Below are positions 1-64,000 of a stretch of 64,000 bases of DNA, one piece after another. The position numbers and the translations under genes were made by a program. The notes below the pieces were generated by a model that saw only the letters and a list, made by a program, of their open reading frames with translations, was not told where the DNA came from and made no database searches. The number at the start of each line of letters is the position of its first letter. Within the stretch, counting starts at the first letter, position 1. Origin of the DNA: Protula sp. h YS-2021 (taxonomy: Eukaryota; Annelida; Polychaeta; Sabellida; Serpulidae); contig OX457024.1 of the NCBI GenBank assembly GCA_949752745.1, forward strand, positions 55,597,946 to 55,661,945, read 5' to 3'.

Positions 1-1490
1 AATGAGTCATTTTTCAAAAGAGGCCTAGCTAGGGAATATTCGTGCAAAATTTGAAGAATATTTGATCAAAATTGTGGGAGAAGAAGCATTTTGAAAATTG
101 GCAACCACAAAATTACAAATGTCCCCCATTTGGCCAATTTTTGTCGGATCGCCAAAAAGAGTAATTTTTCAAGACAGATCTAGCTAGAGAATAACTATCC
201 AAAATTGGAAAGGAATCCGATCACAATTGTACGAGAAGAAGCAATTTGAAAATTTGACACCAATAATTAAAAAATGTCCCCCATTTGACCAATTTTTGCG
301 GATCGCCATAATGAGTAATTTTTCAAAATAGGTCTACCTAGGGAATATTTGTGCAAAATTTGGAGAAAATCTGATCAAAATTGTGGGAGAAGAAGCATTT
401 TGAAAATTGGCAACCACAAAATTACAAATGTCCCCCATTTGTCAATTTTTGGCGGATCGCCAAAAAAAGTAACTTTTCAAGAGAGGTCTACCTTGTGAAC
501 AACTATCCAAAATTGGAAAGGAATCCGATCAAAATTGTGGGAGAAGAAGCAATTTGAAAATTTGACACCAAAAATTAAAAAATGTCCCCCATTTGGCCAA
601 TTTTTGGCGGATCGCCAAAATGAGTAATTTTTCAAAAGAGGTCTACATACGGAATATTCATGCAAAATTTGGTGACAATCTGATCAAAATTGTGGGAGAA
701 GAAGCATTTTGAAAATTGGCAACCACAAAATTACAAATGTCCCCCATTTGGCTAATATTTGCCGGATTGCCAAAAAAAGTAATTTTTCAAGAGAGATCTA
801 CCTTGAGAACAACTATCTAAAATTGAAAAGGAATTCGATCAAAATTGTGCGAGAAGAAGCAATTTGAAAATTGCAGACATAAAATTTGAAAATGTCCCCC
901 ATTTCGCCAATTTTTGGCGGATCGCCAAAATAAGTAATTTTTCAAAATAGGTCTACCTAGAAAATATGGGTGCAAAATTTGAAGAAAATCTGATCAAAAT
1001 TGTGGGAGAAGAAGCATTTTGAAAATTGGCAACCACAAAATTACAAATGTCCCCCATTTGGCCAATTTTTGCTGGATCGCCAAAAAGAGTAATTTTTCAA
1101 GACAAGTCTAGCTAGAGAACAACTATCCAAAATTGGAAAGGAATCCGATCACAATTGTACGAGAAGAAGCAATTTGAAAATTTGACACCAAAAAATTAAA
1201 AAATGTCCCCCATTTAGACAATTTTTGGCAGATCGCCAAAATGAGTAATTTTTCAAAAGAGGTCTACCTAGGAAATATTCGTGTAAAATTTGAGAGGAAT
1301 CCGATCAAAACTGAAGGAGAAGAAGCATTTTGAAAATTGGCAACCGAAAAATTTGAAATGCCCCCCATTTGGCCAATTTTTGGCGGATCGCCAAAAAAAA
1401 TAATTTTTAAAGAGAGGTATACCTAGAGAACATTCGTGTAAAATTTGAAAGGAATCCGATCAAAACTGAAGGAGAAGAAGCATTTTAAGT
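1..1490. repeat. ~154-bp satellite array with two alternating unit types
   Basis: About nine to ten tandem units, recognised by the recurring motif GTCCCCCATTT near 121, 277, 429, 583, 739, 893, 1047 and 1204 (a variant near 1360). Two unit types alternate: one has GAAGCATTTTGAAAATTGGC, the other GAAGCAATTTGAAAATTTG. The higher-order period is therefore about 308 bp. No coding potential is seen. The array is cut by the window start. Confidence 0.9.
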
Positions 1491-1600
1491 AAAAGTTTAC
1501 ACACGTACATACGTACATACGTACATACGGACGACGGATACCCCTCTATTGATAAGATAAGACCAGCCCGACATAGTCGGCTGGTCTAAAAAAGCACGAT
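1491..1600. repeat. ACGT/ACAT microsatellite tail and hairpin closing the satellite
   Basis: The satellite runs into (ACGTACAT)n near 1501-1530. Then comes a short conserved-looking tail and a hairpin at about 1561-1588, where AGACCAGCC pairs with GGCTGGTCT around a short loop. Tandem core, microsatellite and 3' hairpin resemble the architecture of Helentron/HINE elements ('pearl' repeats of bivalves). That family assignment is inference from layout only. Confidence 0.4.
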
Positions 1601-1904
1601 GTGGCACAACCGCAGATTGGTGTGGCCAGGTCTTTTTTTCTTACAACTTTATTGGTCCCAGGAGAGGCTCACCTCTGGTGTTCGCATTATCTTATAGAGA
1701 GATACCCGACATAATGAGCCAATTCGCACTTTCGGGTCTTTCCGGTGGACTGCAAATGGGATAAATTACAAAGAAATGATAACACAACAAAATTCTAATT
1801 TTCTTTCAACATGCACACTTTCATATTTATAAAACCATCATTGATTTTATAAAAACTATTTTACATATTAATCAGTCCCTTTAATAGCCAATATGTATTT
1901 TTGT
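1601..1904. other. no gene seen
   Basis: AT-rich sequence without a convincing reading frame, RNA gene or repeat that I can name. Confidence 0.5.
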
Positions 1905-2190
1905 TTCTAGTCCCAGCGGACCCTTTCTATCTTCCTAGGACAGAAAGGGTCACAGTTCCTGCAATAGAAATGGCCATTGATCTCAATTTTCGAGGCTTTG
2001 GATCTTTCGGCGCACGTTCAAGGACACCGAGGCTGGAACTGCAAGGCTTTTTCTTAAAAGGCACACAGAGAAGTACCATGGCGCATTATTTTCGACCTCA
2101 GCGAAACTCCCAAACTAGAGTAAAGCGTGGTTTTGAAACTGTGGATTCACTGTCGTTGTGGGCGATAATAAGGGAATCGATATCCTGATC
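1905..2190 (+). repeat. dispersed repeat copy 1 (inverted partner at 3809-4090)
   Basis: The conceptual translation of this stretch matches that of 3809-4090 on the opposite strand; both contain the tract RVTVP and later AHYFRP. A near-palindrome (CCCTTTCT...AGAAAGGG) lies near its start at about 1920-1950. Reading frames are short and probably not genes. I read it as a non-autonomous mobile repeat of unknown class. Confidence 0.6.
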
Positions 2191-3243
2191 TCAAGAAAAC
2201 AAAAAAGTTTCCAGGCACTGCTTCAAAGCCTCGCTATATAACGATAAGCAAGTCAACTGCGCTCGCTTTGAAGGACCCCTGTGGCTGCTTTGTGCGAGAT
2301 TCAACGACCTATAACTTTTCTTCTGTTACTGTGCAGTCCACCTCTGGTGTATCACGCACAAGTCTTTATTGGCATATGCTAAAGGTCCTCAAAGTACAAC
2401 GGTAATCATATACAACTTCTGTGTTACGCTTTCTTTAAAAGAAAATAATACGGAAATAACCCCAGATCTCCCGCAATAAATGACATTTGTTTGTATACAG
2501 GGAGCATACTTTATTACGTGAAACAGTAAAAATTTTTTTTTTTTCAATTATCCACCAAAAAAATATTTCAAAAAGAACGTAAACATAAAAAGTCAAATAT
2601 TGTGGGTGTACGAAATAAATTTATACGTAATTCTGCATCTATCAACTATTTAATATATATTGTCCAAATAAACTATAACCCCTTTATTTAAATTTTCGGT
2701 CCCTTGACTCTGGTCACGTGACATTTAAAGGCCAGAATGTAAACAAACATTTGACAGGTGGATGCGGAAGCTAACTTTTCTGCACTTTTATGAACAAATA
2801 AAAGATATACAAGGAGGGAGAACGAATGGCTACAGTAGATCCAAATTGGTGAAATTGAAAAGACTATCTTCCTTGGCTGAAAACAATTTTTGTTTGTCAA
2901 ATATCGCAAAATAAGGAATATTTGAGTATAAAAGGTCACCAAATTTGCATCTGGTTAATTAAGTTTAGTCAGAATTGAACATTTTGTTGTCACCAATTAC
3001 GATCTACTGTAACCATTTCTATCTCCGCTCCCTCGTACAGCTCACTAAAAACTGTGCCTGTTTTACAAAAAAGGCATATTGGGCATGAACTTTCTGTAGA
3101 TGTTTGAATAATAGGGGCTGGTATGCAGGATTCGTGCCTCAGAACATATGAAATTGACCCCTATTAGTGGAGCAATGGAAAGCTTCGTAGCTCTGACACA
3201 GAGATATACGATGTTATACAAGTCAGAGCTACTCGGAGCTAAG
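2191..3243. other. no gene seen; AT-rich spacer
   Basis: AT-rich unique-looking sequence between repeat copies. It includes a short poly-T and scattered AATAAA, which are uninformative here. No domain or RNA gene recognised. Confidence 0.5.
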
Positions 3244-3470
3244 TAAAAAATTGTTATCTGACCATAAAACTTGTGCGCCATAATTTATAATTGGGCCATT
3301 TATGTGATGCACCCTTTCTAAAATAAAGCCGTTGGCCATAGTCGTGCGCCGATATTTGAAAATTGACATCAATGACATTTCCTATTATAGGAACTATGAC
3401 TCTTGCTGTCATAGGAAGACCGCAAGAGTCATCTAGGACTACAAGGACGAAACAGTAATTGGGACACAAT
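3244..3470 (-). repeat. dispersed repeat copy 2
   Basis: Inverted relative to 3590-3780. Both copies share a block around ATAAATTATGGCGCAC, and each has a hairpin built on GACTCTTGC and GCAAGAGT. The layout matches copies 1 and 4 (palindrome, then a GATCTCAATTTT-like block), so all four seem to be one family. Confidence 0.55.
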
Positions 3471-3589
3471 TATGGGTTTTTAATGATTTTAGGGAAATAT
3501 CCCTCAACTTACACGTGAACAAATATGTACCACCGACAGAAGAGGTCTAACCAAACATTGCTAATACAAAACACAGCAACTTCCCAGTA

Positions 3590-3780
3590 TACTAGTCCTA
3601 AATGACTCTTGCTTCCCAGCAAGAGTAATAGTTCCTATAATATAACTTATCATTGATCTCAATTTTTCAATCTCGGCGCACGACTGGGGCTAATGGCGTT
3701 ATTTTAGAAAGGGCGCATCACATAAATAACCCAATTATAAATTATGGCGCACAATTTTTATGGTCAAATAACAATTTTGT
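3590..3780 (+). repeat. dispersed repeat copy 3
   Basis: Plus-strand partner of copy 2. It starts with the hairpin ACTCTTGC...GCAAGAGT near 3604-3627 and continues through the shared GGCGCAC blocks. Copies 2 and 3 together form an imperfect inverted repeat of about 200 bp per arm around a ~120-bp spacer. Confidence 0.55.
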
Positions 3781-3808
3781 AATGAGAAAAATAGATGTTT
3801 TCTTCAGA

Positions 3809-4090
3809 TCAGAATATAGAATCTCCCATTATCGCCAACAACATCAATGAATCTGCAGTTGTAAAACCACCCTTTCCTCCACTTTGGTAGTTTGGACGAG
3901 GTCGAAAATAGTGCGCCAGGATACTTCTCAGTGTGCTTTTTAAGAAAAGGCATGCCACTCCGAACCTGGGTGTCCTGGAACATGCGCCGAAAGATCTAGA
4001 GCCGCGAAAATTGAGATCAATGGTGATTTCTATTACAGGAACTGTGACCCTTTCTGACCTAGGAAGACAGAAAGGGTCCACTGGGACTAC
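3809..4090 (-). repeat. dispersed repeat copy 4 (inverted partner of 1905-2190)
   Basis: The minus-strand translation carries the same RVTVP and AHYFRP tracts as copy 1. A near-perfect palindrome GACCCTTTCT...AGAAAGGGTC lies at about 4047-4078. Confidence 0.6.
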
Positions 4091-4174
4091 AGTATACGGA
4101 CATTAAAATACACAAAAGTATAAATTGTGTTTCTAAGGTAAACAATAGACAAGTTTGGGACATAAAATGTCGGC

Positions 4175-4262
4175 CTGAACATGAACCAATCACAAACAGC
4201 GTTACAACCGATGTCCCAGAACATAAACCAATCACAAACAGCGTTACAACCGATGTCCCAGG
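4175..4262 (+). repeat. two direct repeats of ~48 bp with CCAAT boxes
   Basis: The unit CCAATCACAAACAGCGTTAC plus ACCGATGTCCCAG occurs twice in direct orientation (about 4185 and 4227). Each carries a CCAAT box. It lies just upstream of an ATG in the context CCAAGATGGCG. Confidence 0.75.
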
Positions 4263-4268
4263 ACCAAG

Positions 4269-4400
4269 ATGGCGACGTCAACAAATAAACAGCTGATCAA
4301 TCTGGCTGGTGTTATTACATTTTCTCTTGAACAACAATTGACACTTTCAATTTTATGTTACAATATTATGAGATACACTTTCCCAAGTATGTGGATCTAA
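4269..4400 (+). CDS. possible short first exon downstream of a CCAAT/CRE-like promoter
   Basis: A 43-codon frame opens with ATG at 4269 in good context (CCAAGATGG) right after the duplicated CCAAT boxes. It contains GACGTCA close to the start and ends at TAA 4398-4400. An AA|GTATGT donor-like sequence lies near 4387, so it could be the first exon of a host gene. The protein resembles nothing I know. Very tentative: neither a second exon nor conservation can be shown from this window. Confidence 0.15.
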   Translation: MATSTNKQLINLAGVITFSLEQQLTLSILCYNIMRYTFPSMWI

Positions 4401-5230
4401 GGATATCCAATAGAAAAATGAGTAAAGCAGATTTCAGCCTATCTGCGTCAAATGTCTCATTATATCCTCCGTCCCATTCTACGGTTTGGGCCTTGTAATA
4501 TGTTTCTGGCAAAATGGAATTCTGCTAATTTTTGCCTGTTTTTTCTATCGTTTCCTTATATCCTTATCCCATCTGAATTCAGCCGGAACGCAAAAACATT
4601 TCGGCAAAAATCAAAGTGTGATTTGACTTACTGAAGGGTGAACTGACTCGTAGCTATTTTGGTATATCGCTTCCTGGGTGGATGTGTACGGAAGGAAAGG
4701 AGATCATCAGAGCGGTTTTGATTTACGGGCAGGATAAATAATTACCAGTTTGAAAGAACTTGATGCTTCTTTAGTAAAAAGCTCTTGTACAAACGGTGTG
4801 ATGCACGAATAAAAGCACGACACCTAAAATAGGAAGTAAATTATCGGCCATTAACCGAATAGTACGTTTTCAAAAAAATGTGGTTAATATGCCTTGAATC
4901 TTTTTTTATTTTTAGTATCTCTCGGAAGATATATATATATATATATATATTACCTCTCATCAAGTTACCTATCAACATAATGAAAAGTTCAGAAAACATT
5001 ACGCATAATTCATCGAAATATTTTATGCTAATGCATGTCTTATTTATGTCTATAAAAAATTCAAAATGTTATATTCATTCATGTCTAATAGGAATTAAAA
5101 CGTAGCGTAAAGTCAACCCCAACTCCTGAGCGACATTGAGATAATACCTAGAGTCATTGTCGAACTCACCTCCATGACCTGCTGCCGACAGGTTTTGTTC
5201 GCATACTTTAGTGTTACCAATTGTATGCTC
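4401..5230. other. no gene seen; short (TA)n at 4931-4951
   Basis: AT-rich sequence with one short TA microsatellite. Reading frames are short and lack recognisable domains. Confidence 0.5.
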
Positions 5231-5235
5231 AGCTG

Positions 5236-5330
5236 AGTTGATCGAAAGTGGCACTCACTTGATAGGGATTGAACCCGAGCCACAATACCTACAAAGCATC
5301 CCAGCGCTGAATAATATTCGATTTAAATAG
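5236..5330 (-). ncRNA. tRNA-like (SINE-type) B-box remnant
   Basis: On the minus strand the sequence contains GGGTTCAATCCC, a good match to the Pol III B box (GGTTCRANYCC), around 5269-5280. No clear complete cloverleaf or A box was found. Most likely a tRNA-derived SINE fragment rather than a functional tRNA. Confidence 0.3.
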
Positions 5331-5539
5331 CTATGCCTCAGAGCATGGCAAATTTAAAGTCACGGAATAGTTGATGGAACTTAGAGATTTCACAGCTTGC
5401 CCTACCATCACTGTCATCCGGCGGCAAAAGTGCTGACAAGCTTCTGAAATAGTGCACCGATAAAGTCACAGCACTCTTAGCGGCGGTTCTGTGGTGTGTA
5501 CAACAGGTTTTTGTAAGGTTGCAAGAAAGCAGTAAACAT

Positions 5540-5545
5540 GTTGTG
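5540..5545. repeat. target-site duplication GTTGTG, left
   Basis: This 6-bp copy immediately precedes the AGTAG terminus of the palindromic element and matches 14929-14934. Six base pairs is the duplication size known for Polintons. Confidence 0.85.
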
Positions 5546-5830
5546 AGTAGAATGAAAATGCCGTTTCTACGCCAGGAAGTGACGTCATAATGACGTTATA
5601 GTCGACGTAACCATGACAACAAAGTGATGACCTCCCCCATCCCCCCCTCCCCAGGCGGCAGCCGGGACAGACCCTATAGTAAAAATGTGAGGACCTCCCC
5701 CCAACACCACCCTAGGACATACTATGTACGACCCCAAACCCCAAGGGGGCAGTCGGGACAGACCCTATGGTGAAAAAGTGAGGACCTCCCCCCCCCCCCC
5801 CCCCCCCCCCCAGGATCGTGATATGGCTAA
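5546..5830 (+). repeat. left terminal inverted repeat of the palindromic Polinton
   Basis: Starts AGTAGAATGAAAATGCC, contains TGACGTCA near 5580, then C-rich blocks (including a ~30-nt C run near 5788-5811) and repeats of GACAGACCCTAT with GGCGGCAGCCGGG. It matches 14530-14928 in inverse, with fewer copies of the internal block. Confidence 0.8.
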
Positions 5831-6230
5831 CTTCAAGAGTGTATAACATTCGTTATACTTGACCGATTTGTATGAAAATTTCACTGCTTGATTCAGTTTT
5901 ATGTAAAGTTTTGTTATAAAGTAGTCATGGGCTATTTGCGCATGTGGTTGTATGCATATTTTAACTTAAAAAGTGAGATAACTTTCGACATAGTTAACCG
6001 ATTTTCATGATAATTTCACCATTTCATTCAGTTGTATGTAAAGTTTACAGCGGTCATGTGTTATTTCGCGGATGAATACCATGTTGGCGTATGCATACAC
6101 ATATCCACAAATTCTGCTGAGTCAACAATTTTAGCAATTTTTGAACAAGTTTGAGCAAGTTACACACCATTTTTTTATTACATCGAAGTGGTATAAATGC
6201 ATGAGTGCGGAGAGAAAAAAACTATTCACA
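5831..6230 (+). promoter_or_regulatory. subterminal region and gene A promoter, left arm
   Basis: Contains two diverged ~130-bp modules (CGATTT...ATGAAAATTTCAC...TTCAGTT...ATGTAAAGTTT), also found near 54960-55260 of the full-length element. The promoter module follows: ATTCTGCTGAGTCAACAATTT near 6110, ACACACCAT near 6161, and TATAAA at 6192-6197, which is 39 nt before ATG 6231. Confidence 0.6.
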
Positions 6231-6398
6231 ATGTCAACGTTACTTCTTCACCGATGTGCAGAGACCATGGATGACGTCTTCAATGTGAACTATGTTGACC
6301 ATGTGTTTTCAAAGCTTCCTGGTTTTGAATCGGATTGGATTTTGCAAGTGAAGAATTTGCATCAGCATTGGGAAGCTGTTACGTTTACGTTTACGTGA
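6231..6398 (+). pseudogene. gene A fragment, left arm (3' part deleted)
   Basis: Matches the first ~50 codons of gene A of the full-length element (40755-41189), including FNVNYVDHVFSKLPGF-like sequence. After the codons for HWEAV it runs into a short duplicated filler (ACGTTTACG) and then joins gene 2 about 480 bp further on. The deletion removed the rest of gene A and the start of gene 2. Confidence 0.8.
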
Positions 6399-6858
6399 CA
6401 TTGGCTTCAAACTGTACTTAATACAAACGAAGTGGCTTGAAGTCATTTCATACTTGGATATGCGTTATGTGAGTTTTGTGTGCACATCACTGTTTGAAGG
6501 GAAAGAATACACGCATCACATCAACATGAATGATGCTGAATGGGAGACACTGCTTCAGGAGATGGATAACATCAACTCAGCCTTGTTACCATGTACGGAA
6601 TGTCATGACAAGAAAACTCCTTTCAAGCTGCAAAAGGATGATCGGATCAAGGTGTCAAAACTGTCCAAGAAAAGACTGGCTGAAGTTCAGTTGGAGAATA
6701 TAAACGTACAAAATCAACTTGGACTTACCTGTGACTATTGTGGTGCTTACGGATATATGGAGGATTATCATTGCCACTGCCACAAGTTGTGTGAACCAAA
6801 CAACTTCTGCAGCAAGTGTGGAGTAAGGTCTGTGAAGCAAAGTAGAAGTGACAAGTGA
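6392..6858 (+). pseudogene. PC4-like zinc protein fragment, left arm (5' truncated)
   Basis: Begins inside the gene at the codons for the RDIGFKLYL region and runs to the normal C-terminus. It keeps the second PC4-like module (YVSF, then INMNDAEWETLLQE) and the Cys/His-rich tail (CDYCGAYGYM, CHCHKLCE, CSKCG). The N-terminal module and start codon were lost by the deletion at ~6380. It differs from the right-arm copy at several residues. Confidence 0.8.
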
Positions 6859-6862
6859 CAAG

Positions 6863-7418
6863 ATGGACACATGTTTTAAAAAGGCTTATGTTGACTTGAT
6901 GATTGCTAAACTTGCTTGCTGTGGAACTCCAGACTATCAACTTTATCATTTAGACGCTTTTTGGGGTGTTGTACATCATAGTCTTGATGTGATTGAACTG
7001 CATTCAAGATTTCTTGGAGAATGTCATAAAATTGGAATAGAAGATCCTGACTTTGACTTTGATTCTGCATTCTATGCGGCTCGCACTGATGTGGAAGTAT
7101 ATTTTACCGTGGTTGATTATTTGAGAGATTGCTGTCGACTAGAAGAGGAAACGGAGCAGCTTTGTCAGGTAACTTTTTGAACAACTTTAAAGATATAGCA
7201 ACAACCTTTTAACATCTTTGTGACAACAGCGAATTCAATCTTATGCGAGTTGTTTCAAAGAGTCATTTAAAGACATAACAATGTTTTTCTTACTAGCAAA
7301 TTTAATCTTATGTCAGTGGTTTCAACGTGAACAAAGAAAGATCATGATAGAAGAGGTTGCAGTCATCTTAAAAGATATTTTATTACAGGAAGAAACCGAC
7401 ATGCCAGCGTCAGAATAA
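6863..7418 (+). CDS. gene B, left arm: small spliced Polinton gene
   Basis: Exon 1 runs from ATG 6863 to CAG 7168. A 148-bp intron (7169-7316) starts GTAACT and has branch-like TTACTAGC and acceptor GTCAG. Exon 2 (7317-7415) joins in phase 0 and ends at TAA 7416-7418. The total is 135 residues. The copy at 41951 has the same splice phase but a 98-bp intron, and the exons stay in frame in both, which supports real splicing. The protein is mostly helical and acidic at the end of exon 1. It is paralogous to genes A and C by the pattern CFK..Y.D...., then W, then F..EC, then FD...A...AR.D. Function unknown. Confidence 0.65.
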
Positions 7419-7436
7419 ACAAAAAGAAACAAAGTC

Positions 7437-7870
7437 ATGGAGAATCTTGTATTATTTAGCGGTCACAAGGATGTTCTTTCGAACATGTTTCCAACACGAC
7501 TTGAAAAGTATGGACATACATTGAAGCTTTGTATCAATATGAGAAAGCAGTTTTCCATCGCCGCCAAGATATTGCTTCAGCTATTGTTTCATGTAGAAAT
7601 GGATATGAAGCGAAACGTATCGTTAAAGTTATAAAGCCATGTTCTTTATGGCATACAGTGAAGAGAAGTAAAATGCATGATGTTTTACATGTCAAATTGA
7701 ATCAGTGTGTATTGTTTCGCAAAAAGTTGATAGAATGTAAAGACAAAACTTTAGTTGAAGCAACGTATGATCATTGGTGGGGAGCAGGTGTGAAACATTT
7801 GTCATTTCCTTCATATCCTGGTCAGAATATCATGGGAAAGTTGTTAGAAATTTTGTGTGAGGGGGTATAA
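7437..7870 (+). pseudogene. NADAR (YbiA-like) domain gene, left arm, one frame change
   Basis: Two overlapping frames together cover a whole NADAR domain. The first (from ATG 7437) holds the start with FSG and LSNMFP. The second, from about 7524, holds EALYQYEKA, then DHWWGAG, then GQNIMGKLL at the end. These are the family's conserved Glu helix, Asp/Trp-Gly loop and Asn-Gly segment. NADAR enzymes act on ADP-ribose linkages; some remove ADP-ribose from DNA guanine. The frame change near 7520 is shared by all three copies in this window, so it is ancestral or, less likely, programmed. Confidence 0.7.
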
Positions 7871-7938
7871 AAGTGGTGAGACTTTTCATATACTCACCGT
7901 GGCGTGCAGACGTGCAGGAGTATATGAACATGTAAAGG

Positions 7939-8220
7939 ATGGATGTAGAAACATGTTTCAAGAACAAGTTTGTGGACTACATGATAAGTGAACTGGCACG
8001 TTTTGGAACTGTTGAACAACAACTGGAACATATCCACATCTATTGGGTACTTGCTCATTCCATGCTGAACTTGACAAACTTGCGTAAGGATTTCATCAAA
8101 GAGTGTGGTGATATTGCCGGAGCTGAGGAGTTTGATGTGGAAGCAGCATATCACTTTGCTCGATTTGATCCAAGGCTGTTTGATGAAGTGAGAGAGTGGT
8201 TAATGTATATTGCAGTATAA
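7939..8220 (+). CDS. gene C, left arm: small paralogue of genes A and B
   Basis: Intact frame of 93 residues, identical in translation to the right-arm copy at 11652-11933. It shares with gene B the order CFKN, then YMIS.LA, then a W in a helix, then FIKECG, then FDVEAAYHFARFD. No catalytic motif or membrane segment is evident. Its stop overlaps the next start (TAATG). This gene is missing from the full-length element, where only scraps remain near 42900-43080. Function unknown. Confidence 0.6.
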   Translation: MDVETCFKNKFVDYMISELARFGTVEQQLEHIHIYWVLAHSMLNLTNLRKDFIKECGDIAGAEEFDVEAAYHFARFDPRLFDEVREWLMYIAV

Positions 8221-8552
8221 TGGCAGACATTACACTGAGACAATATATTGTGTAAAAAGCCTATTGTGAAGAAATGTTATTAGCTGTAAAAAAGTTTGCA
8301 TGTTTAGTATGTCCTACTTGTCAACATGAAGAGTGTCAAGAACATACTTGTCATTTTGCTTGTGTCTATGCATATTGGAATGAAGCTAAATATTAAATTC
8401 ATTTAGATAAAGTGTTAGAGAATGCAAATAAACGTTGTGAGAAATATGGTGTAGATGTTATTACATTAGATGAACTAAGTAGTTGGTTAGTGTTCATTGA
8501 AGACCAATGGTCTCCAGTTATTCACACTATTGTATCAATACTTGATTTGTAA
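8220..8552 (+). pseudogene. gene D, left arm (two in-frame stops)
   Basis: Homologous to intact gene D at 43094-43426. In-frame TAA codons interrupt it after the codons for QYIV (near 8253) and at AKY* (near 8393). The Cys/His cluster CPTCQHEECQEHTC is still readable. The same stops occur in the right arm. Confidence 0.8.
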
Positions 8553-8655
8553 AAACTTACTAGTTAAGTTATAAATGTATGTTAGTTAAGTTATTTTGGT
8601 TGAGTTATAAAATAAAAAGTGTTCTGTTAAGAAGTGTTTCTCATTCTGTGTTAAC

Positions 8656-9193
8656 ATGTTGACGTGGAAAGACCACTTGACCAATATTTACTTCAAACCT
8701 GGTCAACCCGGAGCATTTGCTGGTCCTTACAAACTTTATCACATCTTAAGAAAACATGATCAACCAGTCACACATTCACAAGTGAAGAAATGGCTACAGG
8801 ATTAAGATGCATTCAGTTTATTACAACCTGTAAAATACAGCTTCAAAAGACAACGTTCTATTACACGTGGCATTGATAACATGTGGGATATTGATTTGGC
8901 TGATGTGGGAAACATAGCTCCCTATAATGATGACACGCGCTTTTTACTCATTGTCATTGATGTGTTTTCCAAATATTTGTGGGTCCAGCCAATACCTAAT
9001 AAATCACATACCAGCGTCATACAAGTTTTCCAAAAGATTTTTCATGAAACACGACGAAGACCACGAACTCTAAGATCTGATAAAGGAACGGAATTTAAAA
9101 ATAGATGGGTAAAAGCATTTTTGAAGAAGGAGGGAATTCATGCTTATACCACAAAGAATGAAACCAAAGCCAACTTTGCTGAAAGTGTCATTC
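8656..9193 (+). pseudogene. Polinton integrase, left arm, truncated at the palindrome junction
   Basis: Starts at ATG 8656. An in-frame TAA near 8803 follows the codons for KWLQD. It retains the first two catalytic Asp regions (WDIDLAD and RSDKGTEF) and ends inside the segment that would carry the catalytic Glu (ANFAES). From 9193 the sequence switches to the inverted small basic gene. The C-terminal part and chromodomain are absent. Confidence 0.85.
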
Positions 9194-9199
9194 TCCAAT

Positions 9200-9469
9200 G
9201 AATCCTCCTTTTTGATTAATCAACTTCTTTTTTCTTCGAAGTGATATCTTCTTATCTGCTAGAGTACTTAGAGTATGACGTTCAGGCTTGAATTCCTTAA
9301 ACTCTTTTCAGCTTAAGGGTAAATGTCCTCGCAATATATTCAAACAAATTTAAAACAAACTCGTTAATTCCTCCTTCGTAGCTTGCTGTAGCAAGGATTT
9401 ACGTCGCTTAGGCCCACTGCGTGCGAGCAAGTGAAGAAACGGTTGGTTCGCTTGAATACGTTTAGACAT
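9200..9469 (-). pseudogene. small basic gene (copy of 45287-45613), truncated at the junction
   Basis: Minus-strand copy starting at ATG 9469 that overlaps the ATPase stop, as in the full-length element. One in-frame TAA replaces a Glu codon after the codons for SLF. The 3' end is cut at the palindrome junction right after the codons for NQKGGFIG. Confidence 0.8.
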
Positions 9470-10121
9470 CTTGACTGCGAATGGTTAAATGAGTTGGTTC
9501 TTGTTCATACACTGCTTTATCAATATATACATAATATGTATCTTTTGGTAAAATGCCTGTACGAATACGTAGTTGATCATTTGTCTTTGGTTTTAAATCA
9601 ATGAATAAATAACCATGTGGTTTGCTTGTAGCATCTTGATAGGCTTCTATAAGAAATTGAGATCTTTCAGGGTACATTTGTCGCCCTAATGTACTAATTT
9701 GTTGACTGTCTCTAGGATTTTTAAACAGAATGATATAATGTGTATTCAAACTAGTATTTCGCATTTCTTTACCATGATGGAATAAATTATGCACAATAAA
9801 GATAATGCTTAGATTCTGATGACTGCTGCCAACACTAAAGAGACGTGTCATACGCTCATCACTGTGACATTTAGTCATTAAGTCATCAATGATGAGTAAG
9901 TTTGTTTTTTTCGGGTTAAAGCGCTCTTCAATGTCATCTGGAATGCCTTGGTAAAATTCCACATTTCTCATTCCCTTATATAAAGGTTGATCTGCTGAAT
10001 AAAGCAATAAAATGGTTTTTGGAGAGGGTTTAATCAACTTTTGTTCTAGGATTTCCTTCACCAGAGACGTTTTACCACTGCCTGTAGGTCCAGAGACCAA
10101 ACATGTAAATGGATGTTTCAT
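9462..10121 (-). CDS. A32-like packaging ATPase, right arm
   Basis: Intact 219-codon frame from ATG 10121, which lies in the ATGA overlap with the integrase stop. The Walker A motif GPTGSGKTS (residues 11-19) and Walker B LLIIDD (75-80) are complete. It belongs to the FtsK/HerA-type ATPases that pump DNA into capsids in Polintons and large DNA viruses. It is about 95% identical at protein level to the copy at 44635-45294. It is single copy within the palindrome, lying in the loop. It is the only large intact gene of this element, although the element has no capsid genes. Confidence 0.88.
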   Translation of the reverse strand: MKHPFTCLVSGPTGSGKTSLVKEILEQKLIKPSPKTILLLYSADQPLYKGMRNVEFYQGIPDDIEERFNPKKTNLLIIDDLMTKCHSDERMTRLFSVGSSHQNLSIIFIVHNLFHHGKEMRNTSLNTHYIILFKNPRDSQQISTLGRQMYPERSQFLIEAYQDATSKPHGYLFIDLKPKTNDQLRIRTGILPKDTYYVYIDKAVYEQEPTHLTIRSQDV

Positions 10122-11216
10122 TTTTGAATGTCTGTTTCTTTCACCCAACTGCTAAACTTGTTTGGCCAGCCTAACCACTTGACAAATAATTCTTTCACAC
10201 CTCTTCTTTTACGTGTTTTCAAGACTTTTCCAATTCTGTAAATAGATTCAATATCTTTGGTCACTTTCTGCAGTTCTTCCTAATAGAAATGTCCATCAGT
10301 ATCTTCATCCAAAAAGTCTTTCACACGATACAAATGTATTCCTTGCTTCTTACACCGATGTGTGACAATGAAGACTTCTTGCGTCCATTTGATGTGATAA
10401 TCCCGTTGAAACACATATTTGATGTGGGAAATGCGAACATGATCTCCAATTTTATATTTGTAGGGTTTTTGCTTCTTCTTCGGTTTCAATTTTAGTTTGT
10501 CTACATACACATACTTCCACACTTTTGATTCGTTGTCTTTACGAATCTCTGCAGGAGCATAGTTATCAGGAAGAGAACCATGAGCTCTATGGTTGTAATT
10601 GTACACCAAGTCTGAAAAGGATGTCTACATAAGGGTAAGTTTGATTATGTAGAAAATACCGATACATCATTCCCTTTAGAGTACGAATGACTCTTTCAGC
10701 AAAGTTGGCTTTGGTTTCATTCTTTGTGGTATGAATACCCTCCTTCTTCAAAAATGCTTTTACCCATCTATTTTTAAATTCCGTTCCTTTATCAGATCTT
10801 AGAGTTCGTGGTCTTCGTCGTGTTTCATGAAAAATCTTTTGGAAAACTTGTATGACGCTGGTATGTGATTTATTAGGTATTGGCTGGACCCACAAATATT
10901 TGGAAAACACATCAATGACAATGAGTAAAAAGCGCGTGTCATCATTATAGGGAGCTATGTTTCCCACATCAGCCAAATCAATATCCCACATGTTATCAAT
11001 GCCACGTGTAATAGAACGTTGTCTTTTGAAGCTGTATTTTACAGGTTGTAATAAACTGAATGCATCTTAATCCTGTAGCCATTTCTTCACTTGTGAATGT
11101 TTGACTGGTTGATCATGTTTTCTTAAGATGTGATAAAGTTTGTAAGGACCAGCAAATGCTCCGGGTTGACCAGGTTTGAAGTAAATATTGGTCAAGTGGT
11201 CTTTCCACGTCAACAT
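10119..11216 (-). pseudogene. Polinton integrase, right arm, full length but broken
   Basis: Runs from ATG 11216 to TGA near 10119. Lesions include the TAA after KWLQD shared with the left arm, loss of two codons (the AY of HAYTTKN), a frame change near 10610 and a stop near 10279. The catalytic regions WDIDLAD, RSDKGTEF and NFAERVIR are all readable. The chromodomain region lies at about 10120-10260. Confidence 0.85.
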
Positions 11217-11319
11217 GTTAACACAGAATGAGAAACACTTCTTAACAGAACACTTTTTATTTTATAACTCAACCAACATAACTTAACTAACATACATTTA
11301 TAACTTAACTAGTAAGTTT

Positions 11320-11652
11320 TTACAAAGCAAGTATTGATACAATAGTGTGAATAACTGGAGACCATTGGTCTTCAATGAACACTAACCAACTACTTAGTTC
11401 ATCTAATGTAATAACATCTACACCATATTTCTCACAACGTTTATTTGCATTCTCTAACACTTTATCTAAATGAATTTAATATTTAGCTTCATTCCAATAT
11501 GCATAGACACAAGCAAAATGACAAGTATGTTCTTGACACTCTTCATGTTGACAAGTAGGACATACTAAACATGCAAACTTTTTTACAGCTAATAACATTT
11601 CTTCACAATAGGCTTTTTACACAATATATTGTCTCAGTGTAATGTCTGCCAT
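11320..11652 (-). pseudogene. gene D, right arm (same stops as left arm)
   Basis: Mirror of 8220-8552 with the same two in-frame TAA codons and one clear extra difference near its 3' end. Shared stops mean that the mutation predates the inverted duplication, or that the arms were homogenised later. Confidence 0.8.
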
Positions 11653-11933
11653 TATACTGCAATATACATTAACCACTCTCTCACTTCATCAAACAGCCTT
11701 GGATCAAATCGAGCAAAGTGATATGCTGCTTCCACATCAAACTCCTCAGCTCCGGCAATATCACCACACTCTTTGATGAAATCCTTACGCAAGTTTGTCA
11801 AGTTCAGCATGGAATGAGCAAGTACCCAATAGATGTGGATATGTTCCAGTTGTTGTTCAACAGTTCCAAAACGTGCCAGTTCACTTATCATGTAGTCCAC
11901 AAACTTGTTCTTGAAACATGTTTCTACATCCAT
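11652..11933 (-). CDS. gene C, right arm
   Basis: 93-residue frame identical in translation to 7939-8220. See that entry for motifs and paralogy. Function unknown. Confidence 0.6.
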   Translation of the reverse strand: MDVETCFKNKFVDYMISELARFGTVEQQLEHIHIYWVLAHSMLNLTNLRKDFIKECGDIAGAEEFDVEAAYHFARFDPRLFDEVREWLMYIAV

Positions 11934-12001
11934 CCTTTACATGTTCATATACTCCTGCACGTCTGCACGCCACGGTGAGTATATGAAAAGTCTCACCACT
12001 T

Positions 12002-12435
12002 TTATACCCCCTCACACAAAATTTCTAACAACTTTCCCATGATATTCTGACCAGGATATGAAGGAAATGACAAATGTTTCACACCTGCTCCCCACCAATG
12101 ATCATACGTTGCTTCAACTAAAGTTTTGTCTTTACATTCTATCAACTTTTTGCGAAACAATACACACTGATTCAATTTGACATGTAAAACATCATGCATT
12201 TTACTTCTCTTCACTGTATGCCATAAAGAACATGGCTTTATAACTTTAACGATACGTTTCGCTTCATATCCATTTCTACATGAAACAATAGCTGAAGCAA
12301 TATCTTGGCGGCGATGGAAAACTGCTTTCTCATATTGATACAAAGCTTCAATGTATGTCCATACTTTTCAAGTCGTGTTGGAAACATGTTCGAAAGAACA
12401 TCCTTGTGACCGCTAAATAATACAAGATTCTCCAT
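12002..12435 (-). pseudogene. NADAR domain gene, right arm
   Basis: Both reading-frame segments are identical in translation to those at 7437-7870, with the same frame change near 12350. Conserved positions EALYQYEKA, DHWWGAG and GQNIMGK are present. Confidence 0.7.
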
Positions 12436-12453
12436 GACTTTGTTTCTTTTTGT

Positions 12454-13009
12454 TTATTCTGACGCTGGCATGTCGGTTTCTTCCTGTAATAAAATATCTT
12501 TTAAGATGACTGCAACCTCTTCTATCATGATCTTTCTTTGTTCACGTTGAAACCACTGACATAAGATTAAATTTGCTAGTAAGAAAAACATTGTTATGTC
12601 TTTAAATGACTCTTTGAAACAACTCGCATAAGATTGAATTCGCTGTTGTCACAAAGATGTTAAAAGGTTGTTGCTATATCTTTAAAGTTGTTCAAAAAGT
12701 TACCTGACAAAGCTGCTCCGTTTCCTCTTCTAGTCGACAGCAATCTCTCAAATAATCAACCACGGTAAAATATACTTCCACATCAGTGCGAGCCGCATAG
12801 AATGCAGAATCAAAGTCAAAGTCAGGATCTTCTATTCCAATTTTATGACATTCTCCAAGAAATCTTGAATGCAGTTCAATCACATCAAGACTATGATGTA
12901 CAACACCCCAAAAAGCGTCTAAATGATAAAGTTGATAGTCTGGAGTTCCACAGCAAGCAAGTTTAGCAATTATCAAGTCAACATAAGCCTTTTTAAAACA
13001 TGTGTCCAT
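12454..13009 (-). CDS. gene B, right arm, spliced
   Basis: Exon 1 is 13009-12704, intron 12703-12556 (148 bp) and exon 2 12555-12457, with stop 12456-12454. It differs from the left-arm copy by one residue in exon 1 (Ile for Met). The splice signals are the same. Confidence 0.65.
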
Positions 13010-13013
13010 CTTG

Positions 13014-13637
13014 TCACTTGTCACTTCTACTTTGCTTCACAGACCTTACTCCACACTTGCTGCAGAAGTTGTTTGGTTCACACAACTTGTGGCAGTGGCA
13101 ATGATAATCCTCCATATATCCGTAAGCACCACAATAGTCACAGGTAAGTCCAAGTTGATTTTGTACGTTTATATTCTCCAACTGAAATTCAGCCAGTCTT
13201 TTCTTGGACAGTTTTGACACCTTGATCCGATCATCCTTTTGCAGCTTTATAGGAGTTTTCTTGTCATGACACTCCGTACATGGTAACAAGGCTGAGTTGA
13301 TGTTATATATCTCCTGAAGCAGTGTCTCCCATTCAGCATCATTCATGTTGATGTGATGCGTGTATTCTTTCAATTCAAACAGTGATGTGCGCACAAAACT
13401 CACATAACGCATATCCAAGTATGAAATGACTTCAAGCCACTTCGTTTGTGTTAAGTACAGTTTGAAGCCAATGTCACGTAAATTTTTCAAGCTCTGACAT
13501 ACAGTCTTCCACAAAGATGGTGATAAAGCACACCATCTCTCTCCACGTGTGATGCGTAGAAATGACCTAAATTCTCCATGCTCCACAGTAATGGTTAAGT
13601 TGGCACTAATTTTAAAGCTGCTTGTCTTTTTCTCCAT
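13014..13637 (-). CDS. PC4-like zinc protein, right arm
   Basis: 207 codons from ATG 13637. Two beta-rich modules each end in a W/L helix (LWKTVCQSL and AEWETLLQE). They are followed by a Cys/His-rich tail (CDYCGAYG, CHCHKLCE, CSKCG) that could bind two zinc ions. The frame is complete, unlike the left-arm copy. Its TATA box (TATAAAAGG at about 13681-13673) contains the stop codon of gene A. Likely a nucleic-acid-binding accessory protein; see 41270-41926. Confidence 0.6.
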   Translation of the reverse strand: MEKKTSSFKISANLTITVEHGEFRSFLRITRGERWCALSPSLWKTVCQSLKNLRDIGFKLYLTQTKWLEVISYLDMRYVSFVRTSLFELKEYTHHINMNDAEWETLLQEIYNINSALLPCTECHDKKTPIKLQKDDRIKVSKLSKKRLAEFQLENINVQNQLGLTCDYCGAYGYMEDYHCHCHKLCEPNNFCSKCGVRSVKQSRSDK

Positions 13638-13677
13638 GGCGGCACAATGTAATGATAACTTTGGCTCCTCCAACCTT

Positions 13678-14112
13678 TTATATCCAACTATCTGCTGAGT
13701 CATCAAACATCTTGCAAAGTTCTGAATTCACTTCAACTCGTCCATGGTTGAATCGAACAAGTTCTGATACACTCGTCGTCAATGGAATGTCATCATCATA
13801 ATGTAAAATGATTCTTGCAGCTACAACTAACATGAGCTCAACTGCCCAAATTGTATTCGCGTTGATAAATGTTGAATTAATGTCGTAAGTTAATGGTAAA
13901 TGTAGTTCTTCACATTCGCGTAGAAACGAGTGGATGAAACGATCTCATGGAATTGCCTTTCCAACAGCTTCCCAATGCTGATGCAAATTCTTCACTTGCA
14001 AAATCCAATCCGATTCAAAACCAAGAAGCTTTGAAAACACATAGTCAACATAGTTCACATTGAAGACGTCATCCATGGTCTCTGAACATAGGCGAAGAAG
14101 TAACGTTGACAT
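13678..14112 (-). pseudogene. gene A, right arm, one premature stop
   Basis: From ATG 14112 the frame follows gene A to the codons for GKAIP. There a TGA (near 13945) interrupts it, and it then stays readable to the natural TAA at 13680-13678. That TAA is embedded in the next gene's TATA box. Confidence 0.8.
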
Positions 14113-14529
14113 TGTGAATGGTTTTTTTTTCCTCACTCATGCATTTATACCAATTCGATGTAATAAAAAAATGGTGTGTAACTTGCTCAAACTTGTTCAA
14201 AAATTGCTAAAATTGCTGACTCAGCAGAATTTGTGGATATGTGTATACATACGCCAACATGGTATTCATCCGCGAAATAACACATGACCACTGTAAACTT
14301 TACATACAACTGAATGAAATGGTGAAATTTTCATGCAAATCGGTTAACTATGTCGAAAGTTATCTCATTTTTAAGTTACAATGGTGGCATGTTACAAATA
14401 TGCATACAGCCACATGCGCAAATAGCTCATGAGTACTTTATAAAAATACTTTACATAAAACTGAATCAAGCAGTGAAATGTTCATACAAATCGGTCAAGT
14501 ATAACTAAAGTTATACAGTTTTGAAGTTA
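14113..14529 (-). promoter_or_regulatory. subterminal modules and gene A promoter, right arm
   Basis: Mirror of 5831-6230: TTCTGCTGAGTCAGC, the ACACACCAT block, and a weak TATA position (AATTGGTATAAAT on minus near 14145). Two ~130-bp subterminal modules lie farther out. Confidence 0.55.
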
Positions 14530-14928
14530 GCCATCCTGGGGGGGGGGGAGGGGAGGATGGGTCCTCACTTTTTCACCATAGCGTCTGTCCCGACTGCCGT
14601 CAGGGAGGAGGGTCGGTACATAGTATATCCTAGGGGGAAGCCATCACTTTTTTACCATAGGGTCTGTCCCGGCTGCCGCCTGGGGGGGTCGGTACATAGT
14701 TTGTCCTAGGAGGAGGTCCTCAGTTTTTACCATAGGGTCTGTCCAGCTGCCGCCTGGGGGGGATCGGTATATAGTTTGTGCTAGGGGGAGGTCCTCACTT
14801 TTGACCATAGGGTTTGTCCGGGCTGCCGCCTGGGGGGGGGGAGGTCATCACTTTGTTGCCATGGTTACGCCGACTATGACGTCATTATGACGTCATTCCT
14901 GGCGCAGAAACGGCATTTTCATACTACT
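14530..14928 (-). repeat. right terminal inverted repeat of the palindromic Polinton
   Basis: Holds about four copies of an ~85-bp block (GACCATAGGGTCTGTCC, GCTGCCGCCTGGGGGG, TAGTTTGTCCTAGG), against about two on the left. Two TGACGTCA palindromes follow near 14877 and 14888, then the terminus ending in ACTACT at 14928. Confidence 0.8.
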
Positions 14929-14934
14929 GTTGTG
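14929..14934. repeat. target-site duplication GTTGTG, right
   Basis: Exact copy of 5540-5545, directly after the CT end of the element. Confidence 0.85.
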
Positions 14935-15069
14935 TCTTCAGTTCTTTTCATGTGTTTCCAACCCGCCGATGCAATGGGTATTATCTTTATAAACAGAAAT
15001 CACATTAAAAGTAGTGATGACCTGTTGTCGTTTCCATTAACGTCGAATTCTGATCTGCGAGTGTTGAAT

Positions 15070-15852
15070 ATGGCTAGTCTGATTGGGCGGCTGGAACCTT
15101 TTGATGAAACCGAGGGTAGCTGAGAGTTGTACAAAGAGCGTCTGGAACAGTATTTCATCGCCAACGATGTTGCAGACGAGAAGAAGGTTGCGGTTGCACT
15201 AAGTTTGATTGGTGGTAAGACCTACGCACTTCTTCAAGGCCTTTGTTCCCCAGACAAGCCATCTACGAGCCCTGCTGCAGGAGTACCTAGTCCAAAGCCT
15301 AATGTCATTAGTCCGTTACCGACTATATTGGGGTGCTACAGAAGTTATCAAAACATTGCGAATTCGGCGATCGTTTGGCAGAACATCTACGGGAACCAGC
15401 TAGTGTGTGGAATAAGAAGTAAAAATGCACTGAAGAGGTCAGAGAATTTGAACTTCAAGAAAGCCAAGAAAAAAGCGATTGCAATGGAGATGGCGGTAAA
15501 AGATGTTTCGGAGATCCAAGGAACGACAACCAGTGTGAATCGAATGCAACAGAAGACAGGAGGTGAGTGTTTCCGCTGTGGCAGAACAGGACACGGCCAT
15601 GATGAATGTAGATTTAAAGAAGAAAAATGCCATAAGTGCGGAAGAAAAGGTCATATCAAACGCAGATGCAAGGTGAAGAAACAGAGCAAGCAGTCTGCAG
15701 ATGGTAAAGTTCAAAGAAGCCTAGGCACAAGGGTAAGAAGAAAGTTTTCAATGTTGAAGAAAATGAATCGACCACGGAAGATGAAGAAGAAAGCGAATAC
15801 GGCAGTACTTCCGGCGAAGAGCTTGGGTTTGCTGAAGTTATTTATGGCGTAA
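15070..15852 (+). pseudogene. Ty3/Gypsy gag remnant with two zinc knuckles
   Basis: The frame from ATG 15070 starts with IGRLEPFDE, then a TGA at 15121 stands where a Trp codon is expected. The next frame continues with YKERLEQYF, typical of Gypsy gag. Two CX2CX4HX4C knuckles (CFRCGRTGHGHDEC and CHKCGRKGHIKRRC) lie near 15571-15669. Part of the capsid region seems lost between about 15260 and 15430. Not functional. Confidence 0.8.
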
Positions 15853-17076
15853 ACAGCAGCAGGACAAGTAGATGCGACGCCATTACTGTTTGCCCGAAGT
15901 TGAACGGAATAGCTGTCAAAATGGAGCTTTGATCATGTCAAAAGGTGATTGTAAGAAATACCTTTGCAAAGTTCCTCTAAGAAAGACCAACGTGCTGCTG
16001 CGAACCTACACTGGTGAGTGTGTAAAACTAGAAGGTTATGTCAATGTTAAGGTCCAGTATGAAGGACAGCAGCAGCGACTAAGGTTGTATATTCTGCAGA
16101 GGAGAGGTCCACCCTTGTTTGGAAGAGATTGGTTACGTCATATTAAACTGGACTGGCGAGAGATCAAGTTCATGAAAAAGGTCAGTCAAAACAAGAAGTT
16201 GGACACGATTTTGAAAGATTATTCCGAGTGTTTCGAAGGCGATCTGGGTACACTCAAGGGAATAACGGCAAAACTCTACCTGAAGTCGGACGCAGTCCCC
16301 GTCTTCTGCAGGACACGACAAGTTCCGTTTGCTTTAAAGGAACGAGTGGATAGAGAAATGGACAATATGGTGAAAAAAGGTATCTTAACAGCGGTTGAAT
16401 GGGGTGATTGGGCAGCTCCAATTGTCCCTATCCCGAAACAAAATGGATCAGTTCGAATCTGCGGCGATTTCAAGGTTACAGTGAATCCAAAACTACAACA
16501 ATAGAAAACATGTTATCCAATTTGGCAGGGGGAGAGAAATTTTCCAAAATTGATCTACGAACGGCATATCTACAAATGGTGGCAGAAGAAGAATACCGGA
16601 AATATCTAACAATCAACACGCAGAAAGGGTTATTTCAATATAATCGTTTGGCTTACGGCATTTCCCCAGCGGCTTCTATTTGGCAACGGGCGATAGAACA
16701 AGTTTTGAAAGGAATCAAAAACGTAGAGTGCATTTTAGACGATATGATCATAACAGGACCAGATGCCGACAGCCATTTGCAGACTCTCCAAAAAGTTTTC
16801 GACCGGCTGAAAAAGTATGGATTGAAAGTCAATCCGAAGAAATGCGATTTTTTCCAAGATTCCATCGAGTTCTGCGCACATAAAGTTGACAAATATGGTA
16901 CACAAGACCGACTCGAAGATCCAGGCAGTTTTCGATGCGCCAGTACGAAAAATGTATCCAAATTTCGGAGCTGGGTAGCCCTCGTCAATTATTACCACCG
17001 TTTCCTGCCTCATCTCTCTACAGTACTCCACCCACTGCATCACCTACTTCACAAAAGACAGAAATGGACGTGTTGA
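15853..17076 (+). pseudogene. Ty3/Gypsy protease-RT remnant
   Basis: The end of protease with the linker (PLFGRDWLRHIKLDW near 16110-16150) precedes the RT start (VPFALKERVDREMDNMVKKG). After a frame change near 16500 come FSKIDLRTAYLQM, LAYGISPAASIWQR and ILDDMIITG (the YxDD box position, 16733-16759). The connection domain LVNYYHRFLPHLS follows to a stop at 17074-17076. Breaks make it non-functional. It is closest to the second copy at 25.9-27.5 kb. Confidence 0.85.
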
Positions 17077-17115
17077 ACAGCGCGTGAGGAAGTGTTTCAG
17101 AAAACCAAGTAACTC

Positions 17116-17565
17116 ATAACATCAGATCTAGTTTTGGCGCACTATGACCCAAATTACCACTACGTTTTACACTGCGTTGCTTTGGCCAAAGGAATTTCCG
17201 GTGTTATTTCTCATGTTTATCCTGACGGTAGCGAAAGACCTATCAGTTTTGCGTCTAGAACCCTTTCAAAGGCAGAATCTAACTACTTCCAAATTGATAG
17301 AGAAGCATTGAGCATTGTTTGGAGTATGAAGAAATTCAACATCTATTTATTTGCCAGAAAATTCACCCTGGTTACCGATTGCAAGGTATTGGTTTCTATA
17401 TTCAATCCAAAGTAAGGCATTCCGACAACAACTGCTTCAAGAATTCAGCGATACGCCATATTTATTTCCGGCTATAATTACAACATAGAGTATCGAAAGA
17501 AGAGCGACCATGCAAATGCAGATGGTTTAAGTAGACTACCACTTCCGTCAAAGAATAAACACAAA
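17116..17565 (+). pseudogene. Gypsy RNase H domain and tether remnant
   Basis: The RNase H domain is read at 17134-17415 (PISFASRTLSKAESNY, IDREALSIVWSMKKF, FTLVTDCKVLVSIF). After a break, a segment near 17480-17555 reads as EYRKKSDHANADGLSR, the usual sequence just before the integrase. No integrase follows and no LTR was identified, so the 3' end is lost. Confidence 0.85.
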
Positions 17566-17682
17566 GTTTTTTCAAATGAAGATAAACAAAACAAGTATTT
17601 TTCCCCTTTCTAGTGAGAGCCAGTCTCTTGGAAAATCCCTGGGAATTCCCTGTATTTTCCTCCAATAATGATGACGTATCAG

Positions 17683-17850
17683 GGTTAACTACAGTTTAAC
17701 TTAAACCAAAAGTTAAACCATTGGTTTAGTTAAACCAGGGTCAAACTTCATTCGTGAATATGGGTTAAACAATCGGTTTAGCTAAACCAGATTTTTTGAT
17801 TTAACCCAGTAGGTTAATCCAATCAGTTAAACCAAAGAGTTAACTTTCGT
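17683..17850. repeat. cluster of GTTTAAC/GGTTTAGTTAAACC inverted motifs
   Basis: At least eight GTTTA or TTAAAC words in both orientations lie within 170 bp, including the hairpins GGTTTAGTTAAACC (about 17734) and GGTTTAGCTAAACC (about 17775). No coding sequence. Identity unknown. Confidence 0.6.
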
Positions 17851-18399
17851 AAATAGAAAACTGCAATCCCTTGTCCCACTCCTTGTTTATAAAATTCAAC
17901 AAGTTAGAAGTTCAGAGGCTCCAATTATTACGCCATAAAAAGATGTAAATGTCAATTCAGCCCGCGTATCACATTTTAGACAGTACTGGCTAAATTTTTG
18001 TTTTGAGTTTTTCGGGAATAAATTAAAATATATGTAACATTGTGAAGCATTTCTGTGTCTCAAAAACAAAATTGTTAAGGGCTAACAACTTTGCTCGAAA
18101 TGGTCTGCCTTTAAGCTAAGGTGTGAACCGTACCAAAACAGGATCTGTTATTCAAAAGAATGTCACTGGCGATCTAACAGAATAGCGTAGTTATTGCATA
18201 CTTTTATGTATTAAATACGTCGATTGGAGATGGTTCGGTGCCACGGGCAGATTTTTAATTGAATGAATCTGTGAGAGAATGCTATCCAAGTGCTCTGTAA
18301 TCTTAATGCATTCATGTTCTTAATCCAACTTAAAATATTTGTTAGATTACTAACAGTCGAATTTTTTAAAATCCCTGAAGAATTTAGCTTTTTAGTTCA
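17851..18399. other. no gene seen
   Basis: AT-rich sequence; no reading frame or repeat recognised. Confidence 0.5.
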
Positions 18400-20040
18400 G
18401 GGTTAATGGTAGCTGTCTTGAAATTCTCGAATGCAATATGTCTTTGGCATCTACTGTTTCAATAAGTGCGAGTGGTTGACTTTTCTTGATTGTAAATCGT
18501 TGAGAAGTTTTGCTGAAAACTGGTATGATTAAATTTTTATTATCTTTGATTAAGGCATGTGTGGATATTAACCTTGGTTGATCCTAAGAAAGCTTTAAAG
18601 TTGGCAAAGGTATTACAAGACAATTACCCTTTATCTTCTTTTTCATACCAACTTTTACGAATGCGAGTGACCTCGATTCGATAAACACGATTTGTTTACC
18701 TACTGCTTGCGTTTTCTTTTCGAAATCCAACTTTGCTTTATGATGTGCTAGAAAATCAATGCCAATGAAAGCCGAATAATTTAGGTTTTGGACAACATGA
18801 AATGAGTTTTCTCAATTTTTCGGCTCCATTTTGAATTTTACAATGACAGTTTTCAGAAATTTTCAGAATTGTGTTACACCTTTTAATCTCACTTGAAGTT
18901 CTAATTCTTTCTTAATACGCTTCTGTTCAATTTCATTAAATGCTTCTACCGAAAGTAAACTTTTATCAATCCTTGTACCTACGAGTCCTAATAGTTTTAC
19001 CTTGCCAAAATGAATTTTACAATATTTTCTGTCTGTCCCCGTTGAGCAATTTATTAGACTATGTCCTTTTTCCGTAGGTCCGGTCTTAACATTATCGGAA
19101 GTGTCTAGTTTAAAGATTATTTTTGGAACCTTTTAGCTCTGAGTCTTTTTGGATGTGCCCTATCTTTTTGCAAAAATGACAAATTAGCTTGTTGTTTTTT
19201 TTTCACTCGAATTTTGGGTTGTCTGCTCTTTTTGCCGTCTGCTCGTATTGACCTCTGTGACTCTCTCGCCTTTTGTGACTCGCCAAAATGTTTTCCCATT
19301 TTTCTTCGAGATTTAGAATTGCGTTCGCCAGCGTTTCAAAGTATCGTTTGTAGAAACGACGTTGACGTCCATGGTTTCTTCTTGCCTTCTACGTAATTCG
19401 AACGATTTAGCGTCTTGTTGTTCACACAAATCAAAATTTCTAGAAACTGCATCATTGCTCACAGCGTCGATCAAAATATCTATCATAACACTTTGTATTA
19501 GAGGGTTTGATAAATTTTCTCCTAGATATGCCTCATTTGCTAAAGCAAATATTCTTTCTGAAAAATGTATCGTTTCGCACTTTCTTTGGGTCAATTTCCG
19601 TAATTTGGTTTTAGCCATTTGAACATTTCCCGTGTCACTATACTGCTGGATGAGAATTTGTTTGATATTTTCAAAAGTTAAATTTTGGTGTAACCCAAGA
19701 ACACGAGCTAAGCTATCTGTGGCCGAATCTTTTAAGGTTGAAGGGCAAAGGACTAAAACCTTTCGTCTGAGGCTTCCATAATCGTACCGGCTCCTTAAAT
19801 TTCACTCAGCCATTCCCTGAACTTGTGTGTTTTTCTCATCAAATTCCCTAATTTGTTCTAGGGCGCCTTGTGCCCTTAGCTCTAGCTTTAATTTTTTAAC
19901 AACATCCTTAACGGCAGTTTATGGGTCTAAATCACCTACGGGTAACGGTACGTAATTTGCTGCGTTTGATTCTATTTTGTATGTTTGTGTTTGCCCTAAA
20001 TTTTGTTGCTGGTTAAAAGAGTTACGAAAAGAGAATTTGG
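18400..20040 (-). pseudogene. retroelement gag-protease remnant, minus strand
   Basis: At 19618-19313 the minus-strand frame shows a gag-like segment (FALANEAYLGENLSNPLIQ, then ILIDAVSNDAVSRN). Near 19190-19145 a zinc knuckle CHFCKKIGHIQKD has lost its last Cys. Near 18810-18720 a protease-like block reads AFIGIDFLAHHKAKLDFEKK, a common start of the retropepsin C-terminal half. Many stops and frame changes. It could be Gypsy or BEL/Pao; no RT remains to decide. Confidence 0.6.
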
Positions 20041-20119
20041 AACTGATCTAACTTATTTTTGTGTCTATTCTGAAATTGTCCGGTTGGTCCTTGGTCCCTA
20101 CGTCTGATGAAGAATGTCT

Positions 20120-20320
20120 GTCCTCTCTGATATAATGCTCCCCCAGTGAAATGTAATTAATAGCCTGCTCCTCCAGTGAACTGTTATGGTCTGCTCCTCC
20201 AGTGAATAGTAATGGTCTGCTCCTATAGTGAAATGTACTTGGTGATCTGCTTCTCCTGTGAAATGTGAAAAGTGGTGTGCTCCTCCAGTGAAATGTGATA
20301 TTTTGGTTCTCCGTTGGCAA
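20120..20320. repeat. ~34-36-bp tandem repeats (TGCTCCTCCAGTGAA)
   Basis: Six to seven units around GGTCTGCTCCTCCAGTGAA with variable tails such as ATGTAATGG. They lie in the 5' leader side of the minus-strand gag remnant. Confidence 0.75.
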
Positions 20321-20399
20321 ATGAAAGTGGCACTGGCGTTGGCGTTTGGGGATTATGGGTGTTATGACTTTAACTTGAAATTAAAGTTCTAATGATAGA

Positions 20400-20510
20400 C
20401 TTCACGTTGTGTTTTCTTGGTTCACGTTTGTTCACTTTAACAGTGACATCTCAAACCCAGACTGAAATCATCGGGTTTGAGAACCACTATTTATACCCGT
20501 AATCGTCACA
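20400..20510 (-). promoter_or_regulatory. possible LTR-type promoter of the minus-strand retroelement
   Basis: GGGTATAAATAGTGG on minus (TATA at 20496-20488) lies about 450 bp upstream of the gag remnant in its reading direction. A second LTR was not found, so this is only a candidate. Confidence 0.3.
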
Positions 20511-22610
20511 TGATGATGAAGTTATCAACCTTGTCTTCCCACACCAACGTGGAGAAAAACAAGCTGTAAACTCATAAAGTTATAAAGTTTGAGGTGAACA
20601 TGTTATTAAAACAGGTTATTCGATGGTGGATTTTAAGTTATCGCTGTATTAAAATGCAGGTTCCAAAAACCTTTTCCCGTCTGCTTTATACTGTTCGACC
20701 TTCTGTCGAGGACAAATGTTGTTCGACTGAACTACTTTTCTTACATGTATATCAACAGGATATGTTTCTTCAATCGAAACCGCAACGGCCGCTCTTCAGT
20801 GAAGAAGCGCGTCTTTTCCATGTTCTCGTGCCTGCTAATCTTCAGACTAGTCGGCAAGGTGACACTAAGACGGTCCGGCGATGTTGTCGCATCGCTAGGA
20901 CTATTGACCGTTCATTATTCTTTCTATGTCTGTTTGGATTCAATTTTGCAACAGTTCAAAATCCCTCGTCTGCATGTTTTTAAGACCTAGCTCGGTCCCC
21001 TCATTTTAACCATAGCCAGATGGATGATTGCTCTGCTTTGCATTCGTATGCTTGCTTTATGGCTTTGCATACTTTCCAAGTATTTGTAAATCACAGTGAA
21101 AAAAACACAGACCCGCATACAAATTTCCTCTTCTGTTGGTTGGTATCACACTTTCCCCTGAGTTTGTTACAGTGTTTCGTATGGTTTTCATCTTTCAATA
21201 TTGCTTCAGCTCGTTCTTAATATACGATATTCTGTTCCACGACGAGAACCTGATTATTCTTAACTGGCTATACACTAATATCTAGCCGCAATTATAAAAG
21301 AAACGTAAAAATTATGAAAACAAATATGGTAAATACCAAAAACAATTTTAGCTGATTAAATCCGTCAAATAATATTGTTATTAACGTTTCGCTCTCCAAC
21401 ACAAAGAAAACTTATGTTTGAAATTATATCTCAAATTCAGCTTAAAGAAATATTCAGCTTTAATAAATATATATTTGATGAAACATTTGATACGAATAAG
21501 ACCTTTCCTAATTCTTTATTCCCATTTTCAATGAAACCTTAATTAAATGCCATGGTTTTATATGCATTTGTCACAGAATATAGCTCATGTCGTTGATAAA
21601 TCGAGTGTGAATCCCCATGTGGATTGTTCTTTGACTGCGAGCTTTTGTTGAATTTGCTGTAGTTTCCATCTCCGAATTTTGGTCGATTGATGCATGAAAT
21701 GATTCCAATAACACAGGCTTTCAGTTTACAGTGAAAGGTTATACGTCAAGACTCAAACCATGTTTTTTTCTGTTTTACCATCATTTGGTGAAAAGAGACG
21801 CTTTTGGATATGACATTGGTCTGAAATGCCTAAAAATTACCCTAAACATTAGCATGGTGTATCTTGCCAGTTGCAGGTCGTACAACTTGTCCGGACCGGT
21901 AGTGTTTACATGATATACAAAGACATAAGGTCCCATAAGGTCGAGTTAAAACTAGTTAATGAGACATAAACCATGGAAGGTATGAACCAAATAAAACTAA
22001 ATGGATAAATGCATGATTGTCTTTTGGAAATTCTGAAGAAAGAAAAACTAAAATTCTGAAAACCGATACAACATTATTGGAAGATGAAATTTCCATACCT
22101 GAAGTAAACAAAGATTTTAATGAATATATTACAGATGGAGCAAAATGCATTAGTGATCGATAGATGTACCTGCTTAACACACGACAACCAGAAACCGAGG
22201 AAATAACTATATTTCTGCAAATCATTCGTTCGACAACAAACAGACAGAGCAGTTGAGATATGTGAAGTAGTTTTACTCAATTTTACAATCTCATAACAAT
22301 AGAGATTGCTGGAACAGATAAAGCCTTAATCTGTGTATAAATTCAATTGAAAGATATCATATCCTCACATCCTTATAAAATGTTAGGGGTAATGTTAGGC
22401 TTCAGAGAATTTTTGTACTGATTCCACATTAAAACAAGCGTCGGGAAAAAGGATGCGCCTTTTGGAGGGTCTTCTATAATTTTGGTTATGTTCGCAGTCC
22501 AAAATTCTCCAGATGTGTTTGCACGAAAACTAAGACTATTTCAATTATTTTACAATAAAAAACAATGACATGCAATAATTATTACTTATCACAACATCAT
22601 ATCACCATAT
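20511..22610. other. no gene seen
   Basis: AT-rich intergenic sequence. Frames up to ~129 codons (20594-20983) show no domain and are probably chance. Confidence 0.5.
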
Positions 22611-22618
22611 GTGATAGC

Positions 22619-22681
22619 TATGTTTCTAGGACCAACTGTGATTGTATGCAATACGACCACAGTTGTTCATAGAAACATGAA
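22619..22681. repeat. hairpin, ~20-bp arms
   Basis: ATGTTTCTAGGACCAACTGTG near 22619 pairs imperfectly with CACAGTTGTTCATAGAAACAT near 22658, around a ~15-nt loop. Function unknown; possibly a MITE core. Confidence 0.6.
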
Positions 22682-22978
22682 CATAACATACTTTTTTCCA
22701 ATTTTATGTTATTTATTTTTTGTGTGATTTATATATGTAAAATAGATTGCAGTCATACTAAATTAGAAGAAGAAAAATTAGCCTTATTCATCACATTAAT
22801 ACTCTCTTCATAAATTCCAAATATATACATACATGAAAACTAAAACCAATTAAATTGTAATGTACAAAAAGAAAAATTTGATATACAAAACTGATTTTTT
22901 TCTTTTGATTTCATATCATTGGATATAACATTATTTTTCATTTAACGACTGTAACCGTATACAACTGAAGTATTCATT

Positions 22979-23306
22979 TCTTAATACTCATTTTCATGAG
23001 TAAAATATCTTGTAGGCGTAGAAACCATCACTATGGGTTTTCCAATGTGTTAAAATTGGTTATTGAGATACATAATAAAAAATTTGCGAAATAAATCGCA
23101 AGAGGTAACCCTAACAAGTGCTCTGTTACTATGTTTACAATGACTTGTCGATCAGGATCGATGCAGTTCCTGTCATGTGATCGAACCACCCCCAACTTAT
23201 CGTACCACACGATCCCAATTGATGGGGAGGTGGACAGATATAATTCGAGTGATGGCTTCTACGTCTACCAGATATTTTACTCATAAAAATGAGTATTAAG
23301 AAATTA
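22979..23306. mobile_element. MITE with ~35-bp terminal inverted repeats
   Basis: The left end CTTAATACTCATTTTCATGA followed by GTAAAATATCTTGTAG is mirrored at the right end by CTACCAGATATTTTACTCAT and AAAAATGAGTATTAAG. Internal sequence CCATCACTATGGGTTTTCCA also occurs near 27566 and 35395, so the interior belongs to a dispersed family. No transposase. Confidence 0.75.
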
Positions 23307-24805
23307 AACACTTCAGCTTTAATTCCGAAAACTATGGAGCCCCGAAGACCATGGAGCCATCACTATTGGGAACTGGAGGTGGGAATTGACTACCGAATGC
23401 AAACGAACTGGTTGACACGCCCTCTGCAAGACATTGTGTCGGAAAGGCAGAAATAAAAGAAACTAAACAATTTATCTTTTAATTCAGCTGAGTCTCGCCG
23501 CGTGCTGCCCGTTCCATAACAAATAACCACATTTAGTGGGGTTTCACTAAAGTACCCATTATTAACACTATAAGGCTCGACACACATATAGACAGTCTAA
23601 TATGAGCAAATGCCCCCCCCCTCTCTTCGACAAGAGAGGTACACACAAGTAAATAGCTCCATATGTCGACCCATCCCATTTGCGTGCTGCACCATGTGCA
23701 AAACCACACCGTCTAAAAACCCGACCATGGTATAAGACGCCACTGCGTCAGGTCGCCACAAGATCAGTCACGTTACAACGTTACAAACTGTCGCTATAGC
23801 TCCGAACAGTACCTCCACTACAGAGTCTAATTAGCGGCCTTCTTCTTCTAAACCTTCTTTCCACCAGACTGCTAGGAAGTCCTGCAAGAAGGAGGACTAT
23901 TATAAATCACTGATTCAGTAGCAACAAACGGGCAAAGAATATGCAAATCATTCAATGCATCACTTGTATATTCTTCCAAATAGTGCTTTAATATACCTGT
24001 TAGACGAAGCCCAACAGCCAAAACGTAATAGCTCACACATTGACATAACATTAATATTACGCAAGGAGGACGCTACATGTCTAACCGGGTGCGTTTTAAA
24101 TGACTTTTCGCTTTTGAATCGCTTTTGAATTACATCTTCAGGTTCTTTAATTATATCATCATATGCCAACAATATGCTGTCGGATGCCTTGAAGCAAAAC
24201 AAACCCAGTCACAGGCGAACACTATTAAAAAATTTATGGCCTCGTACCAGTCTGTCTATGCTGTTAAGCTATTAAAAAGTTTTACTAGGATGACCGGAGA
24301 CTTAAATCAATGATAGATACACATATGACTGAAATTTTTCTGAGCTGGTTATTTTAAAATTATAGGAAAATATGGGCGATAATGGATAAATAACAAGCTT
24401 TGTTATGGTACAATTTGTTGTGTTTTAGGGAAGAATTATAACGCAATAAAATGCCATTTACTGAACAAAGATTTGAGTAAAAAGCTTTGATACAAAAGAC
24501 ATTGTTCCATAACCTCGAATCGCAGAAAGGGTTTCGTTTAATAGAGTTTCGCGACATAGGTTTCTCTGGTAAATTTGCAATGGTAAAACTGGGCTTACAA
24601 GTAGATATATCTCTCTCTATCTGCATATATGTATATATCACATACACTATCTTTCTCTGTCTATGGGTGCTGATGGGTTGAGGAGGGCGTAGAGATCGAT
24701 ACTCGTGGTGCATAATAAACTAGAAAATTAACAAAGATGCAACATTCATAGAAAAAAAGCCACATACGTAGATACAAGTACAAAGTTTTATGTTATTCTA
24801 GACTT
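23307..24805. other. no gene seen
   Basis: Unique-looking AT-rich sequence with short frames only. A short stretch near 23330-23370 resembles the MITE interior (GCCATCACTATTGGG). Confidence 0.5.
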
Positions 24806-24905
24806 ATCACTTGCTATTGTTTATTCGACTCCCACAGAGTGCTGGCATAACGATTTCTTGTGCTACGAACAAGCACTCTCCGGTGGGAGCACAGCGATTT
24901 AGGTG
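24806..24905 (+). ncRNA. tRNA-like SINE-type fragment, plus orientation
   Basis: Contains TTCGACTCCCA (B-box-like), then GCATAACGATTTCTTGTGC and CACTCTCCGGTGG. The same blocks occur inverted at 25320-25431, where the B box is better preserved. Confidence 0.4.
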
Positions 24906-25028
24906 TGGCTGTATGTATCAGGTACGAATGCCATTCGATATGTTAATGCTTGAGATATTAAAGCAGTGCCACTGGACGCTGATCGAAACAAACCGGCATT
25001 CGAAATTTTATAGCTATTCCATTTATAG

Positions 25029-25092
<64 letters not shown>

Positions 25093-25120
25093 CGGGCAGC
25101 TGATGGGAAAGGCTGGAGGC

Positions 25121-25191
<71 letters not shown>
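25029..25191. repeat. two (TA)n microsatellites around a 33-bp unique core
   Basis: TA dinucleotide tracts at about 25030-25090 and 25122-25191, separated by TGCGGGCAGCTGATGGG and flanking bases. Apparent frames here are artefacts of the repeat. Confidence 0.95.
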
Positions 25192-25192
<1 letters not shown>

Positions 25193-25319
25193 AACATCTA
25201 ACACAGTGTCAGCATGCACCTTCGGTTGAAAATAATTACATCATGTGGGGATTATTCAGGTGGAGTATGGGTCTTAACCAGTTTCACTTCTTAGTTGTTC
25301 TAGTTTAATACTCATCTTG

Positions 25320-25431
25320 CTATGCTACCACCGGAGAGTGTCAGTTTATTGCACAAGAAATCGTTATGCAAACACTCCATGGGAGTCGAACCCACAATAG
25401 CAAACAGCGATAAGCAATGGCGAGTAACCAA
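25320..25431 (-). ncRNA. tRNA-like SINE-type fragment, minus orientation
   Basis: On minus: GTGGGTTCGACTCCCATGGA (near-perfect Pol III B box), then GCATAACGATTTCTTGTGC and CACTCTCCGGTGG. It forms an inverted pair with 24806-24905 around the (TA)n core. Confidence 0.45.
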
Positions 25432-25919
25432 ACGTTATTCCCGTTATCATCGCTGAGAGATTAAAAATTCTTCATTCCATCCCATTGTTTCCCGCGAGAA
25501 GTCACAGCACGAAATTATGAAGAGAGTAAAATAACGTATGCATAATGTTATTATAAGATACTCACAGTCAAAAGTTAAAAGCCTCTTTTATCGCCCACAT
25601 TTTACAAACAGTTCTAATAAAACACTTAATGTCACTAATTATTTTGTGTATATATATACATCTGACAATTTATTATAACGTTTTGCAAAAAAGAAATGCG
25701 TGTAACTTCATCAACATGTGATATTTTCTTTCATATCTTAAATAGACTTCCGTTCCATTTATTGGTTTGTTTTGCTTCAGTACTGTGGAGAATTGTCAAA
25801 CCAACGCATGCGCACTCGAAACTGTGAGGTGGTTTATTTTCGGTGACTCACAGTTTGTTTACATATGTGTTATATGCTTTCAGTTTCAGTTCAGCGGCAC
25901 ATTCTTTTTTTTTTTTTTT
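25432..25919. other. no gene seen
   Basis: AT-rich; a poly-T run lies at about 25905-25922, just before the Gypsy gag fragment. No LTR boundary could be identified. Confidence 0.5.
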
Positions 25920-25929
25920 TTTGGACAAT

Positions 25930-27490
25930 GTATTTCTTGAAAAAGAACTTTGCCAGTCTTATAGATAGTGGTGGAAATCGATGCTTCAGGTCTGGAAGAG
26001 ATAACCAAAGCGCCGACAATTGCCGTTTTAAGGATTCGCCAGGTCATATTAAGCGTAGATGCAAGGCTAAGAAGAAGTCAAAGCAGCATCAAATGACGCC
26101 AAATCGGATCATTTTAACTCTGGATGCAAAATAAAGAACAAAATTTTCAACGTTGATAAACAGAAAGACTACGATGTCCTCACAGAAGTTGTGTGTTATA
26201 TACACAACACCAGAGAGTGGCAAGATGTGACGCCATTACTATCAGTCCTAACATGAATAACAAACCAATCAGAATAGAGCGCTATACTGGATGCACTCTC
26301 GATAATAACGAAACGGGATTAACAACGCCATTTTGGGAAACAACGGCTGAGGATGACAAATGTTATGTTTAAGATCTACAAAGGGCAGCATGTTCAACCG
26401 GAAGGTTATGTCATTGTCGCTGTGGAATACGATGGTCAGAAGTGCCGTTTCTTTGTTCTTCATGGCGGAGTTAGGGATTGGCTTAATCATATGAAACTCT
26501 ACTGGAAAGAAATAACGTCAATCAGGCGGACTGATGGGCGAACAAGGCTGGACAAGATCTTACAGAAGAATTCGTAGTTTTCAGCAGCGACGTCAGTGAG
26601 CTGAAAAGTAAAGCTGCATTTGAAAGAGGAAGCCGCCTAGAAATTGTGCAATCCCCGAGAAGTGCCTTTTGCCATGAAAGAAAAAGTCAACAAGGAATTA
26701 AAAAATATGGTTAAGAAGGGGATCTTATTGTAATGTTATTGATAGTGTTACAACTATCCACCCCTGGGTATTGTTTACTGAAAATGTTCTATCTGGTCAT
26801 GTGACCATGTGACGTAATAACCAGAATGGCTCAGATGTAAATAAAGGTTTCAACATAAATCTAGTCGCATCATTCAATAACACAACACTTATCGTCTGTC
26901 GATTGAAGCGATTGGCCTGCTCCCAAAACTACAATTCCAAAGAAAGATGGGTCTTTAAGAATTTGCGGCGACTTAAAGGTAACGGTGAACGCACAACTCA
27001 ACATTGACCCTTACCCACTACCTACCATTGAAAAAATATTTGCAATCCTGGCTGGTGGAGAGAGCTTTTCAAAGATTGACCTCAAAACTGTAGAAACCCA
27101 CGCAAACGTCCAGAGAAATGCATCAGATTTAAGAAACTTGGTGGCTCTAGTCGACTATTATCGTTTTTGCCAAATCATTCCACAGTTCTACATCCTCTGC
27201 ACTAGTTGCTTCATAAGGATAAGAATTGGCAGTGGTCAAATTCCTACGAAACAGGTTTAAAGACAACAAAGGAATTAATCAGTTCAGATTTAATTTCGGC
27301 ATAATGTCATCCGAATCTACCTGTAAAACTATATTTTGATGCATCTTCCAAACGTATTTCCAGCGGTATTTCCCATATAGCAAACGACCAGTGAACGACC
27401 AATTAGTTTCACCTCAAGAACTATGTCAATTCTGGCTCGCAACCGATTGCAAAGTTCTTGTTTCCATCTTCAACCAGAAATAGCTAGAAC
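25930..27490 (+). pseudogene. second Gypsy fragment (gag knuckles to RNase H), split by a solo LTR
   Basis: Readable pieces in order: zinc-knuckle remains (CFRSGRDNQSADNCRFKD, GHIKRRCKAKK) near 25981-26075; the protease/RT linker (VRDWLNHMKLYWKEI) near 26470-26520; the RT start (VPFAMKEKVNKEL, MVKKGILL) near 26660-26730; then, after the inserted LTR, RICGDLKVTVN near 26960-26995 and FSKIDLKT. Pieces of connection and RNase H (LYFDASSKRISSGISH) lie near 27330-27380. Same family as 15.0-17.6 kb. Heavily deleted. Confidence 0.8.
26729..26887. mobile_element. 159-bp solo LTR with 5-bp target duplication
   Basis: Starts TGTAATGTTATTG, ends AATAACACAACA, and is flanked by CTTAT on both sides (26724-26728 and 26888-26892). 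It contains an AATAAA near 26843. It interrupts the RT frame between the codons for GILL and the following block. TG...CA ends and a 5-bp duplication indicate a solo LTR. The short length would fit a Copia/GalEa-like or TRIM element, but the family is not determined. Confidence 0.85.
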
Positions 27491-27519
27491 CACAATTACC
27501 ACTTCAATGAAGCAACTAC

Positions 27520-28400
27520 ACTGTACACAACATTTTTAGTTTCGAAAATATTGCCTTGTACGAAGCCATCACTATGGGTTTTCCAAATTGTTAAACATTT
27601 ATTATCGCGATCCATTATAAAAATTTTGCTGGATATTACCTCAAATGTAAATCTTCTGTGTTTACAATAAGTAGTCAACCAGCCGACCAATCAGTGTTGG
27701 TGCAGTGCCAGTCATATGATCGAACAATATCGACGGATCAAATTCAAGGTTAACTGCATACTTTTGGATATTTTTTATTTTAAGTAGTATCTGCAGGCAT
27801 ACTGCAAGTTTCATCTTGTTTTGCTTACGGACTGCGGTTTACTGACATTGCTGAAACCTATACGTGGTAGTTCTGGGTTTTGTCAGACATTTTTTCTTTC
27901 CATAAATGCTTCCTTTAGTGTGGCTTACAGGTTATTTATAGTGAGATTAATTGAATGGTTTCCTACAAAATTCTATCTCGAAGGCTTTCCTCATCGTCAG
28001 CACGTAGTTTGCGTTGAGTCGGCTCTGCAAACAGGAGAGTTTAAACTTTTCCAGTCTCTTAGATCCCTTCTGCCAGCTACAGGGCATTGTAGGATAGTTG
28101 GGCGCACAGCTGAATCCATGGTGATGAACTCGCGTCCGCCATTGGTCGATACTACAACATCATTGCCTTGCGCAAATTGCAACACTGTCTCTTTCTGTGT
28201 CATTCTTGCAAGCGTGGGCGTGTTGCGACAATTTACACAGTGCCGAGTAATGGCGTGGCCTGCTAGCGCCTCTATTGAGCAGTCAACGTAGCTGTCACAG
28301 CGACCGCGTGTCTGTAGCGGGTACGCCATTTCGACACTCTATCAGGTCGTTGCATCACCGACATTGCGAATGCGTCGTCCCTGTTTCGCGCTACGAGATT
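27520..28400. repeat. dispersed ~850-bp repeat, copy 1
   Basis: Shares order and sequence with 35350-36100: CCATCACTATGGGTTTTCCA, TTATCGCGATC, GATATTAC, then GGTAGTTCTGGGTTTTGT..., then GAGTCGGCTCTG and CAACAGGACATTGTAGG-like blocks. The first ~200 bp also match the MITE interior at 22979-23306. No credible protein. Confidence 0.7.
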
Positions 28401-29780
28401 TCCCTCAGCTTTGCCACAGATATACAAGTTCGGTAGGGGGTCGTGTATCAGATTTCACGTGAAATACTTAAAATTTTTGTTGTGTTATCGACACATGTCA
28501 CGACTGCCAATTGTTATTGCGACATCAGCTGCCGCATTGTCACTATATCGACTCGGTTATATCAAGATCACGTGGTTGGGATCACGTCACGACCTGTGAC
28601 GGTTGACAGATTGATCGTGTAACGGTGGCCTCTATCACACAGTGAGTGACCCATGCGCCTGATCATAACTTCACGACCTGTGATTGTGACGTGTTGTGTC
28701 TATGTTTTTGTTTTCAATATTTTTATGCAATTTAATTATTAAGTCGTACTGTCTTTTATTTTAGTAGCTTTTTATGATAACAACAGTTGTTAATATATAC
28801 TTATGTGGCTTTTGTTCTGTTGTAGATCCACAGACTCTTATGATTAAATCAAGCGTGACATCACGAGGCAAAAGGTTTCTCTGAGCCGCTGGGACATATA
28901 GCCTTACACTTTGGACAACCGTTGAGACCAATACGTGCAAGAACAAGGATAGGATTCATTGAGTTGACTTTCCTTTTAGAGATGTTATTAAATTTATAAC
29001 GGACTATTTTTTCGACTTCGCTTGAGACATCAAAGCCGCAAATGATGCGGCGTCATCTCGTTTCTCGATGCCCAGTCGCAACCTCCGCCGAGGAAAGATT
29101 TTATGGGTCTACGGCACGGTACCTCAACTAAATTTCTGGTTTTTCTCTGCAAAATGGGACCGTGGTTGCCAAATGTCAACCCGAGTACCTTTGGAGCAGA
29201 GGGACTGTACATTCATGGAAGAGGTTACGCGCAAGAGCTAGTGTTTATTTTCATTTCAAGATGCGGCCTTCCAGACCATGCGAAAGATTGTCGAGCACGA
29301 TGCAAATTCACTGCTTGATGATGACTTTTTCGATCCCGTGGTGGCAACATCATCCGATCTACTTAAGCTGAATGCTTATCTGTTAGCTTCTTTGGTGGTT
29401 CTGCTGCTTGATCAAGGGCTGCAACATCCAAATATCAGTACAGAAGACACCCGTAAACTTGGATTTGCACCAATAGACTGCCAGTCGGCTTTTTCTACAC
29501 GACCGGTTGAAGAAAATCAAGACAGACAATCCTCAAAAAGCACTTATGCGTAGAGCTTTGATCCCGCAGCACAGCAGTCCAAGGCAACGAGAGTCTTCTA
29601 TTCTGTCCAGTCCAGCGACCAAGAAGCGACATCTACTCCACAGGCAAAGAAGACACTAGAAACCTGACTGTTAAAAATTTCGGACGAGACTAAGATCCGG
29701 GTATTAATATATTAGGTAACATAGTTGAAAAACATTTACTGTATTTAACCAGAAAACATCATTCAGAGATTTTAAGACTT
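28401..29780. other. no recognised gene
   Basis: 28490-28690 is rich in TCACGACCTGTGA-like short palindromes, also seen at 36240-36680. A frame at 29278-29553 (91 codons) and its neighbours show no domain I recognise. It could be a gag-like remnant belonging to the DIRS or Penelope pieces downstream. Confidence 0.4.
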
Positions 29781-29789
29781 TAACTAAGC

Positions 29790-30249
29790 ATATCGTAGAC
29801 CGAAAAACCTAAAAGACTTGCTTGTCAGGGCAGCCCTCCCGAAAGAGAGAGCTGCTGAAACCAGAAAGAAGAATGTATGTATTAATACGAAGTGCAGATA
29901 CTGTCGCAAGATAGACAGATCTAGAAAACTAGAGTGTACAGCTTCAGGGAGTACATATACAGCTAAAAAGAACGTCTGTTGCCAAAGTAGCAACCTAATT
30001 TATGTCATCACGTGTTATACATGTGGTTTGCAATACGTAGGCCAAACAGGCAGACGTATGATGGATAGATTCCAAGGACATTTCGGGTGTATCAGCAGAA
30101 ATGACTTATCCACTTTACTTGTAGATCAACTTAATAGGTGGGACCATAAGGGGATTGATGATATAGAAATTCATGCAGTAGACTTTATTAGTCTGAACCC
30201 CTCTAAAGACGCTACCAAGGGTCTTAGAATGAAAATAGAATTGAACTAG
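29790..30249 (+). pseudogene. Penelope-like GIY-YIG endonuclease domain fragment
   Basis: The frame from about 29800 reads LLVRAALPKERAAE, then a Cys cluster (CRYCRKI), then the GIY-YIG core NLIYVITCYTCGLQYVGQTG (30000-30050), with RRMMDRFQGH downstream supplying the conserved Arg region. This arrangement is typical of the C-terminal endonuclease of Penelope-like elements. No matching RT lies upstream, so it is a 3' fragment. Other retroelements also carry GIY-YIG domains. Confidence 0.7.
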
Positions 30250-30559
30250 ATTCAACGCTTGAGGACCGTTCAGCTACATAGATGGATAGCCGTTTTCCCT
30301 ATCAGCGTGGGTATTAAAATGCTAAGCCTCGTCAATCATAGAAACCTGACTGTTCCTTTGAAGCAGAAGCAGCAACCAATTAAATAATCAATCTTACCCA
30401 GATACTTTAAGTTCCTTTCTCCATTTTTCAAATCAGGAGCAGATGTGGCCATAGAGGGAAGGAAATAATATTGACAAGCTTGGCAATCACTCGGAGCTCC
30501 GAAACAAGTAGTCAATTTGTTTCGTTTAGGATACCTACTACCGTTTGCAAGGTACCTCC

Positions 30560-31125
30560 AACCGTCGGGTCACCAAATCCTTTCCCTACTGGCCAAGCTT
30601 CAAGATCCTTCTTTTGAAACGTCGTACGAGCACCAGCCAGACAAGCACCTGGTGTGAGATATGATGATTTAGAAACTGTCAGACAAAAAATCCATAGAAA
30701 AGATGCCTGTAGGCACTCAAGGATTTTTTAGTTGAGTTTTTCTTGCACCAAAAAAGTCGGGCAGCTAGTGCCTAGTCATAGCCTTGTCACAATTCAATCA
30801 CATCTCAAATAATTCAAGATGGATACTCCACATCTCATCAAAACTAAGCTAGGTCAAGGCATATAGGCTATCTCATTGGATCTTTCCGATGCGAAAATTT
30901 ACATTCCGATGCACAAAATCGTCCGCCGTTATCTATCTTTCAGGGTGGGTGGTGCAAGTTATTGGATTCTCGCCCTACAGTTCGGGTTATCGTCAGCACG
31001 TTTTGTGTTCATCTAGATTATAAAGGCAGTCAAAGGCTGCGGTCGAGAGGTTGGATTGCTCATTTTCTAATATCCCGACGATAAGGTATTGGTGAATGGG
31101 GACACTAACTCCCTCCTTTCTCAGT
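30560..31125 (+). pseudogene. DIRS/Ngaro-type reverse transcriptase fragment
   Basis: Near 30870-31010 the sequence reads SLDLSDAKIYIPMH, RYLSFRVGGASYW and LALQFGLSSARFVF, the RT pattern of DIRS-like elements (usual form DLxDAYxHIPI...FGLSTAP). Near 31070-31090 YPDDKVLV occupies the YxDD position. Several stops and a frame change are present. No tyrosine recombinase was found. Confidence 0.7.
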
Positions 31126-31314
31126 TGGTCAAGCAGTGCTGTGCTCCTAGTCTGATGGTCAATTTCAAGAAGTTAGAATCTCTTAGATTTTGTAAGGATC
31201 AGTGCCTTTGTCATTGAAAATCTTATTCAAAAGCTGCCAACTATGATCATTTAAGTCTTGTCCACTAACAAGGCTGTCTATAAGCCTATATTTCCTAAAT
31301 AAAAACAAAAGTGT

Positions 31315-31355
31315 TTCATTTTTTAATACTCATTTTATAAGTAAAATATTTTGTA
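31315..31355. repeat. single MITE end
   Basis: TTTTTTAATACTCATTTTAT followed by AAGTAAAATATTTTGTA matches the terminal repeat at 22979. It abuts a Gypsy segment, so it may be a solo end or a breakpoint. Confidence 0.6.
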
Positions 31356-32700
31356 TTTCTTTCTGGATATAATTACCAGATCGAATATAGAAAGACAAGT
31401 GATCTAGCGAATGCTGATGGTTTCCGTAGACTGGCACTTAAGAGAAGCAGTTCATCTGAAAGAGAAGTGCAATTTCGCTCCTGGATGATTTCCCATTATC
31501 CTTCAAACAGATTACCCAGGCTACGAGAAAGGATCCATTTCTGACACTTTTTTGTTACCAGGAATGGATGGTCTAACACGATCGACCCAATGCTATCATC
31601 CTACTATTCACACACCAGTTGTCAATCTCTCAAGAATGTATTCTGCTAAGAAATAGACTAGTCGTTCCCGAGAAACACTAAACTGCTTTTTTGAAGAACT
31701 CCATAGTGCCCAAACTGGTGTGATAAAAATAAAGACATTGGCAAGATCTTACATCTGGTAACCTAACATCGACAAACATAATGAAATTCAAATGAAAATG
31801 TGACCACATGTTTTGACATTATCAGATCACCGACGAAAGCTACAGTTCAGACCTTGGAAAAACACACACAATTTCGTACGTATGAAGTTTACATCATGTT
31901 CATTATCGTTAATACACATTAAATTAACGTGTCAATAGGACAAAAGTGTTGCAAGAACTCTGTGGTGCTTATGAAATATGCTATGTGATTTGTGTCCGGC
32001 AATGGTGTTACCTTCGAGACTACGCCTTCGAGATATTTTTTAAGTTACATATAATTTTTCACAAAACAACCAGCGTTTGTTAACCATCAACCGTCATCAA
32101 ATGGTTAACGCGTTGAAATTAAGTCTGAAAAATAAACACTGCTCATTGTACGTGAAATTAAACAAATTTCTGCTGAAGTATAGTTCTGCAAATATGCGAC
32201 GACCAATGAAATCCGTGCATTATTATTGGGACGTGAAATGAAATCTCGACTGGACCTGGCAAAATACAGTCTCAAAGATGTCGCCTACCGAAATATGAAC
32301 ACCAAAGATCAAATCACTTGAAACTCTTTCAGTGTTAGAGACGAAGTGCTCATTCGTGATTACCGATGGAAATACAAAAAAAGGATATTTGCTGTTATCA
32401 TCTGAAAAACAGGTACCCTTATGTATTAAGTCTCTGTGGGCAGTATTTTTTTAATCAAATCCGACATTCACAACACCTGGTTAAAGAAAGTGCCCGAGAT
32501 TTCCAATATATGATAATATATCAGAGCCAGTCACGGTGCCAAAATTGAGTACTGACCGAGCTACGATTTCAAGTAGTAAAGCGCCATCTGGAGGAAGTTT
32601 GAGTAAAATTAAAGCATTTAGCGACAAACTGATTGTCCCTCGCCGAAATATGTGAAAGTTCAAATTTCAGAAATGACCCCGGACATTTTAAACCCCATTT
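31356..32700 (+). pseudogene. third Gypsy fragment: RNase H tether and integrase
   Basis: 31363-31435 reads GYNYQIEYRKTSDLANADGF, the pre-integrase tether also seen at 17.48 kb. 31690-31780 carries the zinc-binding domain pattern ELHSAQTGVIKIKTLARSYI then PNID. 32215-32370 holds the C-terminal part (SRLDLAKYSLKDVAY, FSVRDEVLIRDYR). The catalytic core is missing or unreadable. Stops and frame changes throughout. Confidence 0.75.
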
Positions 32701-33239
32701 CTCCTACTGAAATAAAACTGACACCCCTAGCGAAGTCGAGACCGCCCAAGCAAAAATTGCAAAAATGTGTATTTATGCTACGTTTCTATGTCTATGCTGT
32801 GTAAACTACGCATTTGCCTTCAGAAAGCACAGTTCTGGGTGTACTTAGTTTTATAGCGTTTCGTCTCGGGTGCGTACGGCGCGAGAAGGAAATGATAGTT
32901 CCTTTTTCGGTTGAGTAACTCGTTTTAGGATTAAAGTATGTGCGTGTATTTATTTGTTGTTTCCGTGCTCAAAGTAAATGTTGTCGTGTATATGTGTTCA
33001 GGGCCTTGAGGGCATGTGTTGCGAAATTTTTAATGAGGTTGATAATCTAGCCAATAGAAAGACACCCGCCCCTCTAGTGACTGTCGCTATGTATTATTTG
33101 TTTGCCAAAGATAGGTTAGGTTTAGTGCCTTTGCCAGCCATGGAACCCATTGTTGGAAAACAACGTGCAAAGAGGGTGCCGAGTTTCGGGACAAAGAGGG
33201 TGCCGAAAGTTTACCAATCAGAGCTTCGCGTTTAAGGGA

Positions 33240-33275
33240 ATCACGTGGGGTGTATATAAATAGTCGGGTTTTAGC
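33240..33275 (+). promoter_or_regulatory. TATA promoter, possibly in a Gypsy 3' LTR
   Basis: CACGTGGGGTGTATATAAATAGTCGGG: an E-box (CACGTG 33243-33248) and a TATA box (about 33254-33263), followed about 550 bp later by AATAAA at 33808. U3-TATA-R-AATAAA order downstream of Gypsy integrase remains suggests a decayed LTR, but TG/CA borders were not fixed. Confidence 0.35.
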
Positions 33276-33839
33276 GGTGTGCTCAAGCATTGTGAAAGCA
33301 ACAACTGGAGTACTGAGCACAGAAGAGTATCAGAAGCTATTGAACGAGAAAAGAGGGTGAAAACAAAGGGCCAAAGCAACCATAGTTCGGTTCGTTTTAC
33401 GGGAATATACTAGCATTTAGTGAAGCATTACGGAGTAAAATGTGGAATCTCTGAGCAATTTACCGTCAAATTTGTAGTGTTATTTATATTATCTGGAGAA
33501 GTATTTGCATGTTATTGTTATCTGGAGATAAAGGTCGTCGTGCTTACGGATCATGGGATTGTATCAAGAATATTTGAATGATTTTAAAACACTTGAAGGG
33601 TGTGAGTGCGTTCAGTTTTGCACTGTGATAGAACATGCAATTTACCATTCCTTTTATTTTTTTATCTGTTAACAGAGAATCGCGTTGCCGACAGCGTAGT
33701 GTCAGACAGCTTGTTGCCAGAAGGGCAGCCGGCCATATTCGCGTATTACTCGTCATGTCGTTGCCTGTTCGTGCGTGTGTTGTTCACCTGAAACTCTGGG
33801 ATGGTTTAATAAACATCAAGCTCACTGAAATTTGAAGAA

Positions 33840-35349
33840 ACGCTAGTCCATGCCCCAGTCGTTGCGTTAAAGAGCTGTCGCGTGATTGTGGACGGATGGA
33901 GTGTGAATAAAGTGTAAACAAGCAGGTTGTTGTTTCATTCATTCCTCCCTAGCCAAAAAAAGAAAGGGCACACACAACACTACAAACGTTCCTCCCTTTC
34001 CTCAAGTCACGTATATATATATATATATATATATGCCATCTTCTCTTCTTCTAATCCTGTCTTTTCTTACTAGATCTCAATGCCGTTACGAAGCAGTTCA
34101 AAAGCTTATTCCTCTAATTTGCAATTTAAGTATATACTTCTTCGATTGTAAAGAGGTATCTTTTTTACTTTTGGTTTGTGTATAAATTCTTATGATTTCC
34201 TTAGATATGTTGTTAGAGGTTTGTTATAGTCGAACTATTTGTCATTTTCAGACTTTGCTTTGGTCACCGTTTGCTATTTTATATTTAAATTTGTTTACAA
34301 GATGTTTGTTTTTTCTTTCAAATGGAGTGTGGTGAATGAGCATGCATATTTCTTTGAAGTTGTTAGATTTCCTCATCCAGTATGCTTTTCCGAACAAGCT
34401 TCTTTCATTTTCAAATCACAACGTATTTGCTTTTATTGAAAATGCTAATATCTTATAGTTTTAGTTCAGCACACGTAATTCAAAGCAATTTCCACAGAAT
34501 TCACAACCAGTAATATTTACTAAACACTATTTACATTAAATTACTAAACATTAAACATTTTCAACGTTATACTTGATTGTGTTTCACTGCCGCGCTCGCC
34601 TTCATTTGAGTGACTGAAATTTACTGACTAGCGCTACCGCTCGTAGTAAGGCAAGTGATGAAATAAGCATTGCATTCTTACCTGCCACCTCTGTCTGAAG
34701 CAAGCCTCGTTCTTTTTGTCGTTTGCATGTTGAACTGTGGTTTTGATGGCTTGCATAGTAGAGCTTAGTATTTTCATCAGGTTACTATTGCGTATGCACA
34801 AGCCATGTGGCAAAGCACCAAAACATAAACGCAGTAAATTCCATACTTAAATAACAACTTCTGATAAGTTAAAAGGTACTATAATATAAGTTAAAATACC
34901 AATAGTGCCGCAGTGACATGGATAAGATCATCTTAAAAGCATACTAACTTCATAACTGATGGACCTCTAGGGGAAAACTATATACCATAAAAAGCAGAAA
35001 ACGCTTTTGATTTGCGTTGGTTGATTTGATAGCTTGGATGACAGCGTTGAATGCTTTACAAATATAATCTTACTCGAAAACTAAAAACTATTATGTACCC
35101 TAGATCTAGGATTGTCTTTGCAAATGCTGTAAAACGAACTGCGTTGTTTTAAAATCATCAACGGAAATCAGGTAATAATCATATCATCAAGAATGAACTA
35201 AACTTTATCGATCTCTTTCAATACATGTTCAATAGCTCTTAGCCAAGTGGTGGCGGTGGTTGATGTAGTTCTATGGGCAGGGCGTATGTACTTGATTAAA
35301 CCTTTTAAGTGACATATTTTTTTACATCGTTAACGATTATCTGTTACTT
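33840..35349. other. no gene seen; (TA)n at 34013-34034
   Basis: AT-rich sequence with one short TA tract. No domain, RNA gene or repeat boundary recognised. Confidence 0.5.
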
Positions 35350-36100
35350 AGCCATTTTAATTTCGAAAATATCGGTTTGTAGACCACGAAGACATCACTA
35401 TGGGTTTTTCAATGTGTTAAACATTGGTTATCGCGATCTGTAATAGAAATTTTCCGGGATATTACAACAAAGTAAATTTTGAACGGGTTTCCTCTGTTAC
35501 TACGTTTACAATGCGGTGTGAACCAACCTACCAGTCAGTGTCGCTACAGTTCCAGTCAGGTAATTGAAACATACCCAATCTGGTATGATTCAATCACATC
35601 ACTCCTGCTTATCAATCGCGATCTGATAAGCAGAAGTTTTTCTCTTTTAACAATTTTTAAATTATGACTCAAGGTAAAATACATAATTTTTGGATATTAT
35701 TTATCTTGTATAGTACATTTACGCATGTTGTAATTGTGGTTCACTGACTTTGTTCATTACTACACGTGATAGTTCTGGGTTTTGTTAAATCGATTTCCTT
35801 TCGGTAAATGCTTCCCGGCTATCAAGAACGTGAGTGTGGGTCATAAGTAATTCACAGTGAGGAGATTTTTGAGCGATTTTCTCAGGAATCCTATCTCGAG
35901 GGTTTTTCTCATTGCTAGGATATAGTTTGCATGGAGTCGGCTCTGAAAACAGGAAAATTCCAACTTTCCATCGTCCTTCTTCCCTTCCGCCAGCAACAGG
36001 ACATTGTAGGTCAAGTCTACCAACTCGGTGTAAGCATTGATCACGTGTCCCGGCACGAGGCTTTCCTCCAGCCTCACCGCAAGTGTAGAGCCTAGCAGGG
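35350..36100. repeat. dispersed ~850-bp repeat, copy 2
   Basis: Collinear with 27520-28400: CATCACTATGGGTTTTTCAA, TTATCGCGATCTGTAATAG, GATAGTTCTGGGTTTTGTTA, GAGTCGGCTCTGAAAACAGG. Diverged by perhaps 20-25% by eye. Confidence 0.7.
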
Positions 36101-36506
36101 GTTTGTGTCTTTTTTATATAAATACACACAATTCTGTCATCGACATGGTCGGTCTGGCGGTCTGGCACAAGGCAGGGTTGTATTTTTTGAGTAGCTGTCG
36201 CGACATAACTCGATCGTGTGATCAGTGATTACAGTAGCGGCTCACTCATGCGATCATGCGATGGGTCGCTTCAGTCACGGGCCGTTTACGCTGCGGATCG
36301 GCATTGCCACTACTCTTAACAGTGACACTTTGATGATCTGATGAGTTATTCCTATCACGGTTGTACTTGCAATAGGAAGTAGATGACATGACACGTAACG
36401 CGGACCATCACGTGACAGGTGGACCATACAACGGGTCGTGACTGTCACGAGTCATGTCTGGGACGAATCGTAACTACGTCCAGTCGTCGCTGTGCTGCTA
36501 CGACAG

Positions 36507-36589
36507 ACCCGACCCGTCACGTGGCCGAGTCGTAACCATGTCCAGTCGTTGCAGTGCTGCTACGACTCGGCCACATGACGGGTCGGGTC
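36507..36589. repeat. long hairpin, ~27-bp arms
   Basis: ACCCGACCCGTCACGTGGCC... (36507-36533) pairs with ...GGCCACATGACGGGTCGGGT (36562-36589), with one mismatch and a ~28-nt loop. It sits in a GC-rich island (36240-36680) full of CACGACCCGT/ACGGGTCGTG words. Confidence 0.75.
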
Positions 36590-36889
36590 AGTCACGACCC
36601 GTGGCTGGGACGGACCGCTACTGTGACGGGTCCTGTCTGCGGCAGCTATGTCACGTGCTACTTGCTGCAGCGACATGTATCGACGCTGCGAAGAGCTGTG
36701 CATGTAAAGCGTCTTAACGGGATTGTATCGACTTCTCCACCCTTTTGAAGCTAATATGAAGTGTTTAAGTCTTGTTATGTTTCATTTAATATATTACTTA
36801 TGAACAAGAGTTGCAACTGCTTACTTATGCTTACTTATGTTGTAAACTCAGAGTCAATTCCGGTCTCCTGTGCACACATCAAACTGGCG

Positions 36890-37090
36890 GGTGATCTACA
36901 CACCAGGTGCACAGCGTGTCTTCGTCGTTGTGGCATACAGCCGTGCACACTTGACAATCGCTGCGTTCAATGTGCACATCTGGAGGATTCGCTTTTCTGG
37001 CTTTTTGTTACAAAACAGGAGACGGCTCGAGGACGTACTAAGAGTCGCAAACGCTCGAAAAGCAAGAAATCATCAGCCCCGCAGAAAAGC
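36890..37090 (+). pseudogene. Cys-rich domain fragment of a retroelement-like protein
   Basis: Reads TRCTACLRRCGIQPCTLDNR then CVQCAHLEDS, followed by a Lys/Arg/Ser-rich stretch (RTKSRKRSKSKK). Such C-x2-C...C...C-x2-C clusters followed by basic linkers are common in DIRS/Ngaro-like gag proteins of invertebrates; that assignment is inference. The frame spans 36761-37228 without a clear start. Confidence 0.4.
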
Positions 37091-37094
37091 TCAA

Positions 37095-37415
37095 AATATC
37101 TCTTACATACACGCCAGATTTTGAAAAGAAATGGGATTTTGTTAGTTGCTGCCGTTACTATTAGAATGTGTAAAGGAAAGTTTTCCCATGTATATAATAA
37201 CGGTGGCGTGAATATAAGAAGCTTTTGAGTGTTATATACACGCTAGAATATGACCAATTACAACGGTTCGTACATGGCGTGCATATAAGAAGAGATGTCT
37301 TCTTATATACACGCCAAATTTATGTATGGCGTGTATATAAAACGAATTCAATGCCTATATACACGCCGGTGTGTATACAAGGCGTAAATTGGTCTTACAT
37401 ACACGCCGGTGAGGT
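37095..37415. repeat. cluster of TATATACACGCC / GGCGTGTATATA words
   Basis: About eight to ten copies in both orientations, for example near 37104, 37227, 37274, 37303, 37328, 37356 and 37398. Neighbouring inverted copies could form hairpins. No coding role apparent. Confidence 0.75.
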
Positions 37416-37419
37416 ATGC

Positions 37420-38925
37420 ACAGTTGAGTACATGCACAGATGCGCCCTTGTTATATATCCCTTTATCCCTGTGCATAGGGAAAATATGTAAGAAAATGCG
37501 AAATCCTTTAAATAAACAGGAGCACACCATCATCATTGATGGTTAATAAGCCTTTTTATCCAATGAGAATTAATAGGGGTAAGTATGAGTAAAATTCACC
37601 AGCTAATTTTTTACTTATCGGTTCTATTTTAAAGTTTTCTGCAGTTCTGTTTGCATAAATAACTGGGCATCAAACAAGCCTTGATCTCTTTCAAGAGGAA
37701 CATCTTATTGTATGATTTGATGGATGGATTAATGGATTCATAACCAGTAAAGATCTCAGATACTCGCACAGGTTAGTAACGTTTTTAATACTTAGATTAA
37801 AAAAATTACACGGATTATTGATCTCAGTGAATTGCATGACAATTAGTTTTAAAATTTCCGAGTTCAAATTGAATTGCAATTTATGGACTGTCAATCACAC
37901 GACGCGACAAGAATTGCTTTTCACCAGGACTAGATGAGGGTTCACCCATTAAAGTGTTTTCAAGAACAGGCCATTCTTCTATTTCCAGTGCGATACTATC
38001 GGGAGCCTCCTGTTGGACCTTCTGTTACACAGGAAATCACCATTGTCTGTTTGTGTCGCCAGCCAGACACCTGGGACGCAACTACCGTTTGCAGCACGTC
38101 CAAGGAACGTTTCCACCCGACCTGTGTCACTGGCCCAACGGACAGATTTTTGTGTGATCTGTGCTCTCCATAAGCAATTTAAAAACGAAGAACTTAATTT
38201 CTTGAAGGCGTTTGCTACTTGTGAAGAGGGGGTTGGGGTCAAAACCAAGATATCGGTAGGTCAGTGTGGTAACAGTGTGCTTCGCAATTTCTTTTTTGTT
38301 ATAATGTTATTTCTGTTACACAGTCCTTAGAAATGTAGTACAATTTCATATAATGTGTTTGTATAAAATAAAGAGCGTGGTGATTTGATTTGTGTGTATA
38401 AGAATTAGCTTGCTGAAGATTTACTCAATACAAACATCCCACAAACATTAAAGAAATGAGGCGCATTCTTAGAGGGGGCTCAATCATGCATACGTGAGGT
38501 GCATGCACGGTTGCGCGGGATCAACTGTGAGGCTCAATCGTGCATCAAGCACCAGCATGTATATAATTTATATTTGAACCTTATACACACACCGGTGTGG
38601 TATGCACATTTGAAATCATGCACAGATGCGCCCTTTTGCTATATATTCCTTTATAATGAGAGAGGGGCTCTCAAACATGGAGGACGCAACTGTGCATAGG
38701 AAAAATATGTAAGAAAATGTCAAACCCTTTAAATAAACAGGAGCACACCATCATCATTGGTGGTTAATAAGCCTTTTTTATCCAATGAGAATTAATAGGA
38801 GTAAGTATGAGTAAAATTTCACCACTAGTTTTTTACTTATCGGGGCTATTTTAAAGTTTTCTTCAACTCTGTTTGCATAAATAACTGGGCATCAAAAAAG
38901 CCTTGATCTCTTTCAATATGAACAT
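37420..38925. repeat. repeat segment with an empty transposon site and an internal second copy
   Basis: 37420-37770 and 38600-38925 are two copies of one sequence (CAGGAGCACACCATCATCAT, AAATAACTGGGCATCAAA). In the first, ...GAACATCTTATTG (37698-37710) is uninterrupted. In the second, the 2.36-kb transposon begins at the same point (GAACATC|CTGAACACTCG). Related segments lie at 58403-59165 and 61531-62293, without the ~460 bp found here at 37773-38238. Confidence 0.8.
37934..38173 (+). pseudogene. PHD-finger-like fragment of a transposon protein
   Basis: The frame ends at TAA 38171-38173. It shows CLCRQPDTWDATTVC, then FHPTCVTG, then CDLC, a C4HC3-like spacing with one Cys missing. The preceding MRVHPLKCFQEQ resembles a segment found before PHD fingers in some invertebrate transposon proteins. 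A fragment, not a full gene. Confidence 0.4.
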
Positions 38926-39612
38926 CCTGAACACTCGCGTAACGTCGGGCCGACGTCGAAACGGTATATACCAGGTCTTAAAACGTCGGCATCGGCTTCG
39001 ATGCATCGGTTATAGGTTGGCAATAGTCGAATTTCCATTTTTCCCCATTCGTCGGAAGTTCATCGGTCACCGACGTTGGCCCGATGATTATTTTCCTCAG
39101 TTTAATAGATGTTGGCAAATATTCATCGGGCCGACATCTTTTTCCGACGAACTTCCGACCAATTGAGATTTTTAAAAAAATATTATATTCATATATTATA
39201 CGTATTTCTTAATGCATGTATTATACATACATTTTTATGCATTGTTTATACGTTGGAAATAGATAAACTTCCGACCAATGGTAAAAAAAAATTTAAACGG
39301 ATATTGCATACGTATATTCGTTGCATTTAATTATACTTATATTGTACATATATTTGTATATGCTGGCCCAACGTCTGACATAGACGGACTTCCGACGGGA
39401 CAAAACTTGTTTTTGAAAAAGATATTACTGATGTATAACCGACGCATTACAATAATCGTATAATATACAAATATATCACTGCATCGGCTATACGTCGGAA
39501 ATATACCGAATTCCGACGGAACTTTGTTTGTTTTATTTGAGATATTACAAGCATGTAATATGCATATAAATATATACGTATATTATACATATAATTATAT
39601 TTGTTGGTGAAA
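38926..39612. mobile_element. CGTCGG-rich DNA transposon copy 1, left part (split by the Polinton)
   Basis: Left terminus CTGAACACTCGCGTAACGTC at 38926/38927, followed by many CGTCGG/CCGACG words. It is interrupted at 39612 by the full-length Polinton and continues at 56757. Confidence 0.8.
39607..39612. repeat. target-site duplication GTGAAA, left
   Basis: Directly precedes the AGTAGGTAGG terminus and matches 56757-56762. The uninterrupted site (GTTGGTGAAACGTCGG) is seen in the other transposon copies near 59846 and 62974. Confidence 0.93.
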
Positions 39613-40478
39613 AGTAGGTAGGAAAGGACAGTTTTGGCTCACTTGATGACGTCATACTGTCTGGACCGGAAGTGACGTCATAGGCGTAACCAAGGCGTTA
39701 CCATGGTGATAATGACGTCATCAGTCACGTGACCAATGAAAAGCCAATGAGATCAATGAAGACAATGAAGCCCCGCCCACTTTCTGTCTATCATACTGTC
39801 TGGACCGGAAGTGACGTCATAGCGTCTGGACCGGAAGTGTTGTCTGGACCGGAAGTGTTGTCTGGACCGGAAGTGCTGTCTGGACCGGAAGGTCACGATA
39901 AGCGTTAGGATAGGCGCGGCCATCCATGACGTCATAATGAGGTGATAATGAGGTGATAATGAGGTGATAATGAGGTGATAATGAGGTCATAATGAGGTCA
40001 TAATGAGGTCATAATGAGGTCATAATGAGGTCATGCTGTGTGGCGGCTTCCTAGGGTTTCAGTCGATGATCGTCGAAGTCAATGAAGTCAAGGTTTCATT
40101 TCCGAAGTCAATCGACAACAGACCCTAAAAAGTGATGACCTTCCCCCCCCCCCCCACCCCCACTCGAAATTGTGATTTTTGCATATTTATCCGTTTCAGA
40201 CGATTCTGAACATTTTTCATTTTTTGGGTCGACCTCCCCCCCCCCCCCCTCGAAATTGTGATTTTTGCATATTTATCCGTTTCAGACGATTCTGAACATT
40301 TTTCATTTTTTGGGTCGACCGACCCCCCCCCCCCTCGAAATTGTGATTTTTGCATATTTATCCGTTTCAGACGATTCTGAACATTTTTCATTTTTTGGGT
40401 CGACCGACCCCCCCCCCCCTCCCCCTCGAAATTGTGATTTTTGCATATTTATCCGTTTCAGACGATTCTGAACATTTT

Positions 40479-40509
<31 letters not shown>

Positions 40510-40511
40510 GG
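39613..40511 (+). repeat. left terminal inverted repeat of the full-length Polinton
   Basis: Outer part (39613-39900): five exact TGACGTCA (39647, 39673, 39713, 39812, 39927), five ACCGGAAGTG (39665, 39804, 39830, 39848, 39866), CACGTGAC (39726), two CCAAT and one CCCCGCCC. Middle (39935-40035): nine 11-bp units. Inner (40150-40511): four ~85-bp units ending GGGTCGACC with C tracts, then a T29 run. The right repeat (55981-56756) has three inner units. Confidence 0.9.
39935..40035 (+). repeat. 11-bp tandem repeat ATAATGAGGTG/C
   Basis: Four units with AGGTGA are followed by five with AGGTCA (39984, 39995, 40006, 40017, 40028). Each half-site is 5 bp from the next. The mirror in the right terminal repeat has four TGACCT and three TCACCT. 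Confidence 0.9.
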
Positions 40512-40639
40512 TCGACCATATACACAAGTAAAATTCTGCTGAGTCAGCAATTTTAACAATTTTGAGCAAGTTTGATAAGTTACACACCATATTTTGATTA
40601 CATGGAAGTAGCATAAAAGCATGAGTGAAACATATATGT

Positions 40640-40735
40640 GATACATTCTGCTGAGTCAACAATTTTGAACGAGTATTGAATAAGTTTGAACAAGTTACAC
40701 ACCATATACCATCAAAGTTTTATAAAAGGAAGAGT
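40640..40735 (+). promoter_or_regulatory. gene A promoter with conserved upstream module
   Basis: GTGATACATTCTGCTGAGTC (40639-40658), ACACACCAT, then TATAAAAGGAAGAGTGA with the TATA at 40721-40728, 34 nt before ATG 40755. The same blocks occur upstream of the polymerase on minus (about 54765-54708). A related copy (ATTCTGCTGAGTCAGCAATT) lies at 40533-40620. Confidence 0.7.
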
Positions 40736-40754
40736 GACGAGAAAATACTTCACA

Positions 40755-41189
40755 ATGTCGGCATTACTTCTTGACAGATGTATGACTATGGATGACGTCT
40801 TCAAAGTGAACTATATTGACTATGTGTTTTCAAAGCTTCCTGCTTTTGAATCGGATTGGATGCTGCAAGTGAAGAATTTGCATTTGCATTGGGAAGCTGT
40901 GGGAAAGGCTATTCCAAGAGATCGTTTCATCCGCTCGTTTCTACATGAATGTGAAGAACTGCATTTACTATCAACTTACAACATTGATTTAGCATTTATC
41001 AACGCGAATACAATTTGGGCAACTGACCTCATGTTAGTTGTAGCTACTAGAATTATTCTACATTATGATGATGATGTTCCAAATAATGTATCAGACCTTG
41101 TTCGGTTCAACCATGGACGAGTTGAAGTGAATTCAAAAGTTTGCAAGTTCTTTGAAAAGAAAGCTGACTCAGCAGATAGTTGGGTATAA
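40755..41189 (+). CDS. gene A: lineage-specific Polinton protein, 144 aa
   Basis: Start ATG 40755 is chosen because it is conserved in both arms of the palindromic element and sits just behind the TATA box. The protein looks helical and has no known domain. It shares with genes B and C the order FK..Y.DY...KL, then HWEA, then FLHECEEL, then a DLAF.NA..-like segment, so it belongs to a small paralogous family. Its stop TAA (41187-41189) is inside the TATA box of the next gene. Leftmost gene of the element; role unknown, perhaps an early accessory function given its own promoter. Confidence 0.65.
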   Translation: MSALLLDRCMTMDDVFKVNYIDYVFSKLPAFESDWMLQVKNLHLHWEAVGKAIPRDRFIRSFLHECEELHLLSTYNIDLAFINANTIWATDLMLVVATRIILHYDDDVPNNVSDLVRFNHGRVEVNSKVCKFFEKKADSADSWV

Positions 41190-41194
41190 AAGGG
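41185..41194 (+). promoter_or_regulatory. TATA box of the PC4-like zinc gene, containing gene A's stop codon
   Basis: TATAAAAGGG with CAGCAGATAGTTGGG upstream and GAGTGAACTCAGCAGAGTGG downstream. The TAA of gene A is part of the box. The same overlap exists in the right arm of the palindromic element (13680). Confidence 0.75.
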
Positions 41195-41269
41195 AGTGAA
41201 CTCAGCAGAGTGGAGTCATTTCTCAGCAGACAGTTGGAGGGAGTGGATCATCAATACATTGTGGCAGTC

Positions 41270-41926
41270 ATGGATAACAAGACAAGCAACGCAGCAGCGC
41301 AGCGCAGCAGCAGCAGCAGCTTTAAAATTAGTGCTAACTTAACCATTACTGTGGAGCATGGAGAATATGGGCCATTTCTACGCATCACACGTGGAGAGAG
41401 ATGGTGTGCTTATTCACCATCTTTGTGGAAGATTGTGTGCCAGAGCTTGAAAAATTTACGCGACATTGGCTTCAAACTATACTTAACGCAAACGAAGTGG
41501 CTTGAAGTCATTTCATACTTGGATATGCGCTATGTGAGTTTTGTGTGCACGTCACGGTTTGAAGGGAAAGAATACACACATCACATCAACATGAATGATG
41601 GTGAATGGGAGACACTGCTTCAGGAGATGGACAACATCAACTCAGCCCTATCACCATGTGAGGAATGTCATGACAAGAAAACGATCATCAAGCTGCAAAA
41701 GGATGGTCGGATGAAGGTGTCAAAGCTATCCAAGAAAAGGCTGGCTGAAGTTCAGTTGGAGAACATGAACGTGCAAAATCAACTTGGACTTACCTGCGAC
41801 TATTGCGGTGCTTGTGGATATATGGAGGATTATCAGTGCCACTGCCACAAGTATAATTGCAAGTTGTGTGAACCAAACAACTTCTGCGGCAATTGTGGAG
41901 TACTTAAAGTCAGTGAAGCAAAGTAA
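41270..41926 (+). CDS. PC4-like protein with C-terminal zinc cluster, 218 aa
   Basis: ATG 41270 is followed by a Ser-rich stretch encoded by GCAGC repeats. Residues ~20-60 and ~70-135 form two beta-rich modules, each closed by a W/L helix (LWKIVCQSL; GEWETLLQEM). The second (FKLYL...YVSF...INMND.EW..LL) closely parallels the right-arm protein at 49534-49905. The tail has about ten Cys plus His (CDYCGACGYM, CHCHKYNCKLCE, CGNCG), consistent with two zinc sites. PC4/p15 proteins bind single-stranded DNA and act in transcription or replication; that role is inferred here. It could also be a transcription regulator of the element. Confidence 0.55.
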   Translation: MDNKTSNAAAQRSSSSSFKISANLTITVEHGEYGPFLRITRGERWCAYSPSLWKIVCQSLKNLRDIGFKLYLTQTKWLEVISYLDMRYVSFVCTSRFEGKEYTHHINMNDGEWETLLQEMDNINSALSPCEECHDKKTIIKLQKDGRMKVSKLSKKRLAEVQLENMNVQNQLGLTCDYCGACGYMEDYQCHCHKYNCKLCEPNNFCGNCGVLKVSEAK

Positions 41927-41950
41927 AAGCCCACAAGACACTGAAACAAG

Positions 41951-42453
41951 ATGGACGCATGTTTTAAAAATGCTTATATTGACTTGATGATTGCTAAACT
42001 TGCTTGCTGTGGCACTCCAGACTATCAACTTTATCATTTGGATGCTTTTTGGGATGTTGTACATCATAGTCTTGATGTGATTGAACTGCATTCAAGATTT
42101 CTTGGAGAATGTCATAAAATTGGAATAGAAGAAGATCCTGACTTTGACTTTGATTCTGCACTTTATTCTGCTCGTACTGATGTAGAAGTATATTTCACCG
42201 TAGTGGATCATTTGAGAGATTGTTGTAAAGAAGAAGAGGAAACCGAGCAGCTTTATCAGGTAACTTTAAAGATATAAAAACCTTTTAATCATCTTTGTAA
42301 CAACATAGTGAATTGATAACAATGTTTTTCTTACTAACAAATTTAGTTTTATGTGAGTGGTTTCAACGTAAACCAAGAAAGAACATGATAGAAGAGGCAG
42401 CAAATATATTAAAAGATATTTTATTACAGGAAGAAACCGACATGTCAGAATAA
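41951..42453 (+). CDS. gene B: spliced small Polinton gene, 134 aa
   Basis: Exon 1 41951-42259, intron 42260-42357 (98 bp, GTAACT...TTACTAAC...GTGAG), exon 2 42358-42450, stop TAA 42451-42453. Unspliced, exon 1 would read only five codons past the donor. Splicing keeps the frame in phase 0 both here and in the diverged 148-bp introns at 7169-7316 and 12703-12556. Exon 2 encodes an amphipathic tail (WFQRKPRK, then MIEEAANILKDILLQEE). Paralogous to genes A and C. No enzymatic motif. The acceptor AG here is GAG instead of CAG, so splicing may be weaker. Confidence 0.65.
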
Positions 42454-42474
42454 AACAGCAGAAGCAAAGTCAAC

Positions 42475-42895
42475 ATGGAGAATCTTGTACTATTCAGCGG
42501 TCATAAGGACGTTCTTTCAAACATGTTTCCAAGACGACTTGAAAAGTATGGACATGGACAAGTGAAGCTTTGTATCAATATGAGAAAGCAGTGTTTCATC
42601 ACCGTCCAGATATTGCTTCAGCCATTATGTCATCCAGAAATGGATATGAAGCAAAACGTATTGCTAAAGGGATAAAGCCATGTCCTTACCAGTGAAGAGA
42701 AGTAAAATGCAAGATGTTTTACAAGTCAAATGGAATCAGTGTGTATTGTTTCGCAACAAGTTGAAAGAATGTAAAGACAAAACTTTAGTTGAAGCAACGT
42801 ATGATCATTGGTGGGGAGCTGGTGTGAAACAAGTGTCATCTGGATATCCTGGTCAGAATATTATGGGAAAGTTGTTAGAACTGTTGTGTGAGACT
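42475..42895 (+). pseudogene. NADAR domain gene, broken by two frame changes
   Basis: The start (ENLVLFSGHKDVLSNMFP) is in one frame. EALYQYEKAVFHHR and RNGYEAKRIAK are in a second frame from 42564. DHWWGAG and GQNIMGKLLELL are in a third, from 42680. The second break comes from a 7-bp deletion relative to the copies at 7437 and 12435. The conserved NADAR residues are all present across the pieces. Between gene B and gene D. NADAR proteins hydrolyse ADP-ribose adducts, including on DNA in DarT-type systems, so the intact ancestor may have countered host ADP-ribosylation; that is inference. Confidence 0.7.
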
Positions 42896-43093
42896 TGATG
42901 TGCAGACGTGTGAACATGGAGAAGTGTGTTAAGTGAACAGCAACTGGAAAAAAATTTGCTGAATTTGACAGACTTATGCTACATTGCCGGAGCAGCATAA
43001 CTTGCTAAACCTGACAGACTTGTGCTACATTGCCGGAGCAGCATAACTTGCTAAACCTGACAGACTTGTGCTGCATTGATTCAAGACTGCATA
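42896..43093 (+). repeat. remnant of gene C replaced by a ~46-bp tandem repeat
   Basis: GCAGACGTGTGAACATGGA, CAGCAACTGGAA, GCTGAATTTGACAGACTT and ATTGCCGGAGC are scraps matching the start, middle and end of gene C at 7905-8125. The block GACAGACTTGTGCTACATTG plus CCGGAGCAGCATAACTTGCT is then repeated about two and a half times. Gene C is therefore deleted in this element. Confidence 0.7.
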
Positions 43094-43426
43094 ATGGCGG
43101 ACATGACACTGAGACAATATATTGTGCAAAAAGCTTATTGTGAAGAAATGTTATCAGCTGTAAAAAAGTTTGCCTATTTAGTCTGTCCTGCTTGTCAACA
43201 TGAAGAGTGTCAAGAACATACTTGTCATACTGCATGTGTTTATACATATTGGAATGAAGCTAAATATTACATTCATTTAGATAAAGTGTTAGAGAATGCA
43301 AATCAACGTTGTGAGAAATATGGTGTAGATGCTATTACATTAGATGAACTCAGTCATTGGTTAGTGTTCATTGAAGACCAATGGTCTCCAGTTATTCATA
43401 CCATTGTATCTATACTTGATTTGTAA
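43094..43426 (+). CDS. gene D: Cys/His-containing small Polinton protein, 110 aa
   Basis: ATG 43094 is preferred because the same ATG follows gene C directly in the palindromic element. The sequence CPACQHEECQEHTCHTAC (residues ~31-48) probably binds zinc. The rest is helical, with WNEAKYYIHLDKVLENA and WLVFIEDQW. It may be a distant fourth member of the A/B/C family (AYCEEM, YW, C...G.D.), but this is weak. Intact here, stopped in both arms of the palindrome. Function unknown. Confidence 0.6.
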   Translation: MADMTLRQYIVQKAYCEEMLSAVKKFAYLVCPACQHEECQEHTCHTACVYTYWNEAKYYIHLDKVLENANQRCEKYGVDAITLDELSHWLVFIEDQWSPVIHTIVSILDL

Positions 43427-43531
43427 AAAACTTGTTAGTTAAGTTATAAATGCATGTTAGTTAAGTGATGTTGGTTGAGTTATAAAATAAAAGCTGTTCT
43501 GTTGAGAAGGTGGTTTTCATTCGGTGTGACC
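43427..43531 (+). promoter_or_regulatory. gene D 3' end and integrase promoter
   Basis: TTAGTTAAG occurs twice (43435 and 43457), then TATAAAATAAAAGC at 43481-43494, 50 nt before integrase ATG 43532. The block can serve as TATA box for the integrase and contains AATAAA for gene D. The order is conserved near 8556-8655. Confidence 0.5.
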
Positions 43532-44638
43532 ATGTCGACGTGGAAAGACTACTTGACCAATATTTACTTCAAACCTGGACAGCCTGGAGCATTTGCTGGT
43601 CCTTACAAACTGTATCACATCTTAAGAAAACATAATCAACCAGTCACACATTCACAAGTGAAGAAATGGCTACAGGATCAAGATGCTTTCAGTTTACTCC
43701 AACCTGTAAAATACAGGTTCAAAAGACAACGTGTCATTACACGTGGTATTGATGATATGTGGGATATTGATTTGGCTGATATGGGAAACATAGCTCCCTA
43801 TAATGATGACATACGCTTTTTACTCATTGTCATTGATGTGTTTTCCAAATATGTCTGGGTACAGCCAATACCTAATAAATCACATACCAGCGTCATACAA
43901 GCTTTCCAAAAGATTTTTCATGACACACGACGAAGACCGCGAACTCTAAGGTCTGATAAAGGAACAGAATTTAAAAACAGATGGGTAAAAGCATTTTTGA
44001 AGAAAGAAGGAATTCATGCTTATACCACAAAGAATGAAACCAAAGCCAACTTTGCTGAAAGAGTCATTCGTACTCTGAAGGGAATGACGTATCGGTATTT
44101 TCTACATAATCAAACTTACCGTTACTTAGACATTCTTCCAGACTTGGTGTACAATTACAACCATAGACCTCATGGTTCTCTTCCTAATAAATATGCTCCA
44201 GCCGAGATTCGTAAAGACAACGAATCAAAAGTGTGGAAGTATATGTATGTCGACAAACTGAAATTGAAACCGAAGAAGAAGAAGAAGAAGTATAAATTTA
44301 ACATTGGCGATCATGTTCGCATTTCCCACATTAAATATGTGTTTCAACGCGATTATCACATCAAATGGACGCAAGAAGTCTTCATTGTCACACATCGGTG
44401 TAAGAAGCAAGGAATACATTTGTATCGTGTGAAAGACTTTTTAGACGAAGATATTGATGGACATTTCTATGAAGAAGAACTGCAGAAAGTGACCAAAGAT
44501 ATTGAATCTATTTATAGAATTGAAAAAGTCTTGAAAACACGTAAAAGACGAGAAGGTGTGAAAGAATTATTTGTCAAGTGGTTAGGTTGGCCAAACAAGT
44601 TTAACAGTTGGGTGAAAGAAACAGACATTCAACAATGA
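43532..44638 (+). CDS. Polinton (c-type) integrase with chromodomain, 368 aa
   Basis: Retroviral-type DDE integrase for insertion of the element. ATG 43532 is chosen because the palindromic copies start at the matching ATG. The N-terminal part (residues 1-70) includes FAGPYKLYHILRKH. The catalytic core has D80 (WDIDLAD), D142 (RSDKGTEF) and E176 (NFAERVIR). PHGSLPNKYAPAEI closes the core. A basic SH3-like region (KPKKKKKKYKFNIGDHVRI) follows. A chromodomain occupies residues ~328-366 (YRIEKVLKTRKR, LFVKWLGWP, SWV), which may steer insertion to chromatin marks. Uninterrupted frame. Its stop overlaps the ATPase start as ATGA. Confidence 0.95.
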   Translation: MSTWKDYLTNIYFKPGQPGAFAGPYKLYHILRKHNQPVTHSQVKKWLQDQDAFSLLQPVKYRFKRQRVITRGIDDMWDIDLADMGNIAPYNDDIRFLLIVIDVFSKYVWVQPIPNKSHTSVIQAFQKIFHDTRRRPRTLRSDKGTEFKNRWVKAFLKKEGIHAYTTKNETKANFAERVIRTLKGMTYRYFLHNQTYRYLDILPDLVYNYNHRPHGSLPNKYAPAEIRKDNESKVWKYMYVDKLKLKPKKKKKKYKFNIGDHVRISHIKYVFQRDYHIKWTQEVFIVTHRCKKQGIHLYRVKDFLDEDIDGHFYEEELQKVTKDIESIYRIEKVLKTRKRREGVKELFVKWLGWPNKFNSWVKETDIQQ

Positions 44639-45294
44639 AGCATCCATTTACATGTTTGGTCTCTGGACCTACAGGCAGTGGCAAGACGTCTCTGGTGAAG
44701 GAAATTCTAGAACAAAAGTTGATTCAACCCTCTCCGAAAAACATTTTATGGCTCTATGCAGCAGATCAGCCTTTGTACAAGGGAATGAAAGGCGTGGAAT
44801 TTTACCAAGGCATTCCAGATGACATTGAAGAGCGTTTTAACCCGAAAAAACCAAACTTACTTATCATTGATGACTTAATGACGAAATGTCATAGTGATGA
44901 GCGTATGACACGTCTCTTTAGTGTTGGCAGCAGTCATCAAAATCTAAGCATTATCTTTATTGTGCATAATTTATTCCATCATGGGAAAGAGATGCGAAAT
45001 ATTAGTTTGAATACACATTATATCATTCTGTTTAAAAATCCGAGAGACAGTCAACAAATTAGTACATTGGCGCGGCAAATGTATCCTGGAAGATCTCAAT
45101 TTCTCATAGAAGCCTATCAAGATGCTACTAGCAAACCTCATGGTTATTTATTCATTGATTTAAAACCAAAGACAAATGATCAACTACGTATTCGTACAGG
45201 CATTTTACCAAAAGATACACATTATGTATATATTGATAAAGCAGTGTATGAACAAGAACCATCTCATTTGACCATTCGCAGTCAAGATGTCTAA
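44635..45294 (+). CDS. A32-like genome packaging ATPase, 219 aa
   Basis: FtsK/HerA-superfamily ATPase that drives DNA into the capsid. Walker A GPTGSGKTS at residues 11-19, Walker B LLIIDD at 75-80, and a later IIFIVHNLFHHG segment matching the sensor region of the family. ATG 44635 shares ATGA with the integrase stop. The usual length for Polinton ATPases is 200-250 residues. Frame intact; the palindromic element has a second intact copy. Confidence 0.93.
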   Translation: MKHPFTCLVSGPTGSGKTSLVKEILEQKLIQPSPKNILWLYAADQPLYKGMKGVEFYQGIPDDIEERFNPKKPNLLIIDDLMTKCHSDERMTRLFSVGSSHQNLSIIFIVHNLFHHGKEMRNISLNTHYIILFKNPRDSQQISTLARQMYPGRSQFLIEAYQDATSKPHGYLFIDLKPKTNDQLRIRTGILPKDTHYVYIDKAVYEQEPSHLTIRSQDV

Positions 45295-45613
45295 ACGTAT
45301 TCGAGCGAACCAGCCGTTTCTTCATTTGCTTGCACGCAGTGGGCCTAAACGACGTAAATCCTTGCTACAGCAAGCTACAAAAGAGGAATTAACAAGCTTG
45401 TTTGAAATTTGTTTGAATATATTGCAAGGACATTTACCCTTAAGCTCAAAACGGTTTAAGGAATTTAAACGTGAACGTCATACGCTACGTACTCTAGCAG
45501 ATAAGAAGATATCCCTTCGACGAAAAAAGAAGTTGATTAATCAGAAAGGAGGATTCATTGGAGCTATTGCTAGATTAGCATTGCCCTTGTTAGCCAAACT
45601 ACTGCTAAAATGA
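45287..45613 (+). CDS. small basic protein with hydrophobic C-terminal tail, 108 aa
   Basis: Conserved Polinton small ORF lying between ATPase and capsid genes. Residues 1-85 are basic (KRRKSLLQQATKEEL, ADKKISLRRKKKL). NQKGG at 85-89 precedes a hydrophobic, amphipathic end of 19 residues rich in Leu/Ala/Ile. QKGG followed by Phe fits the adenain cleavage rule (Q-x-G-G, then any residue), so the element's protease might release the tail. By analogy with adenovirus VI a membrane-active role is possible; that is inference. It overlaps the ATPase stop by 8 nt. Confidence 0.6.
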   Translation: MSKRIRANQPFLHLLARSGPKRRKSLLQQATKEELTSLFEICLNILQGHLPLSSKRFKEFKRERHTLRTLADKKISLRRKKKLINQKGGFIGAIARLALPLLAKLLLK

Positions 45614-45620
45614 ACATACG

Positions 45621-46190
45621 ATGAAAATGGTCCTCATTCCTGAATATGAATATAAAATGTTGCTAGAAAAAAAGGGAAAAGATGGTGAAATCAAAACGAA
45701 AGTGAATAAACTTTTACGTGGGAAACGAACACGTGAAAAGGCTATAGAAATGTCTCAACTTCTTGGTCGTCATTTACGAACAAGTCAGTCTAGACAGCAA
45801 AAGCCCTCATCATCATCATCACCACCTGAAAAGCCAGAAAAGTTATTTTTAAGTTATTTTCCACCTATCTATCATGGAAAAGTACTACAACTTTTAGCCG
45901 AACTGAAGAAATATGGTGTAAAATGGACAGAGAAGAATGAACTTGTGTTGAAAACGGGTGATATTATAGCAAATTCCAACATGGTTGATTTGATGAAAGA
46001 AGCATTGGTGGCGACAAGAAGAAAAGAACGAGCCATACCACCACATGGTTGGCATCCATTTATCCAGGAAATTGTTGATGCTAATATTCCAAAAACAATG
46101 TTTAGTAAAAAGACCACTCGTGACGACATTACAACAGAAATGAAACAACGTCAACAAAGACAGTTTCCTGAAGGATGGGAAAATTTTTAA
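45621..46190 (+). CDS. conserved Polinton protein of unknown function, 189 aa
   Basis: The first ~65 residues are basic and helical, then comes a Ser/Pro/Lys linker (SSSSSPPEKPEK). The C-terminal half follows a pattern I recall from other Polinton proteins: YHGKVLQLLAEL, a SNMVDLMKEALV-like turn, then PPHGWHPFIQEIVDANIP. No catalytic motif. Position just upstream of the capsid genes suggests a virion or assembly role. Start ATG 45621; ATG 45627 is an alternative. Confidence 0.6.
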   Translation: MKMVLIPEYEYKMLLEKKGKDGEIKTKVNKLLRGKRTREKAIEMSQLLGRHLRTSQSRQQKPSSSSSPPEKPEKLFLSYFPPIYHGKVLQLLAELKKYGVKWTEKNELVLKTGDIIANSNMVDLMKEALVATRRKERAIPPHGWHPFIQEIVDANIPKTMFSKKTTRDDITTEMKQRQQRQFPEGWENF

Positions 46191-46387
46191 CATGGCTGAA
46201 AGAGCTATGTTGTTGCCAAGACACAACTATTCCTGTAAAAATAAGATGTACAAGTGCTTGTTGTGAAGGAGAAGTTATAGACCATGTAGATCATCATCAT
46301 GATGTGAAAGATCATTTACATACTTGGTCGAATGGCGCGCGCTATCGTGAAGTATATAGACAACGTCAACGCACCTATACCATTTAG
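46175..46387 (+). CDS. small Cys/His-rich protein, 70 aa
   Basis: Overlaps the previous gene by 16 nt. LKELCCC near residue 11, CTSACCEGEV near 26, and a His cluster DHVDHHHDVKDHLH at ~37-50, suitable for metal binding. The C-terminus is basic (RYREVYRQRQRTY). The CTSACC motif recalls small ORFs next to minor capsid genes of other Polintons. Function unknown. Confidence 0.5.
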   Translation: MGKFLTWLKELCCCQDTTIPVKIRCTSACCEGEVIDHVDHHHDVKDHLHTWSNGARYREVYRQRQRTYTI

Positions 46388-46395
46388 TTCCCATC

Positions 46396-47154
46396 ATGGA
46401 GTCGACAAGCTTTTACATCACTTTGCCTAGCAATGCGAGTATGACCTATTATCCCAACAACAAGGCTTCGAATTATCAAATTCGTATGCCTCGAACCATT
46501 TATCTGAATGGAAAACATGAAGTGGCTTTAGCTGAAATTCAATATCCACATACATGGACAACGATGAGACAGGGCATGGACTACTCTATTCAGTATCGAC
46601 AAGAACTATTCGATGATCCTATTCTTAGCACTCTCGATATTCCTTATGGGTACTATAGAACCATACAAGAACTATGTGAGGCAGTCAATGAAGAAGCGAC
46701 TAATGCTCTGAAACTTACAGAAGCTATTCGAATAAAGTATGATAAGATTAGACGACGTGTGTTTCTATTTCTCGATTATGGTTATGAAGTGTCCTTTTCC
46801 GCTGGATTAGCTGAGATTTTAGGATCTATCCCAGATCACTGGTATACTGAAACATGTACAGCTGACCATAAAGCGGATGTGAAACAGGGGTTTTATACAC
46901 TGTATGTGTATTGTAGCATTTGTGAACCACAAGTTGTTGGTGATTATTATGTTCCGTTACTACGTTCTGTTGGCATACAAGGCCATGATGGAGATATTAT
47001 CATGAAAACGTATGGCGAACCGCATTATGTTCCTGTAAACACATCCAAATTTGACATGATAGAAATGAATATTAAGGACGACACAGGCCATAATGTTCCA
47101 TTTCAAACTGGAAAGGTGATCTGTAAACTTCATTTTCGACCAAAAGCAATATGA
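46396..47154 (+). CDS. minor capsid protein (PY, penton-like single jelly roll), 252 aa
   Basis: Starts FYITLPSNASMTYYPNNKAS, the typical opening of Polinton PY proteins, then VALAEIQYPHTW. Beta-rich throughout, with no membrane segment. By homology it forms the pentameric vertices of an icosahedral capsid with the major capsid protein. Directly upstream of the pX-like and major capsid genes; its stop shares ATGA with the next start at 47151. Confidence 0.85.
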   Translation: MESTSFYITLPSNASMTYYPNNKASNYQIRMPRTIYLNGKHEVALAEIQYPHTWTTMRQGMDYSIQYRQELFDDPILSTLDIPYGYYRTIQELCEAVNEEATNALKLTEAIRIKYDKIRRRVFLFLDYGYEVSFSAGLAEILGSIPDHWYTETCTADHKADVKQGFYTLYVYCSICEPQVVGDYYVPLLRSVGIQGHDGDIIMKTYGEPHYVPVNTSKFDMIEMNIKDDTGHNVPFQTGKVICKLHFRPKAI

Positions 47155-47492
47155 AAGCTTATACACACGATCCGTCTGCATATCGCAACCATTTTCTTCG
47201 TCAAGTGGGCGGGGAATTACCAGGATTCAAAGCAGCGCGAATCCAATATGGCGATGGTATTGGTTCAATACTGGGATCATTGGCTCGCAAAGCTATTCCA
47301 CTACTTAAGGCTGGGGCTAAGATCGTTGCGCCACATCTTAAGAAGGCTGCAAAGAATGTCGCGAAAGAAGTGACGGGTCGAGTAGCAGAACGTGTGTTTG
47401 GAGAACAAAAGCGTGTGCAACCGACGAAACGTGCCAGAAGACGAAAAACAGCCAGACGGATAACATCAAAATATCGCAAAGATATCTTTTGA
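47151..47492 (+). CDS. pX-like basic capsid-associated protein, 113 aa
   Basis: Basic and Gly/Ala-rich. The N-terminus has QVGGE at residues 18-22, a match to the adenain consensus with cleavage after GG. Then comes GDGIGSILGSLARKAIPLL, an amphipathic stretch. The C-terminus is Arg/Lys-rich (KRARRRKTARR), which suits DNA or capsid contact. Position between minor and major capsid genes is where Polintons and adintoviruses carry pX-like or pVI-like proteins. ATGA overlap with the previous gene. Confidence 0.6.
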   Translation: MKAYTHDPSAYRNHFLRQVGGELPGFKAARIQYGDGIGSILGSLARKAIPLLKAGAKIVAPHLKKAAKNVAKEVTGRVAERVFGEQKRVQPTKRARRRKTARRITSKYRKDIF

Positions 47493-47496
47493 AATC

Positions 47497-48870
47497 ATGT
47501 CTCTCATTCATAATCATTCGTGTGAATGTAGTCTTTCTCCATTGGAATGGTTTCACGTACCACCAACGCAAACTGCTGTAGAGAAAAGTTATAATGTTGA
47601 CTATCAACCACTTACAAGCATTAGAGAAGGGGCTCCAATAGAATTCTACATTCCTGCGAGTACAGAAGAATATCTAGATTTAAAGAACAGCAAACTTCAT
47701 ATTGTATGTCGCATTCTAAAGGCTGATGGAACAGAGTGTGGCGCAGATGATAATGTCTCTTGCATCAATGATGTGTTTAATGGGTTATGGTCTAATATTG
47801 AATTGTTTCTGAATGATCGTTTGGTTTCGCATAGCAACAATACTCATGGTTATACCAGCATTATCTCTCATCTCATCCATGATTCGGAAGAAAGTCTGCA
47901 TTCTGAGCGCTCTATGCGTCTCATGTACAAGGATACTGCTGGGTCAATGACTAGCCATGAGGTGAAAAGACCTAATCATGAACAATATGTATCCGGGTTT
48001 CATGTCAATGCCGACGGTGGTGACTTGGCTGAGCAAGGCAATAATGGCTTACATCATCGTTATTTACATACCCGTCTTAGCCGTGATGTTATGCTTACTG
48101 GTGGTTTAAGGATAGATTTGTTTGAGCAGGATCGTTATCTTCCGAATGGTATCAGTTTGAAATTGCGTTTCCATAGACAAAAAGATGACTATGTATTGAT
48201 GGCTGCAGATAATACCTATAAGGTAGAAGTGAAAGAGGCATTTTTAACCATTCGCAAAGTGAGGGTGAGTCCAGGTATTCAGTTAGGACATACAGATGCA
48301 TTGATGAAAAGTCCTGCCAAGATCATCATCACTAGAAAAGAATGTAAAGTCTTAGCTATTCCAGCAGGATTTCAGTCTTTTGTGAAAGATAACATCTTTT
48401 TGGGTCAATTACCAAATCGTATTGTCATTGGTCTGGTTCATAATGAAGCTTTTGGTGGATCAGTATTGAGGAATCCATATGATTTCAAACATTTTGATCT
48501 GGACTATATGCAACTGTACACGGATGGTGAACCAGTTCTATCCAAACCTCTCAAGCTTGACATTACACAGAACAAATACCTGGACGCTTTTGAAACGCTT
48601 TACAAATCGTTTGATCGATTGAATGGTCAGAAAAGTTCCATTATAAAACGGGAAGATTGGCCTAGAGGTTATGCTTTATTTTCGTTTGACTTAACACCGG
48701 ATTATGATGGCGATGATCATTTCCCCCTGATCAAGCATGAGAATTTGCGGCTAGAAATGAACTTTGCTACGGCTTTGCAACCTACCATTAATGTCATTGT
48801 CTATGCTGAATTTGACAACATTATTGAAATAAGTGCAAATCGCAGCATCCAATTCGACTACCAGTCATGA
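47497..48870 (+). CDS. major capsid protein (double jelly roll), 457 aa
   Basis: Hexon-like protein of the Polinton/adenovirus type. Recognised by EFYIPASTEEYLDLKNSKL near residue 50, SNIELFLND near 105, the central LSRDVMLTGGLRIDLF and SLKLRFHRQKDDYVL, and the C-terminal NLRLEMNFATALQ.TINVIVYAEFDN. Length fits the family (450-600 residues). Frame intact. Its stop shares ATGA with the protease start. Presence with minor capsid, protease and ATPase supports virion formation. Confidence 0.9.
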   Translation: MSLIHNHSCECSLSPLEWFHVPPTQTAVEKSYNVDYQPLTSIREGAPIEFYIPASTEEYLDLKNSKLHIVCRILKADGTECGADDNVSCINDVFNGLWSNIELFLNDRLVSHSNNTHGYTSIISHLIHDSEESLHSERSMRLMYKDTAGSMTSHEVKRPNHEQYVSGFHVNADGGDLAEQGNNGLHHRYLHTRLSRDVMLTGGLRIDLFEQDRYLPNGISLKLRFHRQKDDYVLMAADNTYKVEVKEAFLTIRKVRVSPGIQLGHTDALMKSPAKIIITRKECKVLAIPAGFQSFVKDNIFLGQLPNRIVIGLVHNEAFGGSVLRNPYDFKHFDLDYMQLYTDGEPVLSKPLKLDITQNKYLDAFETLYKSFDRLNGQKSSIIKREDWPRGYALFSFDLTPDYDGDDHFPLIKHENLRLEMNFATALQPTINVIVYAEFDNIIEISANRSIQFDYQS

Positions 48871-49304
48871 ACACGAAGCAGATTGATGCCATATTGAGTC
48901 ATGATGCCATGACCAAAGACTTGTTTCAAGGCGTGTTTGCCATGGATCAGTTACCGTCTTTACAACGCGGCGCCTATGTGATCAACACAGACGATCAAGA
49001 TGAACCAGGAGAACATTGGGTGGCAGTGTATTATGATAAAGACCCTGTGGAATATTTTGACTCTTATGGACTATTCCCTCTCGATGATCGTTTAGACATA
49101 TTTTTAAGAAATGACTATATGTATAATTCTATCTCATTACAAACGCCAATATCATCATCATGTGGTTTTTATTGTGTATATTATATATTACATAGAGCTC
49201 GAGGTCAGAGTATGTTTGATATTGTCAATATATTAAAAAGAAAGGATGGTGATTTTATTGTAAAGGATTTTGTATATAGACATTATAAACCACTGTTTTA
49301 TTAA
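48867..49304 (+). CDS. adenain-like cysteine protease, 145 aa
   Basis: Maturation protease of the C5/Ulp1 fold. Catalytic residues by motif: H50 (GEHWVAV), D65 (EYFDSYG), Q92 (LQTP) and C99 (SSCGFYC). It is shorter than adenovirus protease (~204 aa), as in other Polintons. It probably cleaves precursor proteins such as those with GG sites at 47151 and 45287. Last gene of the plus-strand block. Confidence 0.93.
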   Translation: MNTKQIDAILSHDAMTKDLFQGVFAMDQLPSLQRGAYVINTDDQDEPGEHWVAVYYDKDPVEYFDSYGLFPLDDRLDIFLRNDYMYNSISLQTPISSSCGFYCVYYILHRARGQSMFDIVNILKRKDGDFIVKDFVYRHYKPLFY

Positions 49305-49533
49305 TGTTGTTGTTGTTATATTAGTTAAGTTGTAGTTAAGTTGTTGTTATATTAGTTAAGTTGTTGTTATATTAGTTAAGTTGTTGTTGTTGTTAAATAA
49401 AACAAACCAAGTTTTCAAACAGTCTTGTTTATTGTGTTGTACATACGTTTATTTACAAATTCTTAACTACAAACATTATTTACAAAGTCTATTTACACTA
49501 TTTACAAACTCTTAACTACAAACGCTATTTACA
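49305..49533. terminator. convergent 3' ends with shared TTAGTTAAG motif and AATAAA signals
   Basis: Plus side: three copies of TTATATTAGTTAAGTTG, a GTT run, then AATAAA at 49396-49401. Minus side: two copies of a GTAGTTAAG motif and AATAAA at 49453-49448 and 49433-49428. Both transcript sets end here. Confidence 0.65.
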
Positions 49534-49905
49534 CTATTTACAAACTTTTATTTTCAATACATTCATCAATGCATGCCATTCATCAAAATCTAAATTGATA
49601 TAGGTATCATAGACATTATACCCGTGTTTGTAAATGCTATGAAAGCTCACATAACACACATCACCAAACTTTATCACTTTCACAGTTTCATGTTCAGACA
49701 GTTTCAGTTCATATCCTTCTTCTAAGTCAATGTCCATCACACGCATAGGTTGTGTCAGCTCAATGGATTTGGTACCCCGCTTGAGTTGTATTCCTCCCTC
49801 TTTGAATTCAAGCGTTAGGTTCTTTCCAATCCAATGCTTGTAACAGAGCGTACCATTCCACTGTGTTGAGGGTGATGTAGTCGTAGCATTCTGTAAGCTC
49901 GTCAT
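49534..49905 (-). CDS. PC4-like paralogue 4, 123 aa
   Basis: ATG 49905 (context GTCAT on plus). Two beta-rich modules; the second reads GYELKLSEHETVKVI, YVSF, then INLDFDEWHALMNVLK. It parallels the second module of the plus-strand gene at 41270 (FKLYL, YVSF, INMND.EW..LL). Its start overlaps the end of paralogue 3 by ~100 nt in another frame, which is unusually long. No zinc cluster. Likely a nucleic-acid-binding protein; function inferred only. Confidence 0.55.
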   Translation of the reverse strand: MTSLQNATTTSPSTQWNGTLCYKHWIGKNLTLEFKEGGIQLKRGTKSIELTQPMRVMDIDLEEGYELKLSEHETVKVIKFGDVCYVSFHSIYKHGYNVYDTYINLDFDEWHALMNVLKIKVCK

Positions 49906-50149
49906 ACTGACGAAATTGTACAAACACGTCTAGACCGTTCTCAGTCACACGCACTTCTAATTCATTTGAGACTGCTAGGAGAAAGCCGGGTATTCTCAAC
50001 TTGTCTAGGTGATCCTTCAACACGGATTGGTCATCAAGTGATAGGACGAGATACTGTCCAAAATGTCTTAGCACAATGTCATCATATTCGTTTCTCAGAT
50101 ATGAGAATCCATGCGTCATTGGTTTATATTCCGTTAAAAAGTCTTCCAT
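49808..50149 (-). CDS. PC4-like paralogue 3, 113 aa
   Basis: ATG 50149. The second half has PGFLLAVSNELEVRV, then VFVQF, then YITLNTVEWYALLQAL, i.e. the family pattern of strands followed by a W/L helix. The N-terminal half has a weaker first module (YLVLSLDDQ). Overlaps paralogue 4. Function inferred from family only. Confidence 0.55.
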   Translation of the reverse strand: MEDFLTEYKPMTHGFSYLRNEYDDIVLRHFGQYLVLSLDDQSVLKDHLDKLRIPGFLLAVSNELEVRVTENGLDVFVQFRQYDELTECYDYITLNTVEWYALLQALDWKEPNA

Positions 50150-50203
50150 CTCGTTCAACAGTCAGATGAACTATGAGCTGTCTCCTTGTCTGCAAAGACG
50201 TTT

Positions 50204-50662
50204 TTATGCTCGCAAGATGGTGAAGAGCGGATGTTGTATCACTTCTAGAAATCGTAAGACTGCGCGCCAGTTCTTGATATCAAAGAGGATCAAATCTGTA
50301 TATGGTGTATCTGGCACAACTCCCTTATAATCCTTTGGATAATCCTGTAAAAGATTTCTACAGATTTCTACACGTATGTTAGAATCATATTCAGCTACCG
50401 TCACTTCCACTTTATTTTCAAGTCTACATTTAAACCCAGGTTCAAGTGGTATGTTTTTAAAGTCTTTCCACACTTCAGGTTTAAACCGATGATAACTTGT
50501 CTTAGAATCTAGTATCACTTCATTCCTCTCATTGACAGTAAGGTAAACACCACCGTTCAGCATGAGTGCATTCATGATTGTTACCTTGTTATGAGCCACC
50601 TTCTTGTCTACGAAGCCTTTCACTTCTCCACTTCTTTCACCTGCTTCTTCAGCATTTTCCAT
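50204..50662 (-). CDS. PC4-like paralogue 2, 152 aa
   Basis: ATG 50662, 43 nt inside paralogue 1; ATG 50575 is an alternative. Modules: VYLTVNERNEVILDSK with YHRFKPEVWKDF, then PGFKCRLENKVEVTV, IRVEI, and LILFDIKNWRAVLRFLEVI. The insert DYPKDYKGVVPDTPY lengthens the loop before the last strand. Confidence 0.5.
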   Translation of the reverse strand: MENAEEAGERSGEVKGFVDKKVAHNKVTIMNALMLNGGVYLTVNERNEVILDSKTSYHRFKPEVWKDFKNIPLEPGFKCRLENKVEVTVAEYDSNIRVEICRNLLQDYPKDYKGVVPDTPYTDLILFDIKNWRAVLRFLEVIQHPLFTILRA

Positions 50663-50943
50663 TCAGGTATTGTCAGCAAGATACCCTTTTTCGTTGGACG
50701 GTTTTTTCCAGTCCCCTCATCTCTGAGGTATTTGCGAATGTTTACCACACCTTCATTACTTTGTTTCATAATCTTGATATACTTTCCATTGCCTAGAGAA
50801 AGCATTCCATCCCACGACTGTGGTGTTGGTGCTATCTCCACTTTTAATTTCTTGATGGTATTGTCAGGATGTTTCACAGTCATGTCTTTGACTGTATCAG
50901 CAAGAGTATCCATATCCGTTGTTGCAGATCTTTTCCGATTCAT
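50620..50943 (-). CDS. PC4-like paralogue 1, 107 aa (clearest PC4 match)
   Basis: ATG 50943. Residues ~48-107: LGNGKYIKIMKQ, VVNIRKYLRDE, RPTKKGILLTIPEWKMLK. This follows the PC4/p15 C-terminal domain order (strand, strand, D..EYY-like tract, a basic G-rich turn, GI.LT..EW..L). PC4 domains bind ssDNA as dimers and aid transcription and replication. The N-terminal ~45 residues carry a basic start and a T/D-rich stretch. First gene of the minus-strand cluster behind its own TATA box at ~51010. Confidence 0.65.
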   Translation of the reverse strand: MNRKRSATTDMDTLADTVKDMTVKHPDNTIKKLKVEIAPTPQSWDGMLSLGNGKYIKIMKQSNEGVVNIRKYLRDEGTGKNRPTKKGILLTIPEWKMLKKQVKEVEK

Positions 50944-50992
50944 GTTGACGCTTCAGTGTTCACACCTCAACTAACTCTAAAGTTGAAGTGTC

Positions 50993-51012
50993 TCCCCCTT
51001 ATATACTGTAAT
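50993..51012 (-). promoter_or_regulatory. TATA box of the PC4-like cluster, overlapping the polymerase stop
   Basis: On minus: CAGTATATAAGGGGGAGACA. The TAA stop of the polymerase C-terminal frame (51001-50999) lies within TATATAAG. ATG 50943 follows about 60 nt downstream. Confidence 0.65.
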
Positions 51013-51345
51013 GCCCATGCGCCAAAGTGGAATAGCCATCACTCATCACATATCGCTTGTCATCAAAAGGAGAGAGAGCCACTTTCCTCAACTTCTCCGA
51101 GAAGATCTGGTGGTCATGACTTCGAATGATGTGCCCTGTGGTTATCGTTTGCGTTTGGTTGAACAAACTGTCTCTATACTGGTGATGTTTCATACGTCTT
51201 TGACACGCGCGAGTGATGCCTTTGGCCGTACGTTTTTCTTTCCCACCATACATCATACTATACATTTTCGGTCGAAGTCCAACAAACTCTTCAATGGGAA
51301 TGCCCGCCGTCTCATCTTTCATTTTCCCAAGCACTTTCTTGTTCA
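50999..51345 (-). pseudogene. DNA polymerase B, C-terminal segment (third frame)
   Basis: Reads NKKVLGKMKDETAG, EFVGLRPKMYS, then DDKRYVMSDGYSTLAHGH near the end, the normal C-terminus of Polinton polymerase. Separated from the palm segment by a one-base frame change near 51340-51350. It is therefore not a separate gene. Confidence 0.85.
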
Positions 51346-52769
51346 CGTTGGAATGCAGGAAATGTCGGCGGATAGTCACTTGTGTCGAGCAAGTCAGCAT
51401 CTTCCTGCATGTCTTTGTAGATATCTTCCGTTTCTATGTCATAACATAGACTGTCGGTGTCGCTGAACAACAGCTTGGCGTCGGGATACTTGGTCATGAT
51501 GTAGTTGTAATGAAAGTGGAACATGAGCACCTTGCTGAGGTCGAGAATGGTGAAACCAACTTGAATGGGTTTATCCAGAAGCAGATCCACTTTGCGCAAA
51601 TGTACCGCGGTCAAATCTTCGTTGAAAATTCTAAATTTGTGGAAGGAAGGTTTGACCACAAGTTTCTTGAACCGCTTTTCTTTGTGAACCAGTTCCACAT
51701 TCATGCGCTTTCTCACATTTTCCATGGTTTTGCCAAACACAGAGTTGTTCATCAGTTTGAAAAAGTCTTTCTCAAACGGGTTCTTGGCCAACTTTCTCTT
51801 TTCCGTGTTTAAGGAGATGTATTTTGCCAACCATTTGCTCTGTGCAAACATGATGGCACGGTGCACCTTCATGACTTTCAATCCCAGTGAGACATATTGC
51901 TGTAAATTTCTATAATGAAGCACATATTTCTTCTTGTCGCACAAGTTGGGAATGAGCTTTTCACTAGGCTTGCCTTTCATGTTTAGATCTTTCCGCAGCT
52001 TCTGACTATGTTTTGACAATTCTCCCACTTTCACACATTTCCGTTCTGGAGCCACTGGATAGTGATTATGATGATCATGGATTGAATATGGGTATTCCAA
52101 ATCCACTTCTAAAATGTATCCAATCTCATCATCTTCATCCACATCCATAAAGTCAATGGATTCTGGCTCGCTCACCCACATAAATCCACTTTCCGGCATG
52201 CTTTGCGACATGGCCCAGCCATACAAGTTGTTTGCATCCAGGTACGTCAAGTAGTTGGTTGGTTTCGTGGGATCGTAATCTGCTACGTAGGGGTTATTTG
52301 CTTTCGCATACTTGTGTGTGATGACAGATATTCCTCCCCGTAGACCTTGTTCAATCATTTGGTACATGTCAATGTCGTTGATCAATTCCAATTTCACCTT
52401 TGTCGCTTTCAACATGGCATCCCACGACAGTCCTGGCGCTGTATAGTAGTGAGCTGGATCCAATTCATACGTGTTGAGACATACGTGACGGAAGTTTTCA
52501 AACACGTCAGCCAGCAGCAACACATCTGATTTCAGGTACAAGTCATGGTATTCACCAAATGTAGTACAGTGGAATGTCTCCCACACCTTCTGCGCATGCG
52601 CATAATCCTCATCGCTAATGTCTTCTTCACTGAGCAGACTGTAAAACTTGTCCTTGGACGGCAGTTGTGTTTCAGCAAACTTGGATGGCTCATCAACGTA
52701 ATCGTAGGGGTACACTCCCTTTCTCAACAGTAAATCTTGTTGGTCACTATCGTGAATGTGTGACGTCAT
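51312..52769 (-). pseudogene. DNA polymerase B, polymerase domain (second frame)
   Basis: 485 codons. It starts at an ATG that overlaps the stop of the exonuclease frame as ATGA. LLLRKGVYPYDYVD (residues 13-26), motif A YLDANNLYGW (Asp ~178), motif B KLMNNSVFGKTMENV (~338-352) and motif C FSDTDSLCYD (437-440) are intact. Protein-primed family B polymerase, the element's replication enzyme. It runs out of frame about 20 codons after LDTSDYPPTF. Confidence 0.9.
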
Positions 52770-54670
52770 GTTATAAAAGTTGTCTTTCCTTCTGCTGCCA
52801 GGTTGGATACCAGCTTCTGTAGAGACGTACTCATGAACTGAAAGCTGTCTGTAAATTTCAGATTGCTCATGGTGAATGCAATATATTTCTCAACGGTGTT
52901 GGGAATGACTGTAATCGTCTCATTTTTGAACTTTCCAATTTCTTCCATGATCAAATGGCTGTCATAGCCTCGTAAATTGTGGAAAAACACAGGAATGATG
53001 AAAGAATCTTCAACATCCTGCTGATCCTTTCGAAATCGAAATTGTAAATTGCATTGACTATGTGCAGCTCCGCGGTATTTACCATTGATATGGTCATGAT
53101 CTCTCACACGATCTGCTCCTAGAGGCTCATGACAAATGTAACAATCTGTGGCGTTCTTATAATGCTCTTCATCTTCATGAGTCATGACCATTTTCTTTTT
53201 CTGTTGTAAACCATGCACAATACGATCACGTTCATTCACCATATGGTCTAAAAAGACTTTCACAGCATTATCTCCTCGATACACGACTGGTGCACGTGTA
53301 TCATACTGGCTCACAACCACATAGGCGAAGCTGTTTGGACGATGATGCTGATACTTGTCTCCTTCATGCTTTTTCGTGAAACATTCAAAGTCTGCATAAA
53401 TGACAAACGGCGCTCGCTGTTGTTTGGCTACATTCTTGAACTTGATGAAGGGTTCCTTGGGGAATGATAAACGTTGTGCGCCATGCTTGCCACACACTTC
53501 ACGATGCTTGTCTAACAGATCTTGTCGCCTAAACCCGTGAAGACAGTTGAAACAATAAAAAGCAGCTCCATCATGTTTTGATCGATAAGCCATAAGTCTG
53601 CTGAAATTCTTGATGAGGCAGTAATGTCTTGTCTTGTCATTGCTAATCAAAAGCAAGTTGATTTCTCTCGCGCTGGTGTTTCGACTGAGTTGTATGGGAA
53701 CAACTACATCATGTTCATATCCAAACACGTTGATGGACACATCATTCTCCTTTTCAAACTTTGGAATGTCTGTAATCGGGGTGGGAAATGTCATGCCTTC
53801 TACCTTCAATTCGTTCTCAAATGACTTGTATTGATTCACACGGTATGGGTTGTTTGTTGAAGGGTGAAGGTGAGCCAAAACAGACCATAAGAAGCACTTG
53901 TTGTCTTTATTCTGAATGTTTAACACACTTAATGTATTCTTTACTTTCTTCGGCAGTGGGATAAAACTGCTCGCTTCCAGTGGCGCTGACGTAGCTGTAT
54001 GTACTTCAATGAATAATATGTTATCCAACACCCAGCCAGAACCTTGTCGCTCATGTTCATCAAACCTGGTAAACAATTCTTTATAGGCTTCTGGCAAGTC
54101 CTTCTCAATATCCGTTGGATTGTATGCTGCATATGTCGGACTACTGATGAAGGCATTATCCACGTGTTCTACCATCACGCCTTCAGCATTTGGTGTCATT
54201 TTCTTGAAGCGTGCATGTACCACAATGTACCATTTCATGCCATGGTTTAACGTCTCTAGCAAATGTCTCTTAATCCGGTTCTCTTGTTGTCGCATTTCAA
54301 GTAGCAAATCCGATCCATCTTCAGGCTCAAACCGTCTTTCCTGTGCGTTTTCACCAAGACTCACTCTTCTGCCTCTGCCTACTTGTCCTGTCTCTTTCTT
54401 TCTTTGTTCTTCATGAGACACATTTTCCATCTCATCACATGCATGTGTCTCAAATGCATCCAAAGATGAAAATATCTTGGCGCATTTACAGCAGAGGACT
54501 GGATCAGGTCTTTCAACACCATCTTGTACGGTCTTTCGTCTCTTGACTTCAATCTGCTCAACAAGCTCTTCATGAGCACGTTTCATCCTAGCTGGTTTGC
54601 ATGTATGTTCCACGAACACTTCCAGAGATGGAAATGTCACATCACAATCATGACAGTAGACTGTTGCCAT
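52766..54670 (-). pseudogene. DNA polymerase B, N-terminal and exonuclease domains (first frame)
   Basis: 634 codons from ATG 54670. N-terminal zinc-finger-like motifs CHDCDVTFPSLEVFVEHTC and CCKCAKIFSSLDAFETHAC, then FYCFNCLHGFRRQDLLDKH. Exonuclease motifs: VIYADFECF (~425), FFHNLRGYDSHLI, and later KFTDSFQFM. The frame ends right after GKTTFIT, where the polymerase domain continues one base out of register. Either a mutation or sequence error, or, less likely, translational coupling. Confidence 0.9.
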
Positions 54671-54699
54671 CGTTGTTGCTAGAACTGAAATGAAGTAAA

Positions 54700-54900
54700 A
54701 TATACGTTTCACTCTTCCTTTTATACCACTTCAATGGTGTGTTAACTCAGCAGAATGTATCACTAGTTGACTAGTTGACATGTTTCACTCATGCTTTTAT
54801 TCTACTTCCATGTAATCAAAATATGATGTGTAACTTGTTCAAAAATTGTTCAAAAATGCTGACTCAGCAGAATTTTACTTGTGTATATGAATGTCTCACT
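54700..54900 (-). promoter_or_regulatory. polymerase promoter, related to the gene A promoter
   Basis: On minus: GTGATACATTCTGCTGAGTT, ACACACCATTGAAGTGG, TATAAAAGGAAGAGTGA (TATA starts 54725), 55 nt before ATG 54670. Farther upstream (54900-54770) an ATTCTGCTGAGTCAGCA block repeats. The set is nearly the same as 40533-40745 in inverse. Confidence 0.7.
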
Positions 54901-54949
54901 TACAGTTGTGAAGTTGTACTGCTGCACAGCAGAGACATCTAGCGGTGAA

Positions 54950-55265
54950 GTTAAATGGTTTGCCAAATGGTATTCATCCGCGAAGAAGCACTGTAATGGC
55001 GGTAAAAATGCATACAGCCAGCTGCGCAAATAGCCTATGACTACTTTATAACAAAAACTTTACATAAAACTGAATCAAATGGTGAAATTTTCATACAAAT
55101 TGGTTAAGTATAACAAATGTTATGTCACTTTTAAGTTAAAATGGCGGTAAAAATGCATACAGCCAGCTGCGCAAATAGCCTATGACTACTTTATAACAAA
55201 AGTTTACATAAAACTGAATCAAACAGTAAAATTTTCATATAAATCGACCAAGTATAACGAAAGGT
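54950..55265. repeat. two ~130-bp subterminal modules
   Basis: GCATACAGCCAGCTGCGCAA, ATGACTACTTTATAACAAAA, CATAAAACTGAATCAAA, then AATTTTCATA. Two tandem copies at about 55008 and 55152. The same modules occur near both ends of the palindromic element, but not at the left end of this one. Confidence 0.75.
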
Positions 55266-55299
55266 ATTGTTTTACAAAGTTTCAATTAAGCAAATAACC

Positions 55300-55735
55300 A
55301 AAGTTTGTTTACAAAGTTTGTTTACAAAGTTTGTTTACAAATTTTCAATTATGTAAATAAGTCAAGTTTGTTTACAAAGTTTGCTTACAAATTTTGTTTA
55401 TAAAGTTTGTTTACACATTTTGTTTATAAAGTTTGTTTACAAAGTTTGTTTACAAAGTTTGTTTACAAATTTTGTTTATAAAGTTTGTTTACAAAGTTTG
55501 TATACAAATTTTATTTATAAAGTTTGTTTACACAGTTTGTTTACAAAGTTTGTTTACAAAGTTTCAATTATGCAAATAACTAAAGTTTGTTTACACAGTT
55601 TGTTTACAAAGTTTGTTTACAAAGTTTCAATTATGTAAATAACTAAAGTTTGTTTACAAAGTTTGTTTACAAAGTTTGTTTACAAAGTTTGTTTGCAAAT
55701 AACTAAAGTTCACTTTTTATTTATAAAGTTTCAAT
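55300..55735. repeat. TTTGTTTACAAAG array (forkhead-like words)
   Basis: About twenty TGTTTAC words spaced ~15 bp apart, mixed with TGTTTAT and short AATTATGTAAATAA spacers. Apparent reading frames are artefacts. Confidence 0.9.
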
Positions 55736-55980
55736 AAACACTTACCGAAATAGTTGTCACTGGATGCCATCCCTGGATCTGATGTGATTCAATTGTAGTG
55801 TGTAACTCTTGCTCCACTTACCGAAATGACTGTCACTGCTGTATGCTCATCCCTTATATACCCCTCTGATGGAACTGAAGCTGACTTGACAGAATGTTGC
55901 TCGCCTAGGGGGGGGGGGGGTCGGTCCATAGTATGTCCTGAGGGGGGGGGGGGTCAGTCCCGACTGCCGCCTAGGGGGGG
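55736..55980. other. right subterminal spacer with G tracts
   Basis: Non-coding. 55905-55980 carries three runs of nine or more G, with GTCGGTCCATAGTATGTCCT and CCCGACTGCCGCCTAGG, the same blocks as in the termini of the palindromic element. Confidence 0.6.
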
Positions 55981-56756
55981 GGGGTCGGTCGACCCAAAAA
56001 AATGAAAAATGTTCAGAATCGTCTGAAACGGATAAATATGCAAAAATCACAATTTCGAGGGGGGGGGGGTCGGTCGACCCAAAAAATGAAAAATGTTCAG
56101 AATCGTCTGAAACGGATAAATATGCAAAAATCACAATTTCGGGGGGGGGGGGGGGATCGGTCGACCCAAAAAATGAAAAATGTTCAGAATCGTCTGAAAC
56201 GGATAAATATGCAAAAATCACAATTTCGGGGGGGGGGGGGGTGGGAGGTCATCACTTTTTAGGGTCTGTTGTCGATTGACTTCGGAAATGAAAGCTTGAC
56301 TTCATTGACTTCGACGATCATCGACTGAAACCCTAGGAAGCCGCCACACAGCATGACCTCATTATGACCTCATTATGACCTCATTATGACCTCATTATCA
56401 CCTCATTATCACCTCATTATCACCTCATTATGACGTCATGGATGGCCGCGCCTATCCTAGCGCTTATCGTGACCTCACTTCCGGTCCAGACAGCACTTCC
56501 GGTCCAGACAACACTTCCGGTCCAGACAACACTTCCGGTCCAGACGCTAAGACGTCACTTCCGGTCCAGACAGTATGATAGACAGAAAGTGGGCGGGGCT
56601 TCATTGTCTTCATTGATCTCATTGGCTTTTCATTGGTCACGTGACTGATGACGTCATTATCACCATGGTTACGCCTTGGTTACGCCTATGACGTCACTTC
56701 CGGTCCAGACAGTATGACGTCATCAAGTGAGCCAAAACTGTCCTTTCCTACCTACT
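55981..56756 (-). repeat. right terminal inverted repeat of the full-length Polinton
   Basis: Inverse of 39613-40511 with three inner ~85-bp units. Exact TGACGTCA at 56431, 56649, 56689 and 56715; CACTTCCGGT at 56476, 56494, 56512, 56530 and 56556. Ends CCTACCTACT at 56756. Confidence 0.9.
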
Positions 56757-56762
56757 GTGAAA
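56757..56762. repeat. target-site duplication GTGAAA, right
   Basis: Follows the CT terminus of the Polinton and matches 39607-39612. Confidence 0.93.
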
Positions 56763-56839
56763 CGTCGGAAATATACCGATTTCCAATGGATCTCTAAATT
56801 TGTGTATTTCACGCATAACGTGAAATGAAAATTTTAATG

Positions 56840-56927
<88 letters not shown>

Positions 56928-57661
56928 CGTTGTATATATTGCGCTCCACATATTCCACAGCGCATTATGAAAAGAAGAGCAGTTTTCAATTGTTTGCAGT
57001 ATAGTGTATGTCGTAAATATACAAAATATATATTACATAAGTTGTTAAAAGCCTTCTATCTAACCTCACTTTTTTTTACTTCTCGCATTCACATATGCTC
57101 ATCTAAAATTGCTCTGCCCGACATACGTTCTAAAAAGAGTTTTGTTCACATTATTCTAAAACAAATTGACTTCCATAACTTGATATGGGTCACAAATAGA
57201 TAAATTCCCAAAATTATTATTACATCGGAAAAAAAGATGTCGATATTGCAATCGTACATTATACGTATTATTTTACACGTCTATGAAACGCATATTTTCC
57301 TATGTATAAACGACGTCGGAAATATATCGGAAAAAGATGCCGATATTGCCAACGTGTATTATACGTATTTTTTATATGCCTATAAACCGCATATTTTCAG
57401 ATGCTTATTCGACGTAGGAAATTTATCGATTTTCGTTTTGTAGGGGGCATTATGAAGAATCAATAGTGGAGCATTATGAATATACTTGAAAATTATCATT
57501 TGCCTCAATAAACTATCCCTCAGCAAACATAAAGGAGGAAAAGACAATACAAATAACTAAATTTAAAAGCGCCAGCGGTAATAAAAAACGAAAATGTAAG
57601 AAGTAAACTTTTTGGGACGAAATAGAAACATTAGACCACTTAATTACACTGCTGAGGCAGC

Positions 57662-57733
57662 CCCAGCCGCCGTGGAGTAGAGATATGTTCCGCGTCTAGG
57701 ATGCAAGAGGTCCCTGGTTCAAACCCGAGTAAG
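57662..57733 (+). ncRNA. tRNA-like module inside transposon copy 1
   Basis: CCGTGGAGTAGAGATATG (A-box-like) and CCTGGTTCAAACCCGAGT (B-box-like) about 45 bp apart. The T arm is mostly paired. It looks like a tRNA-derived SINE inserted in an ancestor of the transposon, because copy 2 has it too. Confidence 0.35.
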
Positions 57734-58402
57734 TACTAGTGTTCAGTTGCAATATATAAATATGCTATGTTGTATATTAATATGCTATGGTGTATGTATG
57801 AATATGTGAATTATGAATGGTTGGTAAGGGTTCAATGGGTCAGTTAAGGTTAGAAACAATTTTTTTCAAATGCACAGATTTTTTATACGTCTAAAAAACG
57901 CATATTTTCCGATTGTCATTTGGTCGGAAATGCGTTGGAAAACCTCGGAAATATGCATTTTATACGTATTAAAATCATCGGAAGTTCGTCGGAAATGCAT
58001 CGGAATATAAATGTATAACCGACGTATAGCCGACGGTTGGTAATACGTCGGATATGCGTCGAATATATGCATAAAAAACTTCGTCGGAAAATATGCGCAT
58101 AAACGACTAATAAACGATGAGCAAAACGGAAAAAATATGCGTATATCTGACGTATGTTGCCGATATTGCCGACGCATTTTATATGCATCTCCGACGTCAA
58201 AGAATTTGTAGGGATAATTCCGACGGTGGCCCGACGTATTAAAGATATATCGGCCCGATGTATATCCGATGTACGAAGCCGCTATATCTATTATGCGTCG
58301 GGCCATAGTTAATCCTATGTGCAACTGATACATCGGCCGACGAAGTTGCCGATATTGCCGATCTAATATAGATGTATTTTAGACGTTACGCGAGTGTTAG
58401 GG

Positions 58403-59165
58403 ATCTTATTGTTTGATTAAATGGGTGGATTAATGGATTCACGACCAGTAAAGATCTCAGATCCTCGCACAGGTTAGTAACGAAACCAAGATATCGGGAG
58501 GTCAGTGTGGTAACAGTGTACTTCCCTGTTATTTTTTATTATAATGTTATGCCTATTACACAGTCCTTAGAAATGTAGCACAATTTCATATAATATGTTT
58601 ATATAAAATAAAGAGCGTGATGTTTTCATTTGTTTGTATAAGAATTAACTTGCTGAAGATTTACTCAATACAAACATCCCACAAACATTAAAGAAATGAG
58701 CCGCATTCTTAGAGGGAGCTCAATCGTGCATACGCGAGGTGCATGCACGGTTGCGCGGGATCAACTGTGAGGCTCAATCGTGCATCCAGCACCAGCGTGT
58801 ATATAATTTATATTTGAACCTTATACACACACCGGTGTGGTATGCACATTTGAAATCATGCACAGATGCGCCCTTTTACTATATATTCCTTTATAATGAG
58901 AGATGGGCTCTCAAACATGGAGGACGCAACTGTGGATAGGAAAAATATGTAAGAAAATGTCAAACCCTTTAAATAAACAGGAGCACACCATCATCATTGG
59001 TGGTTTATAAGCCTTTTTTATCCAATGAGAATTAATAGGGGTAAGTATGAGTAAAATTTCACCACTACTGTTTTACTTATCGGGGCTATTTTAAAGTTTT
59101 CTTCAACTCTGTTTGCATAAATAACTGGGCATAAAAAAAGCCTTGATCTCTTTCAATATGAACAT
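58403..59165. repeat. inter-transposon segment, 763 bp
   Basis: Collinear with 37700-38925 except for a ~460-bp block absent here. Nearly identical to 61531-62293. No gene. Confidence 0.85.
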
Positions 59166-59935
59166 CCTGAACACTCGCGTAACATCGGGCCGACGTCGAA
59201 ACGGTATATACCAGGTCTTAAAACGTCGGCATCGGCTTCGATGCATCGGTTATGGGTTGGCAATAGTCGAATTTCCATTTTTTTCCCCATTCGTCGGAAG
59301 TTCATCGGTTACCGACGTTGGCCCGATGATTATTTTCCTCAGTTTAATAGATGTTGGCAAATATTCATCGGGCCGACATCTTTTTCCGACGAACTTCCGA
59401 CCAATTGGGATTTTAAAAAAAATATTATATTCATATCTAATACGTATTTCTTAATGCATGTATTATACATACATTTTTATGCATTGTTTATACGTTGGAA
59501 ATAGATAAACTTCCGACCAATGGTAAAAAAAAATTTAAACGGATATTGCATACGTATATTCGTTGTATTTAATTATACGTATATTGTACATATATTTGTA
59601 TATGCTGGCCCAACGTCTGACATAGACGGACTTCCGACGGAACAAAACTTGTTTTTGAAAAAGATATTACTGATGTATAACCGACACATTACAATAATCG
59701 TATAATATACAAATATATCACTGCATCGGCTATACGTCGGAAATATACCGAATTCCGACGGAACTTTGTTTTGTTTTATTTGAGATATTACAAGCATGTA
59801 ATATGCATATAAATATATACGTATATTATACATATAGTTATATTTGTTGGTGAAACGTCGGAAATATACCGATTTCCAATGGATCTCTAAATTTGTGTAT
59901 TTCACGCATAACGTGAAATGAAAACTTTAATGTTC

Positions 59936-60064
<129 letters not shown>

Positions 60065-60798
60065 CGTTGTATATATTGCGCTCCACATATTCCACAGCGC
60101 ATTATGAAAAGAAGAGCAGTTTTCAATTGTTTGCAGTATAGTGTATGTCGTAAATATACAAAATATATATTACATAAGTTGTTAAAAGCCTTCTATCTAA
60201 CCTCACTTTTTTTTACTTCTCGCATTCACATATGCTCATCTAAAATTGCTCTGCCCGACATACGTTCTAAAAAGAGTTTTGTTCACATTATTCTAAAACA
60301 AATTGACTTCCATAACTTGATATGGGTCACAAATAGATAAATTCCCAAAATTATTATTACATCGGAAAAAAAGATGTCGATATTGCAATCGTACATTATA
60401 CGTATTATTTTACACGTCTATGAAACGCATATTTTCCTATGTATAAACGACGTCGGAAATATATCGGAAAAAGATGCCGATATTGCCAACGTGTATTATA
60501 CGTATTTTTTATATGCCTATAAACCGCATATTTTCAGATGCTTATTCGACGTAGGAAATTTATCGATTTTCGTTTTGTAGGGGGCATTATGAAGAATCAA
60601 TAGTGGAGCATTATGAATATACTTGAAAATTATCATTTGCCTCAATAAACTATCCCTCAGCAAACATAAAGGAGGAAAAGACAATACAAATAACTAAATT
60701 TAAAAGCGCCAGCGGTAATAAAAAACGAAAATGTAAGAAGTAAACTTTTTGGGACGAAATAGAAACATTAGACCACTTAATTACACTGCTGAGGCAGC

Positions 60799-60870
60799 CC
60801 CAGCCGCCGTGGAGTAGAGATATGTTCCGCGTCTAGGATGCAAGAGGTCCCTGGTTCAAACCCGAGTAAG
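60799..60870 (+). ncRNA. tRNA-like module inside transposon copy 2
   Basis: Same sequence as 57662-57733. Confidence 0.35.
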
Positions 60871-61530
60871 TACTAGTGTTCAGTTGCAATATATAAATAT
60901 GCTATGTTGTATATTAATATGCTATGGTGTATGTATGAATATGTGAATTATGAATGGTTGGTAAGGGTTCAATGGGTCAGTTAAGGTTAGAAACAATTTT
61001 TTTCAAATGCACAGATTTTTTATACGTCTAAAAAACGCATATTTTCCGATTGTCATTTGGTCGGAAATGCGTTGGAAAACCTCGGAAATATGCATTTTAT
61101 ACGTATTAAAATCATCGGAAGTTCGTCGGAAATGCATCGGAATATAAATGTATAACCGACGTATAGCCGACGGTTGGTAATACGTCGGATATGCGTCGAA
61201 TATATGCATAAAAAACTTCGTCGGAAAATATGCGCATAAACGACTAATAAACGATGAGCAAAACGGAAAAAATATGCGTATATCTGACGTATGTTGCCGA
61301 TATTGCCGACGCATTTTATATGCATCTCCGACGTCGAAGAATTTGTAGGGATAATTCCGACGGTGGCCCGACGTATATCGGCCCGATGTATATCCGATGT
61401 ACGAAGCCGCTATATCTATTATGCGTCGGGCCATAGTTAATCCTATGTGCAACTGATACATCGGCCGACGAAGTTGCCGATATTGCCGATCTAATATAGA
61501 TGTATTTTAGACGTTACGCGAGTGTTCGGG

Positions 61531-62293
61531 ATCTTATTGTTTGATTAAATGGGTGGATTAATGGATTCACAACCAGTAAAGATCTCAGATCCTCGCACAG
61601 GTTAGTAACGAAACCAAGATATCGGGAGGTCAGTGTGGTAACAGTGTACTTCCCTATTATTTTTTATTATAATGTTATGCCTATTACACAGTCCTTAGAA
61701 ATGTAGCACAATTTCATATAATATGTTTATATAAAATAAAGAGCGTGATGTTTTCATTTGTTTGTATAAGAATTAACTTGCTGAAGATTTACTCAATACA
61801 AACATCCCACAAACATTAAAGAAATGAGCCGCATTCTTAGAGGGAGCTCAATCGTGCATACGCGAGGTGCATGCACGGTTGCGCGGGATCAACTGTGAGG
61901 CTCAATCGTGCATCCAGCACCAGCGTGTATATAATTTATATTTGAACCTTATACACACACCGGTGTGGTATGCACATTTGAAATCATGCACAGATGCGCC
62001 CTTTTACTATATATTCCTTTATAATGAGAGATGGGCTCTCAAACATGGAGGACGCAACTGTGGATAGGAAAAATATGTAAGAAAATGTCAAACCCTTTAA
62101 ATAAACAGGAGCACACCATCATCATTGGTGGTTTATAAGCCTTTTTTATCCAATGAGAATTAATAGGGGTAAGTATGAGTAAAATTTCACCACTACTTTT
62201 TTACTTATCGGGGCTATTTTAAAGTTTTCTTCAACTCTGTTTGCATAAATAACTGGGCATCAAAAAAGCCTTGATCTCTTTCAATATGAACAT
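61531..62293. repeat. inter-transposon segment, second copy
   Basis: Nearly identical to 58403-59165 along its full length, which implies tandem duplication of segment plus transposon. Confidence 0.85.
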
Positions 62294-63080
62294 CCTGAAC
62301 ACTCGCGTAACGTCGGGCCGACGTCGAAACGGTATATACCAGGTCTTAAAACGTCGGCATCGGCTTCGATGCATCGGTTATGGGTAAGCAATAGTCGAAT
62401 TTCCATTTTTTTCCCCATTCGTCGGAAGTTCATCGGTTACCGACGTTGGCCCGATGATTATTTTCCTCAGTTTAATAGATGTTGGCAAATATTCATCGGG
62501 CCGACATCTTTTTCCGACGAACTTCCGACCAATTGGGATTTTTAAAAAAATATTATATTCATATATTATACGTATTTCTTAATGCATGTATTATACATAC
62601 ATTTTTATGCATTGTTTATACGTTGGAAATAGATAAACCTCCGACCAATGGTAAAAAAAATTTAAACGGATATTGCATACGTATATTCGTTGTATTTAAT
62701 TATACGTATATTGTACATATATTTGTATATGCTGGCCCAACGTCTGACATAGACGGACTTCCGACGGGACAAAACTTGTTTTTGAAAAAGATATTACTGA
62801 TGTATAACCGACGCATTACAATAATCGTATAATATACAAATATATCACTGCATCGGCTATACGTCGGAAATATACCGAATTCCGACGGAACTTTGTTTGT
62901 TTTATTTGAGATATTACAAGCATGTAATATGCATATAAATATATACGTATATTATACATATAATTATATTTGTTGGTGAAACGTCGGAAATATACCGATT
63001 TCCAATGGATCTCTAAATTTGTGTATTTCACGCATAACGTGAAATGAAAATTTTAATGTTATATATATATATATATATAT

Positions 63081-63162
<82 letters not shown>

Positions 63163-63787
63163 CGTTGTATATATTGCGCTCCACATATTCCACAGCGCAT
63201 TATGAACAGAAGAGCAGTTTTCAATTGTTTGCAGTATAGTGTATGTCGTAAATATATAAAATATATATTACATAAGTTGTTAAAAGCCTTCTATCTAACC
63301 TCACATTTTTTTTACTTCTCGCATTCACATATGCTCATCTAAAATTGCTCTGCCCGACATACGTTCTAAAAAGAGTTTTGTTCACATTATTCTGAAACAA
63401 ATTGACTTCCATAACTTAATATGCGTCACAAATAGATAAATTCCCAAAATTATTATTACATCGGAAAAAAAGATGTCGATATTGCAATCGTACATTATAC
63501 GTATTATTTTACACGTCTATGAAACGCATATTTTCCTATGTATAAACGACGTCGGAAATATATCGGAAAAAGATGCCGATATTGCCAACGTGTATTATAC
63601 GTATTTTTTATATGCCTATAAACCGCATATTTTCAGATGCTTATTCGACGTAGGAAATTTATCGATTGGCGTTTTGTAGGGGGCATTATGAAGAATCAAT
63701 AGTGGAGCATTATGAATATACTTGAAAATTATCATTTGCCTCAATAAACTATCCCTCAGCAAACATAAAGGAGGAAAAGACAATACA
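62294..63787. mobile_element. CGTCGG-rich DNA transposon copy 3, 3' truncated
   Basis: Same left terminus at 62294/62295. Homology stops at 63787 (GACAATACAAA|CTAGACC), where unrelated sequence begins. Confidence 0.8.
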
Positions 63788-64000
63788 AACTAGACCGAAA
63801 TTCGCACAGCGAATTAGCCCCACTTGGAATGATAACTTTAAACGGAAGGTAGATGATATTGCAGTTTGTTAACAATTTTCACATGTCTGAATGTAGAATA
63901 TCCTCCTAAATGCTACTAACTATACCGGTAAGGTCAAGGCCAAAAATTTGCTCTATCTCTTACCGTTTTCGAGATAAAGGCCAACTTCCGGTTTGGGGCT
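63788..64000. other. unrelated flank, no gene seen
   Basis: 212 bp with no similarity noticed to the rest of the window. Confidence 0.5.

What the first reader, a model, noticed from the sequence alone, without database searches (positions are those of the whole stretch)
5540..14934. A Polinton that appears to have integrated as a palindrome
Two inverted copies of one element end are joined at 9193, and the whole structure has proper AG...CT termini and a 6-bp duplication GTTGTG on both sides. A duplication made after insertion would not normally leave matching target duplications around both outer ends. This looks like a defective, snap-back genome produced during protein-primed replication (as in adenovirus-type defective genomes) and then inserted by an integrase supplied in trans. 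The junction shows at most 1 nt of homology.
Basis: partly seen in the sequence, partly recalled or inferred. Interest (0 to 1): 0.9.

Follow-up and report, generated by a model that had tools for sequence, protein, structure and literature searches.

The report
Palindromic Polinton flanked by target duplication
A broken virus-like transposon in the genome of an unidentified organism consists of two mirror-image copies of one of its ends, and its decay pattern suggests it was already mirror-imaged when it inserted, which would be a rare fossil of the element's free DNA stage.

Summary
The structure is real. A 9,383-bp Polinton (5546-14928) has AGTAG...CTACT ends, a perfect 6-bp duplication GTTGTG, arms of 3,648 and 4,244 bp that are inverted copies of the integrase end, and a 1,491-bp single-copy loop with the packaging ATPase. 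The joint at 9193/9194 shares 1 nt and occurs once in the 863-Mb host genome.

Better evidence comes from 20 relatives and an ordinary 17-kb Polinton in the window. Normal terminal repeats end before the first integrase-end gene (12 of 12 measurable, of 20). Yet arm sequence beyond that point (15/444 differences) has diverged as much as the terminal repeats (21/470; p=0.50), and apart from private mutations the arms differ there at 1 site (next relative: 7). So the arms seem about as old as the insertion. The inner arms are nearly identical (6/2502) but share private decay, as arm-to-arm gene conversion predicts.

Most likely the palindrome formed before or during integration. Snap-back replication, joining of two broken genomes, and two-genome integration are not separated; an early post-insertion event is not excluded. 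The survey for further examples is incomplete.

The parts
5540..5545 (.). target-site duplication GTTGTG, left copy
5546..6220 (+). terminal inverted repeat of the left arm, including a minisatellite (about 5641-5815); inner edge looks of integrase-end type (by eye)
6221..6685 (+). outer unique part of left arm (start of first integrase-end gene), beyond the family's TIR; 15 of 444 sites of 6231-6685 differ from the right arm
6379..6389 (+). deletion joint with filler; about 480 bp of the right arm (13483-13962) missing here
6686..9193 (+). inner part of left arm, nearly identical to the right arm (6 substitutions in 2502 sites plus one 6-nt indel); ends inside the integrase gene
9193..9194 (.). 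inversion joint, 1-nt overlap, single occurrence in the host genome
9194..10684 (-). single-copy loop of the palindrome: rest of integrase and packaging ATPase
9462..10151 (-). packaging ATPase ORF, 229 aa (Pfam Pox_A32 and Adeno_IVa2)
   Evidence: 373 of 547 candidate homologues at E<=0.001
10587..11066 (-). integrase fragment ORF (rve); a premature stop just upstream is shared with the left arm (8803)
10685..14928 (-). right arm, 4,244 bp, integrase end of the element
12002..12367 (-). NADAR-domain ORF in the right arm; same ORF inverted at 7505-7870
14929..14934 (.). target-site duplication GTTGTG, right copy

Best explanation
A defective Polinton made of two inverted copies of the integrase end (one 5.7 kb, one 4.2 kb, joined interior to interior) came into being as extrachromosomal DNA or during the integration reaction (inferred), and was inserted by Polinton integrase acting on two integrase-end termini, leaving the 6-bp duplication (the duplication is shown, the enzyme inferred). 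It then decayed: point mutations in both arms and a 480-bp deletion in the left arm (shown), and later arm-to-arm gene conversion that made the inner 2.5 kb almost identical (inferred from shared private mutations). How the two copies were joined is not resolved: template switch (snap-back) in protein-primed replication, end joining of two broken genomes, or paired integration of the ends of two genomes followed by joining of their broken tails.
For: Arms stop exactly at both termini, inside a perfect TSD, with unrelated flanks. In 12 of 20 relatives where inverted matches between the two ends could be measured (8 gave none), the TIR ended outside the first gene in 12 of 12, 7 of them 13-36 nt before it; so left-arm sequence past about 6220 is not ordinary TIR. 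That sequence differs from the right arm at 15/444 sites, against 21/470 in the TIR (p=0.50; ratio 0.76, 95% CI 0.39-1.47; with private changes only 1.16, 0.51-2.61). In 14 of the 15 the derived state occurs in 0 of 21 relatives; leaving private states aside, left and right arm differ at 1 of 444 sites while the closest of 21 relatives differs at 7 of 434, so the arms are sisters that diverged in place. Inner arms carry 36 shared private changes in 2453 sites, against 2 left-only and 2 right-only, while the outer part has 4 shared, 3 left-only, 11 right-only in 451; with one fixed set of 8 relatives 38/2/3 in 2152 and 5/3/11 in 451, as conversion predicts. A different palindrome in this genome (L019) also has long identical tracts (824-nt run, 0 of 2000 permutations).
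Against: The age test has wide limits: duplication at 40-50% of the insertion's age fits too. In the TIR, 6 of 16 differences tested and 4 of 4 at its inner edge involve states that also occur in relatives, against 1 of 15 beyond it (10 in 389 vs 1 in 444 sites, p=0.004). Chance repeats of mutation in this variable stretch explain most of it (20-31% of random changes in the TIR and 59% at the edge would hit a known state), but a left TIR of other origin, as in the in-place model, would give the same. The sharp drop in divergence at 6685/6686 needs a further event (conversion). Right-arm changes outnumber left-arm ones (11 to 4). No second palindrome with TSDs was shown, although most family copies were not examined. 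No reads were available.
Confidence: 0.65

Rival explanations
1. Rearrangement in place, early after insertion: an ordinary Polinton inserted at GTTGTG, broke internally, one terminal repeat invaded the other, copied inward through the integrase-end genes, and the copy was end-joined at 9193/9194, deleting the polymerase end.
For: It keeps the duplications, needs only TIR homology, and a 1-nt junction is usual for end joining (the last point is general knowledge). L/R differences in the TIR include states seen in relatives more often than those beyond it (10 in 389 vs 1 in 444 sites, p=0.004). The same genome contains another palindrome with Polinton fragments whose arms run at least 2 kb outward of the gene (L019), so the host seems able to make palindromes.
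Against: Copying well after insertion predicts that sequence beyond the TIR is younger than the TIR; it is not measurably so (15/444 vs 21/470). The left TIR shows no polymerase-end signature (by eye), though power is low. Starting the copy at 6685/6686 would need a TIR covering the gene, seen in 0 of 12 relatives.
Confidence: 0.25
2. Two-genome (bimolecular) integration: the intasome paired the integrase ends of two separate element genomes, inserted both, and the host joined the two broken tails. This is a variant of the best explanation and its share is counted within it.
For: Explains two integrase ends facing out, unequal arms (4,244 and 5,735 bp from terminus to joint) and an end-joining type junction, and predicts a single-copy junction, as seen (1 place in the genome at up to 3 mismatches).
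Against: No direct evidence; it requires large losses from both tails. Snap-back explains the same anatomy.
Confidence: 0.2
3. Two Polintons inserted close together in opposite orientation, followed by deletion of everything between their inner halves.
For: Would give inverted integrase ends facing outward.
Against: Needs the two outer target duplications to match by chance (3.1e-4 for six bases). Independent copies also differ more: leaving private states aside, the closest of 21 relatives differs from the left arm at 7 of 434 sites, the right arm at 1 of 444.
Confidence: 0.03
4. Assembly or library artefact (fold-back read or collapsed haplotypes).
For: The inner arms are almost identical, as polishing errors could make them; no raw reads were available.
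Against: A fold-back read would give identical arms; these differ by 46 substitutions in 3438 aligned sites (minisatellite and deletion joint left out), a 480-bp deletion, minisatellite copy number and a 6-nt indel, and the structure sits exactly inside a TSD.
Confidence: 0.05

Closest known systems
Polinton/Maverick elements
   Same: AG...CT-type ends, 6-bp TSD, TIRs, rve-type integrase, A32-like packaging ATPase; E2 in the same window is an ordinary-sized 17,144-bp member.
   Different: Polymerase end and the region of protease and presumed capsid genes absent; both ends are the integrase end.
Snapback genomes of AAV (asymmetric SBG; PMC8235507, passages read)
   Same: Self-complementary genome of one end, symmetric or with unequal halves and a loop; the authors favour end joining, an earlier proposal was template switch.
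   Different: Parvovirus, packaged molecules; here a chromosomal insertion with a TSD.
Adenovirus defective genomes with inverted end duplications (recalled, no call)
   Same: Linear protein-primed genomes in which one end is duplicated inverted onto the other.
   Different: Adenoviruses have no integrase; not known to me as TSD-flanked insertions.
Inverted duplication in host DNA (L019 here; in print, ODIRA, PMC4689423, search listing only)
   Same: Inverted copies with a spacer and, in L019, patchy identity between arms.
   Different: In L019 the arms run at least 2 kb outward of the gene with no E1-type TIR and their outer ends were not reached; in E1 they end at the termini.

Membership tests
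Polinton/Maverick | AG...CT termini with inverted repeats | tested here: met
   AGTAGAATG / AGTAGTATG ends
Polinton/Maverick | 6-bp target-site duplication | tested here: met
   GTTGTG on both sides; in E2, GTGAAA with the site uninterrupted in two sibling tandem units
Polinton/Maverick | retroviral-type integrase | tested here: met
   rve, E=1.1e-10, but the gene is interrupted by a premature stop
Polinton/Maverick | packaging ATPase | tested here: met
   Pox_A32 9.5e-08, Adeno_IVa2 3e-07
Polinton/Maverick | protein-primed DNA polymerase B | tested here: not met
   E1 lacks the region; in E2 only a weak DNA_pol_B_2 match below cut-off (E=0.0011). E1 is therefore a defective derivative, not an autonomous member
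Polinton/Maverick | capsid proteins and adenain protease | tested here: not met
   no such match among the E1 ORFs scanned (8 of the 10 ORFs lie in E1), and the matching E2 region is absent; E2 has a Peptidase_C5 match just below cut-off, no capsid identified by Pfam
Snap-back defective genome | inverted copies of one end with a single joint and a loop | tested here: met
Snap-back defective genome | present as free or packaged replicating molecule | not testable with these tools
   needs episomal DNA
Snap-back defective genome | palindrome formed before insertion | tested here: inconclusive
   outer arms and TIR of equal divergence, wide limits

The most novel reading that the evidence does not exclude
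A Polinton replicated as free, protein-primed linear DNA, threw off a palindromic defective genome (or two genomes were paired by the integrase), and this was integrated, perhaps by trans-supplied integrase: a chromosomal fossil of a Polinton defective genome.
Probability: 0.5. Interest if true: 0.72.

Novelty: new variant of a known kind. Interest (0 to 1): 0.52.

Why it matters
Polintons are thought to replicate as protein-primed linear DNA and to be viruses, but their particles have not been observed (PMC8097293, start of abstract and passages). A palindromic copy inserted by genuine integration would be genomic evidence of aberrant extrachromosomal replication or genome pairing, and other host genomes could be scanned for TSD-flanked palindromes. 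It also cautions that target duplications alone do not date a rearrangement inside a transposon.

Tried and rejected
Rejected: the claim that matching TSDs alone prove pre-integration origin. Rejected as the sole explanation: one uniform age for the arms, which needs conversion or a second event. Disfavoured: two nested insertions and simple artefact. Tested: whether the left TIR derives from the polymerase end, by comparing L/R differences with relatives' two ends (14 integrase-end and 10 polymerase-end rows for one piece, 8 and 2 for the other): 10 of 16 differences are private (6 right, 4 left), 6 segregate without a clear end-specific pattern; low power. Tested: whether the difference between arms came from error-prone copying of the left arm; no, right-arm changes are more numerous. 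A viral-contig scan for the ATPase confirmed no relative. Literature: searches (listings) and passages of PMC8235507, PMC8097293, PMC12721341 and PMC9415595 showed me no palindromic Polinton insertion; 44 papers held both polinton and palindrom and only 20 were listed, so absence from print is not shown.

Not answered: a genome-wide count of opposite-orientation pairs of integrase ends, a search for further E1-type TIRs (asked twice), and a search for a paralogous empty site of E1. E1's flanks have no sibling in the window. Palindromes among relatives were looked for only in the fetched pieces of 20 (about 3.5-13 kb inward of the gene was not fetched): 1 of 20, L019, whose outer ends were not reached. 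In one search (40 of 3967 candidates scored) no opposite pair lay within 20 kb, but E1's own left arm and L019's second arm were not listed there, so it is a weak test. Corrections made on checking: one search's private-only ratio used 361 TIR sites; one search repeats it with 367 (1.16). One search used 6 to 19 relatives inside and 21 outside, which inflates shared private counts inside; one search repeats it with the same 8 relatives (one segment dropped) and finds the same pattern. One search also raised the TIR result told under evidence against; for it I lowered confidence from 0.66 to 0.65 and raised the in-place rival from 0.24 to 0.25.
Full report
OBSERVATION. The element (E1) runs 5546-14928, 9,383 bp, with GTTGTG at 5540-5545 and 14929-14934 and ends AGTAGAATG and, read inward from the right, AGTAGTATG. 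The left arm, 5546-9193, is an inverted copy of 14928-10685, and 9194-10684 is single copy. Thus from the right terminus the sequence runs 5,735 bp into the element and then turns back as a copy that starts 4,244 bp from the terminus. Against the colinear second Polinton, the joint shares one G. Pfam finds a packaging ATPase (9462-10151), an rve integrase fragment and a NADAR-domain ORF. The flanks are unrelated to each other.

COMPARATOR IN THE WINDOW. An ordinary-sized Polinton, E2, lies at 39613-56756 (17,144 bp, TSD GTGAAA). Integrase with chromodomain and ATPase are matched, a protease-like ORF just below cut-off, the polymerase only weakly. Its TIRs differ by 10 substitutions in 765 sites of the first 800 alignment columns. 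It sits in a tandem repeat of about 3.1 kb, and two sibling units show the site with one GTGAAA (98.6% and 95.9%), which confirms 6-bp duplication on integration for this family.

THE JUNCTION IS UNIQUE. The window lies in a held genome of 863 Mb whose organism I did not identify. A 25-base pattern across the joint, with up to 3 mismatches, occurs once, so this is not an amplified palindromic family with this joint.

RELATIVE AGES. A query of 925 bp from the first integrase-end gene gave 46 matches, with 40 of 3967 candidates scored; the best other copy is 93% identical. Pieces at both ends of 20 relatives were fetched. In 12 of 20 the two ends matched each other inversely, and in all 12 the match stopped outside the gene, in 7 of them 13-36 nt before the query start, in 5 at 122-1033 nt; 8 of 20 gave no match, so their TIRs are unknown. 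Hence E1's left arm beyond about 6220 is not ordinary TIR. Substitutions between E1's arms, minisatellite and deletion joint left out: TIR (to 6206) 21/470; 6207-6230 4/22; 6231-6685 15/444; 6686-8544 1/1859; 8545-9193 5/643. TIR and beyond-TIR outer sequence do not differ (p=0.50; ratio 0.76, 0.39-1.47; private changes only 1.16, 0.51-2.61). This is what a palindrome as old as the insertion gives, and not what late copying gives, but a duplication at half the insertion's age is not excluded.

ARE THE ARMS SISTERS? In 6231-6685, 11 of 15 changes are on the right arm and 4 on the left, and 14 of 15 derived states are absent from 21 relatives. Raw distance alone would not prove sisterhood: in 6390-6700 the closest relative differs from the left arm at 11 of 311 sites, the right arm at 10. 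With private states set aside, however, the right arm differs from the left at 1 of 444 sites, and the 21 relatives at 7 to 28. In the TIR the picture is less clean: 10 of 16 tested differences are private, and states known from relatives make up 6 of 16 there and 4 of 4 at its inner edge, against 1 of 15 beyond (10 in 389 vs 1 in 444 sites, p=0.004). The expected share from chance recurrence is 20-31% in the TIR and 59% at the edge, so recurrence covers most of it, but a left TIR of different origin is not excluded.

WHY THE INNER ARMS ARE ALIKE. A two-segment model with the step at 6685/6686 has the best BIC, and 0 of 300 permutations matched it. Counted as private changes, the outer part has 4 shared, 3 left, 11 right in 451 sites; the inner part 36 shared, 2 left, 2 right in 2453 (21 relatives outside, 6 to 19 inside). 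With the same 8 relatives throughout and one segment dropped it is 5/3/11 in 451 and 38/2/3 in 2152. The private load per arm is therefore similar (1.6% and 3.3% outer, 1.5% inner), but in the inner part it is shared. One shared change is a premature stop in integrase, absent from 13 of 13 relatives aligned there; a shared 1-nt deletion lies near 7521. Arm-to-arm conversion after decay explains this; a later re-duplication of the inner part would too, and some of the shared changes may predate the insertion. The difference between 6686-8544 and 8545-9193 (p=0.005) suggests more than one conversion, though BIC does not ask for a third segment.

A SECOND PALINDROME. One of the 20 relatives, L019, is itself palindromic: arms of at least 3.2 kb, 97.6-97.7% identical, 630-nt spacer. 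Its arms run at least 2 kb outward of the gene into sequence without a match to E1's TIR pieces, so the simplest reading is a chromosomal inverted duplication that carried flank along, unlike E1; but its outer ends were not reached and a different TIR type is not excluded. It also shows that identity between palindrome arms is patchy in this genome (longest identical run 824 of 3204 sites, 0 of 2000 permutations; E1: 1643 of 3438, 0 of 2000).

MECHANISM. Shown: structure, TSD, ends, single joint, ages within the limits given. Inferred: formation before or at integration. Not resolved: snap-back template switch, end joining of two broken genomes, or integration of two genomes' ends in one reaction with later joining of the tails. 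AAV snapback genomes offer a parallel for unequal halves with a loop (PMC8235507, passages). Protein-primed polymerase of Mavericks and their 6-bp TSDs are as stated in PMC8097293 (passages). The adenovirus parallel is recalled.

VERDICT. It is a new variant of a known kind: a Polinton-derived, TSD-flanked palindrome, with pre- or at-integration origin at about two in three.

Noticed in passing
39613-56756: A second, ordinary-sized Polinton of the same family with TSD GTGAAA, inserted in a tandem repeat of about 3.1 kb; sibling units at 59655-60018 and 62782-63197 show the site without the insertion.
   Followed up: yes
51312-54730: The polymerase region of that second Polinton seems split over two overlapping ORFs in different frames, with only a weak DNA_pol_B_2 match.
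   Followed up: no
L019:1-5501 with L051:1-1887: Another palindrome in the same genome, containing Polinton fragments and outer sequence without E1-type TIR, 97.6-97.7% identical arms with long identical tracts; outer ends not reached.
   Followed up: partly
12002-12367 and 7505-7870: A NADAR-domain ORF carried by the Polinton near its integrase end.
   Followed up: no
6836-7180 and 7936-8220: Two small ORFs in the integrase-end arm look like diverged duplicates: one relative's ORF matches both regions, the second at 35%.
   Followed up: no
1-1507: Tandem array with a unit of about 155 bp at the left edge of the window.
   Followed up: no
15124-17076: Gag-like zinc-knuckle ORF and following ORFs that look like a Gypsy-type retroelement directly beside the right flank of E1 (the Gypsy label is by eye).
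   Followed up: no
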